A stretch of DNA of 64,000 nucleotides, from assembly GCF_014174165.1 (NCBI RefSeq), contig NZ_JABEQN010000018.1:1-64000 (forward strand), read 5' to 3'. Within the stretch, counting starts at the first letter, position 1. Each line of letters opens with the position of its first letter. The translations under genes and the position numbers were made by a program. Origin of the DNA: Gluconacetobacter dulcium (GTDB taxonomy: Bacteria; Pseudomonadota; Alphaproteobacteria; Acetobacterales; Acetobacteraceae). A model generated the notes under the pieces. That model was not told where the DNA came from. It searched no databases and saw only the letters and a list, made by a program, of their open reading frames with translations. This document shows, piece after piece, positions 1 through 64,000 of the stretch.

Positions 1-372
1 GGTGCGGATGCCCGTGCGCCGGCCGGTCAGGATCTTGTGCGGGTAGGCCTGGTGGCCGACATCCCAGATGATGCGGTCGTCGGGCGTGTCGAACACCGCG
101 TGCAGCGCCACGGTCAGTTCCACCACGCCCAGCGAGGCGCCCAGATGGCCGCCGGTGGTCGAGACCGCGTCAACCGTCTCGGCCCGCAATTCCTCGGCCA
201 ACTGGCGGAGCTGGTCCACCGACAGGTTGCGCAGGTCGCGCGGCGCGCTGACCCGGTCCAGCAGCGGAAAGCGGCCCTTCGTCGGTACCTGCCCCGCAGG
301 CTCGGCACCCGTCTGGCCGGCGCCGGCGGTCCCGGCTGTGCCGGTGGAGGGGGGAGGCGGGGGTTGGTTCAT
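1..372 (-). CDS. dxs: 1-deoxy-D-xylulose-5-phosphate synthase, N-terminal part (runs off window)
   Basis: First enzyme of the MEP isoprenoid pathway; it condenses pyruvate and glyceraldehyde-3-phosphate with thiamine diphosphate in the cytoplasm. The minus-strand reading from the ATG at 370-372 gives a Pro/Gly-rich leader of about 30 residues, then the typical DXS N-terminus: a [18 protein letters not shown]-type helix, the [20 protein letters not shown] stretch and the [20 protein letters not shown] block that binds the cofactor diphosphate. Only the first 124 codons are present and there is no stop in the window. It is divergent from hpnH, so precursor supply and hopanoid tailoring share one intergenic region. 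Identification is firm; the exact start is less so because of the unusual low-complexity leader. Confidence 0.93.
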
Positions 373-536
373 GACGATGACGTCCGTTATGCTTGCCGGA
401 TCATGGGCCCGGGGCGGCCCTGTCCGGTCCATTCTGTGTTTGCGACGTGTCCGGGCGGGGCGATCGTAACGCCCCCCGGTCTGTTACAGTTCGGTTTCTA
501 CTCCCGTGGGGGAAGCAAATACAGACTCTTCCTCCC

Positions 537-560
537 CACTGTGGTCATTTGGTCACAGTG
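537..560. promoter_or_regulatory. Palindrome upstream of hpnH
   Basis: CACTGTG (537-543) and CACAGTG (554-560) are perfect 7-bp inverted arms around a 10-bp spacer, in the divergent dxs/hpnH region just upstream of a promoter-like hexamer pair. This is the geometry of an operator. No regulator can be named from sequence alone. Confidence 0.35.
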
Positions 561-573
561 CATGTGATGGGAA

Positions 574-603
574 TTGAGTATAAGAGTCGATCTGTCCTAT
601 ACC
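574..603 (+). promoter_or_regulatory. Candidate hpnH promoter
   Basis: TTGAGT at 574-579 and TATACC at 598-603 are 18 bp apart and each match 4 of 6 bases of the housekeeping -35 and -10 boxes. They lie about 165 bp upstream of hpnH, so a long leader would result. This is weak, pattern-only evidence. Confidence 0.25.
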
Positions 604-766
604 CCCCGGAACGGGATCGTGGCGTCGCATGTCCGCAACCTCGCTATGTCTTTCATGCACGGCTATGGTCGTGCCGGGTTGTTATCTGCTGCGTGGACGT
701 GTCCATAATACAAGTCACATGATTTGAGAGAGGCCGGCTCCATGCCGGCGCAGGAGCAGAGGGTTC

Positions 767-1960
767 ATGGCCGTTCCTATTATGCAGGCTGTCCGGGTGG
801 GCGCCTACGTCGTGAAGCAGCACGTAACGGGCCGGAAGCGTTATCCGCTCGTCCTGATGCTCGAGCCGCTGTTCAGGTGCAACCTGGCCTGCGCCGGGTG
901 CGGCAAGATCGATTATCCCGCCGCGATCCTGAACCAGCGCATGAGCGTGCAGGAATGCCTGGACGCGGACACCGAGGCCGGTGCGCCCGTCATCGCCGTC
1001 GCGGGTGGCGAGCCGTTGCTGCACAAGGAAATGCCGGAGATCATCCGGGGCCTGATCGCGCGCAAGAAATACGTCTATCTCTGCACCAATGCGCTGCTGC
1101 TCGAAAAGAAGATGGACGATTACGAGCCGTCGCCCTTCTTCTCGTGGGATGTGCATCTGGATGGCGACCAGGCGATGCATGATGCCTCGGTCTGCCAGGA
1201 CGGGGTGTACGAGCGCGCCGTGGCCGCGATCAAGAAGGCCAAGGCCCGTGGCTTCCGCCTGTCGATCAACTGCACCGTGTTCGACGGCACCGACCCCAAG
1301 CGTCTGGCCAATTTCTTCGACGAAGTGATGGCCATGGGTGTGGACGGCATCATGACCGCGCCGGGTTATGCCTACGAGCGGGCGCCGGATCAGGCGCACT
1401 TCCTGAACCGCCAGAAGACGAAACAGCTTTTCCGCGACGTTTTCCGCCTGGGCAAGGGCAAGAAGTGGCGCTTCACGCAGTCGCCGCTGTTCCTGAACTT
1501 CCTCGCCGGCAACGAGCAGTATCACTGCACGCCGTGGGGCAAGCCGCTGCGCAACGTCTTCGGCTGGCAGCGCCCGTGCTACCTGCTGGGCGAGGGCTAT
1601 GCCAAGACGTTCCAGGAACTGATGGACGACACCAAGTGGGATGATTACGGCACCGGCAATTACGAGAAATGCGCCGACTGCATGGTCCATTCCGGCTATG
1701 AATCGACGGCGGTGATGGATGCGGTGCGTCGCCCCTGGCACATCGCCAAGGTCGCGCTGTTCGGACCCGAGACCGAGAAGCCGATGGCGCCGGAAATCTC
1801 GCTGGCCAACCAGCGCCCGGCCGAATACGTCTTTACCCAGCATGTGGATGCCCGCATGGCCGAAATCTCCGCCGCCAAGAAGCCGGCCAAGCCGCCGCGC
1901 GTGACGGTGGTGGATGCGCCTGCCTCCGCCCCGGTTGTCGCGGCCGATGCCGCCGACTGA
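767..1960 (+). CDS. hpnH: Adenosyl-hopene synthase HpnH (radical SAM)
   Basis: HpnH adds a 5'-deoxyadenosyl group to diploptene/hopene, the first step toward C35 bacteriohopanepolyols such as the hopanoids abundant in acetic acid bacteria. The 397-residue protein has the radical-SAM cluster motif CNLACAGC (CX3CX2C) at about residue 40, followed by the family-typical GCGKIDYPA and AVAGGEPLLHKEM segments. C-terminal Cys residues (YEKCADCMVHSGYES) are also typical of HpnH. The last ~40 residues are Ala/Pro/Lys rich and probably unstructured. It starts at an ATG about 25 bp after a CGGCTCCATGCC stretch and ends just before a strong hairpin, so it is probably transcribed alone. The family assignment is very secure. 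Confidence 0.96.
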   Translation: MAVPIMQAVRVGAYVVKQHVTGRKRYPLVLMLEPLFRCNLACAGCGKIDYPAAILNQRMSVQECLDADTEAGAPVIAVAGGEPLLHKEMPEIIRGLIARKKYVYLCTNALLLEKKMDDYEPSPFFSWDVHLDGDQAMHDASVCQDGVYERAVAAIKKAKARGFRLSINCTVFDGTDPKRLANFFDEVMAMGVDGIMTAPGYAYERAPDQAHFLNRQKTKQLFRDVFRLGKGKKWRFTQSPLFLNFLAGNEQYHCTPWGKPLRNVFGWQRPCYLLGEGYAKTFQELMDDTKWDDYGTGNYEKCADCMVHSGYESTAVMDAVRRPWHIAKVALFGPETEKPMAPEISLANQRPAEYVFTQHVDARMAEISAAKKPAKPPRVTVVDAPASAPVVAADAAD

Positions 1961-1988
1961 TCGCGGTATCCCTTTTCGGGCGATAATG

Positions 1989-2016
1989 AATGGCGGGGCC
2001 GGCTGGCCCCGCCATT
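1989..2016 (+). terminator. Hairpin terminator after hpnH
   Basis: AATGGCGGGGCC and GGCCCCGCCATT form a perfect 12-bp GC-rich stem with a GGCT loop, 28 bp after the hpnH stop. The T tract that follows is poor (a TTTT lies 20 bp on), so termination efficiency is uncertain. Confidence 0.65.
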
Positions 2017-2061
2017 GTCGTATTCAGGTTTTGCCGATGCCGCATTAAAGTGCGCGGCATC

Positions 2062-3351
2062 ATGATCACGTCCATTGCCGTCATTCTTCTTCTCGTTCTC
2101 GTCAACGGCGTTTTCGCCATGGGGGAACTGGCCCTGATTTCGGCGCGCCGGGCGCGCCTGACCATCATGCAGCGTGCCGGCGTCAAGGGCAGCGAGCGGG
2201 CCTTGCGTCTGGCCGACGATCCGCAGAGCTTCCTGCCCACCGTGCAGGTCGGCATTACGCTCGTCTCGATTCTGGAGGGCACGTTCGGCGGCACGCAGAT
2301 CGAGGGCGCGCTGACGCCGTGGCTGGCGCGCTTCGCGGTTCTGCGCCCCTTTGCCGGAGAGCTTTCGATCACCATCGTGGTGGTGGCGATCACCTCGCTG
2401 ATGCTGGTGCTGGGCGAACTGGTGCCCAAGCAGATCGCGCTGCGCCATCCCGAGATCATTGCCGCCCGGCTGTCGCTACTGCTGGAGGGGCTGGCGCGGG
2501 TGACGCGCCCGGCCGTGTGGTTGCTGGGGTGGTCGTCGAACCTCGTGCTGCGGCTGATGGGGGTGGAGGCCGCGACGCGCGAGGCGCTGACCGAAGAAGA
2601 ACTGAAAGCTTATATCGCCGAGGGCGCGCAGTCGGGCGTGCTGGAGCAGGAGGAGCGCGACATGATCGAGCGCCTGCTGCGTATGCCCGACCGCCCGGTG
2701 CGCGCGATCATGACCCCGCGCAATGAGCTGTTCTGGATCGAGCGGGGGGCCAGCCAGGAAGAACTGCGCCGCACCCTGCGCAATACCGTCTATTCGCGCA
2801 TCGTGGTGTGCGAGGGCGGGGTGGACAATCCGGTGGGGGTGATCCTGGCCAAGGACATGCTGGACCGGATGCTGGACGGGCGCCCGGTCTCGATCGAATC
2901 GGTATTGCGCAAGCCGGTGGTGGTGCCGGACACGCTCTCGGCCTTCGACATGGTGGAGCGGATGCGCTCGATCCCGCTGGGGATCGCGGTGGTGCTGGAC
3001 GAGTATGGGTCGTTCGAGGGCATCGTGACGGCTTCGGACCTGTTCGAGGCCATCGTGGGCGAGCATCATGAGCCCGGCAGCACGCCCAAGGAACGCTTCG
3101 CGCAGGACGATATCCTGATCCTGGACGGGTTCATGCCGGCCGACGAGGTGAAGGACCGGCTGAGCCTCGCCGACCTGCCGGACGAAGGCAGCTATCACAC
3201 GCTGGCCGGGCTGATCCTGGCCCTGCTGCGCCGGGTGCCGGCGGTGGGGGACAAGATCGCGTTCTCCGGCTGGCTGTTCGAGGTGCTGGAGATGGACCAG
3301 CGCCGGGTGCTGAAGGTGCGCGCCAGCCGGCAGGTGCTGGCGGAGAATTAG
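2062..3351 (+). CDS. CNNM/CBS-domain membrane protein (CorC/HlyC family, 'hemolysin-like')
   Basis: A 429-residue integral membrane protein of the CNNM plus paired-CBS family, linked in other bacteria to Mg2+/Co2+ efflux or homeostasis; the old label hemolysin is historical. The N-terminus has a CNNM (DUF21) region of about 190 residues with membrane segments beginning ITSIAVILLLVLVNGVFAMGE. It is followed by a tandem CBS region starting near PVRAIMTPRNELFWIE and including VVLDEYGSFEGIVTASDLFEAI, and finally a CorC_HlyC transporter-associated domain (ILDGFMPADEVKDRL onwards). The frame is open 72 bp further upstream, but that part overlaps the hpnH terminator hairpin. The ATG at 2062 opens directly into the first membrane helix and is chosen as the start. 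Confidence 0.9.
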   Translation: MITSIAVILLLVLVNGVFAMGELALISARRARLTIMQRAGVKGSERALRLADDPQSFLPTVQVGITLVSILEGTFGGTQIEGALTPWLARFAVLRPFAGELSITIVVVAITSLMLVLGELVPKQIALRHPEIIAARLSLLLEGLARVTRPAVWLLGWSSNLVLRLMGVEAATREALTEEELKAYIAEGAQSGVLEQEERDMIERLLRMPDRPVRAIMTPRNELFWIERGASQEELRRTLRNTVYSRIVVCEGGVDNPVGVILAKDMLDRMLDGRPVSIESVLRKPVVVPDTLSAFDMVERMRSIPLGIAVVLDEYGSFEGIVTASDLFEAIVGEHHEPGSTPKERFAQDDILILDGFMPADEVKDRLSLADLPDEGSYHTLAGLILALLRRVPAVGDKIAFSGWLFEVLEMDQRRVLKVRASRQVLAEN

Positions 3352-3424
3352 GCTGTGTGCCGGGATGCGCGGACGGGTGCCTTCCCATGCCCGCCTCGGC
3401 AGGGCCGGGCGACGGTCCGGACAG

Positions 3425-4042
3425 TCATTCCGGTCGGCGCAGGAAGGCTGGCAGGGCGATATTCAGCAGCGCCTCCGTGAGCGAGGGCGAGATCTCTTCG
3501 CCGGACACCAGCGCGCGAAAATAAAATGGCGCGATCAGCATTTCGATCGCAAGACCAACATTCAGGTCCGGCGCCACCTCGCCACGCGACTGCCCCCGGC
3601 TTAACAGAACCGAGGCGGCCTCCAGGCGCTTGCGCCAGAATTCCCGGCGGGCATCCTCGGGAATCTGGACGCCCAGGCGCGTCACAAGCTTGCCGAAATC
3701 GGAGCGATGAAAGGCGATGCTGGCGGCGAGATAGATCTTGAGGTCCTCGTGGCACGATCCCGTGTCCGGCAAGGGAAGGGCCATGCGCGCGCGTGCGCCC
3801 ACCGCCTCGAAGACCAGCGACTCGAGCGTGCCCCAGCGGCGATAGATCGACGTTTTCTGCACGCCCGCGCGGCGGGCGACTTCCTCGACCCTCGGGGTCT
3901 CCCCCGCCTCCATCATGGAAAGCGTCGCCTCGATCACGGCCGCATGAACGCGCGCGCTGCGCCCGCCCCGGCGACGCCGGATATCCGGGGGTGCCTGTTC
4001 GGTATCCCCGTTAACGCAACTTGGTTGCTTTATCCCGTTCAT
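3425..4042 (-). CDS. TetR-family transcriptional regulator
   Basis: A 205-residue DNA-binding repressor. After a ~25-residue polar lead, the helix-turn-helix covers roughly residues 28-75, with the signature RVEEVARRAGVQKTSIYRRW. The C-terminal half is the variable ligand-binding helical domain. The gene is divergent from the membrane protease at 4083 with only 40 bp between the start codons, and a palindrome lies in that gap. Local autoregulation and control of the protease gene are therefore likely, as is usual for divergent tetR pairs. The ligand cannot be predicted. Confidence 0.88.
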   Translation of the reverse strand: MNGIKQPSCVNGDTEQAPPDIRRRRGGRSARVHAAVIEATLSMMEAGETPRVEEVARRAGVQKTSIYRRWGTLESLVFEAVGARARMALPLPDTGSCHEDLKIYLAASIAFHRSDFGKLVTRLGVQIPEDARREFWRKRLEAASVLLSRGQSRGEVAPDLNVGLAIEMLIAPFYFRALVSGEEISPSLTEALLNIALPAFLRRPE

Positions 4043-4049
4043 TGCGTCA

Positions 4050-4070
4050 TGCTAACACTACACAGTAGCA
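4050..4070. promoter_or_regulatory. Candidate TetR operator between divergent genes
   Basis: TGCTA (4050-4054) and TAGCA (4066-4070) are inverted arms with an 11-bp spacer, placed between the divergent TetR (start 4042) and CPBP protease (start 4083) genes. Position and symmetry fit a shared operator; the arms are short, so this is tentative. Confidence 0.4.
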
Positions 4071-4082
4071 ATAGGAACGTGC

Positions 4083-4793
4083 ATGACCGATACCGCCCTT
4101 CCCATGACGGCCCGGCCCGTCGCGTCCTTCGGGCGCACCGCGGCATTGTGCGCGATCGTCGCCGCACTCGCCCTTGCCGGGTTCCTGACGCGCCATCAGG
4201 GCACGGGCGCGGCGTCTCCCAGCCAGCATCCCCAGCAGCAGGTCGGGATTTTCGTGTCTCTGATCGGCGGCCAATATCTGATGTTCCAGTTCGTCCGTGC
4301 CACTCTGCGTGGCGTCGGGCTGTCGCTTGGCGCGCTTGTCAGCGTGCGGCCGCTCGATCGGCGCACGCTGCTGCGAGATCTGGTGCTGGGCGTGCTGCTT
4401 CTGGCCTTCTGGCAGGCGATCGCGTTCGGGCTGACGCGTCTTCTGGGGCCGGGCGATCTGGCGGCTGTCGGGCGACTGAGCCTCTCCGAAGCCTGGGAGG
4501 TGCCGGTCTGGCTGGTGGTGTCCGCCTGTGCGGGGGTGGTCGAGGAACTGGCCTTTCGGGGCCTCCTGCAACGTCAGATCGCGTATCTCTCCGGCGCGAC
4601 CTGGATCGGCGTTGTGGCGCAGGCTGTCCTCTTCGGTGCTGCCCATCTCTATCAGGGGCCGGTACTGGCGGCCCAGATCGCCGTCTTTGGATTGCTGTTC
4701 GGAATCGTCGCTGCCCTGCGTGGCAGCCTCGTGCCGGGGATGGTGGCCCATGGGCTCGAGGACGCGCTGGCCGCCTTCGTCGACCTTGGCTAG
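4083..4793 (+). CDS. CPBP-family intramembrane glutamic protease (CAAX/Abi type)
   Basis: A 236-residue polytopic membrane protein. The three CPBP motifs are visible: EELAFRG (EExxxR, about residue 153), the second-motif His in FGAAHLYQGP, and the C-terminal VAHGLED His. Family members cleave membrane-embedded peptides (the CAAX prenyl protease and bacteriocin-immunity proteases belong here); the substrate is unknown for most bacterial members. An AGGAA ribosome-binding site sits just upstream of the ATG. The gene is divergent from a TetR repressor that probably controls it, suggesting inducible expression against some toxic compound or membrane stress. Confidence 0.85.
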   Translation: MTDTALPMTARPVASFGRTAALCAIVAALALAGFLTRHQGTGAASPSQHPQQQVGIFVSLIGGQYLMFQFVRATLRGVGLSLGALVSVRPLDRRTLLRDLVLGVLLLAFWQAIAFGLTRLLGPGDLAAVGRLSLSEAWEVPVWLVVSACAGVVEELAFRGLLQRQIAYLSGATWIGVVAQAVLFGAAHLYQGPVLAAQIAVFGLLFGIVAALRGSLVPGMVAHGLEDALAAFVDLG

Positions 4794-4822
4794 GGGGCGG
4801 GCGGGACTATGAGGGGGACGCA

Positions 4823-4848
4823 GGCGGCGGGAGAGACCATTCGCCGCC
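4823..4848. terminator. Weak GC hairpin between convergent genes
   Basis: GGCGGCG and CGCCGCC form a 7-bp stem with a 12-nt loop between the protease and transglycosylase stop codons. There is no T tract, so it is only a possible terminator. Confidence 0.25.
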
Positions 4849-4862
4849 GGTGTGCCCGTGCC

Positions 4863-6857
4863 TTAGTGGACTGCGTGGACGGGGTGGCTGGCGAGGTCGC
4901 GTTCGGCGGCGAAGGCGGGCCATTCGTTGCGGGCCAGGGTTTCCAGCGACGGGGTGGGCAGGCCCATCCGGTCGGCATAGAGCCATAGATAGGTCAGCGA
5001 GCGGCGGACATAGTCCCGGGTTTCGGTACTGGGCAGGCACTCGATGAACAGCAGCGGGTCGTCGTTATACTCGTCCGGGTCGTCCTGACGGGCGATGGCG
5101 GTGGGGCCGGCATTGTAGCTGGCCAGCATGCGCAGCAGGTCGCCGCCCGGCGTGCGGTGGCGTTCGTCATGCTGCTCGGACAGGTGGGCCAGATAGAGAA
5201 TGTAGAGCTGGCCGATTTCCAGATTCACCGCCGGGTTGTGCAGCAGGGCGGGGGAGGCGACGAAGCGGCCGGTCTGGCCGGTCACGAAGCTGGCGGTGAC
5301 CGGCATGAGCTGCATCAGCCCGTGGGCGCCGGCGCCCGAGACGGCTCCGCTGTCGAAATTCGATTCCAGCCGGGTCAGGGCATAGACCAGCGCCGGGTCG
5401 ATGCGGAAGCCGTGGCCCGGTGTCAGGCGCGGCAGCGGCAGGCGGCCGGTCGGGCTGGCCTGCCCGCCGGCCTGGGTGGCCAGCAGCGAGGCGAGCTGGG
5501 TCGAGAGGGCCTTGAGGCCGGCGGCGTCGGCCACGAGCTGGACCGAGCGGCACAGGGCGGCGTCGCCCTGGATATCGGGCCAGAGTCGCCGCAGGGCGGC
5601 TTCGGCGCGGGCGGTCTCGCCGACCTGGAGCAGCGCGAAGGCGCGGCGGCCGGCCGGCGTTGCCGCCACGGCTTCCACGTCGATTTCGCCCATGACCAGC
5701 GCGCCGGCATGCAGCATCGCCCGGTCGTCGGCCAGGTGGGCGCCGCTGGGCTGGGAACTGTCGGGCTGGGAACCGTCGGTGGCTGCCGAGCCGGCGCCCC
5801 GTGTGGGGCGCAGGCCCAGGAGCTGGGCGGCGAGCAGGCCGTAGAACGTGTGCGGGGTGGCGGCGGCGCGGTGCAGCCAGGGCCGCCATGCCGCCAGGTC
5901 GCCGGTGTTGCGGTGCGCGCGGGCCGCCCAGAAGGCGGCGCCGGCGCGGACGCTGGCGGCGGTCAGCTCGGCGCGGGAAGCGCCTTCGAACAGCGGGGCG
6001 GCGATATCGGCGCGGCCGCGCCGCCACGCCGCCAGGCCGGCGACATAGCCGGCGAGGCCGATCCGGCCCGAGGATTCGAGAAAGGCATCCTGCCCCGTTT
6101 TCATGGCCAGGGCGGTATCGCCGGCGCTGAACAGGGCCATGGCGACCTCGGCACGCAGTTGCGCGCCGTAGAGGGGGCTGAGGCCGGGGGTGATGCGGAT
6201 CAGGTGCAGGGCGCTGCGGGCGCCCTTGGCGCCCTGTTCCGACCGCTCGCGCACCGTGCGGTCGAGCAGCGGGTTGCGGGTGAAGGCCCGGCTGGCGGGG
6301 TCGTCTTCCTCCGGCAGGCGCACGGGGGCGGCGCCGGTGCCGGCCGCCAGCGCCGTGGACGCGGGGGCGGGCGGCAGGGCGGCGCCGCGCGGCGACAGGC
6401 CGGCCAGCAGCGCATGGATCGCCGGCGCGTCGGCCAGCGCGGAATAGGTGTGCAGCCACAGGCGCAACTGGCCGGCGGCGGCGTGATAGCCGGGGTTCAG
6501 GTAGCGGTCGGCCAGGATGTCGCCCAGCAGCGTGTCGTCGCGCAGATTGGCGGTTTCCTGGATCGCGGCGTCGAACGACCCGGCATGTTGCAGGCTGAAG
6601 ATGCGGCGGACGCGCGCGGCGTCGTCGGGGGCGAGGGGACGGGCGAGCCCGACCGCGCCGCCGCCGGGGGGCGCGATCCGTGGCAGCGCCATGGCGGTTT
6701 CCTCGTTCCGCTCGTCGCTGCCCGACGGATGGCCGTCACCGGGCTGCACCGTGGCGCCGGACGCACGAAGCGGACCGAGCGCACCGGCCAGAAAAGCGGC
6801 TCCGGCCAGGAAGGCACGGACCGCACGCTGTGGGGGTGTATGGGTTATCCCTCGCAT
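4863..6857 (-). CDS. Soluble lytic murein transglycosylase (Slt-like)
   Basis: A periplasmic 664-residue peptidoglycan lyase that would cleave MurNAc-GlcNAc bonds to give 1,6-anhydroMurNAc ends. It has an N-terminal export signal (FLAGAAFLAGALGPLRASGA), a long alpha-superhelical Ala-rich middle, and a C-terminal SLT domain from about residue 480. There the catalytic Glu lies in ALTRLESNFDSGAVSGAG, followed by AHGLMQLMPVTASFV and LASYNAGPTAIARQ, all hallmarks of GH23. A TTG at 6896 would extend it by 13 residues, but the ATG at 6857 gives the better-placed signal peptide. It is convergent with the CPBP protease upstream on the map. Family assignment is firm; a specific MltX/Slt70 name is not claimed. 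Confidence 0.9.
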   Translation of the reverse strand: MRGITHTPPQRAVRAFLAGAAFLAGALGPLRASGATVQPGDGHPSGSDERNEETAMALPRIAPPGGGAVGLARPLAPDDAARVRRIFSLQHAGSFDAAIQETANLRDDTLLGDILADRYLNPGYHAAAGQLRLWLHTYSALADAPAIHALLAGLSPRGAALPPAPASTALAAGTGAAPVRLPEEDDPASRAFTRNPLLDRTVRERSEQGAKGARSALHLIRITPGLSPLYGAQLRAEVAMALFSAGDTALAMKTGQDAFLESSGRIGLAGYVAGLAAWRRGRADIAAPLFEGASRAELTAASVRAGAAFWAARAHRNTGDLAAWRPWLHRAAATPHTFYGLLAAQLLGLRPTRGAGSAATDGSQPDSSQPSGAHLADDRAMLHAGALVMGEIDVEAVAATPAGRRAFALLQVGETARAEAALRRLWPDIQGDAALCRSVQLVADAAGLKALSTQLASLLATQAGGQASPTGRLPLPRLTPGHGFRIDPALVYALTRLESNFDSGAVSGAGAHGLMQLMPVTASFVTGQTGRFVASPALLHNPAVNLEIGQLYILYLAHLSEQHDERHRTPGGDLLRMLASYNAGPTAIARQDDPDEYNDDPLLFIECLPSTETRDYVRRSLTYLWLYADRMGLPTPSLETLARNEWPAFAAERDLASHPVHAVH

Positions 6858-6948
6858 GGCCGACGGGCCTCTAAAGGCTATGGTGGCAGAAAGCAACCAT
6901 ATTCGAACGTGGGCCTATAGTAAGCGTTCCGCTCAGGTAGGTTAAACA

Positions 6949-6962
6949 GCCGTTAAAACGGC
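6949..6962. terminator. Short hairpin downstream of the uracil-DNA glycosylase-like gene
   Basis: GCCGTT-AA-AACGGC is a perfect 6-bp stem followed on the + strand by CTTTTAT. It lies between the UDG-like gene and the transglycosylase gene, both on the minus strand. It may act as a weak terminator or be part of the transglycosylase promoter region. Confidence 0.3.
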
Positions 6963-7071
6963 CTTTTATGGTGTGAATTCGTAGGTGAATAAAACGTGTA
7001 TTGCGGTGCAGTCATCCGGCTGTCTGCCACAATCCGGACAAAGTTCCACCGGACTGGATTTACTTACTGTT

Positions 7072-7962
7072 TCAGTCTGTGACCTTGTCGTGGTCCAGCG
7101 TTGTGCGCAGCAACAAAAGGTCTTTCCAGGCATCGCGTCGGGCGGTGGGGCTGGCGCCGATCTGCGAGGGATGGCGCATCGGCAGCAGGGCGATCGGGGC
7201 CGCCTGGCCGGGGATCGTGATGTCGCGCCAGCGACCGCGCAGGCGGGCGATGCCGGTGGTATCGCCGGTCAGCAGCCGGGCGGGCATGTTGCCCATCGCG
7301 ATGATTTTTCGGGGCGCGGCCAGCACGATCAGCCGGTGCAGGAACGGGGCGCAGATGCGCAGTTCGGTGGCGGAAGGCGGGCGCTCGCCCGGCGGCCGCC
7401 ACGGAATGACCGGGGCCAGCAGCATGTCGGCGCGCGCGAGGCCGATGCTGGCCAGCATACGGTCCAGCAGGTCGCCCATCGGGCCGGCGAAGGGGGTGCC
7501 GCTGCGGTCCTCGGCGGCGTCGGGGGGCTCGCCGATCAGCAGCAGGCGGCCCGGCGCCTCGCCGAGCGTGGCGACGGTGTGGGTTGCGGTATCGCGCAGC
7601 GAGCAGGCGGTGAAACCGGCCATGGCCGCGTGCAGGGCCGCCAGCGTGTGCGCGGCGGCGGCGGCTTCGGTGGCCTGCTGCACCGCGCGGTCGATCAGGG
7701 GGACGCCGTCTTCGCCGGCAGCGGCGGGCCGGGGAGGGGCGCGGCGCGGTTCCGGCGTGGCGGGGGCGGGTGTGGCGGCCCCCGGCTGGGCGCGCGCGGC
7801 GGGGTGGCGCGGCGCGGCATCGTAGGGTCTGGACGGAGAGGGAGCGGCCGGTGGGGGCGCGGCGGGGGCGGGGCGCGCCAGCCAGTCGATGGGCGTGTCG
7901 TCCAGCGCCGTGTCGGCGCCCCATTCGGCATAAAGCCGCAGCAGGGCGAGTGCGTCCATCAT
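7072..7962 (-). CDS. Uracil-DNA glycosylase superfamily protein (family 4-like, incomplete Fe-S ligand set)
   Basis: A 296-residue protein with a Pro/Ala-rich N-terminal 90 residues and a UDG-fold domain behind it. Motif 1 reads GEPPDAAEDRSGTPFAG (family 4 consensus GEAPGxxEDxxGxPFVG) and the C-terminal motif is HPSQ. Family 4 enzymes hold a 4Fe-4S cluster through four Cys. Here only two are visible, in FTACSLR and ELRICAPF; the partner positions are Phe and Trp (IPWRPP where KCRPP is usual). It probably removes uracil from DNA, but loss of half the cluster ligands makes an altered or cluster-free fold likely. It is divergent from the TPR protein gene at 8061. Confidence 0.82.
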   Translation of the reverse strand: MMDALALLRLYAEWGADTALDDTPIDWLARPAPAAPPPAAPSPSRPYDAAPRHPAARAQPGAATPAPATPEPRRAPPRPAAAGEDGVPLIDRAVQQATEAAAAAHTLAALHAAMAGFTACSLRDTATHTVATLGEAPGRLLLIGEPPDAAEDRSGTPFAGPMGDLLDRMLASIGLARADMLLAPVIPWRPPGERPPSATELRICAPFLHRLIVLAAPRKIIAMGNMPARLLTGDTTGIARLRGRWRDITIPGQAAPIALLPMRHPSQIGASPTARRDAWKDLLLLRTTLDHDKVTD

Positions 7963-8060
7963 GCTCTCCGGGCCTTCCGCGCGGTGGTCGATCCGCCGGA
8001 GAGAGGACCGGCGAACTGGGGTTTGGCAGTTTTACCCCACGCGCGGTAGGGTCCGCCATC

Positions 8061-9845
8061 ATGCAGCGTTTCCGCTCCTTTTGCGCGTTTCTTCTGGCGC
8101 TGGCGGCGCCGGCCGGTCCCCTCCTTGCGCGGGAGGGGGTGGGCCAGCCCGTGTCGGCCGTGAAACCCGCGCCCGCGCCCTGGCCGGAGGGCATTGACGG
8201 GCCGTACCTGGTGGGCACCGTCGCGGCGCTGGAAGGCGACGATGACGTGGCGGCGCGCGCGTTTCGTCAGGCGGCGCAGCTTGCGCCCGGCGAACCGGCC
8301 CTGCTGCGGCGGGCCTTTCTGTATAGTGCCCTCGCGGGCGACGATTCGGCTGTCGCGCTGGCCGGGCGCCTGCCGGGCCAGGCGCTGGCCGAACTGGTGA
8401 TGGGCAATGCGGCGGTGCGGACCGCGCACTGGGCCGATGCGCAGGCGCATTACGACCGGGTGCGCAAGGACCCGCTGCTGGCGACCATCCGCCCGCTGCT
8501 GACGGCCTGGACCCTGCTGGGAGCCGGCCAGGGCGAGCGCGCGCTGGCCGAACTCGACCCGCTGGTGGCCGACCGCGACCTTGGGGGGTATTACGCCGTT
8601 CATGCCGCGCTGATCGCCCAGGCCGCCGGCAGGCCCGAGCAGGCTGCCCGGTATGCGCGCGCGGCGCTGGCCACCCCGGCGGCGGGCCATGACCTGTTCA
8701 CCGTGCTGGCGCTGGGGCACTGGCTGGTGGGCCAGGGGCAGCGCGCGCAGGCGGAGCGGCTGGTCGACGGGCTGCTCGCCGGGGCGCCCGGCCTGGCGCT
8801 GTCTCGGCAGGGGATCCTGACCGCGATGGACCGCGCCGCGCCGGCCGCGCCGTGCCAGGGGATCGCGCAGGCCTATGCCTTCCTCTCCGGGCTGGTGGGG
8901 CAGGAGGTGGCGCGGATGGCCGATCCGTCGGGGCGGCTGGCCCATGATGGCGGGTTGCGGGACATGCGCATGATGATGCTGCGTTTCGCGCTGGGGCTGG
9001 ACCCGGCGGTGGGACAGGCGCGGCTGATGCTCTCGGCGCTGCAATACGAGGCCGGCCAGGCGGTGGCGGCGCGCGACACGCTGGCGGGCGCCGTGCCGGA
9101 CGATCCGCTGGGTTCGGTCATCCAGCTTCAGCGCGCGCGGCTCGATGCCGCCACCGGGCGGTGGGACGAGGCGAACGCGGCGCTGCTTCGCCTGACGGCC
9201 GCCCAGCCCGGCCAGCCGCGGATCTGGCAGACGCTGGGCGACCTGCAATCGGACCGGCAGGACTGGCAGGGGGCCGAAGCGTCCTACAGCCGCGCGATCG
9301 CGGCGACGGGGCACCTGACAGGCGCGGACTGGCCGCTGCTGTTCGGCCGCGCCGCCGCCTATGACCGGCTGGACCGCTGGCCGCAGGCGCAGGCCGACCT
9401 GGAGCACGCGCTGACCCTGGCGCCCGATGAGGTGCTGCTGCTGAATTATCTGGGCTATTCGCTGGTGCAGCAGGGGCGGGACCTGCCCCGCGCCGAGTCT
9501 CTGCTGCGTCGGGCCGTGGCGCTGGAGCCGCAGAACGCCGCGATCCGCGACAGTCTGGGCTGGGCGCTGGTCCGGCGGGGGCATGTGGCCGAGGGCGTGG
9601 TGATGCTGGAACGCGCGGCGGAACAGACGCCCGAGGATCAGGCGGTCAATTACCATCTGGGCGTGGCCTATCAGGAGTCCGGCCGGCTGCGCGAGGCGAT
9701 CAACCAGTGGCATTTCGCCCAGGGGCTGCCGGCCAGCGATCCGGCCGATGCCGGGCGGATCAGCGCCGCCCTTGCGGACGCTGCGCGTTCGGTCCATCAG
9801 GTCGAGCCGCCCGTTCAGGCACCGTCGGGCCAGAAGAAGGACTGA
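8061..9845 (+). CDS. Secreted tetratricopeptide-repeat protein
   Basis: A 594-residue protein with a signal peptide (FCAFLLALAAPAGPLLA) and helical repeats throughout. Clear TPRs are in the C-terminal third, for example DWQGAEASYSRAIAATGHL, LDRWPQAQADLEHALTLAPD and PRAESLLRRAVALEPQN. TPR proteins of this kind scaffold envelope complexes or take part in outer-membrane biogenesis; no specific partner can be read from the sequence. The open frame extends 97 codons further 5' into the divergent UDG-like gene, but the ATG at 8061 opens the signal peptide and is preferred. It ends one base before the ispE start, so the two are co-transcribed. Confidence 0.85.
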   Translation: MQRFRSFCAFLLALAAPAGPLLAREGVGQPVSAVKPAPAPWPEGIDGPYLVGTVAALEGDDDVAARAFRQAAQLAPGEPALLRRAFLYSALAGDDSAVALAGRLPGQALAELVMGNAAVRTAHWADAQAHYDRVRKDPLLATIRPLLTAWTLLGAGQGERALAELDPLVADRDLGGYYAVHAALIAQAAGRPEQAARYARAALATPAAGHDLFTVLALGHWLVGQGQRAQAERLVDGLLAGAPGLALSRQGILTAMDRAAPAAPCQGIAQAYAFLSGLVGQEVARMADPSGRLAHDGGLRDMRMMMLRFALGLDPAVGQARLMLSALQYEAGQAVAARDTLAGAVPDDPLGSVIQLQRARLDAATGRWDEANAALLRLTAAQPGQPRIWQTLGDLQSDRQDWQGAEASYSRAIAATGHLTGADWPLLFGRAAAYDRLDRWPQAQADLEHALTLAPDEVLLLNYLGYSLVQQGRDLPRAESLLRRAVALEPQNAAIRDSLGWALVRRGHVAEGVVMLERAAEQTPEDQAVNYHLGVAYQESGRLREAINQWHFAQGLPASDPADAGRISAALADAARSVHQVEPPVQAPSGQKKD

Positions 9846-9846
9846 A

Positions 9847-10734
9847 ATGCCCGTGACAGGGACCCTGTACGAATCCGCGCACGCGAAGATCAACCTCTAC
9901 CTGCACGTAACGGGCCGTCGGCCGGACGGCTATCACCTGCTGGACAGTCTGGCCGTGTTTACCGGCGCGGGCGACAGGCTGGCCCTGCATCCCGGCCACG
10001 GCGGGGCCGGGGCGGTCTCGCTGGATATTGCCGGCCCGTTCGGGGCCGGACTGGTGGCCGATGCGGACAGCAACCTGATCCTGCGCGCGGCGCGGCTGCT
10101 GCGGGCGGAAATCGGCGGCACCGACGGGCTGGAGCCGGTGCGTGTGGTCCTGGACAAGATGCTGCCGGTCGCCTCGGGCATCGGTGGCGGATCGGCCGAT
10201 GCGGCGGCGGCGCTGCGCCTGCTGCTGCGTGCCTGGCCCGGCAATGTGCCGCGCGAGCGGCTGATGGCGCTGGCGACCGAGCTGGGGGCGGACGTGCCTG
10301 TCTGCATCGACCAGCGCGCCGCCCGGATGGGGGGAATCGGCGAGCGGCTGGACCCCGCGCCCGCCCTGCCGGCCTGCGGGATCATGCTGGTGAATTGCGG
10401 CGAGGCGGTTTCCACGCCCGCCGTGTTCCGCGCGCGGGCGCCGGTCTTCACGCCGGCGGCAAGCCTGCCTTCCGCCTGGCCCGACGTGGCGGCGATGGTG
10501 CGGGATCTTTCAGGTTTGACCAACGATCTTCAGGACGCGGCCTGTGCCATCTGCCCGACGATCCGCACGGTGCTGGATGTGCTGGAGGCCGTGCCCGGCT
10601 GTCGGCTGGCGCGCATGAGCGGCTCGGGCGCGACCTGTTTTGCGTTGTTCGACTCGCCGCAGGCGGCCCAGGACGCGCAGGCGGCGGTGGAACGGCCCGG
10701 CTGGTGGGTGTGGGCGGGGCCGCTTCACGCCTGA
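9847..10734 (+). CDS. ispE: 4-diphosphocytidyl-2-C-methyl-D-erythritol kinase
   Basis: A GHMP kinase that phosphorylates CDP-ME in the MEP isoprenoid pathway. The 295-residue protein shows AHAKINLYLHVTGRRPDGYH at the N-terminus, the ATP-binding glycine motif LPVASGIGGGSADAAAALR at about residues 98-116, and the C-terminal ARMSGSGATCFALF motif 3. The ATG at 9847 follows the TPR gene stop by one base, which suggests translational coupling. Together with dxs at the window start, two MEP enzymes lie within 11 kb, feeding the hopanoid pathway that uses hpnH. Assignment is secure. Confidence 0.96.
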   Translation: MPVTGTLYESAHAKINLYLHVTGRRPDGYHLLDSLAVFTGAGDRLALHPGHGGAGAVSLDIAGPFGAGLVADADSNLILRAARLLRAEIGGTDGLEPVRVVLDKMLPVASGIGGGSADAAAALRLLLRAWPGNVPRERLMALATELGADVPVCIDQRAARMGGIGERLDPAPALPACGIMLVNCGEAVSTPAVFRARAPVFTPAASLPSAWPDVAAMVRDLSGLTNDLQDAACAICPTIRTVLDVLEAVPGCRLARMSGSGATCFALFDSPQAAQDAQAAVERPGWWVWAGPLHA

Positions 10735-10847
10735 CTGTGTCCGGACAGGCGGGCGGGCCGGGTGGAATCGGTCGGTCTGCTTCGTCCGTGTGCCGGGATC
10801 GCCGCGCGATGTGGTATCCTGCCCGGTGACGAGGTGGGGAGGTCGAA

Positions 10848-11240
10848 ATGAGCGCGCGCATGCAGGTCAGCTTGTCCGATGATCGCGGGACGGCCACGCT
10901 GGCGTTTCTCGATGGCAGCGGGGTGGAGGGCACGATTGCCTTTACGCTGGAGCAGTTGAGCGAACTGATCGCCTCTCTGGGCACGGTTCGCAGCGCGATG
11001 GTCGAGACCTTGCCGCCGCCGCCGATCGAGGGGGTGCCGGTGGTGCCGGTGTTGCGCACCAACTGGGCGGTGCAGCCCGAGGCGCTGAGCGAGGGATCGC
11101 TGATTGCTTTCCAGCATCCGGCCTATGGCCCGGTCGGGCTGGCGCTGGCGCCCGAGGATTCGCGGCGGGTGGCTCAGGCCCTGACGCGGCATCAGGCGAT
11201 GATGCACCCCAGCACGGGTGGGACGGGGCGGCCGAGCTAG
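10848..11240 (+). CDS. Conserved hypothetical protein, 130 residues
   Basis: A small soluble protein with no signal peptide or membrane segment. It is rich in beta-prone stretches (MQVSLSDDRGTATLAFLDGSGVEG) and has a central PPPPIEGVPVVPVLRTNW segment. The codon usage is GC-rich like its neighbours, and an AGGTCG/GGAGG-like ribosome site (GGGGAGGTCGAA) precedes the ATG, so it is very probably translated. It follows ispE in the same direction with a 113-bp gap. I do not recognise a family; no function is proposed. Confidence 0.7.
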   Translation: MSARMQVSLSDDRGTATLAFLDGSGVEGTIAFTLEQLSELIASLGTVRSAMVETLPPPPIEGVPVVPVLRTNWAVQPEALSEGSLIAFQHPAYGPVGLALAPEDSRRVAQALTRHQAMMHPSTGGTGRPS

Positions 11241-11250
11241 CGCGTATCCT

Positions 11251-11272
11251 GTTTGAATGCGTGCGTTCAAAC
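11251..11272. repeat. Hairpin, copy A of a dispersed intergenic element
   Basis: GTTTGAATGC-GT-GCGTTCAAAC, ten-base arms with one G/T-type mismatch, 10 bp after a stop codon. The same design (GTCTGAATGC...GCATTCAGAC) occurs at 56082-56107 after another stop codon, and the following ~70 bases also resemble each other. It may act as a terminator within a repeat family. Confidence 0.5.
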
Positions 11273-11445
11273 GGGGGACGTGGCGCGTGCAAGCAGTAAA
11301 CCAGGGTATTTCCATCGTGCCGGTTTTCGGTGAGCGTGCTCCTGGGTCGATGGTCTGGATCGTTCCCTTTCCCCGCGCGGGGCAGGCGGGATGCCGGCTG
11401 AAACAGCCGCGTCAACGGCAACTGCCCAGCACGCATCCTCTGGCA

Positions 11446-11622
11446 GCCTGACCGAAAATGCGCGGCTGGCGGCGTGTCCTCCGCGCGTTTTCTGGGCTTC
11501 GGTGCGCATGGCCAGCAAGGCCACGCCGTTCCGAGCCACTCCGTACCGATGCTCGGAAACACATGTCGGGCGCGGCCCGGAACGGGCTGCTCTCGCTTGC
11601 CAGCGCGCATTTTCGGTCAGGC
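11446..11622. repeat. 177-bp element with long inverted ends
   Basis: The left end 11446-11470 (GCCTGACCGAAAATGCGCGG plus CTGGC) is the reverse complement of the right end 11599-11622, except for one inserted G. The 128-bp interior contains no gene. The ends share the GCGCATTTTCGG core with the element near 56133. It resembles a small non-coding repeat (MITE- or BIME-like), but no target-site duplication was identified. Confidence 0.55.
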
Positions 11623-11871
11623 TCTCGGGGATAAGAGCATTTCGACTATACCTTGCAATCGTTAGGAAAAGGTTAATTCTCTCCGGCACGTGATGTGCGA
11701 AAGGCTTATATATTTTCATCGCTTTTCCAGAATATATTGAGATGAAATAAATATAATGGTATCTGTATTTCAATTCATAAATAATACGTAATGAATGGGG
11801 GTGGGTCGGTACAGCCTGGATTTTATTATCACGCCTTACGAAAATAATAACGCATTAGGGATTTCCTTTCC

Positions 11872-13755
11872 ATGCTGAGATTTGGACTTGTTGGCAAGAA
11901 TATTGCCATGGTTTGCTTTTCCCTTATTATTTGTTCCGTTGCTATCGTCATGACCGTTACGCATCTTGTGCGTGATGAGATGCAGCAATCCGTGCAGGAT
12001 TCACTCCATGCCAGTATGCGTGCGGCGGCCAGCCTCTTTGAACGCGATATGCCTGGGGTCCATGTTGCATGGGACGCCAGCGGAGCGGTTCAACGGATCA
12101 CGGCTGAAAATCTGCCCTCGCACTATGACGATCATCGTATGACGGATGCCATGGTCCGTATTCTGGGGGGGCGGGCCGTCCTGTTCGTCGTCGACGACAA
12201 TGGCCGTAGCTTCATCAGGCGCATGATCAGCGACGCAGACGACAAAAATGGAGAAAGTCAGCGCGTCCTCGGCACGCCCCTCGACCCCGACAGCGCGGTT
12301 TACAAAACTTTGGTGCAGGGGCAACCCGCGGAGGGTGAAATCCTCTTGGCGGGAGAGAGGTTGAGGGTTGTTTATTATCCGATCTTCTCGCCAACGGGGA
12401 AAATTCTCGGAAGCCTCGATGTCGCGCTCAGGCAAGAGAAGATCGCCGCCACGATCAACAGCTTTCTTCGGACGCTGATCGTGATGGCGGGTTTCGTCAT
12501 TCTGATCTGCGTGATTGCGACCGGCGTCATCGTCAAACGGATGCTGCGACCGCTTCCTGTGATTGCCCAGTCCATGCGCGGTCTGGCCGGCGGCGATACG
12601 GCAACGCAGGTTCCGTATACGGGCAGACACGATGAAATCGGCGCCATGGCGGATGCCGTGGAGGTGTTCCGCCTGGCCGCGATCGACAAGACCCGATTGG
12701 AGAAGGAAGCCGACGCATTGCGCCGGCAACAGGAGGCCGAGCGGCAGGCCGCGCAGGAGCGCGCGGAGGAAGCCGCCCGCCAGTTGCAGACGGCAATCGA
12801 CAGCCTTGCCGACGGGCTGCAAAAAGTGTCTCGCGGCGACCTTTCGGTGCAGATCGCGACCCGTTTCGCCGCGAGTCTGGAGCCGTTGCGCGAAAACTTC
12901 AACGAGTCCATCGCTCAACTGTCGGAGGCTTTCGGGTCTGTGTCAGGCTCGGCCTACAGCATCGGCAACAGCACGCATGAACTGTCCACGGCCGCCGATG
13001 ACCTGTCGCGGCGCACCGAACAGCAGGCCGCCACTCTGGAGGAAACGTCGGCGGCACTGACGCAGATCACCCAGCGCGTCCAGAAGACGACGGAAGAGAC
13101 CACGCACGCGCATACGGTTGTCAACACGTCGCGGAACGATGCCAAACAGGCTGGTATTGTCGTTGGTCAGGCGATTGACGCCATGTCTCGGATCGACGCG
13201 TCATCGCGCGAAATCTCGGGTATCGTCGAGATGATCAACGCGGTTGCCTTCCAGACCAATATTCTGGCGCTCAATGCCAGCGTGGAGGCGGCGCGGGCTG
13301 GGGATGCGGGGCGTGGCTTTGCGGTTGTTGCGACGGAAGTCCGTAATCTGGCACATCGCGCGGCCGAAGCGGTCAAGGAGATTTCGGCGCTGATCGCCAG
13401 TTCCGCGCTACAGGTCAAAGACGGGGTGGGCGCGGTGCGGGAAACCGGTGAAGCGTTGCACCGGATTGTCAGCCAGGTGGAGGAAATCAGCGGCCTGGTC
13501 TCCAACATCGCGACGGCGGCCCGGGATCAGGCAACAAGTATCAGCGAGTTGAATCTCGCGATGACCAGCATGGAGCAGACCACCCAGCAGAACGCCGCCG
13601 TGGCGGAACAGAGCGCCGCCGCCAGCCATAATCTGGCAATGATGAGCGGCGAACTTCAGAAGCTCGTCGGCCGTTTCGAATTGGGCCGTGCGCGTGAACG
13701 GCCCGGTCAGCCCGCGTCTCGCCCGAAGAGGGCACCTGCGCTTCAGGCTTTCTGA
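11872..13755 (+). CDS. Methyl-accepting chemotaxis protein
   Basis: A 627-residue inner-membrane chemoreceptor. It has a first membrane helix at about residues 8-30, a periplasmic single-Cache-like sensor domain to about residue 200, a second helix ([20 protein letters not shown]), and HAMP regions near 225-280 and 305-345. A classic signalling coiled coil follows, with its hairpin tip at about 453-490 ([20 protein letters not shown] then [12 protein letters not shown]). No C-terminal CheR/CheB-tethering pentapeptide is present; the tail is [11 protein letters not shown]. No chemotaxis operon is nearby, so it is an orphan receptor feeding a system elsewhere. A leading AT-rich 200 bp probably carries its promoter. 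The ligand is unknown. Confidence 0.94.
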
Positions 13756-13780
13756 CGCGCGCGCACGATCGGGACTGTGT

Positions 13781-13810
13781 TTTCCGGTATTGGGTTTTCC
13801 GGTATTGGGT
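13781..13810. repeat. 15-bp tandem repeat after the chemoreceptor gene
   Basis: Two perfect copies of TTTCCGGTATTGGGT (13781-13795, 13796-13810) are followed by a degenerate third (CTTCCGGGTCTTC). The repeat lies between the chemoreceptor stop and its terminator hairpin. Confidence 0.75.
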
Positions 13811-13826
13811 CTTCCGGGTCTTCATT

Positions 13827-13857
13827 GAATGGCGGGCATGATCGTCCGCCATTCTTT
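13827..13857 (+). terminator. Terminator of the chemoreceptor gene
   Basis: GAATGGCGG (13827-13835) and CCGCCATTC (13846-13854) form a perfect 9-bp stem with a 10-nt loop, followed by TTTGTG. It is 72 bp after the stop codon, with geometry consistent with intrinsic termination. Confidence 0.65.
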
Positions 13858-14068
13858 GTGAAAACCTGCCGCATCCTGAGATGGGGTACTGTTCTTCCTG
13901 AATACACGGCCATATTGAGCTGGAATTTTCTACTTGAGCGGTATTGAGGCTAAGGTAGATGCACCGCACTCAGGTTTTTCTCTCCAGACATCCGCTGCCG
14001 ACGCATTTCTGATCCGGTTGCGAACCATGCCGATTTGTGGCATCGACTTGAGAAGTAGTCGCAACTTT
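13858..14068. other. Non-coding stretch upstream of repeat copy 1
   Basis: No gene or clear structure is seen in these 211 bp. The short open frames on the minus strand have no family likeness. It is the left flank of the repeat-bounded iron-type cassette. Confidence 0.4.
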
Positions 14069-14168
14069 GAGCATCATCCGACCGGATGGACTCATCTGGT
14101 CGGATGAGGATGCTCGAAAAATCAATAATCTAGCGCCATATCCGTGAACCGGTGTGAACGGATATGGC
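14069..14168 (+). repeat. 100-bp double-hairpin repeat, copy 1
   Basis: It aligns without gaps to 18865-18964, with about 10 differences in 100 bases and the same orientation. Hairpin 1 pairs GAGCATC..ATCCGACC with GGTCGGAT..GATGCTC; hairpin 2 pairs GCCATATCCG with CGGATATGGC around the loop TGAACCGGTGTGAA. A conserved CGAAAAATCAATAATC linker joins them. It lies about 50 bp upstream of the sigma-factor gene, so it may also shape that leader. The two copies bracket the fecI-fecR-receptor cassette. Confidence 0.85.
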
Positions 14169-14216
14169 TCTGGCATCGGACGGACGAGGATCTGAGCCTC
14201 TGGAGGGGGCCTTGCG

Positions 14217-14726
14217 TTGAACCGTGCGCGCACATCGCTGGAACTTTATCAGACCCATCGGGCCAGTCTTCTGTCCTATGCGACCCGGCTGTCGGGCGAC
14301 CAGGCGGTCGCCGAGGATATCGTGCAGGACGTGTGGCTCCTGTTCAGCCGACAGCGGATCGAGACGATCGCCGCTCCGCTGAATTATCTCCGCACCATGG
14401 TGCGCAATCTGGTGATCACCCGTGGGCGCAGGCAGGTGCTGGAAGCCACCGCCGGCACGGATTTCGAGGCCGCGACGGCCGGACTGGCCGACGGGCAGGT
14501 TTCGCCGGAAGAAACCGCCGCGTCCCGAGAGACGATGCAACGCATTCTCGACACGATCGCCGCGTTGCCCGACGAACGCCAGAGGCAGGCAATCCACATG
14601 TATCATTTCAAGGGGATGAAGCTGCGGGAAATCGGCATCCGTCTGGGGCTTTCCCTGACACGTGTCCATGGCCTTATCGAGGAAGGCATGGTGATCTGCG
14701 ACCGTGTCCGCAAGGAAGGACAATAA
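14217..14726 (+). CDS. FecI-type ECF sigma factor (cassette 1)
   Basis: A 169-residue extracytoplasmic-function sigma factor. Region 2 is at about residues 10-75 (YATRLSGDQAVAEDIVQDVW LLF) and region 4 at about 110-160 (IAALPDERQRQAIHMYHFKG then LREIGIRLGLS). The start is a TTG, favoured because GGAGGGGG lies seven bases upstream. It is followed by a FecR-type anti-sigma and a TonB receptor with a signalling (STN) domain. This is the layout of cell-surface signalling systems, in which ligand-bound receptor releases the sigma factor to transcribe its receptor gene. It is immediately downstream of double-hairpin repeat copy 1. Confidence 0.9.
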   Translation: MNRARTSLELYQTHRASLLSYATRLSGDQAVAEDIVQDVWLLFSRQRIETIAAPLNYLRTMVRNLVITRGRRQVLEATAGTDFEAATAGLADGQVSPEETAASRETMQRILDTIAALPDERQRQAIHMYHFKGMKLREIGIRLGLSLTRVHGLIEEGMVICDRVRKEGQ

Positions 14727-14862
14727 CGTCGCGTGTGGTTTGGAATCCGACGGAAAAACATCTCTCGCCGCGCATCTGTTGGAGGAGACGGCTTTTCGAT
14801 TCCTGCTTCGGGTGTGAGATCAGGATGGCTGTCGTCGTGCGTTCCGGGAGGCTTTGCTCGTC

Positions 14863-15828
14863 ATGACTGAACGGAAGACGCCGGCGCAGGCTGCGGCAGG
14901 CTGGTATCTTTTTCTTCGAGAAGATCCGAATGACGAGGATTTGAAACGTCGGTTCACCGAATGGCTGGCGAGTGACCCGGCGCATGTCCGGGCGTGGGAA
15001 GACATGAATGTGACGGCCTCCGTCATGGCGGCGGTTCCACGCAGTCTTCACACGCCGGCTTCCACCTCCGTCACGCCTGTCCGGCGCAGGGACGCGCGAC
15101 GCGTTGCCCGTCGGCTCCTGCCGGGTTGCGCGCTGGCTCTCGCGGCGGCGTGTGCTGCGTTCGCTTTCGTGCCCCCCGATATGCTCGTGCGACTGAGTGC
15201 CGACCATTATGCGCCGGTGGCCCAGACGCGCGATATCCGCCTGGCGGATGGCAGTGAGATCGTACTCGCCCCGCGTGCGGCCGTATCCCTTACGATCAAC
15301 GGTTCGGAGCGGCGGGTCCGTCTGCTTCAGGGCGAGGCTCTGTTCGATGTTCGTCATGACCCCACGCGGCCGTTTCGCGTGACGGCCGGTACGGTCACAG
15401 CCACCGATGTCGGAACGGTATTCGATGTTCGGATGGACGGTGACGCGACGACGGTCGCCGTGCGGGAAGGCGAGGTGCATGTGGCCTCCACTCGGTCCGG
15501 CATCGTCGAACGGAATCTGCACGCGGGCGAATGGGAGCAGGTAGCGGGTGGGACTGCCACTGCGGGCACCGCACCTGCCGCGACCATCGGTGCCTGGCGC
15601 GACGGGACGCTGATCGCCCGTGATCAGACTGTTGCGGCTCTGATCGATGCCTTGCGTCCGTGGATGGCGACAAGGATCGTTCTTGCTGACAGGGAACTGG
15701 CGAAAAAGCGGGTTACCGGGACATACGATCTGCGGCAGCCGGAAGCGTCATTGCGCCTGATCGTCGAAGCTTATGGTGGTCATGTGTCTTCACTGTCGTC
15801 CTGGATCGATATCGTCAGGGCACGCTGA
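14863..15828 (+). CDS. FecR-type anti-sigma/sigma regulator (cassette 1)
   Basis: A 321-residue single-pass membrane protein. The N-terminal cytoplasmic DUF4880 segment contains AAAGWYLFLREDPNDEDLKRR..WLASDPAHVRAWE. A transmembrane helix follows near residues 83-103 (LALAAACAAFAFVPP), then a periplasmic FecR domain (IRLADGSEIVLAPRAAVSLT, LLQGEALFDVRHDPTRPFRV). The C-terminal STN-like domain (DUF4974) is near DGTLIARDQTVAALIDALRP. It carries the signal from the receptor plug to the sigma factor. The ATG at 14863 is preferred to a TTG nine bases earlier because GGGAGG is then better spaced. It lies 136 bp after the sigma gene. Confidence 0.9.
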   Translation: MTERKTPAQAAAGWYLFLREDPNDEDLKRRFTEWLASDPAHVRAWEDMNVTASVMAAVPRSLHTPASTSVTPVRRRDARRVARRLLPGCALALAAACAAFAFVPPDMLVRLSADHYAPVAQTRDIRLADGSEIVLAPRAAVSLTINGSERRVRLLQGEALFDVRHDPTRPFRVTAGTVTATDVGTVFDVRMDGDATTVAVREGEVHVASTRSGIVERNLHAGEWEQVAGGTATAGTAPAATIGAWRDGTLIARDQTVAALIDALRPWMATRIVLADRELAKKRVTGTYDLRQPEASLRLIVEAYGGHVSSLSSWIDIVRAR

Positions 15829-16212
15829 AGAACGCCCGCTCGCCTATGTGCTCGGTGTGATCAGACCACGGAGCGGTAAGGATGATCGTCTCCGGGAATT
15901 TATTGTCCTGACGCGGAGAGCGTTCGGTCTGATGTCATCCATGTCAAAAAAGAAAGAAAAAAATATAATAGTTCCATGGGGATGTCGCGATATTCCATCC
16001 CATGCGCAAAAAAAATCCGCCGTTGGAGGGAAAAATCGCACCGCCCCCGCATCTGTCTAGTCGAGAACCAAGAATGCGAATGAATTGCATTTTTGGGCAG
16101 CCTGACGATTGGACAAGACGGAGAGCGCAGCGACGATGGAGCCTTTTACAGATTTTTCGACCTCTTGCCGGGGGCGTCTGCTTCCGGACGCGGCTTCGCT
16201 GATTGTCGTGCG
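15829..16212. other. Leader of the cassette 1 receptor gene
   Basis: This 384-bp gap has A-rich tracts (a run near 15950-15970 and AAAAAAAA near 16007) and no supported gene. Its last 120 bp are open in the receptor frame but do not resemble a signal peptide. It probably holds the promoter read by the cassette sigma factor; no consensus for that sigma is known to me. Confidence 0.45.
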
Positions 16213-18735
16213 ATGAGACAGACGCCGCCAGGGAAGGGGCATCAGTCTCAAAAAGAACGATCGGACGCGCATGTTCCGTCGCCATGTTCTTCTGGAAAAC
16301 CGCTGCGGAGGGCGGCGGTATCGTTCCTTCTTCTGGCGGGAACGACAGCCTTCACGCCACTGTTCATGAAAAAAGCCAGTGCGCAGACTGCTAACTACCA
16401 GAATAGTACGTCTCGTCCCGGGTCCGGGGCACCATCGCCGTTTCATCCTGATGGTCCAGGCGTCAATTTCGACATCCCGGCCGGATCGCTCTCCGACGCG
16501 CTCGTGACCTTCAGTACCCAGGCCCATGCGCCGCTGACCTCGCAGGCACCGATGCTCGCGGGCAAAACGACCGCTGGCCTCCGGGGCACTTTTACGCCTC
16601 CTGCGGCTTTGTCGCGACTTTTGCAGGGAACGGGGCTGAGCTACCTTCCGACGGGATCGCACGCTTATAAGGTTGTTGTCGCGTCCTCGGCGATCACTCT
16701 CGGCCCCGTCCGTGTCTCGGGCCAGTTGCAGCAGTCTCTTGCCGGTCTGCTGGATTCCGCCGATACGCTTCATGATGGCCGCTATTCGGCCGATCGCGTG
16801 ACGGTCGCGGGCAAGCTGCCGCTTTCGGTTCGTCAGATACCCAATTCGGTATCGGTCGTTACGCAGCAGCGTATTCTCGACCAGAACATGGTGTCGGTCG
16901 AAGATGTGCTGCGCTTCACGACAGGGGTTACGGCGTCGCCCTATGGTGATGGTACCGCTTATTTCATGTCGCGCGGCTATACTCTTGACGTGCAGTATGA
17001 TGGGATGCCGGTTGTCTCCGGCATTCAGTATTTACCGCAATTTGATATGATGATGTATGATCGCGTTGAGGTGATGCGCGGTCCGACCGGGCTGTTGCAG
17101 GGAACGGGTTCCGGTGCGGGCTCCGTCAATTTGGTGCGCAAGCATACACAGGACGCATTTGCTACCCATGTTGGCGTCCAGGCCGGTTCGTGGAATAATG
17201 TGCGCCCCTATATCGACATCAATGCTCCGCTCAATGCAAGTCATACATTGCGTGCTCGAATTGTTGCGTCCGGTCAGAGCGCAGATTCATTCGTTCACGA
17301 AGTGCATCAGTCGGAAGCAATGCTCTATGCGATCGTCGATTATGATATCGACGCACAGACCAGGCTGACAGTCTCGGGTTCTTATCAATATTCCGATCGC
17401 GGGCCATTTGATTACGGTCAATCTCGATATACAAACAACAAATTTCTGAATTTTCCCAGGAGTGCATTTTTTGGCTCTTCCTGGAACGATAGTCCGAATT
17501 CCATGGGTGAAGGCTATGTCAATATCACGCATTCTTTCGGTAAAAATCTGATATGGTCAACAAGTGTCATTGATAGATATCTGGATTCATCCGGAATATA
17601 TAGTTATATGGGTGGTGGCGTTAATTTCAATACAAAATTGTCAAAATATTTCGAACAAAGCAATCTGAACCGTCAAAATATGATTGGTGCGGACTCGAAT
17701 CTCAACTATAGAATGAATATTATGGGTCGTCCGATCGATTTTCTGGTCGGGACGAATATGTACCAAGTTTATAAACGGAGCCTGTACGGATCTGGCCCCA
17801 CATCCGCATTGAATATATTCGATGCCGTCCTGCCAAAGCCCAATTTTCCCTATTCCGGCGGTAACGATACGACCACAGAGCAATGGGGCGCTTATGCGCA
17901 GGCTCGGCTTCACCCGATCAAGAATCTGACCCTGGTTCTCGGTGGGCGTGTCAGTTCCTACTGGGCCGACAGCCGCACCATTCTCCCTGAGCGATTGACC
18001 CGTTCGGGCCAGCCGGGAGTGGAAGGCAAGCTGACGCCAAATGCGGGCATGCTGTACGATCTGACGCGCGAGTTGACGGCCTATTTCAGTTTCTCGTCGA
18101 TTTTCACGCCACAGACGGAGTTGACAGCCTCTGGTGGGGGATTGAAACCTGCTACGGGACGTCAGTATGAGGCTGGATTGAAGGGAGCCTTTCTTTCTGG
18201 AAACCTCCTGGCGTCTTTGGCAGCTTTCCAACTGGAGACAAACAATCGGGCTGTCGGCGATCCCACGGATATACGCTATTACGTTTCATCCGGTCGTGCG
18301 CGAAGCCGGGGCGTCGAGGTTGAGATCAACGGACGTCCGTTGCCGGGGTGGAATATCTATGCTGGTTATACCTGGCTGGAGACACAGTATCTTTCCGACC
18401 CGGTATATGGCAATCTGAGCCTTCAGCCCGAAGAACCGAAGCATAATTTCAAACTGTGGTCCACTTACACGATTCAGCGGGGTATGTTGAAAGACCTGTC
18501 GTTCGGTACCGGTCTTCTGGTTTCCTCCCGGACCTCGCGTGACTACGTTGTCTGGCAGGGTGGCTATACTGTCCTGGATTTGCAGGTGGGGTACAAGGTC
18601 ACGCCCCACCTTTCTACCACGCTGACGGTGAACAATGTCGCGGACAAAGTGTACTGGGCGCGTCTGCCTACAAGCTATTATGGAAGTTACGGTGCGCCAC
18701 GGAGTGTTATGGCAGCTATACGATCCGAGTTCTGA
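16213..18735 (+). CDS. TonB-dependent siderophore receptor with N-terminal signalling domain (cassette 1)
   Basis: An 840-residue outer-membrane transducer of the FpvA/FecA type, which imports a ferric chelate with TonB energy and signals its presence. A long basic signal peptide (SFLLLAGTTAFTPLF) is followed by an STN domain (FDIPAGSLSDALVTFSTQAH, ALSRLLQGTGLSYL). The plug comes next (RQIPNSVSVVTQQRILDQNM, FMSRGY, YDRVEVMRGPTGLLQGTGSG), then a 22-strand-type barrel ending in an aromatic residue (AAIRSEF). The middle of the gene (about 17.2-17.85 kb) is clearly AT-richer than its neighbours, suggesting transfer. The ATG at 16213 is chosen over an upstream frame extension because it precedes the signal peptide most closely. 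The substrate is not predictable; siderophore is inferred from plug likeness. Confidence 0.92.
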   Translation: MRQTPPGKGHQSQKERSDAHVPSPCSSGKPLRRAAVSFLLLAGTTAFTPLFMKKASAQTANYQNSTSRPGSGAPSPFHPDGPGVNFDIPAGSLSDALVTFSTQAHAPLTSQAPMLAGKTTAGLRGTFTPPAALSRLLQGTGLSYLPTGSHAYKVVVASSAITLGPVRVSGQLQQSLAGLLDSADTLHDGRYSADRVTVAGKLPLSVRQIPNSVSVVTQQRILDQNMVSVEDVLRFTTGVTASPYGDGTAYFMSRGYTLDVQYDGMPVVSGIQYLPQFDMMMYDRVEVMRGPTGLLQGTGSGAGSVNLVRKHTQDAFATHVGVQAGSWNNVRPYIDINAPLNASHTLRARIVASGQSADSFVHEVHQSEAMLYAIVDYDIDAQTRLTVSGSYQYSDRGPFDYGQSRYTNNKFLNFPRSAFFGSSWNDSPNSMGEGYVNITHSFGKNLIWSTSVIDRYLDSSGIYSYMGGGVNFNTKLSKYFEQSNLNRQNMIGADSNLNYRMNIMGRPIDFLVGTNMYQVYKRSLYGSGPTSALNIFDAVLPKPNFPYSGGNDTTTEQWGAYAQARLHPIKNLTLVLGGRVSSYWADSRTILPERLTRSGQPGVEGKLTPNAGMLYDLTRELTAYFSFSSIFTPQTELTASGGGLKPATGRQYEAGLKGAFLSGNLLASLAAFQLETNNRAVGDPTDIRYYVSSGRARSRGVEVEINGRPLPGWNIYAGYTWLETQYLSDPVYGNLSLQPEEPKHNFKLWSTYTIQRGMLKDLSFGTGLLVSSRTSRDYVVWQGGYTVLDLQVGYKVTPHLSTTLTVNNVADKVYWARLPTSYYGSYGAPRSVMAAIRSEF

Positions 18736-18864
18736 AAGGCGAGAACGAGGCGGCGGAGTTCTTTACGGGTTTGGATCACAACGCACCGCTGGTCGGGCAT
18801 GGGCTGAAATTCTATGCTCGCACGGGTGCCCTGCTTCGGGACGATGAAACAGTCTCGCAGGTTG
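18736..18864. other. Receptor 3' flank with a possible gene remnant
   Basis: From about 18729 one + frame reads GENEAAEFFTGLDHNAPLVG and continues protein-like to the repeat border at 18865, where it hits a stop within the repeat. No start codon or ribosome site is present, and the frame overlaps the receptor end. It may be a truncated gene cut by the repeat, or chance. Confidence 0.25.
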
Positions 18865-18964
18865 GAGCATCATCCGACTAAATGGACTCATCTGGTCGGA
18901 TGAAGATGCTCGAAAAATCAATAATCCAGAGCCCTGTCCGTGAACCGGTGTGAACGGACAGGGC
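18865..18964 (+). repeat. 100-bp double-hairpin repeat, copy 2
   Basis: Direct repeat of 14069-14168. Hairpin 2 here is GCCCTGTCCG/CGGACAGGGC around the same loop. Two base pairs differ from copy 1, and both sides changed together, so pairing is preserved. It lies between the receptor stop and the convergent gene ending at 18967, where it may serve as a bidirectional terminator. Confidence 0.85.
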
Positions 18965-18966
18965 AT

Positions 18967-19815
18967 CTAGATGCGTCGGACCAGCCTGACCAGGGGTACC
19001 GAACAGACGAACATGTCCGAAGGGCTTGCGCGCCAGGGCAGGACCAGTCGCTCGTAACGGCACCAGAACCGGGTGCCGTCGGCGCTTGTCATGCGGGCCT
19101 CGATCAGGTCCAGGCGGGGTTCCTGGCTGGATGCCGCCGTGAAAAAGGCGCGGGTCGTCGGCAGCATGTAGGCGGCATCGGGGAGGTCCCGGATGTCGCG
19201 GCCGACCCGATCTTCGTGGGACTGGCCGCTATATGTCTCGTAGGTGCGTGGCCATGCCGCGATCTGGCAGCGGTCCCGGCCCGGCAGCCAGGCCAGGCCG
19301 CCGCCGCCGAATACGGGGCTGGTGGCGATTTCGGCCACGTTGCGTGTCGTCGTATGGCGACGGGCTTCGCGCCAGGCGGCCAGGGCCGTTTGCAGGCTGG
19401 CGCGCTTTGCATCGTCGAGGCGATCCAGGGACAGGGGAATGATGGTGGGCGCCGCCGGGATGTCATGGTCGTCCCGCGCTGCGCTCTGGAGGATGCGCAG
19501 GCGGGCAATGGCGTCGTTGCGGTTGTGCAGGACCTCCAGTGGCGCAGGGTATGATCCGGAACGCTCCAGGATGATGCGTGAATGCGGTTGTGTCAGGAGG
19601 ATCTCGATGATCCGTTGCAGGCAGGCCGTTGCGAATGACGCGGGCTGGAAGCGGATGTGTGTATAGGTTGCAAATGTCTCTACGGTGGCAAAGCCGAGAT
19701 TTTGGACGGAATGGGAGATGAAGTCGGTGTTTTTTTCAAAGAATCCGAAATATTGAAAAAAATCCCTGCTGTTCTGATTCCACGTTCTTCCGTTGGGCGC
19801 GACCAGTATTTTCAT
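18967..19815 (-). CDS. Hypothetical protein with a possible C-terminal PAS-like fold
   Basis: A 282-residue soluble protein. The N-terminal third has alternating hydrophobic and polar blocks (FATVETFATYTHIRFQPASF). The C-terminus (RDLPDAAYMLPTTRAFF then LIEARMTSADGTRFWCRYER) has the spacing of a PAS-type domain: conserved D, an R followed by a late strand with W/C, and then RY. No kinase, GGDEF or HTH domain follows. The gene is convergent with cassette 1 and separated from it only by double-hairpin repeat copy 2, so it could have moved with it. I do not recognise the family with confidence; the PAS suggestion is inference. Confidence 0.6.
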   Translation of the reverse strand: MKILVAPNGRTWNQNSRDFFQYFGFFEKNTDFISHSVQNLGFATVETFATYTHIRFQPASFATACLQRIIEILLTQPHSRIILERSGSYPAPLEVLHNRNDAIARLRILQSAARDDHDIPAAPTIIPLSLDRLDDAKRASLQTALAAWREARRHTTTRNVAEIATSPVFGGGGLAWLPGRDRCQIAAWPRTYETYSGQSHEDRVGRDIRDLPDAAYMLPTTRAFFTAASSQEPRLDLIEARMTSADGTRFWCRYERLVLPWRASPSDMFVCSVPLVRLVRRI

Positions 19816-19864
19816 ATGGTGCCGTTTTCCGGTGTCGCTGTTTTATGGGGTGAGCATAACTTAT

Positions 19865-19896
19865 CTCATAGAGGGAACACCTTAAATTTCTATGAG
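19865..19896. promoter_or_regulatory. Inverted repeat between two minus-strand genes
   Basis: CTCATAG (19865-19871) and CTATGAG (19890-19896) are perfect 7-bp arms with an 18-bp spacer, between the permease stop and the start of the orphan gene at 19815. It could be a terminator for the ABC operon or an operator for the orphan gene. Confidence 0.35.
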
Positions 19897-19922
19897 TTTT
19901 GGGAGGGGATGGGGCCTGGTCG

Positions 19923-21302
19923 TCAGAGGGCCGGTGGCTCGATGGGCCAGTCGGCGCGGGCCAGGGCGCGGGGGGCCAGGCGGGCCATCACCAGTGCGAA
20001 GGCGATGGCCATGACGGGGAGTGCCCAGGCCAATGGCGGCACCGGGGACATGACGAACAGGAGTGTGGTGTAGATCTGGATGCCCGCCAGGCTGCCCAGC
20101 ATCGACAGAACCAGGATGAACCCCGGACGATTGGTCAGGGGCGAGAATACCGCCAGGCTGGGCAGGTAGCTGCCGCCGACGATGACAGCGGCCAGCGCGA
20201 GACCTGCCGCCAGCGCGCGCAACGGTGGCATCGTGCCGAGGAGCGTGACGGTGATGGCGGCGAACAGGCCCAGGATCGTGCCGGCCATCACGGCGCGACC
20301 GGCATGGGCGCGATAGAGGGCGCGCGTGAAATCCGACCGCGCGCCGAACGGGCCGAGCGACAGCAGGAACGGCCAGTCGCGCCGCGACAGCATCCAGTTG
20401 GGGAGGGGCATGGCGCCGAGCATCGCGACCTGGCCCAGCGTGGCGGTGGCGGCGGTGCGCACCAGAAGAAGCGTGGGGGCGTGAAGGCTGCTGATCGCGT
20501 TGACCAGCACGACGAAGGTCGTGAACACGATCAGGGTGACGGCCGACTGCGCCAGCATTCCCAGTGGACTGCCCGAGGCCAGGCCGTTGGGCAGGGGAAT
20601 CCGGCGCAGAGGGGGCGGTTGCCACATCAGCGCGTGCTTCAGGCTACGGAACACGGCATTCGGCGGCTTGTGGTCCGGTCGGGGGATGGCGGGTGCCGGG
20701 GTGTCGGGATGGGCGAAGGGGCTGTGATGGAGTTCGATCAGCGTTGCCGACAGGGTCGTGGCCAGCAGGCCCAGGGCCAGGAACCATGGCGCCCGCATCA
20801 GCGTATCCTGCATCGTGGGGCTCATGAACATGAAGAACAGACCGAACACGATGACGACGCGGATTTTGCGCAGGCGGGGGCGCAGGATTTTCGGTCCGGT
20901 CAGATCGCTGCCGGTGCTGATGGCGAGATTGACGGATTCCAGCGCCAGCACGTTGAGCAGGGGCAGGCCCAGGATGAGCGCGGGCACGGCCAGCAGCAGC
21001 AGGCCCAGCACGAGCATGACGTGGATCGCCCGGTATTCCGCCGCGATCAGGCGCGGATACATGGCCGCCAGCGGCGAACGTACCTGGCGCCAGTACTGGC
21101 AGGACAGGCCGGTGAACACCCCCTGCTGCGCCATCCACCAGAACAGGCCGATATCGTGGATGCCGGCGGGATGGGTGCGCGACGGATGGGCCAGGTTGAA
21201 GGCGGTGATGGCGAGATAGACCGCCGCCGAGATCAGGGTGGGGTTTTCCCGGAAGAAGACCGGCGAGGCGTAGAGCCGGAGCGCGCGCAGCGTGTCGTTC
21301 AT
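19923..21302 (-). CDS. ABC transporter permease-type membrane protein
   Basis: A 459-residue polytopic inner-membrane protein with about ten to twelve hydrophobic helices, for example AIHVMLVLGLLLLAVPALIL and VVIVFGLFFMFM. There is no signal peptide and no catalytic motif. It follows the ATPase gene at 21310 with only a 7-bp gap on the same strand, so the two form an ABC export unit of the ABC-2 general type. Neither the helices nor the context reveal the cargo. Length and helix count are larger than a simple ABC-2 permease (about 250 residues), so it may be a fused or full-length membrane domain. Confidence 0.78.
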   Translation of the reverse strand: MNDTLRALRLYASPVFFRENPTLISAAVYLAITAFNLAHPSRTHPAGIHDIGLFWWMAQQGVFTGLSCQYWRQVRSPLAAMYPRLIAAEYRAIHVMLVLGLLLLAVPALILGLPLLNVLALESVNLAISTGSDLTGPKILRPRLRKIRVVIVFGLFFMFMSPTMQDTLMRAPWFLALGLLATTLSATLIELHHSPFAHPDTPAPAIPRPDHKPPNAVFRSLKHALMWQPPPLRRIPLPNGLASGSPLGMLAQSAVTLIVFTTFVVLVNAISSLHAPTLLLVRTAATATLGQVAMLGAMPLPNWMLSRRDWPFLLSLGPFGARSDFTRALYRAHAGRAVMAGTILGLFAAITVTLLGTMPPLRALAAGLALAAVIVGGSYLPSLAVFSPLTNRPGFILVLSMLGSLAGIQIYTTLLFVMSPVPPLAWALPVMAIAFALVMARLAPRALARADWPIEPPAL

Positions 21303-21309
21303 CGGGCGG

Positions 21310-22191
21310 TTATCGGGTCAGGGCCAGGAACAGCCGTTCGACATCGCCCGGCAGCAGGATGTTGCCCGCGCCGGCCGCCGCGTCGTCCAGCGCCGGATGC
21401 CAGCCGCGCACCCACACACCGTCCGCGCCCTGGTCGGCGATGGTCTCGACGCCCCATTCCGTCTCGGGCGGTGTGGAGAGGCGGCGGACGGTGGCGGCGA
21501 TCTCCGCTGCCGTCATGTCCAGCATGATCCGGCCGTGGCGCATCATGATGACGCGGTCGCTGATGTCCTGAAGGTCGGAGATGATGTGCGAGGAAATCAG
21601 CACGCTGGCACCCGTGCGCCGCGCATAGGCCGGCAGCAGGCGCATGAAATCGTAGCGGGCCTGCGGGTCGAGGCTGGCGACGGGCTCGTCCAGCACGATC
21701 AGGTCGGGGCGGAAGCGCAAGGCGAGCACGATCGCCAGCCGCTGACGCTCGCCGCCCGAGAGCGTCTTGATCCGCGCGGTGGGGTCGAGGGCGGCCCATT
21801 CCTCCCATGTCCGGTCTTCGGTGTCGGTGGGGCGGGCGCGGTAGTCGGCCAGATAGGCCATCAGTTCCCCGACCCGGAACCAGGTGAAACCGGTCATGGT
21901 CTGGGGAACGAAGCCGATGCGTGCCCTGGTTTCGGCACGCAGGGCGGAGGCGTCCTCGCCCCACAGCCGCACCGTGCCGGCATCGGCCGAGAGCAGGCCG
22001 AGCAGGCAGCCGATCAGGGTGGTCTTGCCGGCACCGTTGGGGCCGAGAAGGGCCGCGATCTCGCCGGGGCGCAGCGTCAGGCTGAGATCGTCGAGAACGG
22101 TTCGGCCGCCGAGCACCTTGCGCAGATGGGCGATCTGTACCGGGGGCTCCCGATCGGGGATGGCCTGTGGTGAGGTGTCCTGATCTGTCAT
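21310..22191 (-). CDS. ABC transporter ATP-binding protein
   Basis: A 293-residue nucleotide-binding subunit. Walker A is ALLGPNGAGKTTLIG, the Q-loop follows (IGFVPQTM), the signature is TLSGGERQRLAI, Walker B is DLIVLDEPVASLDPQ, and the switch His is in ISSHIISDL. It powers the permease encoded 7 bp downstream. The C-terminal ~70 residues (PPETEWGVETIADQGADGVW) are an accessory domain seen in drug and polysaccharide exporters. The reading frame stays open about 83 codons upstream through a 15-bp tandem repeat, but that part is Thr/Pro/Ala low-complexity and is not preceded by a ribosome site. The ATG at 22191 is preferred, with 22212 possible. Confidence 0.9.
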   Translation of the reverse strand: MTDQDTSPQAIPDREPPVQIAHLRKVLGGRTVLDDLSLTLRPGEIAALLGPNGAGKTTLIGCLLGLLSADAGTVRLWGEDASALRAETRARIGFVPQTMTGFTWFRVGELMAYLADYRARPTDTEDRTWEEWAALDPTARIKTLSGGERQRLAIVLALRFRPDLIVLDEPVASLDPQARYDFMRLLPAYARRTGASVLISSHIISDLQDISDRVIMMRHGRIMLDMTAAEIAATVRRLSTPPETEWGVETIADQGADGVWVRGWHPALDDAAAGAGNILLPGDVERLFLALTR

Positions 22192-22286
22192 CGCCCGCGC
22201 TTCGGAAAACATTGCAGGACGTTGGAGCGGCGGGGGATTTTCTGTCAAGCGGGCCGATGGCCGGGTGGCGGCGTGGTTTCGGGCGG

Positions 22287-22355
22287 GAGTGACCGGCGCT
22301 GGAGTGGCCGGCGCAGGAGTGACCAGGGCAGAAGTGATCGGGGCAGGAGAGATCG
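22287..22355. repeat. Degenerate 15-bp tandem repeat
   Basis: Four imperfect copies of a 15-bp unit of the type GAGTGACCGGCGCTG run from 22287 to 22346, with a partial fifth to 22355. The array is upstream of the ABC ATPase start and lies in an otherwise empty gap of about 280 bp before the small secreted-protein gene at 22474. Confidence 0.7.
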
Positions 22356-22473
22356 TCCTTGTGCCGGAATAACGCTTTGTGTCGTGGGCCGGTGGATGGT
22401 TGCAATTCCTGATTTCTGGTCCTGCGCTTTCCTGCCGCATGTTGCTCGGATGTTACAGCCTGGATGCCTGCCC

Positions 22474-23046
22474 ATGCGCATGATTCTGCCCCTGCAGAGA
22501 GAGGGCCGGCCTGTCCGGTCGCTCCATGGCGTGGCGAAGGGAGAATGGCCGTTCTTTCGCATCGGGGTCGTCGTCGCGATGGCGTCGGCGGGGCGTCCTG
22601 CATCCGGTGCGCCGGCCGCATCCTATTTCATGCCGCCGACGCCGACAATGACGGCGCCGCAGCCTGCCGTGCCGCAGCCTGCCGCGCCCCAGCCTGCCGC
22701 GCCCCAGCCTGCCGTGCCTGGAGCTTTCGGGGCAGGGCATGCCGGAGCGGCGGCGGGGGGCGGAATGGGGGCCGGAGGATCGGGGTATTCTGTGACCGCC
22801 CCGACATATTCGCTGGCGCCGCCGGCATCGGGCAGGACAGGGCATGTGGGGCCGTTCGATATTGAGCAGAGCAATGCCAGCCCCGTGCCGATGGAGACGG
22901 GACGGACCGTGACCGCTGCCTATCCCGTCAAGGGCGTGCCCGGCATGGACCTGACGATCAACATGTTCGGCGGCCATCGGGAGACCAATACCGGTAGCGC
23001 GGTCGGGACCGCCGCGCTGACCGCCGGCATGCGGCTCAAATGGTGA
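22474..23046 (+). CDS. Hypothetical secreted Pro/Ala-repeat protein
   Basis: A 190-residue protein with a late, basic-then-hydrophobic export signal (FFRIGVVVAMASAGRPASGA). It continues with a PQPAVPQPAAPQPAAPQPAVP-like linker made from a perfect 15-bp tandem repeat, then a Gly-rich stretch, and a compact C-terminal module beginning FDIEQSNASPVPMETGRTVT and ending AALTAGMRLKW. A degraded copy of that module lies on the minus strand near 29.7 kb. The design suggests an envelope or cell-surface protein with a small folded end domain. No family is recognised. The start could also be the ATG at 22579. Confidence 0.6.
   Translation: MRMILPLQREGRPVRSLHGVAKGEWPFFRIGVVVAMASAGRPASGAPAASYFMPPTPTMTAPQPAVPQPAAPQPAAPQPAVPGAFGAGHAGAAAGGGMGAGGSGYSVTAPTYSLAPPASGRTGHVGPFDIEQSNASPVPMETGRTVTAAYPVKGVPGMDLTINMFGGHRETNTGSAVGTAALTAGMRLKW
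22660..22719 (+). repeat. 15-bp coding tandem repeat (x4)
   Basis: Four copies of CAGCCTGCCGxGCCx encode the Gln-Pro-Ala-x-Pro linker of the hypothetical secreted protein. Copies 2 and 3 are identical; slippage here would change linker length without breaking the frame. Confidence 0.85.
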
Positions 23047-23153
23047 CGCAGGTCAGAGGGTGATGCGGGGGCGAGGCCGTTCCTGCGCCGATTTTTCAGA
23101 GGCAGTGCGATGAAGTTGGCTGCGTCGGCAGGGTGATTTTGCAAACGGCGCTT

Positions 23154-25727
23154 TCAGAACCTCAAGCGATCGCGCCAGAAGGTCTTGGCGATTTCCAGCA
23201 CGACCAGCACGGTGGCCGCCGCGCCGATGCTCAGGCCCAGATCGTGCCAATGCAGGGGGGCGAAGCGGAAGAGGTTCCGGACGGCCGGCACCAGCACGCT
23301 GGATGCGAGGACGGTGGTCATCGTCCCGAGAATCCAGAGCAGGGTGGCGTTGGGCCGCCTTATGGCCGTGACCAGGGAGGTGCTGAACGACCGGTTCACC
23401 AGGATCAGGCTGACGATCGAGAGCACCAGCGAGACGAAGGTGAGGGCGCGCGCTTCTTCGGCCGGCATGGCGCGCTGGGTGGCGACCAGGAAGAGCCCGC
23501 CGACGAGGAGGAAGACCAGCAGGCCCTGGAGCAGGCTCCAGATGATCAGCGGCCGCGAGAACAGGGGTTCGGCGGGCGGGCGGGGGGGACGGCGCATGAT
23601 GTCGTCTTCTTCGGTCTCGGCCTCGAAGGCCATGGTGCAGACCGGGTCGATGATCATCTCGAGGAAGGCGATGTGGATCGGCGAGAAGATGAGGGGATAG
23701 TCCAGGACCAGCGGCAGCAGCGCCAGGCCGGCGATGGGCACATGCACGGCGAAGACGAAGCCCATCGCCTTGCGCAGATTGTCGTAGATGCGCCGCCCCA
23801 GGCGGATGGCGGTGACGATGGAGCTGAAATCGTCATCCAGCAGGACGATCGCGGCGGCCTCGCGCGCCACGTCGGTGCCGCGTCCGCCCATGGCGATGCC
23901 GATATGCGCGGCTTTCAGCGCCGGCGCGTCGTTGACGCCGTCGCCCGTCATGGCGACGGTCTCGTCGCCGGCTTTCAGGGCCTGCACGATCCGCAGCTTC
24001 TGTTCCGGCATGATGCGGGCGCAGATGGTTGCGGTGCGGAGATGCTCCCGCAGGGCGGGTTCGGCCAGCGTTTCGATGGCGGCGCCGGTCAGGATGGTTG
24101 CGCCATTGTCGATCCCGGCCGCGCCTGCGATGGCACGGGCGGTTTCCGGGTAATCGCCGGTGATCATCATGACGCGGATGCCGGCCGACCGGCAGTCGCG
24201 CACCGCATCCGGCACGCTGGGCCGCAGGGGATCGGCAATGCCGACGAGGCCGAGGAACTGGAACGTGAAGCCGTGTGGGGTTTCGGGAAAATCCGTTCCT
24301 TCGAAGGAGGCTTTGGCGACGCCGAGGACGCGGAGACCTCTGGCCGCCATGGCGTCGAGGGTCTGGCCGATGGCGGCGCGGCGTGTGTCGTCCAGATGGC
24401 AGAGTGCGGCGATGGCTTCCGGCGCGCCTTTCGCGGCGACCACGCAGGAGGGCTGTGCGGCGTCGGGCCGCCAGACCTGTGTGACGGCCAGCAGGTCGGG
24501 GCGCAGGCCGTAGGTGCGTGCGAGGGTCCAGCCCGACTGTGTCGGGAGCGGGCGTTCGGGCAGGGCGGTGCGGGCGAAATCGTGGAAGGCGGTTTCCATC
24601 GGGTCGAACGGCTGGGGGGCGCTGGCCAGCAGGCCGTGGAAGGCCAGGGCCTGTGCCTGCGGAGAGAGGGCCGTCAGGGACGCGGGTGGGGCCATGGTTT
24701 CGCCGTCGCTGACCCGCAGTTCGGCAATTGACATGCGGTTCTCGGTCAGGGTTCCGGTCTTGTCGGTGCAGAGGACGGTGGCCGAGCCGAGGGTTTCGAT
24801 GGCCGCCGCGCGGCGGGTCAGCACGCGGGCGCGCGAGATGCGCCATGCCCCCATCGCCATGAACACGGTGAGCACGACCGGAAATTCCTCCGGCAGCATG
24901 CTCATGCCGATCGTGATGGCGGCCAGTACCGCGTCGAGCCAGCCGCCGCGCAATGTGCCGTACAGCACCAGGGCGAGGGCGCTGACCAGGCCGCCGCCGA
25001 TCGCGCAGAGGCGGGTCAGGCGGGCCGTCTGGGCGCGCAGGCGTGGTGGTTCGGTCTCCAGCATGCGGAGCGACTGGCCGATCCGGCCGATCTCGCTGCC
25101 CGAGCCGGTGGCGCGCACTTCGGCGATGCCGCTGCCGCGCACGATCAGCGAGCCGGAATAGACGAAGGGCTGGTCGTCGCCGCCCGGCCGGGCCGTGGGG
25201 GGCGTCGCGGTCGCGACGGATTTGCGCACGGCGACGGCTTCGCCCGTCAGCAGGGATTCGTCGGCGAGCAGATCCTGCGCGCGCATCAGCAGCGCATCGG
25301 CCGGGACCCGGTCGCCTTCGGCGAGCACGATGAGGTCGCCCCGGACCACTTCGCGGCCGGGAATGCGCTTTCGCGTGCCGTCACGGATGACCAGGGCGCG
25401 GGGGCTCGTCAGGTCGCGCAGGGCGTCCAGCACCCGTTCGGTCCGGGTTTCCTGAATCACGGTGATGGCGATGGAGACGCAGGCGAAGGCCAGCAGGATC
25501 AGCGCCTCGTGCAGGTCGCCCAGCAGGAGATAGATGCCGCCGCCGACCAGCAGCAGGGCGAGCATGGGCTCGCGCAGGACCTCGCGCATGATGGCCAGCG
25601 GGGTGCGGCGTTCCTGGCGCGGAAGTTCGTTGAAGCCGTCGGTCTGCAACCGGGCCTGGGCTTCGTGCCCGGTCAGGCCGGCAAGCGCGTCGGAGGGAGG
25701 AAGGGGAGCGTCTGCCGGCTGGTCCAC
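23154..25727 (-). CDS. Cation-translocating P-type ATPase (P2 type)
   Basis: An 857-residue membrane ion pump resembling Ca2+/Mn2+ P2A ATPases. The actuator motif is LLTGEAV and the membrane ion-site motif is PEEFP (where SERCA has PEGLP). The phosphorylation motif is CTDKTGTLTE near residue 321, the hinge is MTGDGVNDAPALKAAHIGIA, and ten membrane helices are expected. The N-terminal cation-ATPase domain (LTGHEAQARLQTDGFNELP) is present and no heavy-metal-binding CXXC domain occurs. It is convergent with the small secreted-protein gene. The transported ion cannot be fixed from sequence; calcium or manganese efflux is the family default. Confidence 0.93.
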   Translation of the reverse strand: MDQPADAPLPPSDALAGLTGHEAQARLQTDGFNELPRQERRTPLAIMREVLREPMLALLLVGGGIYLLLGDLHEALILLAFACVSIAITVIQETRTERVLDALRDLTSPRALVIRDGTRKRIPGREVVRGDLIVLAEGDRVPADALLMRAQDLLADESLLTGEAVAVRKSVATATPPTARPGGDDQPFVYSGSLIVRGSGIAEVRATGSGSEIGRIGQSLRMLETEPPRLRAQTARLTRLCAIGGGLVSALALVLYGTLRGGWLDAVLAAITIGMSMLPEEFPVVLTVFMAMGAWRISRARVLTRRAAAIETLGSATVLCTDKTGTLTENRMSIAELRVSDGETMAPPASLTALSPQAQALAFHGLLASAPQPFDPMETAFHDFARTALPERPLPTQSGWTLARTYGLRPDLLAVTQVWRPDAAQPSCVVAAKGAPEAIAALCHLDDTRRAAIGQTLDAMAARGLRVLGVAKASFEGTDFPETPHGFTFQFLGLVGIADPLRPSVPDAVRDCRSAGIRVMMITGDYPETARAIAGAAGIDNGATILTGAAIETLAEPALREHLRTATICARIMPEQKLRIVQALKAGDETVAMTGDGVNDAPALKAAHIGIAMGGRGTDVAREAAAIVLLDDDFSSIVTAIRLGRRIYDNLRKAMGFVFAVHVPIAGLALLPLVLDYPLIFSPIHIAFLEMIIDPVCTMAFEAETEEDDIMRRPPRPPAEPLFSRPLIIWSLLQGLLVFLLVGGLFLVATQRAMPAEEARALTFVSLVLSIVSLILVNRSFSTSLVTAIRRPNATLLWILGTMTTVLASSVLVPAVRNLFRFAPLHWHDLGLSIGAAATVLVVLEIAKTFWRDRLRF

Positions 25728-25945
25728 GGAAGCGGTCTCCTGTCGACGGGACGCGACGCGGCGCCTGGGCCTGGCGGTCGTTCAGCCGCGATCGGCTGCA
25801 CCCGCGAAGAGCCAAGCGCGCGATCCCGTGCCGGGGATGCCGTGGAGGGAAAAAAAACCGTCGCGGGGCAGCCCCATCGAGGAAATGGGGATCTCGCGGG
25901 TTGGAAGAGAAGAGGCGGAGGCTGTTTGAACGCGCGGTCTGGTCC

Positions 25946-26932
25946 TCAGCGCTTCCGACGCAGGGTGACGAGGAGTGCGCCCATGCCGGCGGCCAGCGCG
26001 GTGCCGGTGAGGATCGTGCGCAGGGTGGTGGTCAGCAGTACCGGCATGGTGCGACGGCTGAGATGGTCGAAGGGGCCGTGCGCCCCGTGGGCGCCGGAGA
26101 CCGGGGTGAACAGATTGTCCGGTGTGTTGTCCGGGGCAGGGTATTTTTCCAGTTGCTGGTGGTAGGCGTGGTCGGCCTGGCGGCGGTCCAGCAGTGCGGG
26201 GGCTAGGAATGCCGCCATGCGATGGCCGATGCCCGACAGACCTACCCGGACGTCGCGGTGGCGGCCGAAGGCGGCGCGGCTGATCGCCTCGGCCGCGATT
26301 TCGGGCTCGAAGACCGGGCCGGCGGGGCGCAGGCGCTTGCCGGTATGGTTGCGCGTCCAGACGAAGCGCGGGGTGTTGATGGCCGGCAGCCTGACCAGCG
26401 AGAGCAGGATGCGGTCGCCGTCATGCAGGATTTCGGGGCGCAGGCTTTCGGTGAAGGCGCGGATCGCTGCCCGTGCGCCGCTTTCGATGCTGCGCAGCGG
26501 GCGCGGCAGGGAAATGGCGTCGAGATTGACGATGGTGCCGTAGCCGCGTCGCCGCATGCGGATCAGCGCCGTGCGGGTGCCGAAGACGGTGCCCAGGTAG
26601 GTGACCTCGGTCGCGCGGCGGATTTCCTCGGGTGGCAGTTCCACGAACTGGCCGCTGACGCCGGCGCCGGCGCAGTTTACCCACAGGGTGATCGGGCCGA
26701 GTGTCGCTTCGATCTGGTCGGCGGCGCGCTCCAGCGCCTCGGCGTCGGTGACATCGGCGGGGATGGTGAGGGTGCGGATGTGGAGTTCGGCCAGTTCCGC
26801 CGCCGCGTCTTCCAGGCGGGCCGCGTCGCGGCCGATCAGCGCGACGTCGCAGCCGGCGCGGGCCAGGGTCCGCGCGGTCGCGCGGCCGATTCCGGCACCG
26901 GCTCCGGTAATGACGGCGATCTGGTGAGGCAT
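25946..26932 (-). CDS. Short-chain dehydrogenase/reductase-like protein with altered catalytic residues
   Basis: A 328-residue SDR-fold protein. The nucleotide motif is TGAGAGIGRA at residues 9-18, NCAGAG stands where NAGxG is usual, and a C-terminal hydrophobic helix (ILTGTALAAGMGALLVTL) would anchor it to the membrane. In place of the catalytic YxxxK tetrad pair (usually YSASK before A-x-x-AF) the sequence reads ESGAR before AAIRAFTESL: Tyr is Glu and Lys is Arg. The DNA was re-read on the minus strand and supports this. It may bind NAD(P) without normal reductase activity. The downstream half keeps the RxFVWTRNHTG-type tail of membrane SDRs. Confidence 0.88.
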   Translation of the reverse strand: MPHQIAVITGAGAGIGRATARTLARAGCDVALIGRDAARLEDAAAELAELHIRTLTIPADVTDAEALERAADQIEATLGPITLWVNCAGAGVSGQFVELPPEEIRRATEVTYLGTVFGTRTALIRMRRRGYGTIVNLDAISLPRPLRSIESGARAAIRAFTESLRPEILHDGDRILLSLVRLPAINTPRFVWTRNHTGKRLRPAGPVFEPEIAAEAISRAAFGRHRDVRVGLSGIGHRMAAFLAPALLDRRQADHAYHQQLEKYPAPDNTPDNLFTPVSGAHGAHGPFDHLSRRTMPVLLTTTLRTILTGTALAAGMGALLVTLRRKR

Positions 26933-27026
26933 GGGGCGGGCTCCGCTGGGCAGGTCTGTCTGCCGCCCTGTTTGCTCTTGGATCGGGCGCGCCGCAAGTC
27001 GGGGCGGTTATGCCCGGTTATGCGTT

Positions 27027-27605
27027 CTACAGGTATTTGAGGGCCGCGAAGCCGCCGACCAGCACGACGCCGAACAGGGCGGCCACCAGGGTCAGGCGGC
27101 GTTCGATGAAGGACTGGATCGGCGCGCCATAGCGGCGGAGCAGGGCGGCGAGCAGGAAGAAGCGGGCGCCGCGCGTGGCGATGCAGGCCAGGACGAAGGG
27201 CAGCAGCGGAAAATGCGCGGCGCCGCTGGCGATGGTGACGATCTTGAAGGGGATCGGCGTGAGGCCCTTGAAGAGGATGATCGCCACGCCCCACTGGCGG
27301 AACTGCTCCTGCAACGCGATCAGCCGGGCTTCCGCATGGTAGAAATGGATGATCGGCATGGCGACGTGTTGCAGCAGGACGGCGCCGATATACCAGCCCA
27401 GGAGGCCGCCGCAGACGCTGGCCAGCGTGCACAGCGCCGCCAGCGCCCAGGCGCGGTCGCGGTGGGCCAGCACCATCGGCACCAGCAGGATGTCGGGCGG
27501 CAGGGGGAAGACGCTGGCCTCGGCGAACGCGATCACGGCCAGCCAGAGCGGGGCGTGGCGGCTGGCGGCCAGGGAAAGGGTGCGGGCGTAGAGGCGGTCG
27601 AGCAT
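27027..27605 (-). CDS. YqaA-like DedA/SNARE-associated membrane protein
   Basis: A 192-residue polytopic protein of the DedA superfamily (YqaA branch), which contributes to membrane homeostasis and lipid-carrier transport in other bacteria. Characteristic segments are AFAEASVFPLPPDILLVPMV (helix plus re-entrant loop), LLGWYIGAVL, and the late FKGLTPIPFKIVTIASGAA loop with the invariant Pro residues. The frame is open to 27854, but the ATG at 27605 starts directly at the family N-terminus. It is divergent from the sulfotransferase gene and lies beside the SDR-like gene on the same strand, 94 bp upstream of it. Confidence 0.88.
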   Translation of the reverse strand: MLDRLYARTLSLAASRHAPLWLAVIAFAEASVFPLPPDILLVPMVLAHRDRAWALAALCTLASVCGGLLGWYIGAVLLQHVAMPIIHFYHAEARLIALQEQFRQWGVAIILFKGLTPIPFKIVTIASGAAHFPLLPFVLACIATRGARFFLLAALLRRYGAPIQSFIERRLTLVAALFGVVLVGGFAALKYL

Positions 27606-27865
27606 GATCGGTTCGCCATGTCGGATGTCAGGGGCGGGATGCCACGCGTTACAACGCCCGACAAGCGCCGCGTGAGCAAGCGGCGCAGGTTTAATGAAAG
27701 GGACGATCGTGCCGTTTGCCGACATGTCGGTTTCCGCCGTTTCCGGAGCGTCGTGACGTTTCATGGTCTGGCGTGGAAAGGTGCGGGGGCGTTGGCGTGG
27801 GCGAAAGACCGGATCGGGGTACGAAAATCCCGTTTTGGGGAAGAGGGCGCGCATTGGGCGCGGCT

Positions 27866-28702
27866 ATGCATGTGGCCATGATGTCTTCTCATGCCGTTCA
27901 CGTTATCTCCGGCCTCCCGCGTTCGGGATCGACGCTGCTTGCCGCGCTCTTGAACCAGCATCCCGGCGTTCATGCCGCGGGGCATAATACCCCCGTCGCC
28001 CCTATGCTGGTGCGTCTGATGTCGCTGATGAGCGAGGGGGAATATGAGACGGCGTTTCGCGACGGCCAATGGCAGCGGCTTCTGCGGGGAGTGGTCGAGG
28101 GATACCATGCCGGTGCGCACGGCAAACCGGTGCTTGTGGATATCGGCCGCGACTGGTGCGCGCATGTTCCATTGCTGGCCGCGCTGTATCCGGATGCGAA
28201 AATGATCTGCTGCGTCAGGGACCCGGTCTGGATCTTGAACTCGTTCGAGCGTCTCGTCGCCGGTGATCCGCTTCTGCGCTCGCGGCTGGTCCCCATCGCG
28301 CATCGCGCCACGCAACATGACCGGATCGACTACCTGATGTCTCGGGAGGGGGCATTCGGGTACGCATGGCGGCTTGTGAACGAGGCGTTTTTCGGCCCGC
28401 ATGCGGATAGGCTGATGATCGTGGAGTACGATCGTCTGGTCCGCGACCCGCGTGGCGTGCTCGCTGAACTGGAAAAGAGCCTCGGGTTGCCCGCATTCTC
28501 CTACGATACGGAGAATGTGAAGGGGCCGGATGCCTCGATTTTCGACAGCGCGCTTGGTACGCCCGGTCTGCATGCGGTCCGGCCCCGTGTCGCGCCGGTG
28601 AATCGCGCCCTGACCCTTCCGCCGCATATGGTGGAACGGCTCGCGCACCAGATGTTCTGGCGCGAGCCCAAGCTCAACAGGGGGGCGGTCGTCATCGCCT
28701 GA
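27866..28702 (+). CDS. Sulfotransferase family protein
   Basis: A 278-residue cytoplasmic protein with the 5'-phosphosulfate loop GLPRSGSTLL near residue 17 and a 3'-phosphate-binding segment (MICCVRDPVWILNSFERL). A C-terminal EYDRLVRDPRGVLAELEKSL helix follows. These are hallmarks of PAPS-dependent sulfotransferases of the bacterial type. The acceptor is unknown; envelope lipids or glycans are common targets. Three starts are possible (27866, 27878, 27881) and the first is used. The 3' end overlaps the AraC-type gene on the other strand by 11 bp. Confidence 0.85.
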   Translation: MHVAMMSSHAVHVISGLPRSGSTLLAALLNQHPGVHAAGHNTPVAPMLVRLMSLMSEGEYETAFRDGQWQRLLRGVVEGYHAGAHGKPVLVDIGRDWCAHVPLLAALYPDAKMICCVRDPVWILNSFERLVAGDPLLRSRLVPIAHRATQHDRIDYLMSREGAFGYAWRLVNEAFFGPHADRLMIVEYDRLVRDPRGVLAELEKSLGLPAFSYDTENVKGPDASIFDSALGTPGLHAVRPRVAPVNRALTLPPHMVERLAHQMFWREPKLNRGAVVIA

Positions 28703-29693
28703 ATCGGGCCGTGCGCCGCAGTTCGGACGGGTTGAGTCCGAACTGCCTGCGAAAGGCGGCGGAGAAATGGCCGGGGTTGCTGTACCCTAACGCGGCCGCG
28801 ACGCTGAGGATGGAGTCATCGTCGGCGAGCAACAGGCGACGTGCTTCATCCATCCGTTCTTTCTGGAACAATGCGTAAACGCTGCTGCCATACAGGAGCC
28901 GAAAGCTGCGTTGCAGGCGCGAGACGCTCATGCCCGCCTGCCGGGCAAGGCGGTCGAGACGCGGTGGCGCGGCAAGGTCGGCCAACAGACAATCGCGGAC
29001 GGTCTGCATTTGCCGGACCTCGGCGCGGGAAAGGCGTGTCGGGGTTTCGTCCTGCCCGAAAACCTGTTCGACCAGGAGCCCCATGAAAGAGAGACTTCCG
29101 CCCAGCATCTGCAACTGGCTGCCCGGTACCGTGCGGTTTCGTGCCGCCCGCAGGCCGGTGGCCAGTCCCATAAGCTCACGGCCGCCCCGGATCTGGCTGA
29201 AACAATGCCCCGAGCGCAGCCGCCGATCCAGCACGGTCGCATCCTCGGCCGACAGTTCGGCCAGCACCGAGGGGCTGATGGCGATGGTGACGCCGGACCC
29301 TGCCCCGGCCGTCTTGGTGAAGTCGATCAGGCAGCCGGGGCGGTAGGCGACGTAGGCATCGTTGCAGCCGCCTTCGGTGTTGTAGGATGCGAGCCCGTCA
29401 TGGCAGTGGGCTTCGAGCCGCGCGGCACCATCGGTATAAGCCCCGAAATAGATCAGATCGTCGTCGTGGCGGACAGAATAACGAAACGCCTTTTCGGTCG
29501 TGGACTGCCAATACAGAATCCGGATGCCGGTATTCAGGGCGATGAGCTGGGTGTAGGCGTTGAGCGTGACGATGGGGGGAAGCGCATCGGCCGCGCCAGG
29601 GCGGTTATAAACGCTCTCCGCCGAGATCGTGCCGGGGGAATCGTCCGGGCGCTTCGCCTCCGATGGGGTGGTTTTGGGGTTCTGTTCCGCCAT
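28692..29693 (-). CDS. AraC-family transcriptional regulator
   Basis: A 333-residue regulator. The N-terminal ~230 residues are a ligand or oligomerisation domain of the AraC-binding-like type (TLNAYTQLIALNTGIRILYW; YNTEGGCNDAYVAYRPGCLI). The C-terminal ~100 residues hold the two HTH motifs, LDRLARQAGMSVSRLQRSFR and SILSVAAALGYSNPGHFSAA, ending in FRRQFGLNPSELRR. Its gene is convergent with the sulfotransferase and begins right next to the end of a decayed gene (29695). The inducer is not predictable; a role in regulating the sulfotransferase is possible but not shown. Confidence 0.92.
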   Translation of the reverse strand: MAEQNPKTTPSEAKRPDDSPGTISAESVYNRPGAADALPPIVTLNAYTQLIALNTGIRILYWQSTTEKAFRYSVRHDDDLIYFGAYTDGAARLEAHCHDGLASYNTEGGCNDAYVAYRPGCLIDFTKTAGAGSGVTIAISPSVLAELSAEDATVLDRRLRSGHCFSQIRGGRELMGLATGLRAARNRTVPGSQLQMLGGSLSFMGLLVEQVFGQDETPTRLSRAEVRQMQTVRDCLLADLAAPPRLDRLARQAGMSVSRLQRSFRLLYGSSVYALFQKERMDEARRLLLADDDSILSVAAALGYSNPGHFSAAFRRQFGLNPSELRRTARFRR

Positions 29694-29694
29694 T

Positions 29695-29922
29695 TTAGCG
29701 TGTTCCCGCTGTCAGGGCACATCGTCCGACATTGCTGTCGGTGCGCGTCCGCCGGTGGCCGGCGGGCATGGTGAGATCGGGACCGGGCAGCCTCTTTACG
29801 GGAGAGGCGGCGGGAAGGGTACGGCCTGGCTCCATCGGGATTGCGCTGGTGGCATTTTTTCTCGCCTGACCGGGCGTTGTCCGCGTCATGTGCCCGTTGC
29901 CGGCCTCTGGGGTCCGGACCAC
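29695..29922 (-). pseudogene. Degraded paralogue of the small secreted Pro-repeat protein
   Basis: The minus frame gives KNATSAIPMEPGRTLPAAS followed by PVKRLPGPDLT, a GHRRTRTDSNVG block and ALTAGTR. It matches the end module of the protein at 22474 (SNASPVPMETGRTVTAAYPV, PVKGVPGMDLT, GHRETNTGSAVG, ALTAGMR) along about 55 residues, in register. The upstream half (signal, Pro repeat) is missing, so it is a broken copy. Its stop is one base from the start of the AraC gene. It could instead be a short expressed protein, since the frame itself is uninterrupted. Confidence 0.6.
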
Positions 29923-30267
29923 AATACGACGTGGTGGGATCTGGTCCGCGAGCGGTCGCGGGGGCGGCGACAGGGATGGAATGGCCCGTCAGGGAAGTCG
30001 CCCGGTATCCGGCATATCCCTGCGCGGGTGGTCATTCGTCTGGTATCGAACGCGGAGACAGTCATGAACTCGTCCTTGTGGCCGTCGCGCCACAAAGAAA
30101 GATAAATCACTGCCCGGCAAATCAAGAAAAATGACGGCTGGCGCTGCGTGGATACATTGCGTTACTTTTGGGTTTGTATCGAGCGCCTTGTCCGCTTTTG
30201 CTTCTTTGTGGCCATTTCTGCATGGCCAGACATCTTGATTGCGTCAGGCGCGGCGGCCATCAGGGCT
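29923..30267. other. Gap between the degraded gene and the sensor kinase
   Basis: 345 bp with no supported gene. It could contain more of the degraded gene, but no likeness is readable. The histidine kinase stop codon is at the right edge. Confidence 0.4.
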
Positions 30268-31737
30268 CTAGCAGACCAGGGTCACTGTGGCGCGCAGGCC
30301 GTGCGGCATGCGGTTGCCCAGGCGGATGTCACCGCCGAGGCCCCAGATGATGTTGCGGGCGATGGCCAGGCCGAGGCCGGTGCCGCCGGTTTCGCGGTTG
30401 CGGCTGACCTCGGCGCGGACGAACGGCTCGAACATACGGTTCAGGTCTTCGGGCGGCAGGCCGGGACCGTCATCCTCGATCAGGACCGTGACCAGGCGTT
30501 CGCCCTCGTTGCCCGGTTGCGGGGCTTCCAGCGTGACCTGTGCGCCGCCACCGTAGAGGATGGCGTTCTGGACCAGGTTGTTGAGCGCGCGCTTCAGCGC
30601 CACCGGGCGGGCCGCGATCGTGACCGCCGGCGGCGGTTCGGCGAAGCCGATCGCCTCGGCGTGGTCGGGGTGGGTTTCGGCGGCTTCGTCCAGGATGGTC
30701 TGGAGCAGGGCCGTCAGGTCCAGCCGGCCCATCGGTTCGCGCCGCGACGTGTCGCGGCCGAAGGCGAGGGTGGCGGAGACCATGGCTTCCAGTTCGTCGA
30801 GATCGGCCAGGAATTTGTTGCGCAGTTCGTCGTCCTCGACGAATTCGGCGCGCAGTTTCAGCCGGGTGATCGGGGTGCGCAGGTCGTGGCCGATCGCCGT
30901 GAGCATCAAGGTGCGGTCGGTCAGGAAACGCCGGATGCGGCTGGCCATGGTGTTGAAGGCCTGCGCCGCGCGGGCGATTTCCAGCGGTCCGTCCTCGGAC
31001 ATTGGCGGGGCGTTGACATCGCGGCCGAGGGCCTCGGCCGCCGCCGCCAGGGTGCCGACGGGAGCGACCAGCCGCCGCACGCCCCAGACGATGAGTACGC
31101 TGCCGGCCACCGTCATCAGCGCGAAGGCGGTGGGGAAGGTGGGGGAGCGGAACGGGTTGGGTGAGGGCAGGGTGTAGCGGATGGTCAGCCATCGCGTTTC
31201 GTCGGGCAGCAGGAAGGACACCGCCCGGCCGCGCGCACCGTGGGGCAGCGTGCCGAACAGGATCTGCCGGGGCCGCATGTGGGCCGGCAGCGGCGGCAGT
31301 CCCTGGGCGCCCCGGGAGAAGGGGGGCTGCTCGAAGGGCTGGTGCCCGAAGGGGGGGCGGCCCATGTGCATGTGGGCCATCGGGTCGTCGGCCGTCTGGT
31401 CGACCATGGCGGGATCGGGGCCGGGGGTGAGGGTGATGTGGAACGTCGCGGGCGGGTGCAGCGCCGCCAGTTCGGCCGCGCGATTCTCCGGCTGGGTCTC
31501 GACGATCGAGCGGTAGATCATGCCGACATGATTCTGGCTTTCCTGCTGGATCATGCGGCGGTCGAAATCGATGCGGTCGAGCGCGTGGACGCCGAGGCCG
31601 ATGGCCTCGATGATGCCCAGGCCCACGATCAGCAGCAGGCTGGTGCGGGCGGCCAGCGAGCGGGGCAGGAACCAGCGGAGCATGCGGCGGGGAAGGGCAC
31701 GCGCTTCGGCGGCCGGCCCCGGATCGGCGGCGTTCAT
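30268..31737 (-). CDS. Sensor histidine kinase with a His/Met-rich periplasmic loop
   Basis: A 489-residue EnvZ-type inner-membrane kinase. The first membrane helix is SLLLIVGLGIIEAIGLGVHA. A periplasmic region of about 150 residues contains DDPMAHMHMGRPPFGHQPFE, and the second helix is FALMTVAGSVLIVWGV. A HAMP domain, the phosphoacceptor IGHDLRTPITRLKLR (His near residue 290), and a GHKL ATPase domain with NLVQNAILYGG, EDDGPGLPPED and GGTGLGLAIARNI follow. It is encoded 49 bp after the response regulator on the same strand, forming a two-component operon. The signal is unknown; the His/Met-rich loop makes a metal (Cu or similar) a reasonable guess. The regulon is not visible in the window. 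Confidence 0.92.
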   Translation of the reverse strand: MNAADPGPAAEARALPRRMLRWFLPRSLAARTSLLLIVGLGIIEAIGLGVHALDRIDFDRRMIQQESQNHVGMIYRSIVETQPENRAAELAALHPPATFHITLTPGPDPAMVDQTADDPMAHMHMGRPPFGHQPFEQPPFSRGAQGLPPLPAHMRPRQILFGTLPHGARGRAVSFLLPDETRWLTIRYTLPSPNPFRSPTFPTAFALMTVAGSVLIVWGVRRLVAPVGTLAAAAEALGRDVNAPPMSEDGPLEIARAAQAFNTMASRIRRFLTDRTLMLTAIGHDLRTPITRLKLRAEFVEDDELRNKFLADLDELEAMVSATLAFGRDTSRREPMGRLDLTALLQTILDEAAETHPDHAEAIGFAEPPPAVTIAARPVALKRALNNLVQNAILYGGGAQVTLEAPQPGNEGERLVTVLIEDDGPGLPPEDLNRMFEPFVRAEVSRNRETGGTGLGLAIARNIIWGLGGDIRLGNRMPHGLRATVTLVC

Positions 31738-31786
31738 TCAGTTCGGGTCATGGGGTCGGGGCATGCGCGTGGGGCATAGAGCGCAT

Positions 31787-32509
31787 TTAGCGGCGTTCAA
31801 CGTCGGATGCCAGCACGTAGCCGCCGCCGCGGACGGTCTTGATCAACTGTGCGTTGCGGCCGTTATCTTCCAGCTTGCGGCGCAGGCGGCTGATGGCGAC
31901 GTCGATCGCGCGGTCGAAGGGGCCGGCCTGGCGGCCGCGCAGCAGGTCGAACAGCATGTCGCGGGTCAGCACCCGGTTGGCACGGTCGAGCAGGGCAATC
32001 AGCAGGTCGTATTCGCCGCCGGTCAGCGCGACCTCGGTGCCGTCGGGGTTGAGCAGACGCCGGCGTGTGGCGTCCAGCATCCAGCCCGAGAAATGGAGGC
32101 ATTGCGTGTGGCCGTCGGGGCCGCGCGTGATGGGGGCTTCGCTCGTGCGGCGCAGGATGGCGCGGATTCGCGCCAGCAATTCGCGCGGGTTGAAGGGTTT
32201 GGCCAGGTAATCGTCGGCGCCCATTTCCAGCCCGATGATGCGATCGGTCTCGTCGCCCATCGCCGTGAGCATGATGATGGGGACATTCGCCTGCTCGCGC
32301 AGCCAGCGGGCGAGCTCCAGCCCGGATTCGCCGGGCAGCATCAGGTCCAGCACCACGATCTGGTAATGGCCGGCCTGCCATGCCTTGCGGGTTTCACGCC
32401 CGTCACGCGCCGTGGTGACGCGGAACATGTTGCGTTCGAGGAAACGGGCGAGAAGATCGCGGATTTCGCGGTCGTCATCGACGACCAGAATGTGAGGCAT
32501 GGGCTCCAT
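31787..32509 (-). CDS. OmpR-family response regulator
   Basis: A 240-residue regulator. The receiver domain has the acidic pair in LVVDDDREIRD, the phospho-Asp in VLDLMLPGESG near residue 56, and the switch Lys in DDYLAKPFNPREL. The C-terminal winged helix carries TGGEYDLLIALLDRANRVLT and AIDVAISRLRRKLEDNG. It is the partner of the adjacent kinase. The start may be MEPM (32509) or the ATG at 32500 (MPHILVVDDD), the latter matching family starts more closely. It is divergent from the PRC-barrel protein gene, which it may control. Confidence 0.94.
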   Translation of the reverse strand: MEPMPHILVVDDDREIRDLLARFLERNMFRVTTARDGRETRKAWQAGHYQIVVLDLMLPGESGLELARWLREQANVPIIMLTAMGDETDRIIGLEMGADDYLAKPFNPRELLARIRAILRRTSEAPITRGPDGHTQCLHFSGWMLDATRRRLLNPDGTEVALTGGEYDLLIALLDRANRVLTRDMLFDLLRGRQAGPFDRAIDVAISRLRRKLEDNGRNAQLIKTVRGGGYVLASDVERR

Positions 32510-32656
32510 GCCTCTACTTTACCGCTCTTTTTCGGCCCGTGCAGTCGATGTTTCATTCGGTTGCAATTGGAGGGGAGCGGGCCTGTGGAAAAAAAAACGG
32601 TCCGGACCCCCTCGAAGCCTGTGACAGGAGCGCCCGGTTCATGCACAGGATTGGGG

Positions 32657-33451
32657 ATGGAACATTCCACCCTGTCCCCGGTCGCGCGTACGCCCGGCCG
32701 TTTCGTGCGTCCGGCGGTTCTGGTCGGTGCGCTGTCGGTTCTTCTCGTCCTGTCGTCCGGGGCCGTGCGCGCGGCGGAGCAGGTGGGGCCGATACCGGCT
32801 GGCGCGCCGGGGGGAGGCTTTGTCGGCAATCCCGCGCGGGACATGCCGACGGGTGACCTGCCCGAGTTGACGGCCCCGCCGCCGCCGGCCCTGCTGGTGC
32901 CGCCGTCGCCCCGACCGGAGCAGGCGCATGGCGCGGCGGCCACGGCCACGCACCGGCTGGGCAGCCTGATCGACCGTGACGTGGTGGCGCCGGATGGCAA
33001 CCATGTGGGGCAGGTGATCGACGTGCTGCTGGACCAGGAAGGGCATCCGGCCGCCGCCGTGGTGGATGTCGGCGGCTTTCTGGGGGTGGGCAACCGGCGT
33101 GTGGCCATTGCCTGGGATGCGTTCGTGATGAGCGGGCTGACGGAAAAAAGCCCGGTCAAACTGCGCATCGATGCCGCCAGTGTGCGCTCGGCGCCGGCTT
33201 ATGACGCGACGTCGATGGATGTGAAGGTGATTCAGGCGCCACCGCCCGCGCCCACGCCCGCAGGGCCGGCCGCGCCGGTGGCGGCCCCGGTAGCCCCGGT
33301 CGTGGCACCGGCGGAAGCCGAGCCGGGGCCGGTTTCGGTCGAGCCCCAGCCTGCGCCGCCGCCGCTGGTGCCCGGTGCCGTGGGGGGCGGTGGGGACGGA
33401 CCGCCGGACGGGCATGCGTCTTCGGGACGGTCGGGGTTCATGGCGCGATGA
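32657..33451 (+). CDS. Secreted PRC-barrel domain protein
   Basis: A 264-residue protein with a signal peptide (VLVGALSVLLVLSSGAVRAA), a Pro-rich linker, and a PRC-barrel at about residues 95-165 (LIDRDVVAPDGNHVGQVIDV, then AVVDVGGFLGVGNRRVAIAW). A long Pro/Ala/Val tail ends in a Gly-rich stretch. PRC barrels in secreted proteins are small ligand or metal scaffolds; the exact role is not known. The gene is divergent from the two-component system, and its export makes it a candidate member of that stress regulon. Confidence 0.83.
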   Translation: MEHSTLSPVARTPGRFVRPAVLVGALSVLLVLSSGAVRAAEQVGPIPAGAPGGGFVGNPARDMPTGDLPELTAPPPPALLVPPSPRPEQAHGAAATATHRLGSLIDRDVVAPDGNHVGQVIDVLLDQEGHPAAAVVDVGGFLGVGNRRVAIAWDAFVMSGLTEKSPVKLRIDAASVRSAPAYDATSMDVKVIQAPPPAPTPAGPAAPVAAPVAPVVAPAEAEPGPVSVEPQPAPPPLVPGAVGGGGDGPPDGHASSGRSGFMAR

Positions 33452-33469
33452 TCCTGCATGATGAACGGT

Positions 33470-33488
33470 GTGCGGCGATTCACCGCAC
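33470..33488. terminator. Short hairpin after the PRC-barrel gene
   Basis: GTGCGG and CCGCAC are 6-bp arms with a 7-nt loop, just after the stop codon. There is no T tract, and it overlaps a possible alternative start of the next gene, so a termination role is weakly supported. Confidence 0.25.
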
Positions 33489-33515
33489 CCTGAGGCGGCA
33501 CGGGGACGGCCCTGC

Positions 33516-34793
33516 GTGAAACTGCCCAGGAACAGCCAGCGCGGGCTGGATTTGCTCAATTTCTTCGTCGGAAACCTACAGGCTTCTTTCGGCTCGTTCA
33601 TCGCGGTGTATCTGACCGGTGCCCACTGGACGCAGGGGCAGATCGGCTATGTGCTCAGTATCGGGTCGGTCACCGCCATGGTCAGCCAGGTTCCGGCGGG
33701 CATGCTGGTCGACCGGCTGCGCGACAAGCATCGCGTTGCGGCGTTCTCGATCCTGGCCGTGATCTTCTGCTGCTTGCTGCTGGCCATCTTTCCGCAGCAA
33801 TTGCCGGTGGCGCTGGCCGAGGTGCTGCACGGGCTGGCGAGCTGTACGCTGACGCCCGCGATCGGCGCGATCACGCTGGCGGTGGTGGCGGCGCAGGTGC
33901 TGCGTCTGCCCGATGACGGCAAGGGGCTGCTGGGCGCGCGGTTCGGCCGCAATGCCAGTTTTGCCTCGATCGGCAATGCCATCGGCTCCGGCCTGATGGG
34001 CGCAGTGGGATACTGGGTTTCGCCGCAGGCCACGTTCTTTCTCGGTGCCGCGCTGGCGATGCCCGGGTTGCTGGCGCTGATGATGATCGAGCCGGTCGAA
34101 GCCGCGGCCTCGATCAACACCTCCGCCGTGGCCGAGGGCGAGCGGCCGCCGCGCACCAAGGGCGCGATGTGGGAATTGCTGCGCGACCGGCGGTTGTTCG
34201 CCTTTGCGATCTGCGTTGCCTTCTTCCATCTGTCGGCGGCGGGCATCCTGTCGCTGGCGGCCGGGCAGGTGACCAAGGACGCGGGCAATATCGCCGAGAT
34301 CGTGATCGCGGCCTGCATCCTGCTGCCGCAGCTTGTCGGCGCGGCGCTGTCGCCGATCATCGGCCGGCTGGCGGAAACGGTCGGGCGGCGCCCCGTGATG
34401 CTGGTGACGTTCGCCACCCTGCCGCTGCGTGCCGCCCTGCTGGCGACGACCTCCAACCCCTATCTGATCATCGCGATCCAGTTGCTGGACGGGGTCAGTT
34501 CGTCGTCGTTCGGGGTGATGATGCCGCTGGTGGCCGCCGACCTGACGCGCATCAGCGGCCGGTTTAACATGTGCATGGGGATTCTGGGGCTGGCCATGGG
34601 GGCTGGGGCCAGTTTCTCGACCTCGCTGGCCGGCACGGTGGCCGATCGCTCGGTCTCGCTGGCGTTCCTGATCCTGGCGGGGGCGGGGCTGGTCTGCGTG
34701 ATTCTGGTCGCGCTGCTGATGGGCGATACGGCGCGCGGGAATACGGCGCCGGCCGTCGCCGGGAGGAAGGATACGGCCGAAAGGGTGTCGTAA
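33516..34793 (+). CDS. Major facilitator superfamily transporter
   Basis: A 425-residue carrier with about twelve membrane helices. The N-terminal half has QASFGSFIAVYLTGAHWTQG followed by MLVDRLRDKHRVAA, the loop 2-3 motif. The C-terminal half repeats it as PIIGRLAETVGRRPVMLVT. No export signal is present. The GTG at 33516 is used; a GTG at 33468 could add 16 residues. The substrate class (drug, sugar or nucleoside) cannot be decided from the sequence. It is convergent with cysK, with a strong hairpin between them. Confidence 0.88.
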   Translation: MKLPRNSQRGLDLLNFFVGNLQASFGSFIAVYLTGAHWTQGQIGYVLSIGSVTAMVSQVPAGMLVDRLRDKHRVAAFSILAVIFCCLLLAIFPQQLPVALAEVLHGLASCTLTPAIGAITLAVVAAQVLRLPDDGKGLLGARFGRNASFASIGNAIGSGLMGAVGYWVSPQATFFLGAALAMPGLLALMMIEPVEAAASINTSAVAEGERPPRTKGAMWELLRDRRLFAFAICVAFFHLSAAGILSLAAGQVTKDAGNIAEIVIAACILLPQLVGAALSPIIGRLAETVGRRPVMLVTFATLPLRAALLATTSNPYLIIAIQLLDGVSSSSFGVMMPLVAADLTRISGRFNMCMGILGLAMGAGASFSTSLAGTVADRSVSLAFLILAGAGLVCVILVALLMGDTARGNTAPAVAGRKDTAERVS

Positions 34794-34835
34794 GGGCGTC
34801 GCTCTTTCGGCCTCCGGGCTGAGGCTGTTTGATCG

Positions 34836-34868
34836 GGTCACCCTGCCGGATCGGCCGGCAGGGTGACC
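34836..34868. terminator. Bidirectional terminator between MFS and cysteine synthase genes
   Basis: GGTCACCCTGCCGG and CCGGCAGGGTGACC form a perfect 14-bp stem with a 5-nt loop, midway between two convergent stop codons (34793 and 34883). Neither side has a long T run, but stem strength and placement support a shared terminator. Confidence 0.75.
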
Positions 34869-34882
34869 TTGCTGACGGCCTT

Positions 34883-35917
34883 TCAGGCGAGCCAGGACGG
34901 GACGGGCAGGTTCTTCTCGCGCAGGAAGGCGGGGTTGAACAGCTTGGACTGGTAGCGGCTGCCGCCGTCGCACAGGATGGTGACGATGGTGTGACCGGGG
35001 CCCATCTGGCGTGCCACGCGGATGGCCGCCGCGACGTTGATGCCCGATGAGCCGCCGATCGACAGGCCCTCGTGGATCAGCAGGTCGTAGATCAGGTCCA
35101 GCGCCTCGGCATCCGGGATGCGTTCGGCGTCGTCGATGGCGATGCCTTCCAGGTTGCCGGTGACGCGCGACTGGCCGATGCCCTCGGTGATCGAGCCGCC
35201 GCTGATGCTCATGTCGCCGGACTTCACCCAGCCATACAGGGCCGAGCCTTCCGGATCGGCCAGCACGATGCGGGGACGGGCGCGGCCCGCAGCGCGGGCG
35301 GAATCCTCCAGCCCCAGCGTGATGCCGGCCAGCGTGCCGCCGGTGCCGCAGGAGCAGGTGAAGGCGTCGATTTTCCCTTCGGTCTGGGTCCAGATCTCGG
35401 GGCCGGTGGTCGTGCGGTGACCCTCGCGGTTGGCGAGGTTGTCGAACTGATTGGCCCAGACCGCGCCCGTTTCTTCCGCCAGGCGGCGGGAGACGTGGAC
35501 GTAGTTGCCCGGATCGCGGAACGGCTTGGCCGGCACCAGGCGCAGGTCGGCGCCGATCATGCGCAGGAAGTCGATCTTCTCCTGGCTCTGGGTCTCCGGC
35601 ATGACGATCACCGAGCGGTAGCCGCGTGCGTTGGCGACCAGCGTGAGGCCGATTCCGGTATTGCCCGCCGTGCCCTCGACCACCGTGCCGCCGGGCTTGA
35701 GCACGCCCCGACGCTCGGCGTCGTCGATGATGGCCAGGGCGGCGCGGTCCTTGACCGAGCCGCCGGGATTCATGAATTCCGCCTTGCCCAGGATCTCGCA
35801 GCCCGTCAGTTCCGACGCGCGCCGCAGGCGGATCAGCGGCGTGTGGCCGATCGCGGCAGTCATGTCGGGGGACGAGGTCGTCCAGCCGATCGGGGCGGGA
35901 TTTGCACTTTGGCCCAT
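34883..35917 (-). CDS. cysK: Cysteine synthase (O-acetylserine sulfhydrylase family)
   Basis: A 344-residue PLP enzyme that makes cysteine from O-acetylserine and sulfide. The PLP lysine lies in MNPGGSVKDRAAL near residue 52, the phosphate-binding loop is EGTAGNTGIGLTLVA, and the PLP Ser/Gly loop is TCSCGTGGTLAGI. The protein is about 25-30 residues longer than CysK and carries the NQFDNLANREGH segment typical of the longer cysteine synthase A / CBS-like branch. The ATG at 35917 (MGQSANPAPIGW) is preferred over a short upstream extension. It is divergent from a rhodanese-like gene, so two sulfur-handling genes share the intergenic region. Confidence 0.9.
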   Translation of the reverse strand: MGQSANPAPIGWTTSSPDMTAAIGHTPLIRLRRASELTGCEILGKAEFMNPGGSVKDRAALAIIDDAERRGVLKPGGTVVEGTAGNTGIGLTLVANARGYRSVIVMPETQSQEKIDFLRMIGADLRLVPAKPFRDPGNYVHVSRRLAEETGAVWANQFDNLANREGHRTTTGPEIWTQTEGKIDAFTCSCGTGGTLAGITLGLEDSARAAGRARPRIVLADPEGSALYGWVKSGDMSISGGSITEGIGQSRVTGNLEGIAIDDAERIPDAEALDLIYDLLIHEGLSIGGSSGINVAAAIRVARQMGPGHTIVTILCDGGSRYQSKLFNPAFLREKNLPVPSWLA

Positions 35918-36018
35918 AACGCAGCACCTTCTCCGCAACGTGCGTGGCAACCTGTGGCTGCCGGAATGCGCCCGGCCAGGGCCGGGCGACCGTCATGCGC
36001 ACAATGTGCATTCTTGCG

Positions 36019-36438
36019 ATGGGACACAAGATGATCGAGGACGTAGCCCCCACCCGGACCTGGGACGAACTGGGCAGCCGCCCGCAGGCGCAACTGGTCG
36101 ACGTGCGTACCGACGCGGAATGGATGTTCGTGGGCCTGCCCGACCTGTCGTCGGTCGGCAAGCAGGTGATCCCGGTTTCCTGGCAGGGTCTCAGCGGCCA
36201 GCCGAACCCGCGTTTCCTGGAGCAGCTTCAGGCGGCGGGACTGACGCCGGAGCATGAGATCCATTTCATCTGCCGTTCCGGTGCGCGCAGCCATTCCGCC
36301 GCGATGGCGGCACGGATGGCGGGGTTCGCGCATGTGTTCAACGTGGCTGGTGGATTCGAGGGGCCGCTGGATGCGGAGGGCCATCGGGGCGCCAAGGCCG
36401 GATGGAAGGCTGATGGCCTGCCCTGGCGCCAGAACTGA
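36019..36438 (+). CDS. Rhodanese-like sulfurtransferase
   Basis: A 139-residue single-domain rhodanese. The N-terminus has the typical LVDVRTDAEWMFVGLPDL strand-loop. The active-site loop is ICRSGARSHSAAMAARM, with catalytic Cys near residue 84, and it ends with FNVAGGFEGPLDAEGHRG. The six-residue loop after Cys (RSGARS) indicates a sulfur rather than a phosphate substrate. It is divergent from cysteine synthase with about 100 bp between, so a link to sulfide or persulfide metabolism is likely. The start at 36019 or 36031 is equally possible. Confidence 0.9.
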   Translation: MGHKMIEDVAPTRTWDELGSRPQAQLVDVRTDAEWMFVGLPDLSSVGKQVIPVSWQGLSGQPNPRFLEQLQAAGLTPEHEIHFICRSGARSHSAAMAARMAGFAHVFNVAGGFEGPLDAEGHRGAKAGWKADGLPWRQN

Positions 36439-36523
36439 GTGCAGGGAGGGGAAGGCGCCGGCGTTCCTGACATCGTTCGCGACGGTGAGGGTGTGCGCCA
36501 TGCCTCTGGCCTGTGTCGGCCTT

Positions 36524-37417
36524 TCATTGTGGCGCGCGATGCGGGCGGATGGGGGTGGCGGAGGGGCGGAGGCCGTTTTGCAGAAGGCGGAGCCGTTCGC
36601 GGGCGGTGCAGAGATCCTGGTCGGCGGCATAGCCGCTTCCATCGGGGCTGAAGTCAGAAGTCGCCTTGCAGCTTGCGGCGATTTTTTTGTCCCAGCGTCG
36701 GTACGCGTGGCCGTCGAGGAGGGCGTGGCCGCCGGTATCGAGGCGCTGGGCGATGACCTGTTCCAGGTATGAACTCAGGTTCAGGGCGCACATCGTCATG
36801 TTGCGCTGGTCGGCGCGGCAGGTGTGCAATGTGCTGTCGAGACAGCGGACGGTCGTTGCGTCGGAGACGTAGGGTTTCGTGATGCAGGCGTTCAGCAGCG
36901 TTCGGTCCGGCGTATGTTCGCAGCCCTGGTCGGGGAAATGCGGTTTTCCCGAGACGATCGAGGACGGGTAGAAAATGCAGTCTTCCAGGTGGTCGCGGCT
37001 GAGGACGAACCGGATGGAGACGGGCTGGCGATCGGACCCGTGATGCCAGGTTCCCTGCAATCCGGTCGCGGTATCGAAATCCAGGATCGCGGGGGCTGGG
37101 TGGGCCGACGAGACGAAATGCAGGTCGAAAACACCGCCATCGGGGGCGGACAACGTGACCGTCTGCCGCGCGATCGTGGCCGTGAGCGGAATCGTCCTGC
37201 CCTGCGACGCATAGGAATAGTGGATATCGACGACGCGGGTACCGTTTTCGAGGGTGGCGACCATCGCGATGGGGCGATCGCCGATCGTGCCGCTCATGCC
37301 GAATTGATGGATGTGGCGCGCGGTATCGGCGGCATAGGCGCCGATATGATGCCCCATGAGGGCCGCCGACGACAGGACGAGAATGGCGCGTCGCAGGAAA
37401 CGGGCTGGATGCGACAT
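36524..37417 (-). CDS. Secreted hypothetical protein with LprI-like C-terminus
   Basis: A 297-residue exported protein with signal peptide (ILVLSSAALMGHHIGAYAAD). The central part is beta-rich (TLENGTRVVDIHYSYASQGR, DLHFVSSAHPAPAILDFD). The last ~90 residues contain YLEQVIAQRL, W-D-K-K, ASCKATSDFSPDGSGYAADQ and LCTARERLRLL, the Cys/Trp/Arg spacing of the LprI (DUF1311) lysozyme-inhibitor-like family. It also has paired Cys in between (CIFY, CEHT, CITK, CLDS, CRAD, CALN), suggesting disulfides. Function is not known beyond this; a periplasmic protein-protein role is plausible. Confidence 0.68.
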   Translation of the reverse strand: MSHPARFLRRAILVLSSAALMGHHIGAYAADTARHIHQFGMSGTIGDRPIAMVATLENGTRVVDIHYSYASQGRTIPLTATIARQTVTLSAPDGGVFDLHFVSSAHPAPAILDFDTATGLQGTWHHGSDRQPVSIRFVLSRDHLEDCIFYPSSIVSGKPHFPDQGCEHTPDRTLLNACITKPYVSDATTVRCLDSTLHTCRADQRNMTMCALNLSSYLEQVIAQRLDTGGHALLDGHAYRRWDKKIAASCKATSDFSPDGSGYAADQDLCTARERLRLLQNGLRPSATPIRPHRAPQ

Positions 37418-37500
37418 GGTGTTTGTCTGCCGTGCGCGGGTGTGTAGCCGGAGCGTGCCGAGCGCACCTATCGGACTTTCGACCGTCGAGCAAGCGGTCG

Positions 37501-37902
37501 TCAGGGACTCTCGCAGGTTTTCGTCATCTGATCGAAGAACCGGCCGGTGGGACAGGCCGTGTCGGGTGATGGTGCCTGCGTGGGGGCTGCTGCTACAGGT
37601 GCCGGCGGGGGCGTTGGTGCCGGCTGGGTGGGGAGGGTTGGCTCGGGATAGGGCAGTACCGGGTATTGCTGCAAGGGCGGGTAGGCGTACGGATATTGGC
37701 CGGGAGGGAACGGCTTGCCCCGTTCGGTCGTCGGCGGCGCGTAGGCGGGAGCGGTGCCGCCGGGCGGGGCGTCATAGGGGCCATATGTCGTGACGCGGTT
37801 GCCGGTGTCGTCCTGCGCCTGGGCGGGGAGGAGCGTTGCGGCCTGCACGAGCAAGAGGGCGCCGATCATCGGATATCGCCGCATGTCCTGCATTCCTTCC
37901 AT
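37501..37902 (-). CDS. Small secreted Pro-rich protein
   Basis: A 133-residue protein with signal peptide (MIGALLLVQAATLLPAQAQ) followed by Pro/Tyr/Ala-rich low complexity (YPYAYPPLQQYPVLPYPEP) and a C-terminal CPTGRFFDQMTKTCESP that could close a disulfide. The N-terminus may be MEGM (37902), MQDM (37893) or MRRYP (37884). No family is recognised. It lies just beyond the 3' end of the DHA2 carrier gene on the same strand, so it may be co-transcribed with it. Confidence 0.55.
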   Translation of the reverse strand: MEGMQDMRRYPMIGALLLVQAATLLPAQAQDDTGNRVTTYGPYDAPPGGTAPAYAPPTTERGKPFPPGQYPYAYPPLQQYPVLPYPEPTLPTQPAPTPPPAPVAAAPTQAPSPDTACPTGRFFDQMTKTCESP

Positions 37903-37943
37903 ATCCTGTGACGGGGTGCATATCTGTGGTCGCTGCCATGGGA

Positions 37944-39347
37944 TCAGGATCCCTGGCGGAGGGCGGCGCCGGCGGTGCGGTCGAGGCGCAGATAGCCTGG
38001 GATCGAGAGGATCAGGGGGATCGCGACGATCAGGAACGCCCAGTGGAAATCGGTGGGCGTGAAGGCGTCGGTGGAAGGGTGTTCGCCGCGCAGGGTCGCG
38101 ATCAGCCGCAGGGTGAGGGCGGCGAAGGCGACGGCCATGCCGATGCACATCTGCTGGCTGACGCTGAGCAACGTGCTGGCGGGGCCTTTTTCCTGCGCGC
38201 CGATATCGGCATAGCCCAGGGTGGCCAGTAGCGTGTACTGCATCGAGCGCGTGACGCCGCAGCCCAGCAGCACCAGCAGCAGGAGCGTGACCGGGGTGGC
38301 CGGGACCATGGTGCCCGCCAGCAAGACGAACAGTGCCCCCAGGGCCGCGTTGACGGCGGCGGTGGTGCGGAAGCCGAAATGCTGGAGGAGGCGGGTGGTG
38401 AACATCTTCATGCCCAGATTGCCCAGCGCGAAGGCCAGCATCAGCGAACCGGCATGGAAGGCGGTGAGGCCGAAGCCGATCTGGAGCAGCAACGGCACCA
38501 GGTAGGGGATGGCGTCGATCGTCAGGCGCGAGAGCGTGCCCGCCAGCACCGTGATGGCGAAGGTGGGGTGGCGCATCAGCCGGAAATCGAGCAGCGGATG
38601 CGCGCGGCCGGCCGCGTGGCGCAGGGTGGCGGTGCCCAGCAGCAGGCCGGCGCCGAACAGCAGGGTGGCCAGCAGGGGGCTGGCCTGCGTGTTGCTGGCC
38701 AGTTCGGTGCCCAGCAGGAGGGCGGTGAGCGAGACGCCGCCCAGCACGAAGCCGCCCCAGTCCAGCGGGCGGCGTTCGCCGAACTGCTGCGGCACCACGG
38801 CGAAGATGACGCCCAGAACCGCCAGGCCCAGCGGCAGGTTGATGAAGAAGATCCAGTGCCAGCTTGCGAAGGTGACGATCATGCCGCCGACCGTGGGGCC
38901 GACCACAGGGGCTGCGACCGCCGGCCAGGTGATGGTGGAGATGGCCTGGATCATGCGGCTGGTTTCGGTATTGCGCACCACGATGAAGCGCCCGACCGGC
39001 ACCATCATGGCGCCGCCCAGCCCCTGGAGCACCCGTGCCGCGACGAACATGGACACGCTGCCGGCGAAGCCGCAGAGCACCGAGGCGGCGGTGAAGACCG
39101 TGACCGCCGTGGCGAAGATGGTGCGCGAGCCGAAGCGGTCGGCCATCCAGCCGCTGATCGGGATGAAGACCGCCAGCGTGAGCATATACGCCGTCATGCC
39201 CAGGCTGAGTTCGTTGGGGCCGACATGGAAGCTGCGCGCCATCGCGGGCAGCGCCGTGGCGATGATGGTGGAGTCCAGATACTCCATGAAAAAGGTGGCG
39301 GCGACGATGTAGGGCAGGATCGGCATGGGCGGACCATACCGCGCCAT
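37944..39347 (-). CDS. MFS multidrug transporter, DHA2 (EmrB-like) family
   Basis: A 467-residue drug/proton antiporter with about fourteen helices. Diagnostic pieces are FMEYLDSTIIATALPAMARS (DHA2 motif D1 region), GWMADRFGSRTIFATAVTVF (motif A) and ISTITWPAVAAPVVGPTVGG (motif C type). The ATG at 39347 has GGAAG eight bases upstream; alternatives at 39362 and 39326 change only the first few residues. It is divergent from the FecI-type gene that begins near 39427. No EmrA-like adaptor gene is nearby, so it may work alone or with a partner elsewhere. Confidence 0.9.
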   Translation of the reverse strand: MARYGPPMPILPYIVAATFFMEYLDSTIIATALPAMARSFHVGPNELSLGMTAYMLTLAVFIPISGWMADRFGSRTIFATAVTVFTAASVLCGFAGSVSMFVAARVLQGLGGAMMVPVGRFIVVRNTETSRMIQAISTITWPAVAAPVVGPTVGGMIVTFASWHWIFFINLPLGLAVLGVIFAVVPQQFGERRPLDWGGFVLGGVSLTALLLGTELASNTQASPLLATLLFGAGLLLGTATLRHAAGRAHPLLDFRLMRHPTFAITVLAGTLSRLTIDAIPYLVPLLLQIGFGLTAFHAGSLMLAFALGNLGMKMFTTRLLQHFGFRTTAAVNAALGALFVLLAGTMVPATPVTLLLLVLLGCGVTRSMQYTLLATLGYADIGAQEKGPASTLLSVSQQMCIGMAVAFAALTLRLIATLRGEHPSTDAFTPTDFHWAFLIVAIPLILSIPGYLRLDRTAGAALRQGS

Positions 39348-39426
39348 GCGCCGGACTTCCATGCCGTCGGGGCCGATCGGGCGGGGTGGGTTGTCACGAG
39401 TTTATCACATTTCCCGCACGGGCGGC

Positions 39427-40035
39427 GTGTTATCGACGCGCCGTCCTTTTGCGACTGGATATGGTCCATTGCTTCCCGAAGAGCGAAATCATTGGCTGGC
39501 GACCCATGTTCTTCCGCATGAGGGGGATGTGCGGAGATGGTTGCGGCGTTTTTCGGGGATCGAAATCGACGACATCATCCAGCAGGCCTGGGTCGAGCTT
39601 GCCGAAGCGGATCCTGTTTCCATCAGATTTCCGCGTGCATGGTTTTTTGGTGTGGCGCGTCATCTGGTTCTTCAACACTATCGCAAGGCACGGATCGTTT
39701 CGTTCGATTCCCTGACGGATTTTTCCGGCGCGGAGATTCCCGACCTGGGGCAGGCGGTCGAACGGTCGGTGACTGCGCGACAGGAACTGCGTTTTCTCGA
39801 TCAGGTCGCGCGCGACCTGCCGGATCGGTGCCGGGACGTGTTCGTGTTGCGTCGCTTTTATGGATATTCACAACGCGAATGTGCGCTTCACCTGAATGTT
39901 TCGGAGAATGTGGTCGAAAAGCAGCTTGCCAGGGCGCTCAGGATCATCGGCACGGCCTATGCCGGCAGAGACCTGCCCGCGCAGGGCGGCGGGTCGGCGC
40001 CCGGTGATCTCCGGAGTGGAAAATCCAACGCCTGA
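39427..40035 (+). CDS. FecI-type ECF sigma factor (cassette 2)
   Basis: A ~202-residue ECF sigma factor. Region 2 contains RFSGIEIDDIIQQAWVELAE and region 4 contains LPDRCRDVFVLRRFYGYSQR then LHLNVSENVVEKQLARAL. The frame is open to 39325 with no ATG near the usual position; GTG at 39427 gives the most family-like N-terminus, so the start is uncertain by tens of codons. The stop overlaps the anti-sigma start by about 30 bp, indicating coupling. It heads the run FecR, receptor, PI-PLC/phosphatase, GH92 and small secreted protein, and is the prime candidate to control them. Confidence 0.85.
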   Translation: MLSTRRPFATGYGPLLPEERNHWLATHVLPHEGDVRRWLRRFSGIEIDDIIQQAWVELAEADPVSIRFPRAWFFGVARHLVLQHYRKARIVSFDSLTDFSGAEIPDLGQAVERSVTARQELRFLDQVARDLPDRCRDVFVLRRFYGYSQRECALHLNVSENVVEKQLARALRIIGTAYAGRDLPAQGGGSAPGDLRSGKSNA

Positions 40036-40960
40036 CACGGTCGCCGCGGACTGGGTGACGCGGATGGATCGCGCCGCGCTGAGCGCGGGCGAGCAGGCCG
40101 AACTGGACCGGTGGCTGGGGGCCGATATCCGCCACCGTGGGGCGATGATCCGCGCGCAGGTGGTCTGGCAGGCGACGGAGCGCGCGGCGGCGCTGAAGCC
40201 CGGTGCGGGCGCGCCTGCCCCCGAAGCCTGCCGGCCGCCCGAGGCGTTCGCGTTCCGGCATGCCCGGCCGGCCCCGGTGCGACGGCTTTCGCGCCGGGCC
40301 ATGGTGGCGGCTTCGGCGGCGCTGATGGTCGGCGCCCGGCCGGCGCCCTCGCGCGAGATGGGGCGCTTTTTCAGCGTGCGGGATGCGGCGCCGCGCTCGG
40401 TGGCGATTGCGGGGGGGACGGTTCGGCTGGACTGTTTCTCCGGCCTGCTGGTCGGCGGGGCGGATGCGCGGCTGCTGGACGGGCGGTGCGTGGTGTCGAG
40501 CCGGCGGGAGGCGCGGCTGGATGCCGGTGGCCTGATCTTTCGCTCCGTGGGGCGGATGCAGGTCTCGATCGCGGGGGAGAAGACGGTCGGCCTGCTGCTC
40601 TCCGGCAGTGCCGTGGCGATTCGGCGGGGAACCGGGGAGCGCTTTATGCTGCATGCCGGGGATTGCCTGACCATGGTGGCGGACGCCGCCCCCCGGCTGC
40701 ACGCCCTGACGGCGGAGGAACTGGCGCGTGCCACCAACTGGGAGCGCGGCGTGGTGGAATTGCAGGGCGAGACGCTTGGCGATGCCGCCGCGATCTTCAA
40801 CCGCTATAACAGCAGGAAACTGGTGGTGCATGGGCAGGCCGGCGGGCGCGTGCTGATGGGATCGTTCGCGCTTGACGACCCCGATGCATTCGCGCGGGTG
40901 GCGCGCAGCGTGCTGCATGTCGATTACGTGGGATCGCCGGGGCGGCTGGATATTTTCTGA
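40004..40960 (+). CDS. FecR-type anti-sigma/sigma regulator (cassette 2)
   Basis: A ~318-residue FecR-family protein beginning at GTG 40004 (GTG 40016 also possible), overlapping the sigma gene. An N-terminal DUF4880 helix (AADWVTRMDRAALSAGEQAE..RWLGADIRHRG) is followed by a Pro/Ala-rich linker and a weak hydrophobic stretch (RAMVAASAALMVGARPA). A divergent FecR core (SVAIAGGTVRLDCFSGLLVG) and C-terminal DUF4974 (NWERGVVELQGETLGDAAAI ..GSFALDDPDAFARVARSV) complete it. The putative membrane helix is short and poor compared with cassettes 1 and 3, and contains an RR before it (VRRLSRRAMVAA), so Tat-type export of the C-terminal half is possible. Confidence 0.83.
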   Translation: MISGVENPTPDTVAADWVTRMDRAALSAGEQAELDRWLGADIRHRGAMIRAQVVWQATERAAALKPGAGAPAPEACRPPEAFAFRHARPAPVRRLSRRAMVAASAALMVGARPAPSREMGRFFSVRDAAPRSVAIAGGTVRLDCFSGLLVGGADARLLDGRCVVSSRREARLDAGGLIFRSVGRMQVSIAGEKTVGLLLSGSAVAIRRGTGERFMLHAGDCLTMVADAAPRLHALTAEELARATNWERGVVELQGETLGDAAAIFNRYNSRKLVVHGQAGGRVLMGSFALDDPDAFARVARSVLHVDYVGSPGRLDIF

Positions 40961-41082
40961 TCCCTGTCGGTCGTCATTCAGGCCGTTCGTCATTTAACTT
41001 TCACAAAAACGGGAGGCGGAAATCCGGGGCGCGGGGCAACTCACTGCTGTTCTCCACCCTATGAAAAGCCCGGATAGATCCT

Positions 41083-43854
41083 GTGAAAAGAAAGACCCTG
41101 CGTCGTCGCCTCTCGTTCTGTGCCGCTTTTCCGTCCGTTCATCTCTTTGGCCTGGCCATGGCATCGGTGAGCATGCTGCCGCTGGTGATGCCGCGTGCCG
41201 CCGTTGCACAGTCCGCCGCCGAGAAGGATTTTTCCATCCCGGCGCAACCGCTTTCCTCCGCCCTGACGCAGTTCAGCCGCCAGTCTGGCGTGCATGTGGC
41301 GGTGGATGGGCATGATGTGGAAAATGTCCGCTCCAGCACCGTGCAGGGGAAGAAGACGCCCGAGCAGGCGCTGGACGAGATGCTCAAGGATACCGGCGTT
41401 TCGGTGCAGTCGAAGGCCGATGGCGTGTGGCTGCTTCGGCGCGCCTCGCGGGCCGCGATGACGCCGGCCGTACTGCCGGAAGGCGAAGCCGTGATCGTGA
41501 CCGGCCGTGCCTCCAGCAAGCAGCAGCGGAAGATCGACGCCAGCTATGCGATCACCACCATTTCGCAGGAGGATCTGCGGGTGCGTGGGACCTCTTCGGT
41601 GTCCGAGGCGCTGAAGAACACGCCGGGTTTCTGGGTCGAAGCCTCGGGGGGTGAAGTGGGGGCCAATATCCGGGCGCGCGGTATTCCGGTGGACGGGTAT
41701 GGATCGGTCCAGCTTGAGGAAGACGGGCTGCCGGTGCAGTCGGACCCGGCGCTGGGATATCTGAACGCCGATGACTCGTTTCGGATCGACGAGACGATGA
41801 AGCAGATCCAGGTGGTGCGGGGCGGGCCGAGTTCCATCGTGGCGCAGAACGCGCCGGGCGGGCTGGTCAATTTCCTGTCGCGGCGGGGCACCAGGAAACT
41901 TTCGGGGCTGGCCAAGCAGACATTCGGCGATGACGGGCTGTACCGCACCGATGCGTGGCTGGGCGGGCCGGCCGGCGCGTGGCGCTGGAGCCTGGGCGGG
42001 TTCTACCGGGTGGAAAACGGTGTGCGCGACCCCGGCTTCCGCGCCAATTCGGGCGGGCAGATTCGGGCCAATGTCAGCCGCGATTTCAGCCATGGCGGCA
42101 GTATCTTCGTCGATTACAAGCATCTGGACGACCGGACGACGCTCTTTACCGATATTCCCGTAACCCGCGACACGTCGGGCAATATCGTGTCGCTGCCCGG
42201 CTTCAATGCCAATACCGGCGAGTATTCGTCTTCCGTGCTGGAGAATGCGTATCTGCCCGGCCCCGGTGGCAGCACGAAGCATATCGACCTGCAAAGCGGC
42301 ATTCATATCAACCTGCATCAGGTGACGGCCGGATTCCGGCATGATCTGGCCGACGGGTGGCACCTGACCGACACGTTCCGCTATCGCGCGATGAACGCCA
42401 CCTGGACCGTGCTGTCGCCAAGCGCCGTGACGGATGCCGGCAAGCGGCTGGCCGGCCTGGGGGATGCCGGGTCGATGTTCGCCGGGGCGAGTGCCTGGCA
42501 GTTGCGGTATGTGAACGATCCCGGTCAGCAATTCTCCCCGGCCATGACGGGCAACAATTACGTCACCGATGCCTCGCTGCGCGCGGTGTGGATGAACGAG
42601 CATGAGGTCATGAACGACTTCAAGCTGGAAAAATCCTTCTCGTTCCTTGGCCATCATGACGTGGCGATCGGGGCGTTCGTGACCTATTTCAAGGAGGATT
42701 TCACGCGCTATTCGGCCAACCTGCTGCTGGATACGATGCCGCACGCGCAGCTTCTGAACATCGACGCGGTGAATGCGGCGGGGCAGGTCGTGGGATCGAC
42801 CACGCAGAACGGCTATACCCGCTATGGCACCGAATTCGCCAACGGGCGGGGCGACGACACCGATGTGGCCGGTTATGCGACCGACGAATGGGCCATTACG
42901 AAGAAGCTGCGCGTGGATGCCGGCGTGCGCTACGAGGCGCAGCGGACCGGCGGGCTGGTCGAGGGCAGCCACAGCGTGGTGGCGGGTGCCGCGCCCTATC
43001 TGTCGAACATGCTGTCGGGCAAAGGGATTTACACGCCTTATAACGCCAGCTTCTCCGGGTTTGGCGGCACGATCGGCGTGAATTACCAGCTTCAGCCCAA
43101 TCTCGGCTTCTTCGCCCGGTTTACCCGTGCCTATCGCCTGCCCAGCCTGGCCTCGTTCATCACCAATCCGGTGGCGGCGCCGATTACGCAGAAGATCTTC
43201 ATGTATGAAGGCGGCGTGAAATATCAGTCGCGCTATGCGGATCTTTTCCTGACCGGGTTCAATACCGACTATCCGAGCTACGGCATCAACAACCTGGTCT
43301 TCGACGTGAAGACGGGGTCGTACAACCAGCAGACGATCACGGCGACCACCCATACCTACGGGCTGGAATTCGAAGGGACGCTGCGCCCCAGCCAGTATTT
43401 CGACGTGGTGTTTTCCGGCACCGCGCAGAATGGGCGCTTCGGCAGGATGCGGTATCTGGTGCTGAGCAACGGGTCGCCCAATCTGCTCGATTATACCGGC
43501 AACCATCTGCTGCGCACGCCGCCGGTGATGTTTCGCGTGACGCCGCGCCTGCATCTGCTGGACGGCAGGCTGCTGTTGCAGGCCGATATCGAGCATTACG
43601 GCCTGCGCTATGCCGACGTGGCCAATACCCAGCGCCTGCCGGCCTATACGGTGATCAATTTCGGGGCGACCTATGCGATCACGCCTTATCTGACCTTCAA
43701 CCTCTCGGGCCAGAACCTGAACAATTCGCTGGGGCTGACGGAGGGCAATCCGCGTTCGGGCGAGGTGCTGAGTTCGCAGGCCGGGCAGAATGTCTTCCTG
43801 GCGCGGCCGATCCTGGGGCGGAATTTCCGCCTGTCGCTGATGGGTCAGTTCTGA
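41083..43854 (+). CDS. TonB-dependent transducer/receptor (cassette 2, first gene of mannosyl-phosphoinositol-like locus)
   Basis: A 923-residue outer-membrane receptor with signal peptide ending AAVAQS and an STN signalling domain (FSIPAQPLSSALTQFSRQSG; ALDEMLKDTGVSVQ). The TonB-box-like VIVTGRASSKQ is followed by a plug (ISQEDLRVRGTSSVSEALKN, GANIRARGIPVDGYG, MKQIQVVRGGPSSIVAQNAP) and a large barrel ending in FRLSLMGQF. The STN domain means it signals to the FecR/FecI pair just upstream. The stop and the next start share one base (TGATG), so it is translationally coupled to the PI-PLC/phosphatase gene. That coupling is the main clue that its cargo is a product of those enzymes rather than a siderophore. 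The start codon is GTG. Confidence 0.92.
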   Translation: MKRKTLRRRLSFCAAFPSVHLFGLAMASVSMLPLVMPRAAVAQSAAEKDFSIPAQPLSSALTQFSRQSGVHVAVDGHDVENVRSSTVQGKKTPEQALDEMLKDTGVSVQSKADGVWLLRRASRAAMTPAVLPEGEAVIVTGRASSKQQRKIDASYAITTISQEDLRVRGTSSVSEALKNTPGFWVEASGGEVGANIRARGIPVDGYGSVQLEEDGLPVQSDPALGYLNADDSFRIDETMKQIQVVRGGPSSIVAQNAPGGLVNFLSRRGTRKLSGLAKQTFGDDGLYRTDAWLGGPAGAWRWSLGGFYRVENGVRDPGFRANSGGQIRANVSRDFSHGGSIFVDYKHLDDRTTLFTDIPVTRDTSGNIVSLPGFNANTGEYSSSVLENAYLPGPGGSTKHIDLQSGIHINLHQVTAGFRHDLADGWHLTDTFRYRAMNATWTVLSPSAVTDAGKRLAGLGDAGSMFAGASAWQLRYVNDPGQQFSPAMTGNNYVTDASLRAVWMNEHEVMNDFKLEKSFSFLGHHDVAIGAFVTYFKEDFTRYSANLLLDTMPHAQLLNIDAVNAAGQVVGSTTQNGYTRYGTEFANGRGDDTDVAGYATDEWAITKKLRVDAGVRYEAQRTGGLVEGSHSVVAGAAPYLSNMLSGKGIYTPYNASFSGFGGTIGVNYQLQPNLGFFARFTRAYRLPSLASFITNPVAAPITQKIFMYEGGVKYQSRYADLFLTGFNTDYPSYGINNLVFDVKTGSYNQQTITATTHTYGLEFEGTLRPSQYFDVVFSGTAQNGRFGRMRYLVLSNGSPNLLDYTGNHLLRTPPVMFRVTPRLHLLDGRLLLQADIEHYGLRYADVANTQRLPAYTVINFGATYAITPYLTFNLSGQNLNNSLGLTEGNPRSGEVLSSQAGQNVFLARPILGRNFRLSLMGQF

Positions 43855-46133
43855 TGCCGGTCGCGTTTCCCCGCCGCGCCGGTCGCGCGGCGGGGGCCTG
43901 CCTGGCGGCGTTGTGTCTGCTGCGGGCGTGCCCGCCCGCCGCGCGGGCGGCGGAGGGGCCGCGACTGGACCAGATCCAGGTGATCGGGTCGCATAACAGC
44001 TATCATGCCGGGCTGGCGCCTTCGATCGCGGCGCTGCTGGCGCGGCGCGACCCGGCCGCGGCGCAGGGGCTGGACTATGCCCATGCGGACCTGCCGACGC
44101 AGTTCGATCATGGGATCCGGCAGATCGAACTGGATGTTTATGCCGATACGGCGGGGGGGCGGTTTGCGCATCCGCGATCGGCGCGCTGGCTGGCGGAGGC
44201 GGGGTTGCCGCCTGCCGATACGGGCAACGCGGCCCTGATGCGCCGGCCCGGCTTCAAGGTGATGCATATCCCCGATATCGACCAGCGGGCCACCTGCGAG
44301 CCGTTGCTGGTCTGTCTGGGGCAGGTGCGGGCGTGGTCGCGGGCGCATCCGGGGCATCTGCCGCTGTTCGTGCTGCTGGAGGTCGAACAGGGCAGGCGCG
44401 CGCCGCTGACCGAGCCCGAGCCGTTTACCGGGCGGACCTTCGATGCGCTGGAGAGGGAGATCCGCTCGGTATTCGCGCCGGGTGAGGTGCTGACGCCGGA
44501 TCAGGTGCGGGGCAATGCGCCGAGCCTGCGCGCGGCCGTTATGGCGCAGGGCTGGCCGGGCGTGGATGCGGCGCGGGGGAAGGTGGTCTTTCTGCTCGAC
44601 CAGCGGTCGAACCGGGCGCTGTATCTGGAGGGGCATCCGGGCCTGCGGGGGCGGGTGGCGTTTACCAACGCGCCGCCGGAGGCTGACGATGCCGCCTTTA
44701 CGGAGCTGAATGACGGGCCGCCCGAGGCGATTGCGGACCTGGTGCGGCGGCACATGCTGGTGCGCACGCGCGCCGACGCCAATACGGTGGAGGGGCGCAG
44801 CGGCGACCCGACGCGGCGGGATGCGGCGCTGGCCAGCGGTGCCCAACTGGTCAGCACCGACTATCCCGATTTCGAGCCTGCGCGCTGGACGGGATATCGC
44901 GTGGGGTTCGGGACCGGGCTGGCGGCGCGGTGCAACCCGGTGAGCGCGCCGGCCGCGTGCCGGGATGGGGCGATCGAGCCGCGTGCGCCCGAGGCGCTGC
45001 ACCTGCGCAAGCTGATATTGGTGGTGCGGCATGGTCTGCGGTCGCCGCTGGCGGATCAGGTGCCCTCGCGCGCGGTGATCGACCATGTGTGGACGGTGTG
45101 GAGCGGAGTGCCGGGCGACCTGACGCCCGAGGGGGTGGCGCAGATGCGCGGGCTCGGGGTGTGGGAACGCGCGCTGATGGCCGGCAATGACATGGCAGGG
45201 CTGGCGGACGGCGGGTGCCCGGCGGCGGACAGGGTGCGGCTGCGGGCCAATTCCAGCCGGCGGACGGTTGCGAGCGCGGAGGCGTTTGCCGCCGGTTTTG
45301 CGCCCGGTTGCCCGGCTGCGATCGTGCATCAGCCGATCGGGGTGCCGGACAGGGTGTTCTCGCCGCTGGAGGCCGAGCGGCCTGTGGATCTGCGGGCGCT
45401 GCTGCCGGCCCTGCGGGCGGAGGCGGCGGCCGCCGGCCTGCTGGCGGGGCCGCCGCGCGAGGGGCTGTCGGTGCTGCGGCGCCTGGCCGGTTGTCCGGGG
45501 CGGGGGGCGCTGTGCGCCGATGACGGGATGCCGGCGGTGCTGGATGTCGATGCGTCCGGGCGGCATCTGACGCTTTCCGGATCGCTGTTGCCGGCATCGT
45601 CGGTGGCGGAGGCGATCATGCTGGGGGCGTTGTCCGGCCAGCCGGCGGCCCGGATGGCTTGGGGTGTGCTGGATGACGCCACGTTTGCCCGCCTGTCCGA
45701 CCTGCATGCGGCGATGCTGCATGTGATGACCGGGTTGCCGACGCTGGCGCCGGTGCTCAGCCAGCCTCTGCGTGCGGCGATCGCGGCCGAACTGACCCGT
45801 GCCGACGGGCCGGCGCTGACGGTGTGGATGGGGCATGACGGCACCATCGTGCCGCTGCTGGCGCAGCTTGGCCTGCATGTGCATGCGCCGGGTTATGCGA
45901 TGGATGACGTGCCCGTGGGCAGTGCGCTGGGCTTTGCCCTGCTGACGGATGCGCAGGGTGGGCACCCGGTGGTGCGGGTGCTGTTCCAGTCGCCGATGCC
46001 CGCGCGGCTGCGGGCTGGGGATGGGGCGTATCCGCCGGATATGGCGTATCTGGCGGTGCCCGGCTGTGGCGGGGAGGCGGTGTGCCCGCTGGCGACCTTT
46101 TCCCGGCTTCTGGACAGGGGCGCGGCACCGTGA
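43854..46133 (+). CDS. Secreted fusion of Ca2+-type phosphoinositide phospholipase C and histidine acid phosphatase (phytase-like)
   Basis: A 759-residue exported protein with two enzyme domains. Domain 1 (about residues 35-365) is a PI-PLC-C1-type phospholipase C: the first catalytic His is in VIGSHNSYHAG, the acidic ligands are in FDHGIRQIELDVYAD, and the second His is in FKVMHIPDID. It is of the Ca2+-dependent bacterial type. Domain 2 (about 370-745) is a branch-2 histidine phosphatase: RHGLRSP is the phospho-His motif (LILVVRHGLRSPL) and WMGHDGTI is the HD motif, as in phytases and glucose-1-phosphatase. Such a pair could cut an inositol-phosphate head group and strip its phosphates. It is coupled to genes on both sides (TGATG and GTGA). 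Confidence 0.88.
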   Translation: MPVAFPRRAGRAAGACLAALCLLRACPPAARAAEGPRLDQIQVIGSHNSYHAGLAPSIAALLARRDPAAAQGLDYAHADLPTQFDHGIRQIELDVYADTAGGRFAHPRSARWLAEAGLPPADTGNAALMRRPGFKVMHIPDIDQRATCEPLLVCLGQVRAWSRAHPGHLPLFVLLEVEQGRRAPLTEPEPFTGRTFDALEREIRSVFAPGEVLTPDQVRGNAPSLRAAVMAQGWPGVDAARGKVVFLLDQRSNRALYLEGHPGLRGRVAFTNAPPEADDAAFTELNDGPPEAIADLVRRHMLVRTRADANTVEGRSGDPTRRDAALASGAQLVSTDYPDFEPARWTGYRVGFGTGLAARCNPVSAPAACRDGAIEPRAPEALHLRKLILVVRHGLRSPLADQVPSRAVIDHVWTVWSGVPGDLTPEGVAQMRGLGVWERALMAGNDMAGLADGGCPAADRVRLRANSSRRTVASAEAFAAGFAPGCPAAIVHQPIGVPDRVFSPLEAERPVDLRALLPALRAEAAAAGLLAGPPREGLSVLRRLAGCPGRGALCADDGMPAVLDVDASGRHLTLSGSLLPASSVAEAIMLGALSGQPAARMAWGVLDDATFARLSDLHAAMLHVMTGLPTLAPVLSQPLRAAIAAELTRADGPALTVWMGHDGTIVPLLAQLGLHVHAPGYAMDDVPVGSALGFALLTDAQGGHPVVRVLFQSPMPARLRAGDGAYPPDMAYLAVPGCGGEAVCPLATFSRLLDRGAAP

Positions 46134-48340
46134 GCCGATATGCCGTTTTTGCCGCTGTCGTTCTGGGGTTTGCCAGTGGGGCGTCCAGTGGGGTGGCCAG
46201 TGGGGTGGCGCGTGCGGAGGATCTGGTCGATCTGGTGCATCCGCTGATCGGGACCGGTGGCGGGGCGATCGGGTATGGCCGCACCATGCCGGTGGTGACG
46301 CCGCCTTTCGGCATGACGGGCTGGGTGGCGCAGACGCGGCAGAGCGGGCATCCGGGATTGTCGTATTATGACAGGGACCGTTCCATTTCCGGCTTTGTCG
46401 GCACCCATCAGGCGGCGTTGTGGATGGGGGATTATGGCGATGTCGTGATCATGCCCGAAAGCGGGGCGGCGCGGAGCGGGCTGGCCGAGCGGGCATTGCC
46501 GTTCAGTCACCGGGACGAGGAGGCGCGGCCGGATTATTACCGGGTGGTGATGGGGACGGGCGGGCAGGCGATCCGCGCCGAGATGACGGCGGCGGCGCAT
46601 TCGGCGCTGTTCCGCTTCGTCTTTCCGGCCGGCGCGGCGCGGCGGGTGATGGTCGAGGCCAGCCGGCCGGGGGTTGCGGGCGGCGTGTCGGTGGATGAGG
46701 CGAAGGGGGAAATTGCCGGATATAATCCCCGTCGTTCGGATGCCGATCTGGGGCCGCTGACGCTGCCGCGCTTTCGTGGTTATTTCGTCGTGCAGTTCAG
46801 CCAGCCGGCGAAAATGGCCACCTATCCGGCCACGCCGGCGCCCGACCGGAGCACGGGGGCGTTCGCGACGTTCGATGCCGGAACGGATGCCGTGGAGGTG
46901 CGTGTGGGCACGTCCTTCATCAGTGTGGAACAGGCGCGGGAGAATCTGCGGCGGGAGATTCCGGGGTGGGATTTCGAGACCCTGCGCAGGACGTTGCACG
47001 ACGCCTGGCGGGAGAAGCTGGACAGGATCGCGGTGGAGGGGTTGAGCGGGGAACAGCGGCATATCTTTTATACCGCGCTGTACCATGCGCTGCTCTATCC
47101 GCGCTCGCTTTCGGAATATGGGCGCTATTACAGCGCGTTTGACGACCAGGTGCATGCGGGGGAAAGCTATACCGATTTTGCGACCTGGGATGTGTTCCGT
47201 GCCGAGTTCAGCCTGCTGACGCTGGTGGCGCCCGAGCGGATCGGCGGGATGGTGCAGGCCCTGCTCCAGGATTACCAGCAGGGGGGCTGGATGCCGAAAT
47301 GGCCCAATCCGTCCTATACCAACATCATGATCGGCACCCATGCGGATTCGCTGGTGGCTGAGGCGATCGGCAAGGGGTTTGCCGGGTTCGACCGGGCGCT
47401 GGCCTGGGAGGCCGTGCGCAAGGATGCGACGGTGCCGCCCGATGGCGATGCCACCAACGACTGGCGCGACCGCAAGCCGGGCACGCCCTACGAGGCGCGG
47501 GGCGGGCTGAGTTATGCGCTACGGCTGGGCTATGTGCCGGCCGACCGGACGGCGGAATCCGCGTCCAGCACGCTGGACGATGCGTATGACGATTGGTGCG
47601 TGGCCCAGGTGGCCAGGGCTGTGGGCAGGCAGGCGGATTATGAACAGTTCCTGCGTCGGTCGGAGGATTACCGGAAATTGTTCAATCCGGCCACGCGGTT
47701 CATGCAGGCGCGCAATCTTGACGGGTCGTGGGCCGACCCCGACACCGGATGGACCGAGGGTGGAAAGTGGGTCTACACCTTCGACGTGCTGCATGATGTC
47801 GGTGGCCTGAGCGGACTGATGGGCGGGCGCGCGGCGCTGGCCGGGCGGCTGGACCGCTATTTCGACGGCAATTACAACTGGCACAGCAACGAGCCGTCGC
47901 ATCATGTGCCGTATCTTTACGATTTCGTCGGGCAACCTTGGAAAACGCAGGAGCGGGTGCGCGAGATCATGCGTACGGAATATGCCGACCGTGTGTCCGG
48001 GCTGGATGGCGACGACGATTGCGGACAGATGTCGGCCTGGTACGTATTTTCGGCTTTGGGGTTTTATCCGGTGAATCCGGCCTCGGGCACGTACATGATC
48101 GGGTCGCCGCTGGTTTCGCGCGCGCGGGTGCGGATGGCGGATGGGCGGGTGTTTACCGTCGTGGCGGACCATAATACGGCGGATAATCGGTATATCCGGT
48201 CGGCGACGCTGGATGGTGCGGCGCTGTCGGCGCCCATGGTGACTTATCGGGACATGATGGATGGCCGCACCCTGCATTTCGTCATGGGGGCGAAGCCGAG
48301 CCGGTGGGGGGCGTCGTGGGTGGCGCCGGGCGTGCGGTGA
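46130..48340 (+). CDS. Glycoside hydrolase family 92 alpha-mannosidase
   Basis: A 736-residue exported exo-alpha-mannosidase. Signal peptide AVFAAVVLGFASGASS is followed by a short tandem-repeat stretch and the GH92 N-domain (VHPLIGTGGGAIGYGRTMPV VTPPFGM). The catalytic (alpha/alpha)6 domain shows YTDFATWDVFRAEFSLLTL, GGWMPKWPNPSYTNIMIGTH, NEPSHHVPYLYDFVGQPWKT and GLDGDDDCGQMSAWYVFSAL, which carry the metal-binding and acid/base residues of the family. GH92 enzymes trim alpha-mannose from yeast mannan, N-glycans and mannosyl-lipids. The start GTG overlaps the previous stop (GTGA), so the three enzymes are one coupled unit. GH92 is unusual in acetic acid bacteria, to my knowledge. Confidence 0.93.
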   Translation: MSRYAVFAAVVLGFASGASSGVASGVARAEDLVDLVHPLIGTGGGAIGYGRTMPVVTPPFGMTGWVAQTRQSGHPGLSYYDRDRSISGFVGTHQAALWMGDYGDVVIMPESGAARSGLAERALPFSHRDEEARPDYYRVVMGTGGQAIRAEMTAAAHSALFRFVFPAGAARRVMVEASRPGVAGGVSVDEAKGEIAGYNPRRSDADLGPLTLPRFRGYFVVQFSQPAKMATYPATPAPDRSTGAFATFDAGTDAVEVRVGTSFISVEQARENLRREIPGWDFETLRRTLHDAWREKLDRIAVEGLSGEQRHIFYTALYHALLYPRSLSEYGRYYSAFDDQVHAGESYTDFATWDVFRAEFSLLTLVAPERIGGMVQALLQDYQQGGWMPKWPNPSYTNIMIGTHADSLVAEAIGKGFAGFDRALAWEAVRKDATVPPDGDATNDWRDRKPGTPYEARGGLSYALRLGYVPADRTAESASSTLDDAYDDWCVAQVARAVGRQADYEQFLRRSEDYRKLFNPATRFMQARNLDGSWADPDTGWTEGGKWVYTFDVLHDVGGLSGLMGGRAALAGRLDRYFDGNYNWHSNEPSHHVPYLYDFVGQPWKTQERVREIMRTEYADRVSGLDGDDDCGQMSAWYVFSALGFYPVNPASGTYMIGSPLVSRARVRMADGRVFTVVADHNTADNRYIRSATLDGAALSAPMVTYRDMMDGRTLHFVMGAKPSRWGASWVAPGVR
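46171..46210 (+). repeat. Short tandem repeat in the GH92 signal region
   Basis: A CAGTGGGGTGGC-type 12-bp unit is repeated about three times, encoding the ASGASSGVASGVA segment between the signal peptide and the mature enzyme. It is a likely slippage point that preserves the frame. Confidence 0.6.
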
Positions 48341-48825
48341 TGAAGGCTGTTGTGACGGTGCTGGTCGTGTTCCTGCTCGGCCTGCCGGCGCAGGGGCGGG
48401 AGGCCGGGTTTTCCGGGACGTGGTGCCTGGATGAGGCGGAGAGCGATTATCGCGACCTCCAGCAGCCGGAGGCGCGGAGGGATACGATCGTCGATCATGG
48501 CGACCGGATCACGGATGTGATCGTGGCGACGGCACGGGGACGGGCGCAGCATGTGACGCTGGACCTGCCGACCGATGGACGTGTCGTGCGTTTTCCCGCG
48601 CGGACCGTGCTGGGGACCAGCACCCTGCGCACCGTTGCCGCGCGGCGGGATGGGGCGGCGCTGGTCGTGACGCAGGAGGTGCGGACCGGCGATACCCTGC
48701 GCGTTGCCGTGATGCGCTGGACGCTGTCGGCTGATCGGGCGCGGCTGGTCATGACCGTTGCCTCGGAGGACGGGCGGCATGTGGTGGGGACGCTTGTTTT
48801 CAGGCGTGGCGTACCGTCGCGATAA
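48340..48825 (+). CDS. Small secreted beta-rich protein coupled to GH92
   Basis: A 161-residue protein with signal peptide (VVTVLVVFLLGLPAQG) and a predicted all-beta body: FSGTWCLDEAESDYRDLQQP, ITDVIVATARGRAQHVTLDL, DTLRVAVMRWTLSADRARLV. The FSGTW..D...S start resembles lipocalin-like or extracellular small-ligand proteins. It starts four bases into the GH92 stop (ATGA), so it is translated with the enzymes. It is the last gene of the coupled unit. No family is recognised with confidence; it could bind the released glycan or lipid. Confidence 0.65.
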   Translation: MKAVVTVLVVFLLGLPAQGREAGFSGTWCLDEAESDYRDLQQPEARRDTIVDHGDRITDVIVATARGRAQHVTLDLPTDGRVVRFPARTVLGTSTLRTVAARRDGAALVVTQEVRTGDTLRVAVMRWTLSADRARLVMTVASEDGRHVVGTLVFRRGVPSR

Positions 48826-48920
48826 AATGCGGCCGTGTGTGCCGTACGAGAGGGGCGGCGTTCTGCTGTTGGCGGGGCAGTGGGTGCCTGGGGACAGGAT
48901 GTTCTTTTTGTGCAACGGAG

Positions 48921-48938
48921 TGTGGTGAATTTGCCACA
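48921..48938. promoter_or_regulatory. Short palindrome upstream of the receptor at 49069
   Basis: TGTGG (48921-48925) and CCACA (48934-48938) with an 8-bp spacer. It lies 130 bp before the start codon; operator role is tentative. Confidence 0.25.
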
Positions 48939-48982
48939 TTCTGGATGGAAGAATGGGGGATGCGGATAGGATTAATTCACAT

Positions 48983-49004
48983 TTCGTATGGTCGCTGATA
49001 CGAA
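48983..49004. promoter_or_regulatory. Palindrome upstream of the receptor at 49069
   Basis: TTCGTAT (48983-48989) and ATACGAA (48998-49004) are perfect 7-bp arms with an 8-bp spacer. The site sits just before a terminator-like hairpin in the same leader. It is a good operator candidate. Confidence 0.45.
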
Positions 49005-49011
49005 GGCGGGG

Positions 49012-49045
49012 CGTTGTTGTGATTTTTTCAAACAACGATTTTTTG
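49012..49045 (+). terminator. Terminator-like hairpin in the receptor leader
   Basis: CGTTGTT (49012-49018) and AACAACG (49031-49037) form a 7-bp stem with a 12-nt loop, followed directly by ATTTTTTG. It ends only about 25 bp before the start codon at 49069. That is too close for a new promoter, so it may be an attenuator inside the leader rather than the end of the upstream operon. Confidence 0.55.
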
Positions 49046-49068
49046 TCGTTTAATGTGGAGCCGCTATC

Positions 49069-51624
49069 GTGTCATCCTTCCGCTCGCTCGCCCTGGATTT
49101 CGTGCCTGTCAGCAGAAGGAGAGTTGTCGTTGGTTGCCGTCTTCATGCCCGGCGGGCGCTGCTGGCCGCGTCGATCCTGACGGCCTTCCCGGCCGTGGAG
49201 GCGTGGGCGGCTGATCCGGCGGCGGATGCCACACCGCAGCATGGCACCCGGACCGGCCGGAGTGGCGCCCAGGTGTTGAATGCCCCGCATGGTGCCGCCG
49301 TGATTCAGCCCGCCCGGCCGGCCGATGCGGGGGAAGCCATTATCGTGACCGGTACCCGCGAGACCGGGAAGAAGGCGCGGGACAGCTTGGCGCCGATCGA
49401 CATCGTCTCGGCCCGGCAGCTTGCGCAGACGGGGCAGCCGACGTTGCGCGAGGCGTTGGGGCAGTTGCTGCCTTCGCTGACGCTGCCGACCGGCGGCTTC
49501 GATACCGGCGCGCTGACCTCGGCCTTCAGCCTGCGCGGGTTGAGCCCGAACGAGACGCTGGTGCTGGTGGATGGCAAGCGGCGCCATACCACGGCGAATC
49601 TCTATGCCGATGGCGGGCCGCAGCAGGGGACCACGCCGGTCGATATCGACATGATTCCGATGGCGGCGATCGATCATGTGGAGATCCTGCGCGACGGGGC
49701 TTCGGCGCAATATGGGTCGGACGCCGTGGCGGGGGTGGTGAACATCATCCTCAAGACGCAGGACCATGGGTTCAACGCCCAGTCGATTACCGGCATCACG
49801 GCGGCGAAGGACGGGTTTCAGCAGGGCGTGTATCTGGATGGCGGGGCGAAGCTGGGGGCGCGCGGGTTCGTGCATGTCAGCGGCGATTTCGTGCATGAGG
49901 ACCACACGTTCCGCAGCGCGCCGGACCTGCGGACGGGGACCAAGATCAACAAGCTGCAAGGCCGGCCGGAGCAGACGCGCGAAAGCGTGGCGGTGAAGGC
50001 GGGGTATGACCTGACGGACGATATCCATGCCTATGCGCTGGCGACCTATGCGCACCGGCATGGCGAGGCGTTCCAGAACTATCGTCTGCCCAGTTCGCTG
50101 GCGACGCATCCTGAATATGCCGCCATCTATCCGAACGGCTATTCGCCGTTGGAGACGATCGATGAAAACGACTGGGAAGTCACGGCCGGCGTAAAGGGCG
50201 TGCTGCTGGGGTGGAACTGGGACCTGTCCTCGGTCTACGGGCGTGACTATGACGCGATCGGGTTGAAGGATTCGGCGAATTTCGCGGTGGCGCGGGATAC
50301 CGGGCGGACGCCGACGGCGATCGCGGCGCAGGGATTCAACAATGCGCAGTGGAGCAACAGCTTCGATCTGAGCCGGGCATTCCATCTCTCGGGCTGGCCG
50401 CACAGCATCAATGTGGCCGGGGGCGCGACCTATCGCTACGAGAGCTATTCGGTGGGCACCGGATCGCCGGATTCGACCTATGGCAGTGGGTCGGACGCGC
50501 TGGCGGGGACCAATGCGGGCAATGCCGGCAATTTCAACCGCGATGTCGTCGGCGGATATGTGGATATTGCCACGCATCTGCTGAAGAACTGGCAGTTCGA
50601 TCTGGCCGGGCGGTTCGAGCATTATACCGATGTGGGGGATACCGAGACCGGGAAACTGTCTACCCGCTACGATGCGTTCAAATGGCTGGCGTTTCGCGCC
50701 ACCATTTCCAACGGGTTCCATGCGCCCACGCTGGCGCAGGAGCATTACAGTTCTCTGACGCTGTCGCCGACGGCGGCGCGCGGGCTGATCGCCGCCAATT
50801 CGCCCGGTGCGCTGGCCAATGGCGCGGCGGCGCTGAAGCCGGAGCGCTCCACCAACGCGACGGGCGGGGTAATTGTCGAGCCGGTGAAGAACCTGCATGT
50901 GACGGTCGATGTCTATCAGATCAACCTGCGTGACCAGATCCTGCCCGGTGGCAACATCACCGGCGACGCGGCGCGCTCTGCCCTGAAGCTGAACGGCTTT
51001 ACGCTGCCTGAGGGATCGGACCAGTGGACGGCGGCCTCGCTCTCGACCAACTGGTTTGCCAATGTGGCCAGCACGCGCACGCAGGGGCTGGACCTGACGG
51101 CGACCTATCCGACGCGACTGGGCGATGTGGGGCGGATCGACTGGGATGTGGCCATCAACCTGAACCGGACCCGTCTGAGCCATCAGGCGGATTCCGCGAC
51201 CGGGAAGCCGCTGCTGTCGGCGCAGAGCATCGCGTACATCACCACGGCCTATCCGCGCAGCAAGATGATCTTTGGCGGACGTTTCACGCGCGGGGCCTGG
51301 ACGGTGGGCGTGCATGAGATCCGCTATGGCCAGACCACGTCGCAACTGACCTACTATACGGGGGCCGCCAATACGGGGTCGCTGTCCAGCACGATGTTCC
51401 TGCCGTTTCGGAACACGCCGAAATTCATCACGAACCTGGACATTACCTTTCGTGCCAACCGGAACTGGTCGTTCACGCTGGGGGCGAACAATCTGTTCGA
51501 TGCCCGCCCCAGCCGGGTGCCGGACGGGAACCGTTATCTGGGCGTGCCGCAATATTACATGAGCACGTCGCAGCTCGACATGAATGGCGGGTATTACTAC
51601 CTGCGTGCCAACCTGACCCTGTAA
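49069..51624 (+). CDS. TonB-dependent receptor without STN domain
   Basis: An 851-residue outer-membrane receptor starting at a GTG with TGGAG eight bases upstream. The signal region is ALLAASILTAFPAVEAWAAD, the TonB-box-like segment is EAIIVTGTRETGKKARDS, and the plug has IDIVSARQLAQTGQPTLREA, FSLRGLSPNETLVLVDGKRR and MAAIDHVEILRDGASAQYGS. The barrel ends in YYYLRANLTL. There is no signalling domain, so unlike its three neighbours it is a pure importer. The plug style (NETLVLVDGKRRH) matches receptors for glycans and vitamins more than siderophores, so it may take up a product of the enzymes encoded upstream. Its leader carries a palindrome and a terminator-like hairpin. Confidence 0.9.
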   Translation: MSSFRSLALDFVPVSRRRVVVGCRLHARRALLAASILTAFPAVEAWAADPAADATPQHGTRTGRSGAQVLNAPHGAAVIQPARPADAGEAIIVTGTRETGKKARDSLAPIDIVSARQLAQTGQPTLREALGQLLPSLTLPTGGFDTGALTSAFSLRGLSPNETLVLVDGKRRHTTANLYADGGPQQGTTPVDIDMIPMAAIDHVEILRDGASAQYGSDAVAGVVNIILKTQDHGFNAQSITGITAAKDGFQQGVYLDGGAKLGARGFVHVSGDFVHEDHTFRSAPDLRTGTKINKLQGRPEQTRESVAVKAGYDLTDDIHAYALATYAHRHGEAFQNYRLPSSLATHPEYAAIYPNGYSPLETIDENDWEVTAGVKGVLLGWNWDLSSVYGRDYDAIGLKDSANFAVARDTGRTPTAIAAQGFNNAQWSNSFDLSRAFHLSGWPHSINVAGGATYRYESYSVGTGSPDSTYGSGSDALAGTNAGNAGNFNRDVVGGYVDIATHLLKNWQFDLAGRFEHYTDVGDTETGKLSTRYDAFKWLAFRATISNGFHAPTLAQEHYSSLTLSPTAARGLIAANSPGALANGAAALKPERSTNATGGVIVEPVKNLHVTVDVYQINLRDQILPGGNITGDAARSALKLNGFTLPEGSDQWTAASLSTNWFANVASTRTQGLDLTATYPTRLGDVGRIDWDVAINLNRTRLSHQADSATGKPLLSAQSIAYITTAYPRSKMIFGGRFTRGAWTVGVHEIRYGQTTSQLTYYTGAANTGSLSSTMFLPFRNTPKFITNLDITFRANRNWSFTLGANNLFDARPSRVPDGNRYLGVPQYYMSTSQLDMNGGYYYLRANLTL

Positions 51625-51671
51625 TGCCGAAGCGTGGAGCCGCCGCGATGCGGTTCCATCGTGTGGAAAGG

Positions 51672-51696
51672 CCATTCCCCGTCTGCCGGGGAATGG
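51672..51696 (+). terminator. Hairpin after the receptor gene
   Basis: CCATTCCCC (51672-51680) and GGGGAATGG (51688-51696) form a perfect 9-bp stem with a 7-nt loop, 47 bp after the stop codon. There is no T tract, so termination may be factor-assisted. Confidence 0.5.
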
Positions 51697-51808
51697 CGGC
51701 GTCCGGCGGCGGGGCCGCTGTCATAATAAATTCGCGTGTCTGACGGTTTGTCGTCACGATAGGTTCCCGACTTCGGGCCAGCAACATGGCCTTGGAGACA
51801 TCTGGAAC

Positions 51809-52372
51809 TTGACCGTTTGCCCGCCTCATATCGTTCGATGGGTCTCGTCGCACGTGATCCCGCAGGAGCAGAAGGTCAGGGGGGCGTTGCGCCGGCTCGG
51901 CATCGCGGAGAGCGATATCGACGACCTGATCCAGGATGCCTATTGCCGTCTGGCGACGCTGCGGTCGGTGGATCACATTGACCGGCCGGGCGCCTATTTC
52001 ATGCAGATCGTCAAGAATGCCTGGCGTGACAGCCGCCGGCGGGCGCGGGTCGTCCGGCTTGAGGATTTTACGGAAAACGCGACGCTGACCGTCGAGGATG
52101 AGGCAACGGATATCGAGGCCGCCGTTTCGGCGCGCCAGCAGTTGGAACTGGTCGAGACATTGCTTGCCACGCTGCCCGAGCGATGCCGGACGATCTTTAC
52201 CTGGAGGCGGATGGAGGGGATATCGCAGCGGGAAATTTCGAGACGCCTTGGCGTGAGCGAGAATGTAGTCGAAAATGACATTCAGAAGGCGTTGCGCCTG
52301 ATCCAGCGGGCGCTGCGAGACCCTGTCGAAGAAGAGTGGAAGATTGACGATCAGTGGCGAAAAATCGGCTAG
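51809..52372 (+). CDS. FecI-type ECF sigma factor (cassette 3)
   Basis: A 187-residue ECF sigma factor beginning at TTG. Region 2 contains LGIAESDIDDLIQDAYCRLA and region 4 contains LPERCRTIFTWRRMEGISQR then SRRLGVSENVVENDIQKAL. It resembles cassette 2 (ESDIDDLIQDAY against IEIDDIIQQAW; RLGVSENVVEND against LHLNVSENVVEK) more than cassette 1, so the two cassettes may derive from one another. It overlaps the FecR gene start by 29 bp. Confidence 0.9.
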   Translation: MTVCPPHIVRWVSSHVIPQEQKVRGALRRLGIAESDIDDLIQDAYCRLATLRSVDHIDRPGAYFMQIVKNAWRDSRRRARVVRLEDFTENATLTVEDEATDIEAAVSARQQLELVETLLATLPERCRTIFTWRRMEGISQREISRRLGVSENVVENDIQKALRLIQRALRDPVEEEWKIDDQWRKIG

Positions 52373-53426
52373 GGAGATAGAGGCCGAAGCGGCCGCCTGG
52401 GCCGCGAAGCTGGACGCCATGCCGGATCGGGATCATCCGGGCCTGAACGAATGGGTCTCGTGCAGCCCCCGGCATGTCGGCGCCCTGCTGCGCGCGCAGG
52501 CCGCGCTGGCGCTGTTCGAGCCGGTGTCCGCCCGCGCGGGGCGGACGGACGTGGGCACGCCGGGCGAGAGAAGGGCGGATGGCCGCGTGCCTGACGAGAG
52601 TGCGCCTGACGAGGGCGCGCCGGCCAGGGATGCGCGGGGCGGGGGCGCGCAGGCCGGGAGCGGGCATGCTCCGGCCTGGAAGCGACTGACCTTTATCGGC
52701 GGGGGGATGGCCGCGCTGGTGGCGTCGCTTGTCGCCGTCCTGCTTCTCGACCCGTCGGGAGAGCGGTATGTGACCCAGACCGGCGAGGTCCGGTCGGTGG
52801 CGCTCAGCGATGGGTCGTCGGTGCTGATCGACGCGGGAAGCCGGATCGACATCGCCTTCGACGCGGGGCACCGCGATGTGCGCATGCAAGCCGGCAAGGT
52901 GCTGTTTCGCGCGACGCACGATGCGCGGCGCCCTTTTCGCGTGACCGTGGCGCAGGTCGTCATCACCGATATCGGCACGGCGTTCCAGGTGACGGATGAC
53001 GACCCTGTGGGCGATGTCGAAGTCCTGGTCACCGAAGGGGCGGTCAGGGTCGATTCTCCGGCGGGTCGGATCAGCCTGACGGCGGGCCAGCGCGCCCGGT
53101 TTCCGAAACACGCGATGGACGGACCCCGGCCGGAAGCGGTGCGCCTCGCCCCCACGGACATCGAGCGGATGCTGGCGTGGCAGGAAGGGCGGCTTGAACT
53201 GGACGGTGAAACGCTGGACAGCGCGGTGGCCGAGATCAACCGGCATAACCGGCTGCATCTGCGCGTCGGCAGCCCCGCGCTGGGTCGGGAAAGCCTCTAC
53301 GGATCGTTTCACATGGATGACGTGACGGGCTTCGCGCGTGCCGCCGCGGCGAGCCTGGGGGCCGAGGCGCGCGTCGAACAGGACGATATCGTGATCGATC
53401 CGCGAAAAAATCACGAGAACCGATAA
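52344..53426 (+). CDS. FecR-type anti-sigma/sigma regulator (cassette 3)
   Basis: A 360-residue FecR protein starting at a TTG within the sigma gene. The cytoplasmic DUF4880 segment is AAAWAAKLDAMPDRDHPGLN..WVSCSPRHVGALLRAQ, followed by a charged Arg/Gly/Asp-rich linker of about 45 residues. A transmembrane helix (FIGGGMAALVASLVAVLLLD), the FecR domain (VRSVALSDGSSVLIDAGSRI, MQAGKVLFRATHDARRPFRV) and the C-terminal DUF4974 (QEGRLELDGETLDSAVAEIN) complete it. The linker is unusually long. It transmits the receptor signal to the cassette 3 sigma factor. Confidence 0.9.
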   Translation: MTISGEKSAREIEAEAAAWAAKLDAMPDRDHPGLNEWVSCSPRHVGALLRAQAALALFEPVSARAGRTDVGTPGERRADGRVPDESAPDEGAPARDARGGGAQAGSGHAPAWKRLTFIGGGMAALVASLVAVLLLDPSGERYVTQTGEVRSVALSDGSSVLIDAGSRIDIAFDAGHRDVRMQAGKVLFRATHDARRPFRVTVAQVVITDIGTAFQVTDDDPVGDVEVLVTEGAVRVDSPAGRISLTAGQRARFPKHAMDGPRPEAVRLAPTDIERMLAWQEGRLELDGETLDSAVAEINRHNRLHLRVGSPALGRESLYGSFHMDDVTGFARAAAASLGAEARVEQDDIVIDPRKNHENR

Positions 53427-53478
53427 GGAAACCGTTTCCGGGGACGTCGAGAAGACAAAACATCCTTGGGAATGCTTC

Positions 53479-56073
53479 ATGCACGCTCTGTTTCACCGGC
53501 TGGCCGTGGGTTCGACCGTGTCCGCCGTCCTGATCGCCGCCCCGGCGCTGGCGCAAGTCGCGACCTTCGACGTGCCCGCGCAGGATGTCGCCAGTGCCGT
53601 AAGGCAATTCGCCCAGCAGGCGAAGATTCAGATCGTGATTTCCGGCCGGGTCGCGGAAGGGCGCCATACGCGCGCCATCAGCGGGGCAATGACGGTTGGG
53701 CAGGCGCTTGAACGGATGCTTGCCGACACCGGCCTGGTCGTCCGGAAGACCGGCGCGGGGATTTATGTCGTCGTCACCAGCCAGGATGCGGCGGCGCAGG
53801 GGGCTCCCCTGACGCCCATCCGCGCGGACGCGGGTGCGTCCGAGATGATCACGACCGTCGGCAAGGGCCAGGCCCGTTCGGTTTCGACCCTGTTGCGGTC
53901 GAACCTGGACGTGCTGCCGCCTGGGGTGAGCGTGCAGAAGGCGCTGAACATCCTGCCGGGCGTCAGCGCGCAATCAATGGATGCGCTTGGCATCAACGAG
54001 CAGTCGATGACCCTGCAAGTGCGCGGCTACAGCACCACGCATCTGGGCTACACGCTCGACGGCATGCCGCTCGGCGACGGTGCGTACAACAATTATAACG
54101 GCCTCAGCATCAACCGCGCGCTGATCTCGGACAATCTCGGCCATGCCGATCTTGCGACGGGGATCGCCGGCCTGGGTATCGCCTCGACCAGCAATCTCGG
54201 CGGGGCGGTCACCTATATGACCAGCAAGCCCCGCAGGAAGATGGGGTTCACGGTCAATCAGAGCTTTGGCAGCGAGGACGGGAAGCGTACCTTCGCGCGC
54301 TTCGATACCGGCGAACATGCCGGATTCTCGGCCTATTTTTCAGGGCAGTATGGCGAGCAGAACCTGTTCGTGCATCAGCGCGCCGATAACGGGTCCACCG
54401 TCGGGCAGTTCAACGGCAAGGTGGTGTATCAGTTCCATAACGGTTCGATCACCGCCTACGGGGACGTTTCGCGCACCAATCAGGCCGACACGCCTTATCT
54501 GTCGCAGAACATGCTCTCGCGCCTTGGCTGGGACTGGGGCGGTTATGCGCCGGACTGGCAATCTTATCTGGATCGCGCCTATTGCTCGGTGACCAAGCCG
54601 AAGGCGCCGACCAAATGCGTGCCCTCGAAAGCGCCGGAGAAGCTGTCGGATGTCACCTATACCAACGGCCAGATCCTGCGTGACGACAATCTGTTCTATG
54701 TCGCCGGGGATTATAACATCACCAGAACCCTGAGCGCGCATCTTCAGGTTTATCATCATACCGACACGGGGGCCGGCAATAACTGGATCACCGGATGGTC
54801 CACGCAGGGCACGGCGACCACCGCCGACGACCTGCCGGTGCAGATCCGCGATACGCGCTATACCATCGACCGGACCGGCGTGCTGGGCAACCTGAATTGG
54901 GTCGTCGGTTTCAACCATCTTCAGGCCGGGTTCTGGGTGGAAGACAATACCAGCAGCGCCGCGCGCTATATCTGGACCAACGTCACCGGACCCTTCAGCC
55001 TGGCGCAATATCTGCAAGGCCAGCCCGACCTGGCCCAATGGGTGCAGAAAACCACCTGGCAGACGCGGCAATTCTATGTTCAGGACTCGGCCAAATTCTT
55101 CAATGACGCGCTGACGATCGATTTCGGTTTCAAGGGCAGCTATTCCAGATCGGATGCCCAGGCCGAGCGGGGGATTGCCAGGACGGCGCCGCCGGCGTCC
55201 AGCCAGTTTGCCAGCGGCACGCTGACGGCCAAGGATTACTTCCTGCCGCAGGTCGGGCTGCATTATCAGATCGCGCCGCGACATGAGATGTTCGCGAGTT
55301 ATTCCGAAAACATGGCGATGTTCCAGGGGGGATTCAAGCTTGGCCCGCAATCGGTGTCGCAGGCCGTGTGGGATGCGCAGGGGAAGACGCTGAAGCCCGA
55401 GACGTCGCGCAGCGTCGAAGGCGGCTACCGCTATGTGAGCGGGTCGCTCCAGGCTTCGGTGACCGGGTACTGGACGAAATTCGATAATCGGCTGTTGCAG
55501 TACAATCCCTGCCCGACCAACCAGCAGCAGAATGCGGGTTGTGGCAATTCCTTCCACAATGCCGGCAGCGTCACGAGCCGGGGCGCGGAACTCGGGGTGC
55601 TGTGGCAGCCGCTGAAATGGCTGAGCTGGTACAATTCGGCGTCGTTCAACCGGACGACCTATGACAACGACCTGAACTGGTGCACGACGACCTGCATGCT
55701 CTATCGCACCGCCGGCAGGCAGCAGGTGGACACGCCGGAGAAAATGGCCGCGAGCATGCTGACCGCGCGGTGGAACGGTTTCTGGGCTTCGATCCAGGGC
55801 AAATATACCAGCCGGCGCTATTATACCTACACCAACGATGCCAGCTTCGGCGGGTATGGCACGGTCGATCTCGGGCTTGGCTACGATTTCAATTCCATCG
55901 GCTTCATGAGAGGCGCCAAGCTGGCGCTGAACATCACCAACCTGACCGACAAGCGCTATGCGTCGAACTTCGACAACAGCGTGTTCGCGCCGTCCGACAA
56001 ATCGGGGACCATTCAGGTCTTTCACGCATCGGCGCCGCGGCAGGTTTTCGGGACGTTCGGTTTCAGCTTCTAG
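53479..56073 (+). CDS. TonB-dependent transducer/receptor with STN domain (cassette 3)
   Basis: An 864-residue outer-membrane receptor. Signal peptide AVLIAAPALAQ, STN domain (FDVPAQDVASAVRQFAQQAK; ALERMLADTGLVVRKTG), plug (KALNILPGVSAQSMDALGIN, TLQVRGYSTTHLGYTLDGMP, LGIASTSNLGGAVTYMTSKP) and a barrel ending QVFGTFGFSF. The plug lacks the RGP motif of most siderophore receptors and has a GINEQ/RGYSTTHLGYT stretch seen in less characterised receptors. Cys pairs in extracellular loops (CSVTKPKAPTKC, CPTNQQQNAGCG, CTTTC) suggest disulfide-locked loops. It is the last gene of cassette 3, 52 bp after the FecR gene. The ligand is unknown. Confidence 0.92.
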   Translation: MHALFHRLAVGSTVSAVLIAAPALAQVATFDVPAQDVASAVRQFAQQAKIQIVISGRVAEGRHTRAISGAMTVGQALERMLADTGLVVRKTGAGIYVVVTSQDAAAQGAPLTPIRADAGASEMITTVGKGQARSVSTLLRSNLDVLPPGVSVQKALNILPGVSAQSMDALGINEQSMTLQVRGYSTTHLGYTLDGMPLGDGAYNNYNGLSINRALISDNLGHADLATGIAGLGIASTSNLGGAVTYMTSKPRRKMGFTVNQSFGSEDGKRTFARFDTGEHAGFSAYFSGQYGEQNLFVHQRADNGSTVGQFNGKVVYQFHNGSITAYGDVSRTNQADTPYLSQNMLSRLGWDWGGYAPDWQSYLDRAYCSVTKPKAPTKCVPSKAPEKLSDVTYTNGQILRDDNLFYVAGDYNITRTLSAHLQVYHHTDTGAGNNWITGWSTQGTATTADDLPVQIRDTRYTIDRTGVLGNLNWVVGFNHLQAGFWVEDNTSSAARYIWTNVTGPFSLAQYLQGQPDLAQWVQKTTWQTRQFYVQDSAKFFNDALTIDFGFKGSYSRSDAQAERGIARTAPPASSQFASGTLTAKDYFLPQVGLHYQIAPRHEMFASYSENMAMFQGGFKLGPQSVSQAVWDAQGKTLKPETSRSVEGGYRYVSGSLQASVTGYWTKFDNRLLQYNPCPTNQQQNAGCGNSFHNAGSVTSRGAELGVLWQPLKWLSWYNSASFNRTTYDNDLNWCTTTCMLYRTAGRQQVDTPEKMAASMLTARWNGFWASIQGKYTSRRYYTYTNDASFGGYGTVDLGLGYDFNSIGFMRGAKLALNITNLTDKRYASNFDNSVFAPSDKSGTIQVFHASAPRQVFGTFGFSF

Positions 56074-56081
56074 CGCGGGGT

Positions 56082-56107
56082 CTGTCTGAATGCGGGCATT
56101 CAGACAG
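56082..56107. repeat. Hairpin, copy B of a dispersed intergenic element
   Basis: CTGTCTGAATGC-GG-GCATTCAGACAG, a perfect 12-bp stem 8 bp after the receptor stop. The design matches copy A at 11251-11272. The next ~50 bases (a CAAACAATAAGCC segment, then GGCGCATTTTCGCC) resemble those after copy A. It probably also terminates transcription. Confidence 0.6.
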
Positions 56108-56242
56108 GTGAAGGGGCTTGGACAAACAATAAGCCGGCGCATTTTCGCCGAACGGGTTTCGTGAAGACCGACCCGGTGTTTTTCAGGATAGCCTCGCGCG
56201 CCTGGCGGACGGACGGCCCGCCAGGCGTTGCCCTTGGGGCGA

Positions 56243-58573
56243 TCAGGCGGCTGAGGCGCCTTTTTCCTTCAGGGCGCGCAGCACGTCCGCCGGGCGGATC
56301 GGCAGGTGGCGCATGCGCACGCCGACCGCGTTGAAGATCGCGTTGCCGATGGCCGGGGCGATCGGCGTGGTGCCGGGTTCGCCAAGGCCGGTCGGCTTTT
56401 CGGTGTTGGTGACGAATTCGATATCCATCTCCGGCACGTCGGCGATGCGCAGCGGGGTGTAGGTGTTGAGGTTGCGGTCGCGCGGCAGGCCGCCCACGAT
56501 CTCCGAACCCTCGAACAGCGCCATGCTGAGGCCCCACAGGGCCGCGCCTTCGGTCTGGGCGCGGGCGCCGTCGGGGTCGACGATGGTGCCGGCATCGACC
56601 ACCAGGGTGAGTTTCTGGCAGCGGACGATGCCGGTGGCGCGATCGACATGCACCAGGGCGGCGCAGGCGATCCAGGTCGGCATGCCGCGTTCCTGTCCGA
56701 AGGTGCTGGCAATGCCCAGCGCGGTGTCCTTGGGCAGGGGACGGCCCCAGCCGGCCTTTTCGGCCACCCGGCGGATCACGGCTGCCTGACGGAGCGCGCC
56801 GCCGGTGGAATCCGGTGCCTCGCCCTTGTTGCGACCGGCGCCGGTGAGGTGCTCCAGCCGGAACTGGACCGGGTCGCGGCCCTGGAGATGGGCGATTTCA
56901 TCCCACGAGGATTCCAGGCCCCAACTGACCCAGCCGGGGCTGACCGAACGCAGCCAGCCCGGCCGGAAGGTGCGGTTGGCGAGGTCGTTGGACAGCGCGC
57001 GCACGCGCAGCGGCCCGACCTCGTACCAATGGTCGCCGCCGGCGATGGCGAACGGGTCGTACGGTTTGCCGTCCACGCCCTTGGGCATGAAGGCCGGGGC
57101 CATCACCTGCGTCGGCCAGCCCGCCGAGGCATGGTATTCCATGGCCGTTATGGCCTTGCTGCCGTCGAACGCCACGCGGATGCGCTGGATGGAGGGCGAG
57201 CGGAACGAGTCGAACTGCATGTCGTCCGAGCGGGTCAGGATCAGCTTGACCGGCTTGCCCAGCGCCTTCGATGCCAGGGCGGCCGGGATCATGTAATCGC
57301 CGTTCAGCCGGCGGCCGAAGCCGCCGCCCAGCAGGTAACTGCGCAGGACGATGCTCTTCTCCGGCCGGCCCAGCGCCTTGGCCAGCGTGGGCAGGATCAG
57401 CGACTGCCACTGGTTGCCGGCGTGGATCTCGAAGATGCCGTCCTTCTCGAACGCCAGCGCGTTGGTCGGTTCGAGCTGGTAGTGCATGACCGAGGCGCAG
57501 GTATAATCCTGCGAAAAAACCGAGGCGGCGGCGGCGAAGGTGCTGTCCACGCCTTTGTCGTCGAACACCATCACGCCGCCTTCCTTGCGGTCGATCTGGG
57601 TTCTGCCGTGGTCGATCACGTCCTTTTCGGACACGTTGATCGTTTCGCCGGGTATCCAGTCCACTTTCAGCAGGTCGGCGGCGCGGATGGCGGCGCTGTA
57701 GGTGCTGGCGATGGCGACGACCCAGCCCTGTACGACCTCGGACGGGTCCTCGATCACCAGATAGCGCTGGTAGCCTTTGACCGCGCGGGCGGCGCTGTCA
57801 TCGACCGAGCGGACGCGCGCGCCGTAGCGGGTGGGCGGCATTTTGGGGCGGGCATAGACCATGCCCTCGACCTTGGCGTCGATGCCGTAGAGGGCGGTGC
57901 CGTTGGTCTTGGCCGGAATGTCGAGGGCCTTGAGGTCCTTGTTGCCGATCAGGTGGCGGTCGGCGGCCGGCTTGAGCGGCAGTTTGGCCAGTTCGTCGGG
58001 CGTGAAGCTGCGCGCGGGGTGGGCGCGGGCGACGATATCGCCGTAGCCGATGCTCCTGCCGCCGCCGATGACCATGCCGTTGCGGGTGGTACACTGGGCG
58101 GCGGGGATGCCCAGCAGGGTGGCGCCGGCCTCGGTCAGGGCGATGCGCGCGGCGGCGCCGGCCTGGCGGAAGACGTCCCACGTCATCCACACCGACCAGC
58201 TTCCGCCGGTGACCATCAGGCCCCATTTGGGGTCGCTGTCCACGTAGTTGATCGTGACGCGGCTCCAGTCCGCGTTCATCTCGTCGGCGATGATGCGGGC
58301 CAGGGCGGTGCCCACATGCTGGCCCATCTCGGCGCGGATGATGTTGACGGTGATGGCGCCGTCGGGCGCGATGGCGCACCAGATCGTGGGTTCGAACGCG
58401 CCGTCGCCGGGCAGGCCGGTGGCGGGGAACTGCTGGGCGGCGCGCGGGGCGGCGGGGAAGCCGAACATGACGCCGGCCCCCACGGCCGCCATCAGGAAGC
58501 CGCGCCGGGACAGGCCGGACCCGTCCGCGTGGCCGGCGCGCTGGCCGAGGGCGATGCGACCGAACTTACCCAT
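56243..58573 (-). CDS. aldH: Aldehyde dehydrogenase, molybdopterin large subunit
   Basis: A 776-residue periplasmic molybdo-enzyme of the xanthine-dehydrogenase family, the catalytic subunit of the membrane-bound ALDH of acetic acid bacteria, which oxidises acetaldehyde to acetate. A Tat signal is visible (SRRGFLMAAVGAGVMFG). Cofactor and active-site segments are IRAEMGQHVGTALARIIADE, YLLGGGFGRRLNGDYM and the catalytic-Glu region PTGLGEPGTTPIAPAIGNAI. It starts within the last 8 bp of the aldF gene, so the two are coupled, and electrons pass through AldF to AldG. The order (G-F-H on the minus strand) matches other acetic acid bacteria. The symbol follows that convention. Confidence 0.9.
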   Translation of the reverse strand: MGKFGRIALGQRAGHADGSGLSRRGFLMAAVGAGVMFGFPAAPRAAQQFPATGLPGDGAFEPTIWCAIAPDGAITVNIIRAEMGQHVGTALARIIADEMNADWSRVTINYVDSDPKWGLMVTGGSWSVWMTWDVFRQAGAAARIALTEAGATLLGIPAAQCTTRNGMVIGGGRSIGYGDIVARAHPARSFTPDELAKLPLKPAADRHLIGNKDLKALDIPAKTNGTALYGIDAKVEGMVYARPKMPPTRYGARVRSVDDSAARAVKGYQRYLVIEDPSEVVQGWVVAIASTYSAAIRAADLLKVDWIPGETINVSEKDVIDHGRTQIDRKEGGVMVFDDKGVDSTFAAAASVFSQDYTCASVMHYQLEPTNALAFEKDGIFEIHAGNQWQSLILPTLAKALGRPEKSIVLRSYLLGGGFGRRLNGDYMIPAALASKALGKPVKLILTRSDDMQFDSFRSPSIQRIRVAFDGSKAITAMEYHASAGWPTQVMAPAFMPKGVDGKPYDPFAIAGGDHWYEVGPLRVRALSNDLANRTFRPGWLRSVSPGWVSWGLESSWDEIAHLQGRDPVQFRLEHLTGAGRNKGEAPDSTGGALRQAAVIRRVAEKAGWGRPLPKDTALGIASTFGQERGMPTWIACAALVHVDRATGIVRCQKLTLVVDAGTIVDPDGARAQTEGAALWGLSMALFEGSEIVGGLPRDRNLNTYTPLRIADVPEMDIEFVTNTEKPTGLGEPGTTPIAPAIGNAIFNAVGVRMRHLPIRPADVLRALKEKGASAA

Positions 58574-59039
58574 TGGACGGTTCTCCCCCGGTGGCGGCCG
58601 CGGCCTTCTTGATGGCGTCGCGGATGCGGATATAGGTCATGCAGCGGCACAGAGAGCCGCCCATCACGGCGTCGATATCCTCGTCGGTCGGCTGCGGAAA
58701 ATCCTTGAGCAAGCTGGCGGCCTGCATGATCTGGCCGGACTGGCAGTAGCCGCATTGCGGAACTTGCAGATCCTTCCAGGCTTCCTGCACCGGGTGGGTG
58801 CCCGCCGGGTCCAGCCCCTCGATGGTCGTGATGTCCGCGCCTTCGACCGCCGAGACCGGGGTGATGCAGGAGCGGGTGGCGCGGCCGCCCACATGCACGG
58901 TGCAGGCGCCGCACATGCCGATGCCGCAGCCGAACTTGGTGCCGGTGAGGCCGATTTCGTCACGGATCACCCACAGCAGGGGGGTGTCCTCGGGAACGTC
59001 GACCGAGATGTCGTGGCCATTGAGCCGAAAGCTGGTCAT
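58566..59039 (-). CDS. aldF: Aldehyde dehydrogenase, [2Fe-2S] small subunit
   Basis: A 157-residue iron-sulfur protein. The first cluster has the plant-ferredoxin-like motif FGCGIGMCGACTVHVGG with a further Cys in RSCITPV. The second lies in the helical domain (VPQCGYCQSGQIMQAA, MGGSLCRCMTYIRIRDAI). It shuttles electrons from the molybdopterin subunit (aldH) to the cytochrome subunit (aldG). It overlaps aldH and begins 17 bp after aldG. There is no export signal, so it presumably travels with AldH through the Tat system. Confidence 0.95.
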   Translation of the reverse strand: MTSFRLNGHDISVDVPEDTPLLWVIRDEIGLTGTKFGCGIGMCGACTVHVGGRATRSCITPVSAVEGADITTIEGLDPAGTHPVQEAWKDLQVPQCGYCQSGQIMQAASLLKDFPQPTDEDIDAVMGGSLCRCMTYIRIRDAIKKAAAATGGEPSNG

Positions 59040-59055
59040 GTCGGGACTCCGTCTC

Positions 59056-60402
59056 TCAATGGGACGCGGCGACCGGTGGGGCCGGAAGCGTCGCGCGGAC
59101 GGCGGCGGCTTTCTTCTCCAGGTCGGTCCAGGGCGGCAGGGTGGTGCGGGTGCGGCGCAGATAGGCGGCCAGGCGGGCCAGGTCGGCGTCGGTCAGCGCG
59201 TGGTAGAAGCTGGGCATGGTGATGCCGCTCTGCCCTTCCTCGGTGCCGATGCCGCGCAGGATCACCTGATAGAGGTTGGTCGGCTCGTCCAGCCACAGCG
59301 CGTTGTTCAGCGCCAGTTCGGGACGGCCCAGCACCGGATGCGTGCCGGTATTGGCATGGCAGGCCGCGCAGGCGCCCTGGTAGAGCCGGGCATCGGCGTC
59401 GGCCGTCTGCGGCGTGGTGAGGTCGCGCGTCGAGCTGGCCATGGCCGTGGCCAGATGCTGGGCGTCGCCGGGCTGGCGGGCGTCGGCATGGTCGATATTG
59501 GCCAGGTAGTGGGCGATGGCGCGGATGTCGGATTCCGGCATCTCGCTCAGGCCGCCATGGACCACTGGCGACATCGGGCCGGCGGCGCTGCCGTGCAGCG
59601 GGGCCACGCCATAGCGCAGATACTGGAAGAATTCGTTTTCCGTCCAGGTGACGGGGGTGGGGTTGGTGGCGTTGAGCGGCGGGGCGATCCAGTTATCGAC
59701 CGGGGCGCCGTCATAGGGGGCGCTGGCCTTTTCGGCCCCCATCGCGTTGCGCGGGGTGTGGCAGGCGCTGCAATGGCTCAGGCCCTCGGCGAGGTAGGCG
59801 CCGCGATTCCACTCGGCGTCATGCGCCGGGTCGTTCTTGTATGCGCCCGGATGCAGGAACAGCAGCTTCCAGCCGGCCTGGAGGATGCGCATGCTGAACG
59901 GGAAGGGCAGCGTGTTCTCGCGCTTGACCGACGAAACCGGCTTCTGCGCCATCAGGAACGCATAGACGTCGGCGATGTCGCCGTCGGTCATGTGCGTGAA
60001 ATGGTCGAACGGGAAGGCGGGGAACAGGTTGGCGCCGTCACGCGACACGCCGTAGCGCATGGCGCGGGTGAAGGCGGCCAGCGACCATGTGCCGATGCCG
60101 GTTTTGGCGTCGGGCGTGATGTTGCTGGAATAGATGGTGCCGAAGGGCGTGGCCATGGCGTAGTCGCCGGCCAGAGGGATGCCCGGCTGCCCGTCGCGGC
60201 GGGTGTGGCATTCCGCGCAATAGCCGCCGGCGGCGAGGACACGCCCGCGCTCGACACTTTCGGCGGAAAAGCTGGTGGCGGCGGGGGGCGCGATCGGCGC
60301 GATGGCGGGATGCAGCGCATAGGCCAGGAAGCCCGCGCCGGCGACGGCGCCGAGACCGACCGCGCCGGCTGCGAGGCGCAGGATGGCGGTGCGGCTGATC
60401 AT
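59056..60402 (-). CDS. aldG: Aldehyde dehydrogenase, tri-haem cytochrome c subunit
   Basis: A 448-residue membrane-anchored cytochrome c with N-terminal helix (LRLAAGAVGLGAVAGAGFLA) and three haem sites: CAECH, CSACH and CAACH. Each is followed by the sixth-ligand Met or FPAF region typical of this family (for example NLFPAFPFDHFTHMTDGDIA). It accepts electrons from AldF and delivers them to ubiquinone in the inner membrane. It is the first gene of the aldGFH operon, preceded by an AT-rich intergenic region with a large inverted repeat. Confidence 0.95.
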   Translation of the reverse strand: MISRTAILRLAAGAVGLGAVAGAGFLAYALHPAIAPIAPPAATSFSAESVERGRVLAAGGYCAECHTRRDGQPGIPLAGDYAMATPFGTIYSSNITPDAKTGIGTWSLAAFTRAMRYGVSRDGANLFPAFPFDHFTHMTDGDIADVYAFLMAQKPVSSVKRENTLPFPFSMRILQAGWKLLFLHPGAYKNDPAHDAEWNRGAYLAEGLSHCSACHTPRNAMGAEKASAPYDGAPVDNWIAPPLNATNPTPVTWTENEFFQYLRYGVAPLHGSAAGPMSPVVHGGLSEMPESDIRAIAHYLANIDHADARQPGDAQHLATAMASSTRDLTTPQTADADARLYQGACAACHANTGTHPVLGRPELALNNALWLDEPTNLYQVILRGIGTEEGQSGITMPSFYHALTDADLARLAAYLRRTRTTLPPWTDLEKKAAAVRATLPAPPVAASH

Positions 60403-60577
60403 GAATCTCTGGTGGACGGAAACCGCATGTCGTCACCCCTCTGTCATGCGCGGTGGCAGGTTGCCGTGCGTGCGAACTTTGGTGGGGTGGAAAATGGCGT
60501 TCCGTCCCTGTCCGTCTTGTGCCGGGCGGCCCCTCTTATGGAGCCGCCCGGCAGCCTGCAACCTTGAAGCAAGCTTT

Positions 60578-60642
60578 GTGACAAAATTTTAATCAATAAA
60601 TCGTGAATTTTAAAAATCACAATTTGTTGAAATTTTTGTCAC
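60578..60642. promoter_or_regulatory. AT-rich inverted repeat between gcd and the ald operon
   Basis: GTGACAAAATTTT (60578-60590) and AAATTTTTGTCAC (60630-60642) are inverted arms (one extra T on the right) around 39 bp that contain a second small palindromic region (GTGAATTTTAAAAATCAC). The site is just downstream of gcd and upstream of aldG. It could terminate gcd and regulate the ald operon. Confidence 0.45.
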
Positions 60643-60663
60643 GGACAGAGGAAAGTGTCGTCG

Positions 60664-63051
60664 TCAGTGCCCTTCCGGCAAGGCATAGGCGACGACGTAG
60701 TCGCCCAGTTTGGTCCCGAACGAGCCGTGACCGCCATCGGCGGTGACGATGAACTGACGCCCGTTGACCGCATAGGTCATGGGGGTGGACTGGCCGCCCG
60801 CGGGCAGGCGGTCCTGCCAGAGCTGGCGGCCGGTGGTGACGTCATAGGCGCGGATGTAATAATCGGCCGTCGAGGTGAGGAAGGCAACGCCGCCGGCCGT
60901 GGTCAGCGGGCCGCCCAGGCTGGGGATGCCGACCTTGAAGGGCAGGGGGATGGGGGCGCTGTCGCGGGTCGTGCCGTTGCGGTGCATCCAGACGATCTTG
61001 TTCGTCCGCAGGTCGATGCCCGCCATGTAGCCCCAGCCCGGCTGCTTGCACGGCAGGCCCAGCGGCGACAGGAACGGGTTGAGCGTGACGCCGTAGGGCA
61101 CGCCGAACTGCGGCTGGATGCCGGTTTCCGACCCGGAGGGCTTGGAATGGTCCGGCGTGGCCGGGTTGCCGGGGCCGCGCGGGATCAGGCGCGAGACGAA
61201 GGGGATGGCGATGGGGTTGGCGATGGCGATCTGCCGTTGCGGATCGACCGCCAGGCCGCCCCACTCGAACATGCCCAGATTGCCGGGGAACACCAGCGTG
61301 CCTTGCAGCGACGGCGGGGTGAACGGCCCCTCATAGCGCAACTGGTGGAACATGATGCGGCACATGAGCTGGTCGAACATGGTGCCGCCCCACATGTCGG
61401 CGTCCGTCAGGTTGTTCTTCGGGCGGAAGGTCAGCTCGGAGAACGGCTGGGTGGGGGAGAGGTGGTCGCCCGGCGCCGGGCCCTGCGGCACCCTGGTTTC
61501 GGGTGCGGGGACGATCAGCGCGCCGGTGCGGCGGTCGAGCACGAAGATGTTGCCGGTCTTGGCCGGGGCGTAGAGCGTCGGCACGATCTCGCCCGACGCG
61601 GTGCGGATATCGACCAGGCTGGGCTGGGCGGGGATGTCCATGTCCCACAGATCGTGATGCACGGTCTGGTAGGACCACGCCAGCTTGCCGGTATCGGCGT
61701 TCAGCGCCACGATCGCGCTGGCATAACGCTCGGCATCCGGGGTGCGGTTGCCGCCCCAGATGTCGGGGGTCTGCACGCCCATGGGGATGTAGATCAGGTT
61801 CAGTTTCGGGTCGTAGGACGACACGATCCAGGAATTGGGCGAGTTGGGAACGAAATGGTGCGTCTCGGACGGCATTTCGTTCGGGTCGGGGTTGCTGGGG
61901 TCGAAGGCCCAGATCAACTGGCCGGTATAGACGTCGAAGCCGCGCGTGACGCCCGAGGGCTCATGCGTCGAGTAATTGTCCATCACCGCGCCCGAGACGA
62001 TGACCGCCTTGTCGGTGACCACCGGGGGGGACGTGGCCTCGTAGAAGCCCGGTGTCTTGACCGTCATGTGCTCCTGGAGGTCGATGACGCCGTTATCGCC
62101 GAAATGGGAGCAGCGTTCGCCGGTCTCGGCGTCCAGCGCGTAGAGGTGGCCGTCATTGGTCGGCAGGAAGATGCGGCGGGGGCAGTCGATCGGGGCCTGC
62201 GCGCCGTCGATCGTCTCGGCGCCCGGCTGGGTCTCGTGGTACGACACGCCGCGGCAGGTCATGTGCTGGAAGGTGGCGTTGTATTTGATCTGCGGATCGA
62301 ACGTCCATTTCTGCTTGCCGGTCGCGGCGTCGAGCGCGAACAGGATCTGGTGCGGCGAGCAGAGATAGACGGTGTCGCGGATCTTGATCGGCGTGACTTC
62401 GTCGGTGAATTCGCCCGGATCGTCGGGGCGCTTCACGTCGCCGGTGCGGAAGGTCCAGGCCACTTTCAGGTCGCGCACGTTGGCCGTGGTGATCTGCTTC
62501 AGCGGGCTGAAGCGGTCGCCGAACTGGGTGCGGCCGTAAGCCTGCCAGTCTTCGTCGGGCATGGCGGTGGCGTCGCCCGGTGTCGGCGCGTTGCCGGCGA
62601 TCTGGGGCAGGGAGCCGGCGCGGTCCTGCGGGTCGTTCATGAGAGCGGCGGCGATGACGGCGACCGCCGCCACCACCGAGGCGCGCAGCGGCAGGATGGT
62701 CGCGACGCTGACGGGGCCGAGATGGCGCGTGACCGGCGGCAGCAGCAGCCAGATGCCCAGCGGCACCAGCACGTCGCCGCGCGGCGCCAGGGCCCAGAAA
62801 TCGAAACCGACCTCCTTGACCGCCCAGACCATGGTCCCGATCAGCAGGGCGGCGTAGACCCACAGCGCCTCGCGCTTTCTGCGGAACAGCAGCCCCGCGG
62901 TGACCAGCATCGCCACGCCGGCGATGAGGTAATAGGGCGACCCGCCGAGCGCGGTGAGCCAGACGCCCCCTGCCAGCAGATAGAGGCCGATCAGGGCGAA
63001 AACCCCGGCGGTGATGGTAAGCACGGGAGGTGTCCCGTTTCGATTTATCAT
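60664..63051 (-). CDS. gcd: Membrane-bound PQQ-dependent glucose dehydrogenase
   Basis: A 795-residue inner-membrane quinoprotein oxidising D-glucose to gluconolactone in the periplasm and passing electrons to ubiquinone. About five N-terminal helices (to residue ~140) anchor it. The beta-propeller follows, with PQQ-binding and propeller tryptophan-docking-type repeats (ALDAATGKQKWTFDP, ALNADTGKLAWSYQTVHHDL, YDVTTGRQLWQDRL) and the active-site region TSPPVVTDKAVIVSG. Length and order match GDH of Gluconobacter and E. coli. The adjacent ald operon also puts electrons into ubiquinone, so the region is a periplasmic oxidation cluster. The ATG at 63051 is used. Confidence 0.96.
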   Translation of the reverse strand: MINRNGTPPVLTITAGVFALIGLYLLAGGVWLTALGGSPYYLIAGVAMLVTAGLLFRRKREALWVYAALLIGTMVWAVKEVGFDFWALAPRGDVLVPLGIWLLLPPVTRHLGPVSVATILPLRASVVAAVAVIAAALMNDPQDRAGSLPQIAGNAPTPGDATAMPDEDWQAYGRTQFGDRFSPLKQITTANVRDLKVAWTFRTGDVKRPDDPGEFTDEVTPIKIRDTVYLCSPHQILFALDAATGKQKWTFDPQIKYNATFQHMTCRGVSYHETQPGAETIDGAQAPIDCPRRIFLPTNDGHLYALDAETGERCSHFGDNGVIDLQEHMTVKTPGFYEATSPPVVTDKAVIVSGAVMDNYSTHEPSGVTRGFDVYTGQLIWAFDPSNPDPNEMPSETHHFVPNSPNSWIVSSYDPKLNLIYIPMGVQTPDIWGGNRTPDAERYASAIVALNADTGKLAWSYQTVHHDLWDMDIPAQPSLVDIRTASGEIVPTLYAPAKTGNIFVLDRRTGALIVPAPETRVPQGPAPGDHLSPTQPFSELTFRPKNNLTDADMWGGTMFDQLMCRIMFHQLRYEGPFTPPSLQGTLVFPGNLGMFEWGGLAVDPQRQIAIANPIAIPFVSRLIPRGPGNPATPDHSKPSGSETGIQPQFGVPYGVTLNPFLSPLGLPCKQPGWGYMAGIDLRTNKIVWMHRNGTTRDSAPIPLPFKVGIPSLGGPLTTAGGVAFLTSTADYYIRAYDVTTGRQLWQDRLPAGGQSTPMTYAVNGRQFIVTADGGHGSFGTKLGDYVVAYALPEGH

Positions 63052-63140
63052 GAAGTGCCCAATGATTGTTGGAAGACGGATCGCGGATGCACCACGGATT
63101 TATGCGTCGTGAACATGGCGGTCATGCGATTCGTAACAAC

Positions 63141-63160
63141 GTTTCAGTGCGATGTGAAAC
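63141..63160. promoter_or_regulatory. Palindrome between gcd and the polyol dehydrogenase gene
   Basis: GTTTCA (63141-63146) and TGAAAC (63155-63160), 6-bp arms with an 8-bp spacer, in the 151-bp gap between two minus-strand genes. It could be an operator for gcd or a terminator of the upstream gene; no T tract follows on the minus strand. Confidence 0.35.
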
Positions 63161-63202
63161 ATTATCAACTTTCCGTGGTCATGGCCTGCCATGTCCGGGA
63201 TG

Positions 63203-64000
63203 TCAGAGTCCGGGGGCGGACTCCGGCGGGCTGACGAGTGCGCGAAGACAGGCGCGGGTGCCGCCGGTGCGCAGGAACGTGCGGGTCTGGGTGAACAGGT
63301 CCACGAAGGCCGGGTGGTCGCGAAGGCCCCAGCCGTCGAACACCGACATGTCCAGCGCCTTTGCCGGGTCCTCGTCGGCGGCCAGGGCGAGGTCTTCGGG
63401 GCTGAGATGGGGTTCTTGGAGTTCGTAGGTGGCGCCCGTATCGTCGTGGCCGCGCAGATATTCGGCGAAGCAGGACAGCAGGAAGGCGATGCGTGCGGCG
63501 TCCGCCCCGCGTGCCAGCGTGCCTTCGGCGGTGGGGCGGACGAAGACCGGCAGTTTCGACGCGCTGTCGGAGGCGATGCGGGGAAGCTGGTCGCTGATGG
63601 CCACGTTGCTGAAACGGCGCAGGAGCTGGGCCGCGTAGGCGCGCAGTTCCATGCCCGGCGGGGCCTGGAGCAGCGGTTCGGCATCCTGGGCCAGGTAATG
63701 TTCCAGCAGCGCCACCATTTCGGGATTGTGCATGATGTCGCTGACGACGCGGTAGCCCATCAGCATGCCGGGCAGGCCGAGCATGGAGTGCGAGGCGTTG
63801 AGCATGCGCAGCTTGACCTGCTCGTAGGGCGTGACATCGCCGGTGAACAGGACGCCGACCTCTTCCAGTGGCGGGCGGCCGGCGCAGAATTTATCCTCGA
63901 TCACCCACTGGATGAAATCCTCGCAGAAGACGGGCACGCGGTCGTCCACGCCGCTGCCGGCGTCGAGGCGCGTGATGTCCAGCGGGCCGACGCCCGGCGT
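63203..64000 (-). CDS. Mannitol dehydrogenase family protein, C-terminal part (runs off window)
   Basis: The C-terminal 265 residues of a polyol-specific long-chain dehydrogenase of the mannitol 2-dehydrogenase / fructuronate reductase family, which interconverts D-mannitol and D-fructose (or related uronates) with NAD(P). The catalytic Lys motif KxxxxNxxH is present as VKLRMLNASHSMLG, followed by GYRVVSDIMHNPEMVALLEH. The frame remains open to the window end through a GVGPLDITRLDAGSG segment, so the NAD-binding half is outside. It is on the same strand as gcd. Choosing between mannitol dehydrogenase and other family substrates needs the missing half. Confidence 0.88.
   Translation of the reverse strand, partial: TPGVGPLDITRLDAGSGVDDRVPVFCEDFIQWVIEDKFCAGRPPLEEVGVLFTGDVTPYEQVKLRMLNASHSMLGLPGMLMGYRVVSDIMHNPEMVALLEHYLAQDAEPLLQAPPGMELRAYAAQLLRRFSNVAISDQLPRIASDSASKLPVFVRPTAEGTLARGADAARIAFLLSCFAEYLRGHDDTGATYELQEPHLSPEDLALAADEDPAKALDMSVFDGWGLRDHPAFVDLFTQTRTFLRTGGTRACLRALVSPPESAPGL

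Follow-up and report, generated by a model that had tools for sequence, protein, structure and literature searches.

A conserved Gluconacetobacter locus combining surface signalling, a PI-PLC/phosphatase fusion and a GH92 mannosidase: a candidate TonB utilisation locus for mannosylated inositol phospholipids

Background

Several described systems share parts of the locus analysed here. In PUSI of F. johnsoniae, as presented in the accessible part of its report, SusCD is clustered with two periplasmic phosphodiesterases whose listed domains are PF16670 and PF00149; phosphate depletion induces the cluster (PMC8115612). The fungal alpha-mannan PULs of Bacteroidota (Salegentibacter, B. thetaiotaomicron) are glycan loci that, in the text available, carry both GH92 and GH76 (PMC9213526). 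For GH92 enzymes, the accessible portion of another report attributes alpha-1,2 specificity to two features of the +1 site, a tryptophan and a Glu/His pair (PMC9522356).

In the open-access literature we found no locus combining PI-PLC with GH92 or GH76, and no locus for eating inositol sphingolipids or GPI glycans. The original prediction, made from the DNA sequence of the unit, knew of no described system with this composition; in that literature this holds for the combination of PI-PLC with GH92 or GH76, but PUSI, as far as its accessible text goes, is a near precedent. Fungi and plants contain inositol sphingolipids and GPI glycans in abundance.

The subject of this work is a six-gene unit of Gluconacetobacter dulcium (genome of 4.41 Mb), located on contig NZ_JABEQN010000018.1 within a stretch of 64,000 nucleotides that is called the window below. 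The locus is genuine and conserved, and its general type is familiar: a TonB utilisation locus with surface signalling. From its genes and their conservation we lean towards the view that surface signalling controls the utilisation of alpha-mannosylated inositol phospholipids or their soluble head groups, a substrate class that we have not found described for TonB utilisation loci in the open-access literature.

Results

Organisation of the unit

Domain searches with Pfam and NCBIfam models confirmed six genes, all on one strand, where the original prediction had placed them (positions 39427-48825; Table 1), and the three domains that it named, PF16670, histidine phosphatase branch 2 and GH92, were all matched. 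From the receptor onward the genes overlap. Receptor and fusion meet in TGATG with one shared base, fusion and GH92 share the four bases of GTGA, and both overlaps are as predicted; the third, between GH92 and the small protein, is again a one-base TGATG and not the expected four-base ATGA. The sigma factor and FecR-like genes also overlap, the start of the latter being uncertain (39959 or earlier, in a reading frame that opens at 39896), and between the FecR-like gene and the receptor gene lies a gap of 122 bases. A scan for promoters and terminators returned nothing above shuffles.

Table 1. Genes of the unit and its conserved neighbour, with positions in the window
Feature	Position	Strand	Evidence
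ECF sigma factor, FecI-like	39427..40035	+	Pfam Sigma70_r4_2 3e-12, Sigma70_r2 4e-7
FecR-like sigma regulator	39959..40960	+	DUF4880 2.7e-8; weak FecR match in NCBIfam, E 1.3e-4
TonB-dependent transducer, N-terminal STN	41083..43854	+	STN 1.3e-8, Plug 8e-15, barrel 4e-27
Secreted PI-PLC + His phosphatase fusion	43854..46133	+	PI-PLC-C1 E 5.5e-120, His_Phos_2 E 3.2e-15
GH92 alpha-mannosidase	46130..48340	+	PF07971 E 3.8e-165
Small secreted protein	48340..48825	+	Without family in Pfam/NCBIfam; predicted fatty-acid-binding-protein-like beta barrel
Divergent MFS transporter, conserved neighbour	37944..39362	-	MFS_1 1e-43

Adjacent genes for an ECF sigma factor, a FecR-like protein (recognised by a weak profile match) and an STN receptor constitute a FecIRA-type arrangement. 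In NCBIfam the receptor comes closest to models of siderophore receptors and FecA, with every score far under the cut-off, and no SusD-type profile is among the Pfam matches of the unit. Receptor, sigma factor and FecR-like protein might on these matches be taken for an iron (siderophore) uptake system that merely lies next to a hydrolase operon. Such an accident of position is very improbable, given the base shared by the receptor and fusion genes and the recurrence of receptor and PI-PLC side by side in pairs whose receptor type varies; in one of them, in genome G561 (L163), the receptor directly upstream of PI-PLC is 44% identical.

The small protein was modelled with AlphaFold2 on six close sequences as a ten-strand barrel, with mean pLDDT 70 in the best model and 43-57 in the other four. 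Foldseek returned six matches, among them SAHS, iFABP and UnaG (E 1e-4 to 6e-4, TM 0.5-0.7). Next to a lipase, a protein of this predicted fold could plausibly bind lipid, although the basis for such a role is weak.

Conservation within Gluconacetobacter

Sixty genomes, the own one among them, were searched for PI-PLC-C1. The unit is present in 6 of 14 Gluconacetobacter genomes, likewise counting its own. Named relatives that have it are Gluconacetobacter sacchari, asukensis, aggeris, tumulicola and liquefaciens, the last including strain DSM 5603 (L060). All six loci read MFS transporter, sigma factor, FecR-like protein, receptor, fusion, GH92, small protein, the role of the invariably adjoining transporter (6/6) in the pathway being putative. 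Proteins of the five other loci are 77-98% identical to those of the window (sigma factor 93-98%), the small protein 69-90%; the closest fusion is that of G. liquefaciens (93% identity). The same genes in the same order in five other genomes argue that this order is not due to chance. The small protein was found in 6 of 15 genomes searched, exactly the six with the unit.

The PI-PLC/phosphatase fusion

The PI-PLC half of the fusion matches PF16670 at residues 37-362 (400.8 bits, profile positions 2-329 of 329), and a histidine acid phosphatase of branch 2 occupies residues about 377-757. H47, N48, E92, D94, H138 and E176 are present, and identical in 11/11 fusions aligned; across 12 diverse PI-PLCs the first five are invariant and E176 is nearly so. 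By analogy with eukaryotic PI-PLC we take them to be the two catalytic histidines and the Ca2+ ligands (HN, ExD, H, E). Equally constant in the 11 aligned fusions are R392, H393, G394 and R396 together with H661 and D662 of the phosphatase half, which form the RHGxR and HD motifs of branch 2. The structural model of the whole protein has a mean pLDDT of 65, with most of the PI-PLC half below 60. Judged by eye, the enzymes of the unit have plain signal sequences without lipid anchor, which we counted against an intact lipid as substrate. A role in defence was considered and rejected: PADLOC gave no match for the fusion, GH92 or small protein.

Separate neighbouring genes encode PI-PLC and histidine phosphatase in Dyella, where the receptor lies on the opposite strand, and in Novosphingobium; in Novosphingobium sp. 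RL4 receptor, PI-PLC and histidine phosphatase are three consecutive genes. The fusion thus unites partners that are adjacent elsewhere, and RL4 presents its unfused counterpart.

Ordinary bacterial PI-PLC attacks through the 2-OH of inositol, which is mannosylated in yeast MIPC. A PF16670 enzyme of Streptomyces cyclises through the 6-OH and not the 2-OH; the 6-OH is free in MIPC and glycosylated in GPI. If the fusion uses the 6-OH like the Streptomyces enzyme, MIPC would fit and GPI would not, and the fusion could then cut 2-O-mannosylated inositol lipids that ordinary PI-PLCs cannot.

Among proteins of solved structure, the phosphatase half is related to histidine acid phosphatases, glucose-1-phosphatases and phytases. 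Phytate and glucose-1-phosphate are further substrates of histidine acid phosphatases, which we counted against a mannosylated inositol lipid as substrate, and the phytases among the relatives suit the main alternative to that reading, a phosphate-scavenging (Pus-type) locus. Its PI-PLC and phosphatase would free phosphate from inositol phospholipids or phytate and its mannosidase would clear access, carbon being secondary. F. johnsoniae PUSI, which in the accessible text pairs SusCD with PF16670 and PF00149 phosphodiesterases and responds to Pi depletion with heavy induction (PMC8115612), also speaks for phosphate. Control of the present unit by a sigma/FecR-like pair and an STN receptor speaks against it, as does, in a weak test, the count of zero exact matches in the window to a Pho-box pattern. 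Overall we consider phosphate scavenging unlikely, and further evidence on both sides comes from more distant relatives (below).

Fused loci across the order

Throughout the order, 38 of 299 genomes contain PI-PLC-C1, in 45 copies. Open frames of 755-974 codons that align with the phosphatase half too identify 17 copies as fused; the other 28 are unfused (frames of 390-481 codons). Of the fused copies, 15/17 have an alpha-mannan enzyme within 10 kb (GH92 at six, GH76 at nine), versus 0/28 of the unfused ones (Fisher p 4e-10, a value that treats the loci as independent, though they are related by descent). GH92 occurs in 26/299 genomes and lies within 10 kb of PI-PLC in the six Gluconacetobacter only. 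The predicted order of receptor, PI-PLC/phosphatase and GH92 is kept in these six, but linkage of GH92 to PI-PLC does not recur elsewhere in the order. GH76 was matched in 39/299 genomes, mostly weakly or partially; ten matches exceed 100 bits, nine of them beside a fusion and the tenth in G214, where the PI-PLC search found none. The own genome lacks GH76, and its four iolG matches are all under the cut-off; the unit itself contains no inositol gene in the window. G. sacchari possesses both arrangements, the GH92 type and the GH76 type.

The 11 fused loci other than the six of Gluconacetobacter with GH92 were examined as stretches of 20 kb or 16 kb. A TonB receptor adjoins the fusion in 11/11, similar to three receptors that match TonB-Xanth-Caul (TIGR01782). 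Homologues of Gfo/Idh, GH76, sugar-binding, xylose-isomerase-like and ROK proteins are present in nine, eight of which also have an ABC permease, the ninth stopping at a contig edge. Three of the Gfo/Idh proteins were scanned; their best match is inositol 2-dehydrogenase, with scores that stay under its cut-off. Of the genes sought, the remaining two loci, those of Swaminathania and Asaia siamensis, show just receptor and fusion, and sigma/FecR homologues occur in one of the 11. Three Gluconobacter receptors are only about 28% identical to the rest, so the receptor has been replaced and the enzymes retained.

None of these 11 loci has a GH92. A fusion that does without GH92 is what would be expected if two jobs merely shared one operon, GH92 trimming alpha-mannan or N-glycans of yeasts or plants and the fusion handling phytate or plain phosphatidylinositol, with no common substrate. 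We regard such a division as decidedly unlikely, in part because 9/11 of the same loci place GH76, another alpha-mannan enzyme, beside the fusion.

Relatives beyond the order

GTDB was scanned with an alignment of the fusion, and the best 80 of 202 qualifying stretches, some of them shortened by contig ends, were analysed. Genes of relatives were called with a simple GC-frame script, so that coordinates are approximate and genes in low-GC loci were missed or mis-stranded; the script also missed the small gene of the window. Examples of each neighbour type were scanned with Pfam and NCBIfam, the rest being assigned by tblastn. Among these best 80 of 202, GH92 lies within 10 kb of PI-PLC in eight (five Gluconacetobacter, Nitrospirillum iridis, Luteibacter sp. 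OK325 and a Croceivirga MAG) and GH76 in nine, every one of the acetic-acid-bacterial GH76 type described above. In Nitrospirillum iridis and Luteibacter sp. OK325 a TonB receptor is followed by GH92 and then PI-PLC; the Croceivirga genes run GH115, GH92, GH29, PI-PLC, metallophosphoesterase. The nearest relative found of the window GH92 (58.8% identity) is encoded on Granulicella tundricola pACIX901, 5 kb from PI-PLC and next to the gene block of the receptor, between a LacI gene and myo-inositol oxygenase (MIOX, E 6.5e-105). Spread of the unit on plasmids was also considered and discarded: 14 plasmid records match pieces of it, none covering 80%.

A metallophosphoesterase gene adjoins PI-PLC in an Acidobacteriaceae MAG as it does in Croceivirga, and both cases favour phosphate scavenging. 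Against it, the GH92, GH76, inositol oxygenase and sugar-uptake genes found near PI-PLC resemble genes for the use of carbon.

An even sample of the phylum, 397 genomes, contained PI-PLC-C1 in 12 (one of these matches, in G560, is partial), GH92 in 29 and both in seven, the own genome being included in the test of co-occurrence. Leaving the own genome out, GH92 is present in 6/11 genomes with PI-PLC versus 22/385 without. Within 10 kb of PI-PLC it was found in 1/12 PI-PLC genomes, the own genome only. In 16 further PI-PLC neighbourhoods tblastn found no GH92, and a TonB receptor directly adjoins PI-PLC in 7/16; here and in the 80 loci neighbours were sought by tblastn with acetic-acid-bacterial queries, supplemented by extra GH92s for the 16, a procedure by which other mannosidases and receptors can be missed. 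Linkage of GH92 to PI-PLC is a repeated exception, not the rule. Common separation of the enzymes in relatives had been named in advance as evidence against the original prediction, and the count of 1/12 shows such separation in part. That most PI-PLC neighbourhoods lack GH92 is again in favour of two separate jobs.

The +1 loop of the GH92 mannosidase

The mannosidase scores 550.8 bits against its family profile, and E543, D628 and D630 align with the TEG and GDxD motifs of the family, including those of a solved GH92. It keeps a tryptophan (in ALW). In 2wvy and five sister proteins a loop bears an HE pair; this loop is absent here. From the alignment we take this HE to be the published Glu/His pair.

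Of 55 GH92 proteins compared, 47 have a loop of 15-35 residues. The other eight, namely the three sequences of the window group and those of Granulicella, Nitrospirillum, Luteibacter, L150 and L154, have one of 8 residues. For this comparison 40 GH92s were selected from the matches in the order and in the phylum sample. In the comparison put to a Fisher test, the short loop characterises 6/7 PI-PLC-linked GH92s versus 2/48 others, with three of the six forming one Gluconacetobacter lineage and Nitrospirillum and Luteibacter being sisters. The two others are L150 and L154, with no PI-PLC within 10 kb; the one PI-PLC-linked GH92 with a long loop is that of Croceivirga. L039, a long-loop protein counted among the others, may adjoin a fused locus across a contig break.

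In an IQ-TREE phylogeny calculated without the loop columns, the window group and Granulicella (support 100) fall inside an HE-bearing clade (100), and Nitrospirillum and Luteibacter (100) group elsewhere, in a clade that also contains L154, Croceivirga and L150. Loss of the loop in the window group is thus separate from that in the Nitrospirillum/Luteibacter clade. That the PI-PLC-linked GH92s of window and Granulicella and those of Nitrospirillum and Luteibacter lack the +1 loop despite belonging to two clades argues against unconnected jobs for fusion and mannosidase. We infer that the short loop opens up the +1 site and points to an aglycone that is not mannose.

Discussion

The loci with fusion, GH76 and Gfo/Idh genes, the gene order of Nitrospirillum and Luteibacter and the Granulicella stretch all point to a substrate that has both alpha-mannose and phosphoinositol. 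One such substrate was the central idea of the original prediction. The nine GH76/Gfo/Idh loci together with Nitrospirillum, Luteibacter and Granulicella speak for it, the rarity of GH92 linkage (Gluconacetobacter only in the order, 1/12 in the phylum sample) speaks against it, and judged from these gene contents the idea is likelier to be right than wrong.

Utilisation of a mannosylated inositol phospholipid would proceed as follows. A ligand on the STN receptor would, as in other members of these families, release the sigma factor through the FecR-like protein. The PI-PLC half, to judge by its conserved catalytic residues, would cut between phosphoinositol and lipid, and the phosphatase half, whose relatives act on sugar and inositol phosphates, would take phosphate off the inositol phosphate. 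GH92 would take terminal alpha-mannose off the inositol glycan, an open +1 site being suited to a non-mannose aglycone. The small barrel protein, if its medium-confidence model is right, may bind the leftover lipid. Mannose, inositol and phosphate would then be used. The results do not discriminate among the substrates named in the original prediction (yeast MIPC, GPI, phosphomannan). Fungal mannosyl-inositol-phosphoceramide is our preferred member of the substrate class; possible alternatives are GPI glycans and actinobacterial phosphatidylinositol mannosides.

A wider proposal, which we put forward tentatively and hold to be somewhat doubtful, is that of a recurrent class of nutrient loci for glycosyl-inositol phospholipids. 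Such loci would have arisen repeatedly, in Pseudomonadota, Acidobacteriota and perhaps Bacteroidota, by the joining of a TonB receptor, PI-PLC-C1 and a phosphatase with inositol-catabolic genes and a hydrolase of alpha-mannan or another glycan. The Gluconacetobacter GH92, having lost its +1 loop, would take mannose directly off inositol, the fatty-acid-binding-type protein would carry off ceramide or diacylglycerol, and acetic acid bacteria would feed on the membrane sphingolipids of yeasts.

Should the assignment to mannosylated inositol phospholipids be correct, it would account for the PI-PLC/phosphatase fusion found across acetic acid bacteria, and the loci would be a source of enzymes cutting mannosylated inositol lipids. 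It would also provide a testable molecular tie between vinegar bacteria and the yeasts that accompany them.

Comparison with known and related systems places the unit among several partial likenesses. Granulicella tundricola pACIX901 resembles it in PI-PLC, TonB-type receptor and a GH92 of the same short-loop group, but has a LacI regulator, myo-inositol oxygenase and a sugar transporter, with no phosphatase in its (incomplete) gene table. The GH76-type loci of Gluconobacter, Acetobacter, Acidomonas, Brytella, Novacetimonas and Gluconacetobacter sacchari likewise unite TonB receptor, fusion and an alpha-mannan enzyme; they differ in their receptor families, in having GH76 in place of GH92 and in their ABC uptake and Gfo/Idh genes. 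The alpha-mannan PULs of Bacteroidota are comparable as glycan loci with GH92 and GH76, although the available text mentions no PI-PLC or phosphatase in them, nor inositol, GPI or TonB (PMC9213526). PUSI, in the accessible part of its description, differs in its SusCD pair, in PF00149 instead of a fused histidine phosphatase, in naming no mannosidase and in its induction by Pi depletion; like the window unit, it clusters TonB-type outer-membrane uptake genes with a PI-PLC of PF16670 and another phosphoesterase (PMC8115612). With FecI/FecR/FecA signalling, finally, the unit shares sigma factor, FecR-like protein and STN receptor in this order, whereas its regulator is matched in Pfam by DUF4880 and not by FecR, and its signalling genes are joined to lipid and glycan hydrolases.

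Genes downstream of the unit

The unit is followed by further TonB-related genes (see the table). Among the five other Gluconacetobacter loci compared, the second TonB receptor also stands after the unit in G. liquefaciens, G. sacchari and G. aggeris, and it was not found within the fetched stretch of the remaining two.

Positions of the genes and loci discussed
Feature	Locus	Position	Remark
Second TonB receptor	window	49069-51624	directly downstream of the unit
Further complete sigma/FecR/STN-receptor set	window	51809-56073	downstream of the second TonB receptor
Receptor, PI-PLC, overlapping 492-aa gene	L163 (G561, contig C66)	5847-10976	
Second PI-PLC-C1 of the window's genome	L024 (G000:C24)	64947-66023	unfused
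GH76 locus, Novacetimonas hansenii	L033 (G231, contig C348)		contig starts within ROK gene
ABC permease and long-loop GH92, Novacetimonas hansenii	L039 (G231, contig C343)		short contig
GH76 gene, Gluconobacter oxydans NBRC 14819	L027 (G128:C12)	near 15131-16171	
PI-PLC/phosphatase frames, Asaia astilbis	L071	10031-12168	
PI-PLC, TonB-type receptor, LacI, GH92, myo-inositol oxygenase, sugar transporter	L192, Granulicella tundricola megaplasmid pACIX901	5071-16181	single stretch
GH115 alpha-glucuronidase, GH92, GH29 fucosidase, PI-PLC, metallophosphoesterase	L101, Croceivirga MAG	4166-12842	consecutive genes

Fusion loci of acetic acid bacteria

The ABC permease on the short Novacetimonas hansenii contig is of the same kind as that of the GH76 locus, the second arrangement of the fusion. 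The two contigs could be adjacent across the contig break, and a GH92 would then stand near the GH76 locus of this species.

The GH76 gene of Gluconobacter oxydans NBRC 14819 contains one internal TGA and may therefore be decaying there. In Asaia astilbis, the PI-PLC/phosphatase reading passes from one frame to another at about residue 431, by either a frameshift or a sequencing error.

PI-PLC genes outside the unit

The second PI-PLC-C1 of the window's own genome shares 41% identity with the PI-PLC domain of the window.

At locus L163, the receptor is 44% identical to that of the window. The 492-aa gene, for which a Pfam search at E 0.001 gave no match, is possibly an unknown third partner of receptor and PI-PLC.

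Zymomonas mobilis plasmids of 31-33 kb carry a PI-PLC-C1 homologue (about 36%); matches came from 14 records of Zymomonas, a bacterium found in fermenting plant juices.

Candidate glycolipid loci

Beyond acetic acid bacteria, the stretch on the Granulicella tundricola megaplasmid is a candidate inositol-glycolipid locus in Acidobacteriota. One head group of plant GIPCs is mannose-glucuronate-inositol, and for this reason the Croceivirga genes may represent a GIPC locus, or else a glucuronomannan locus.
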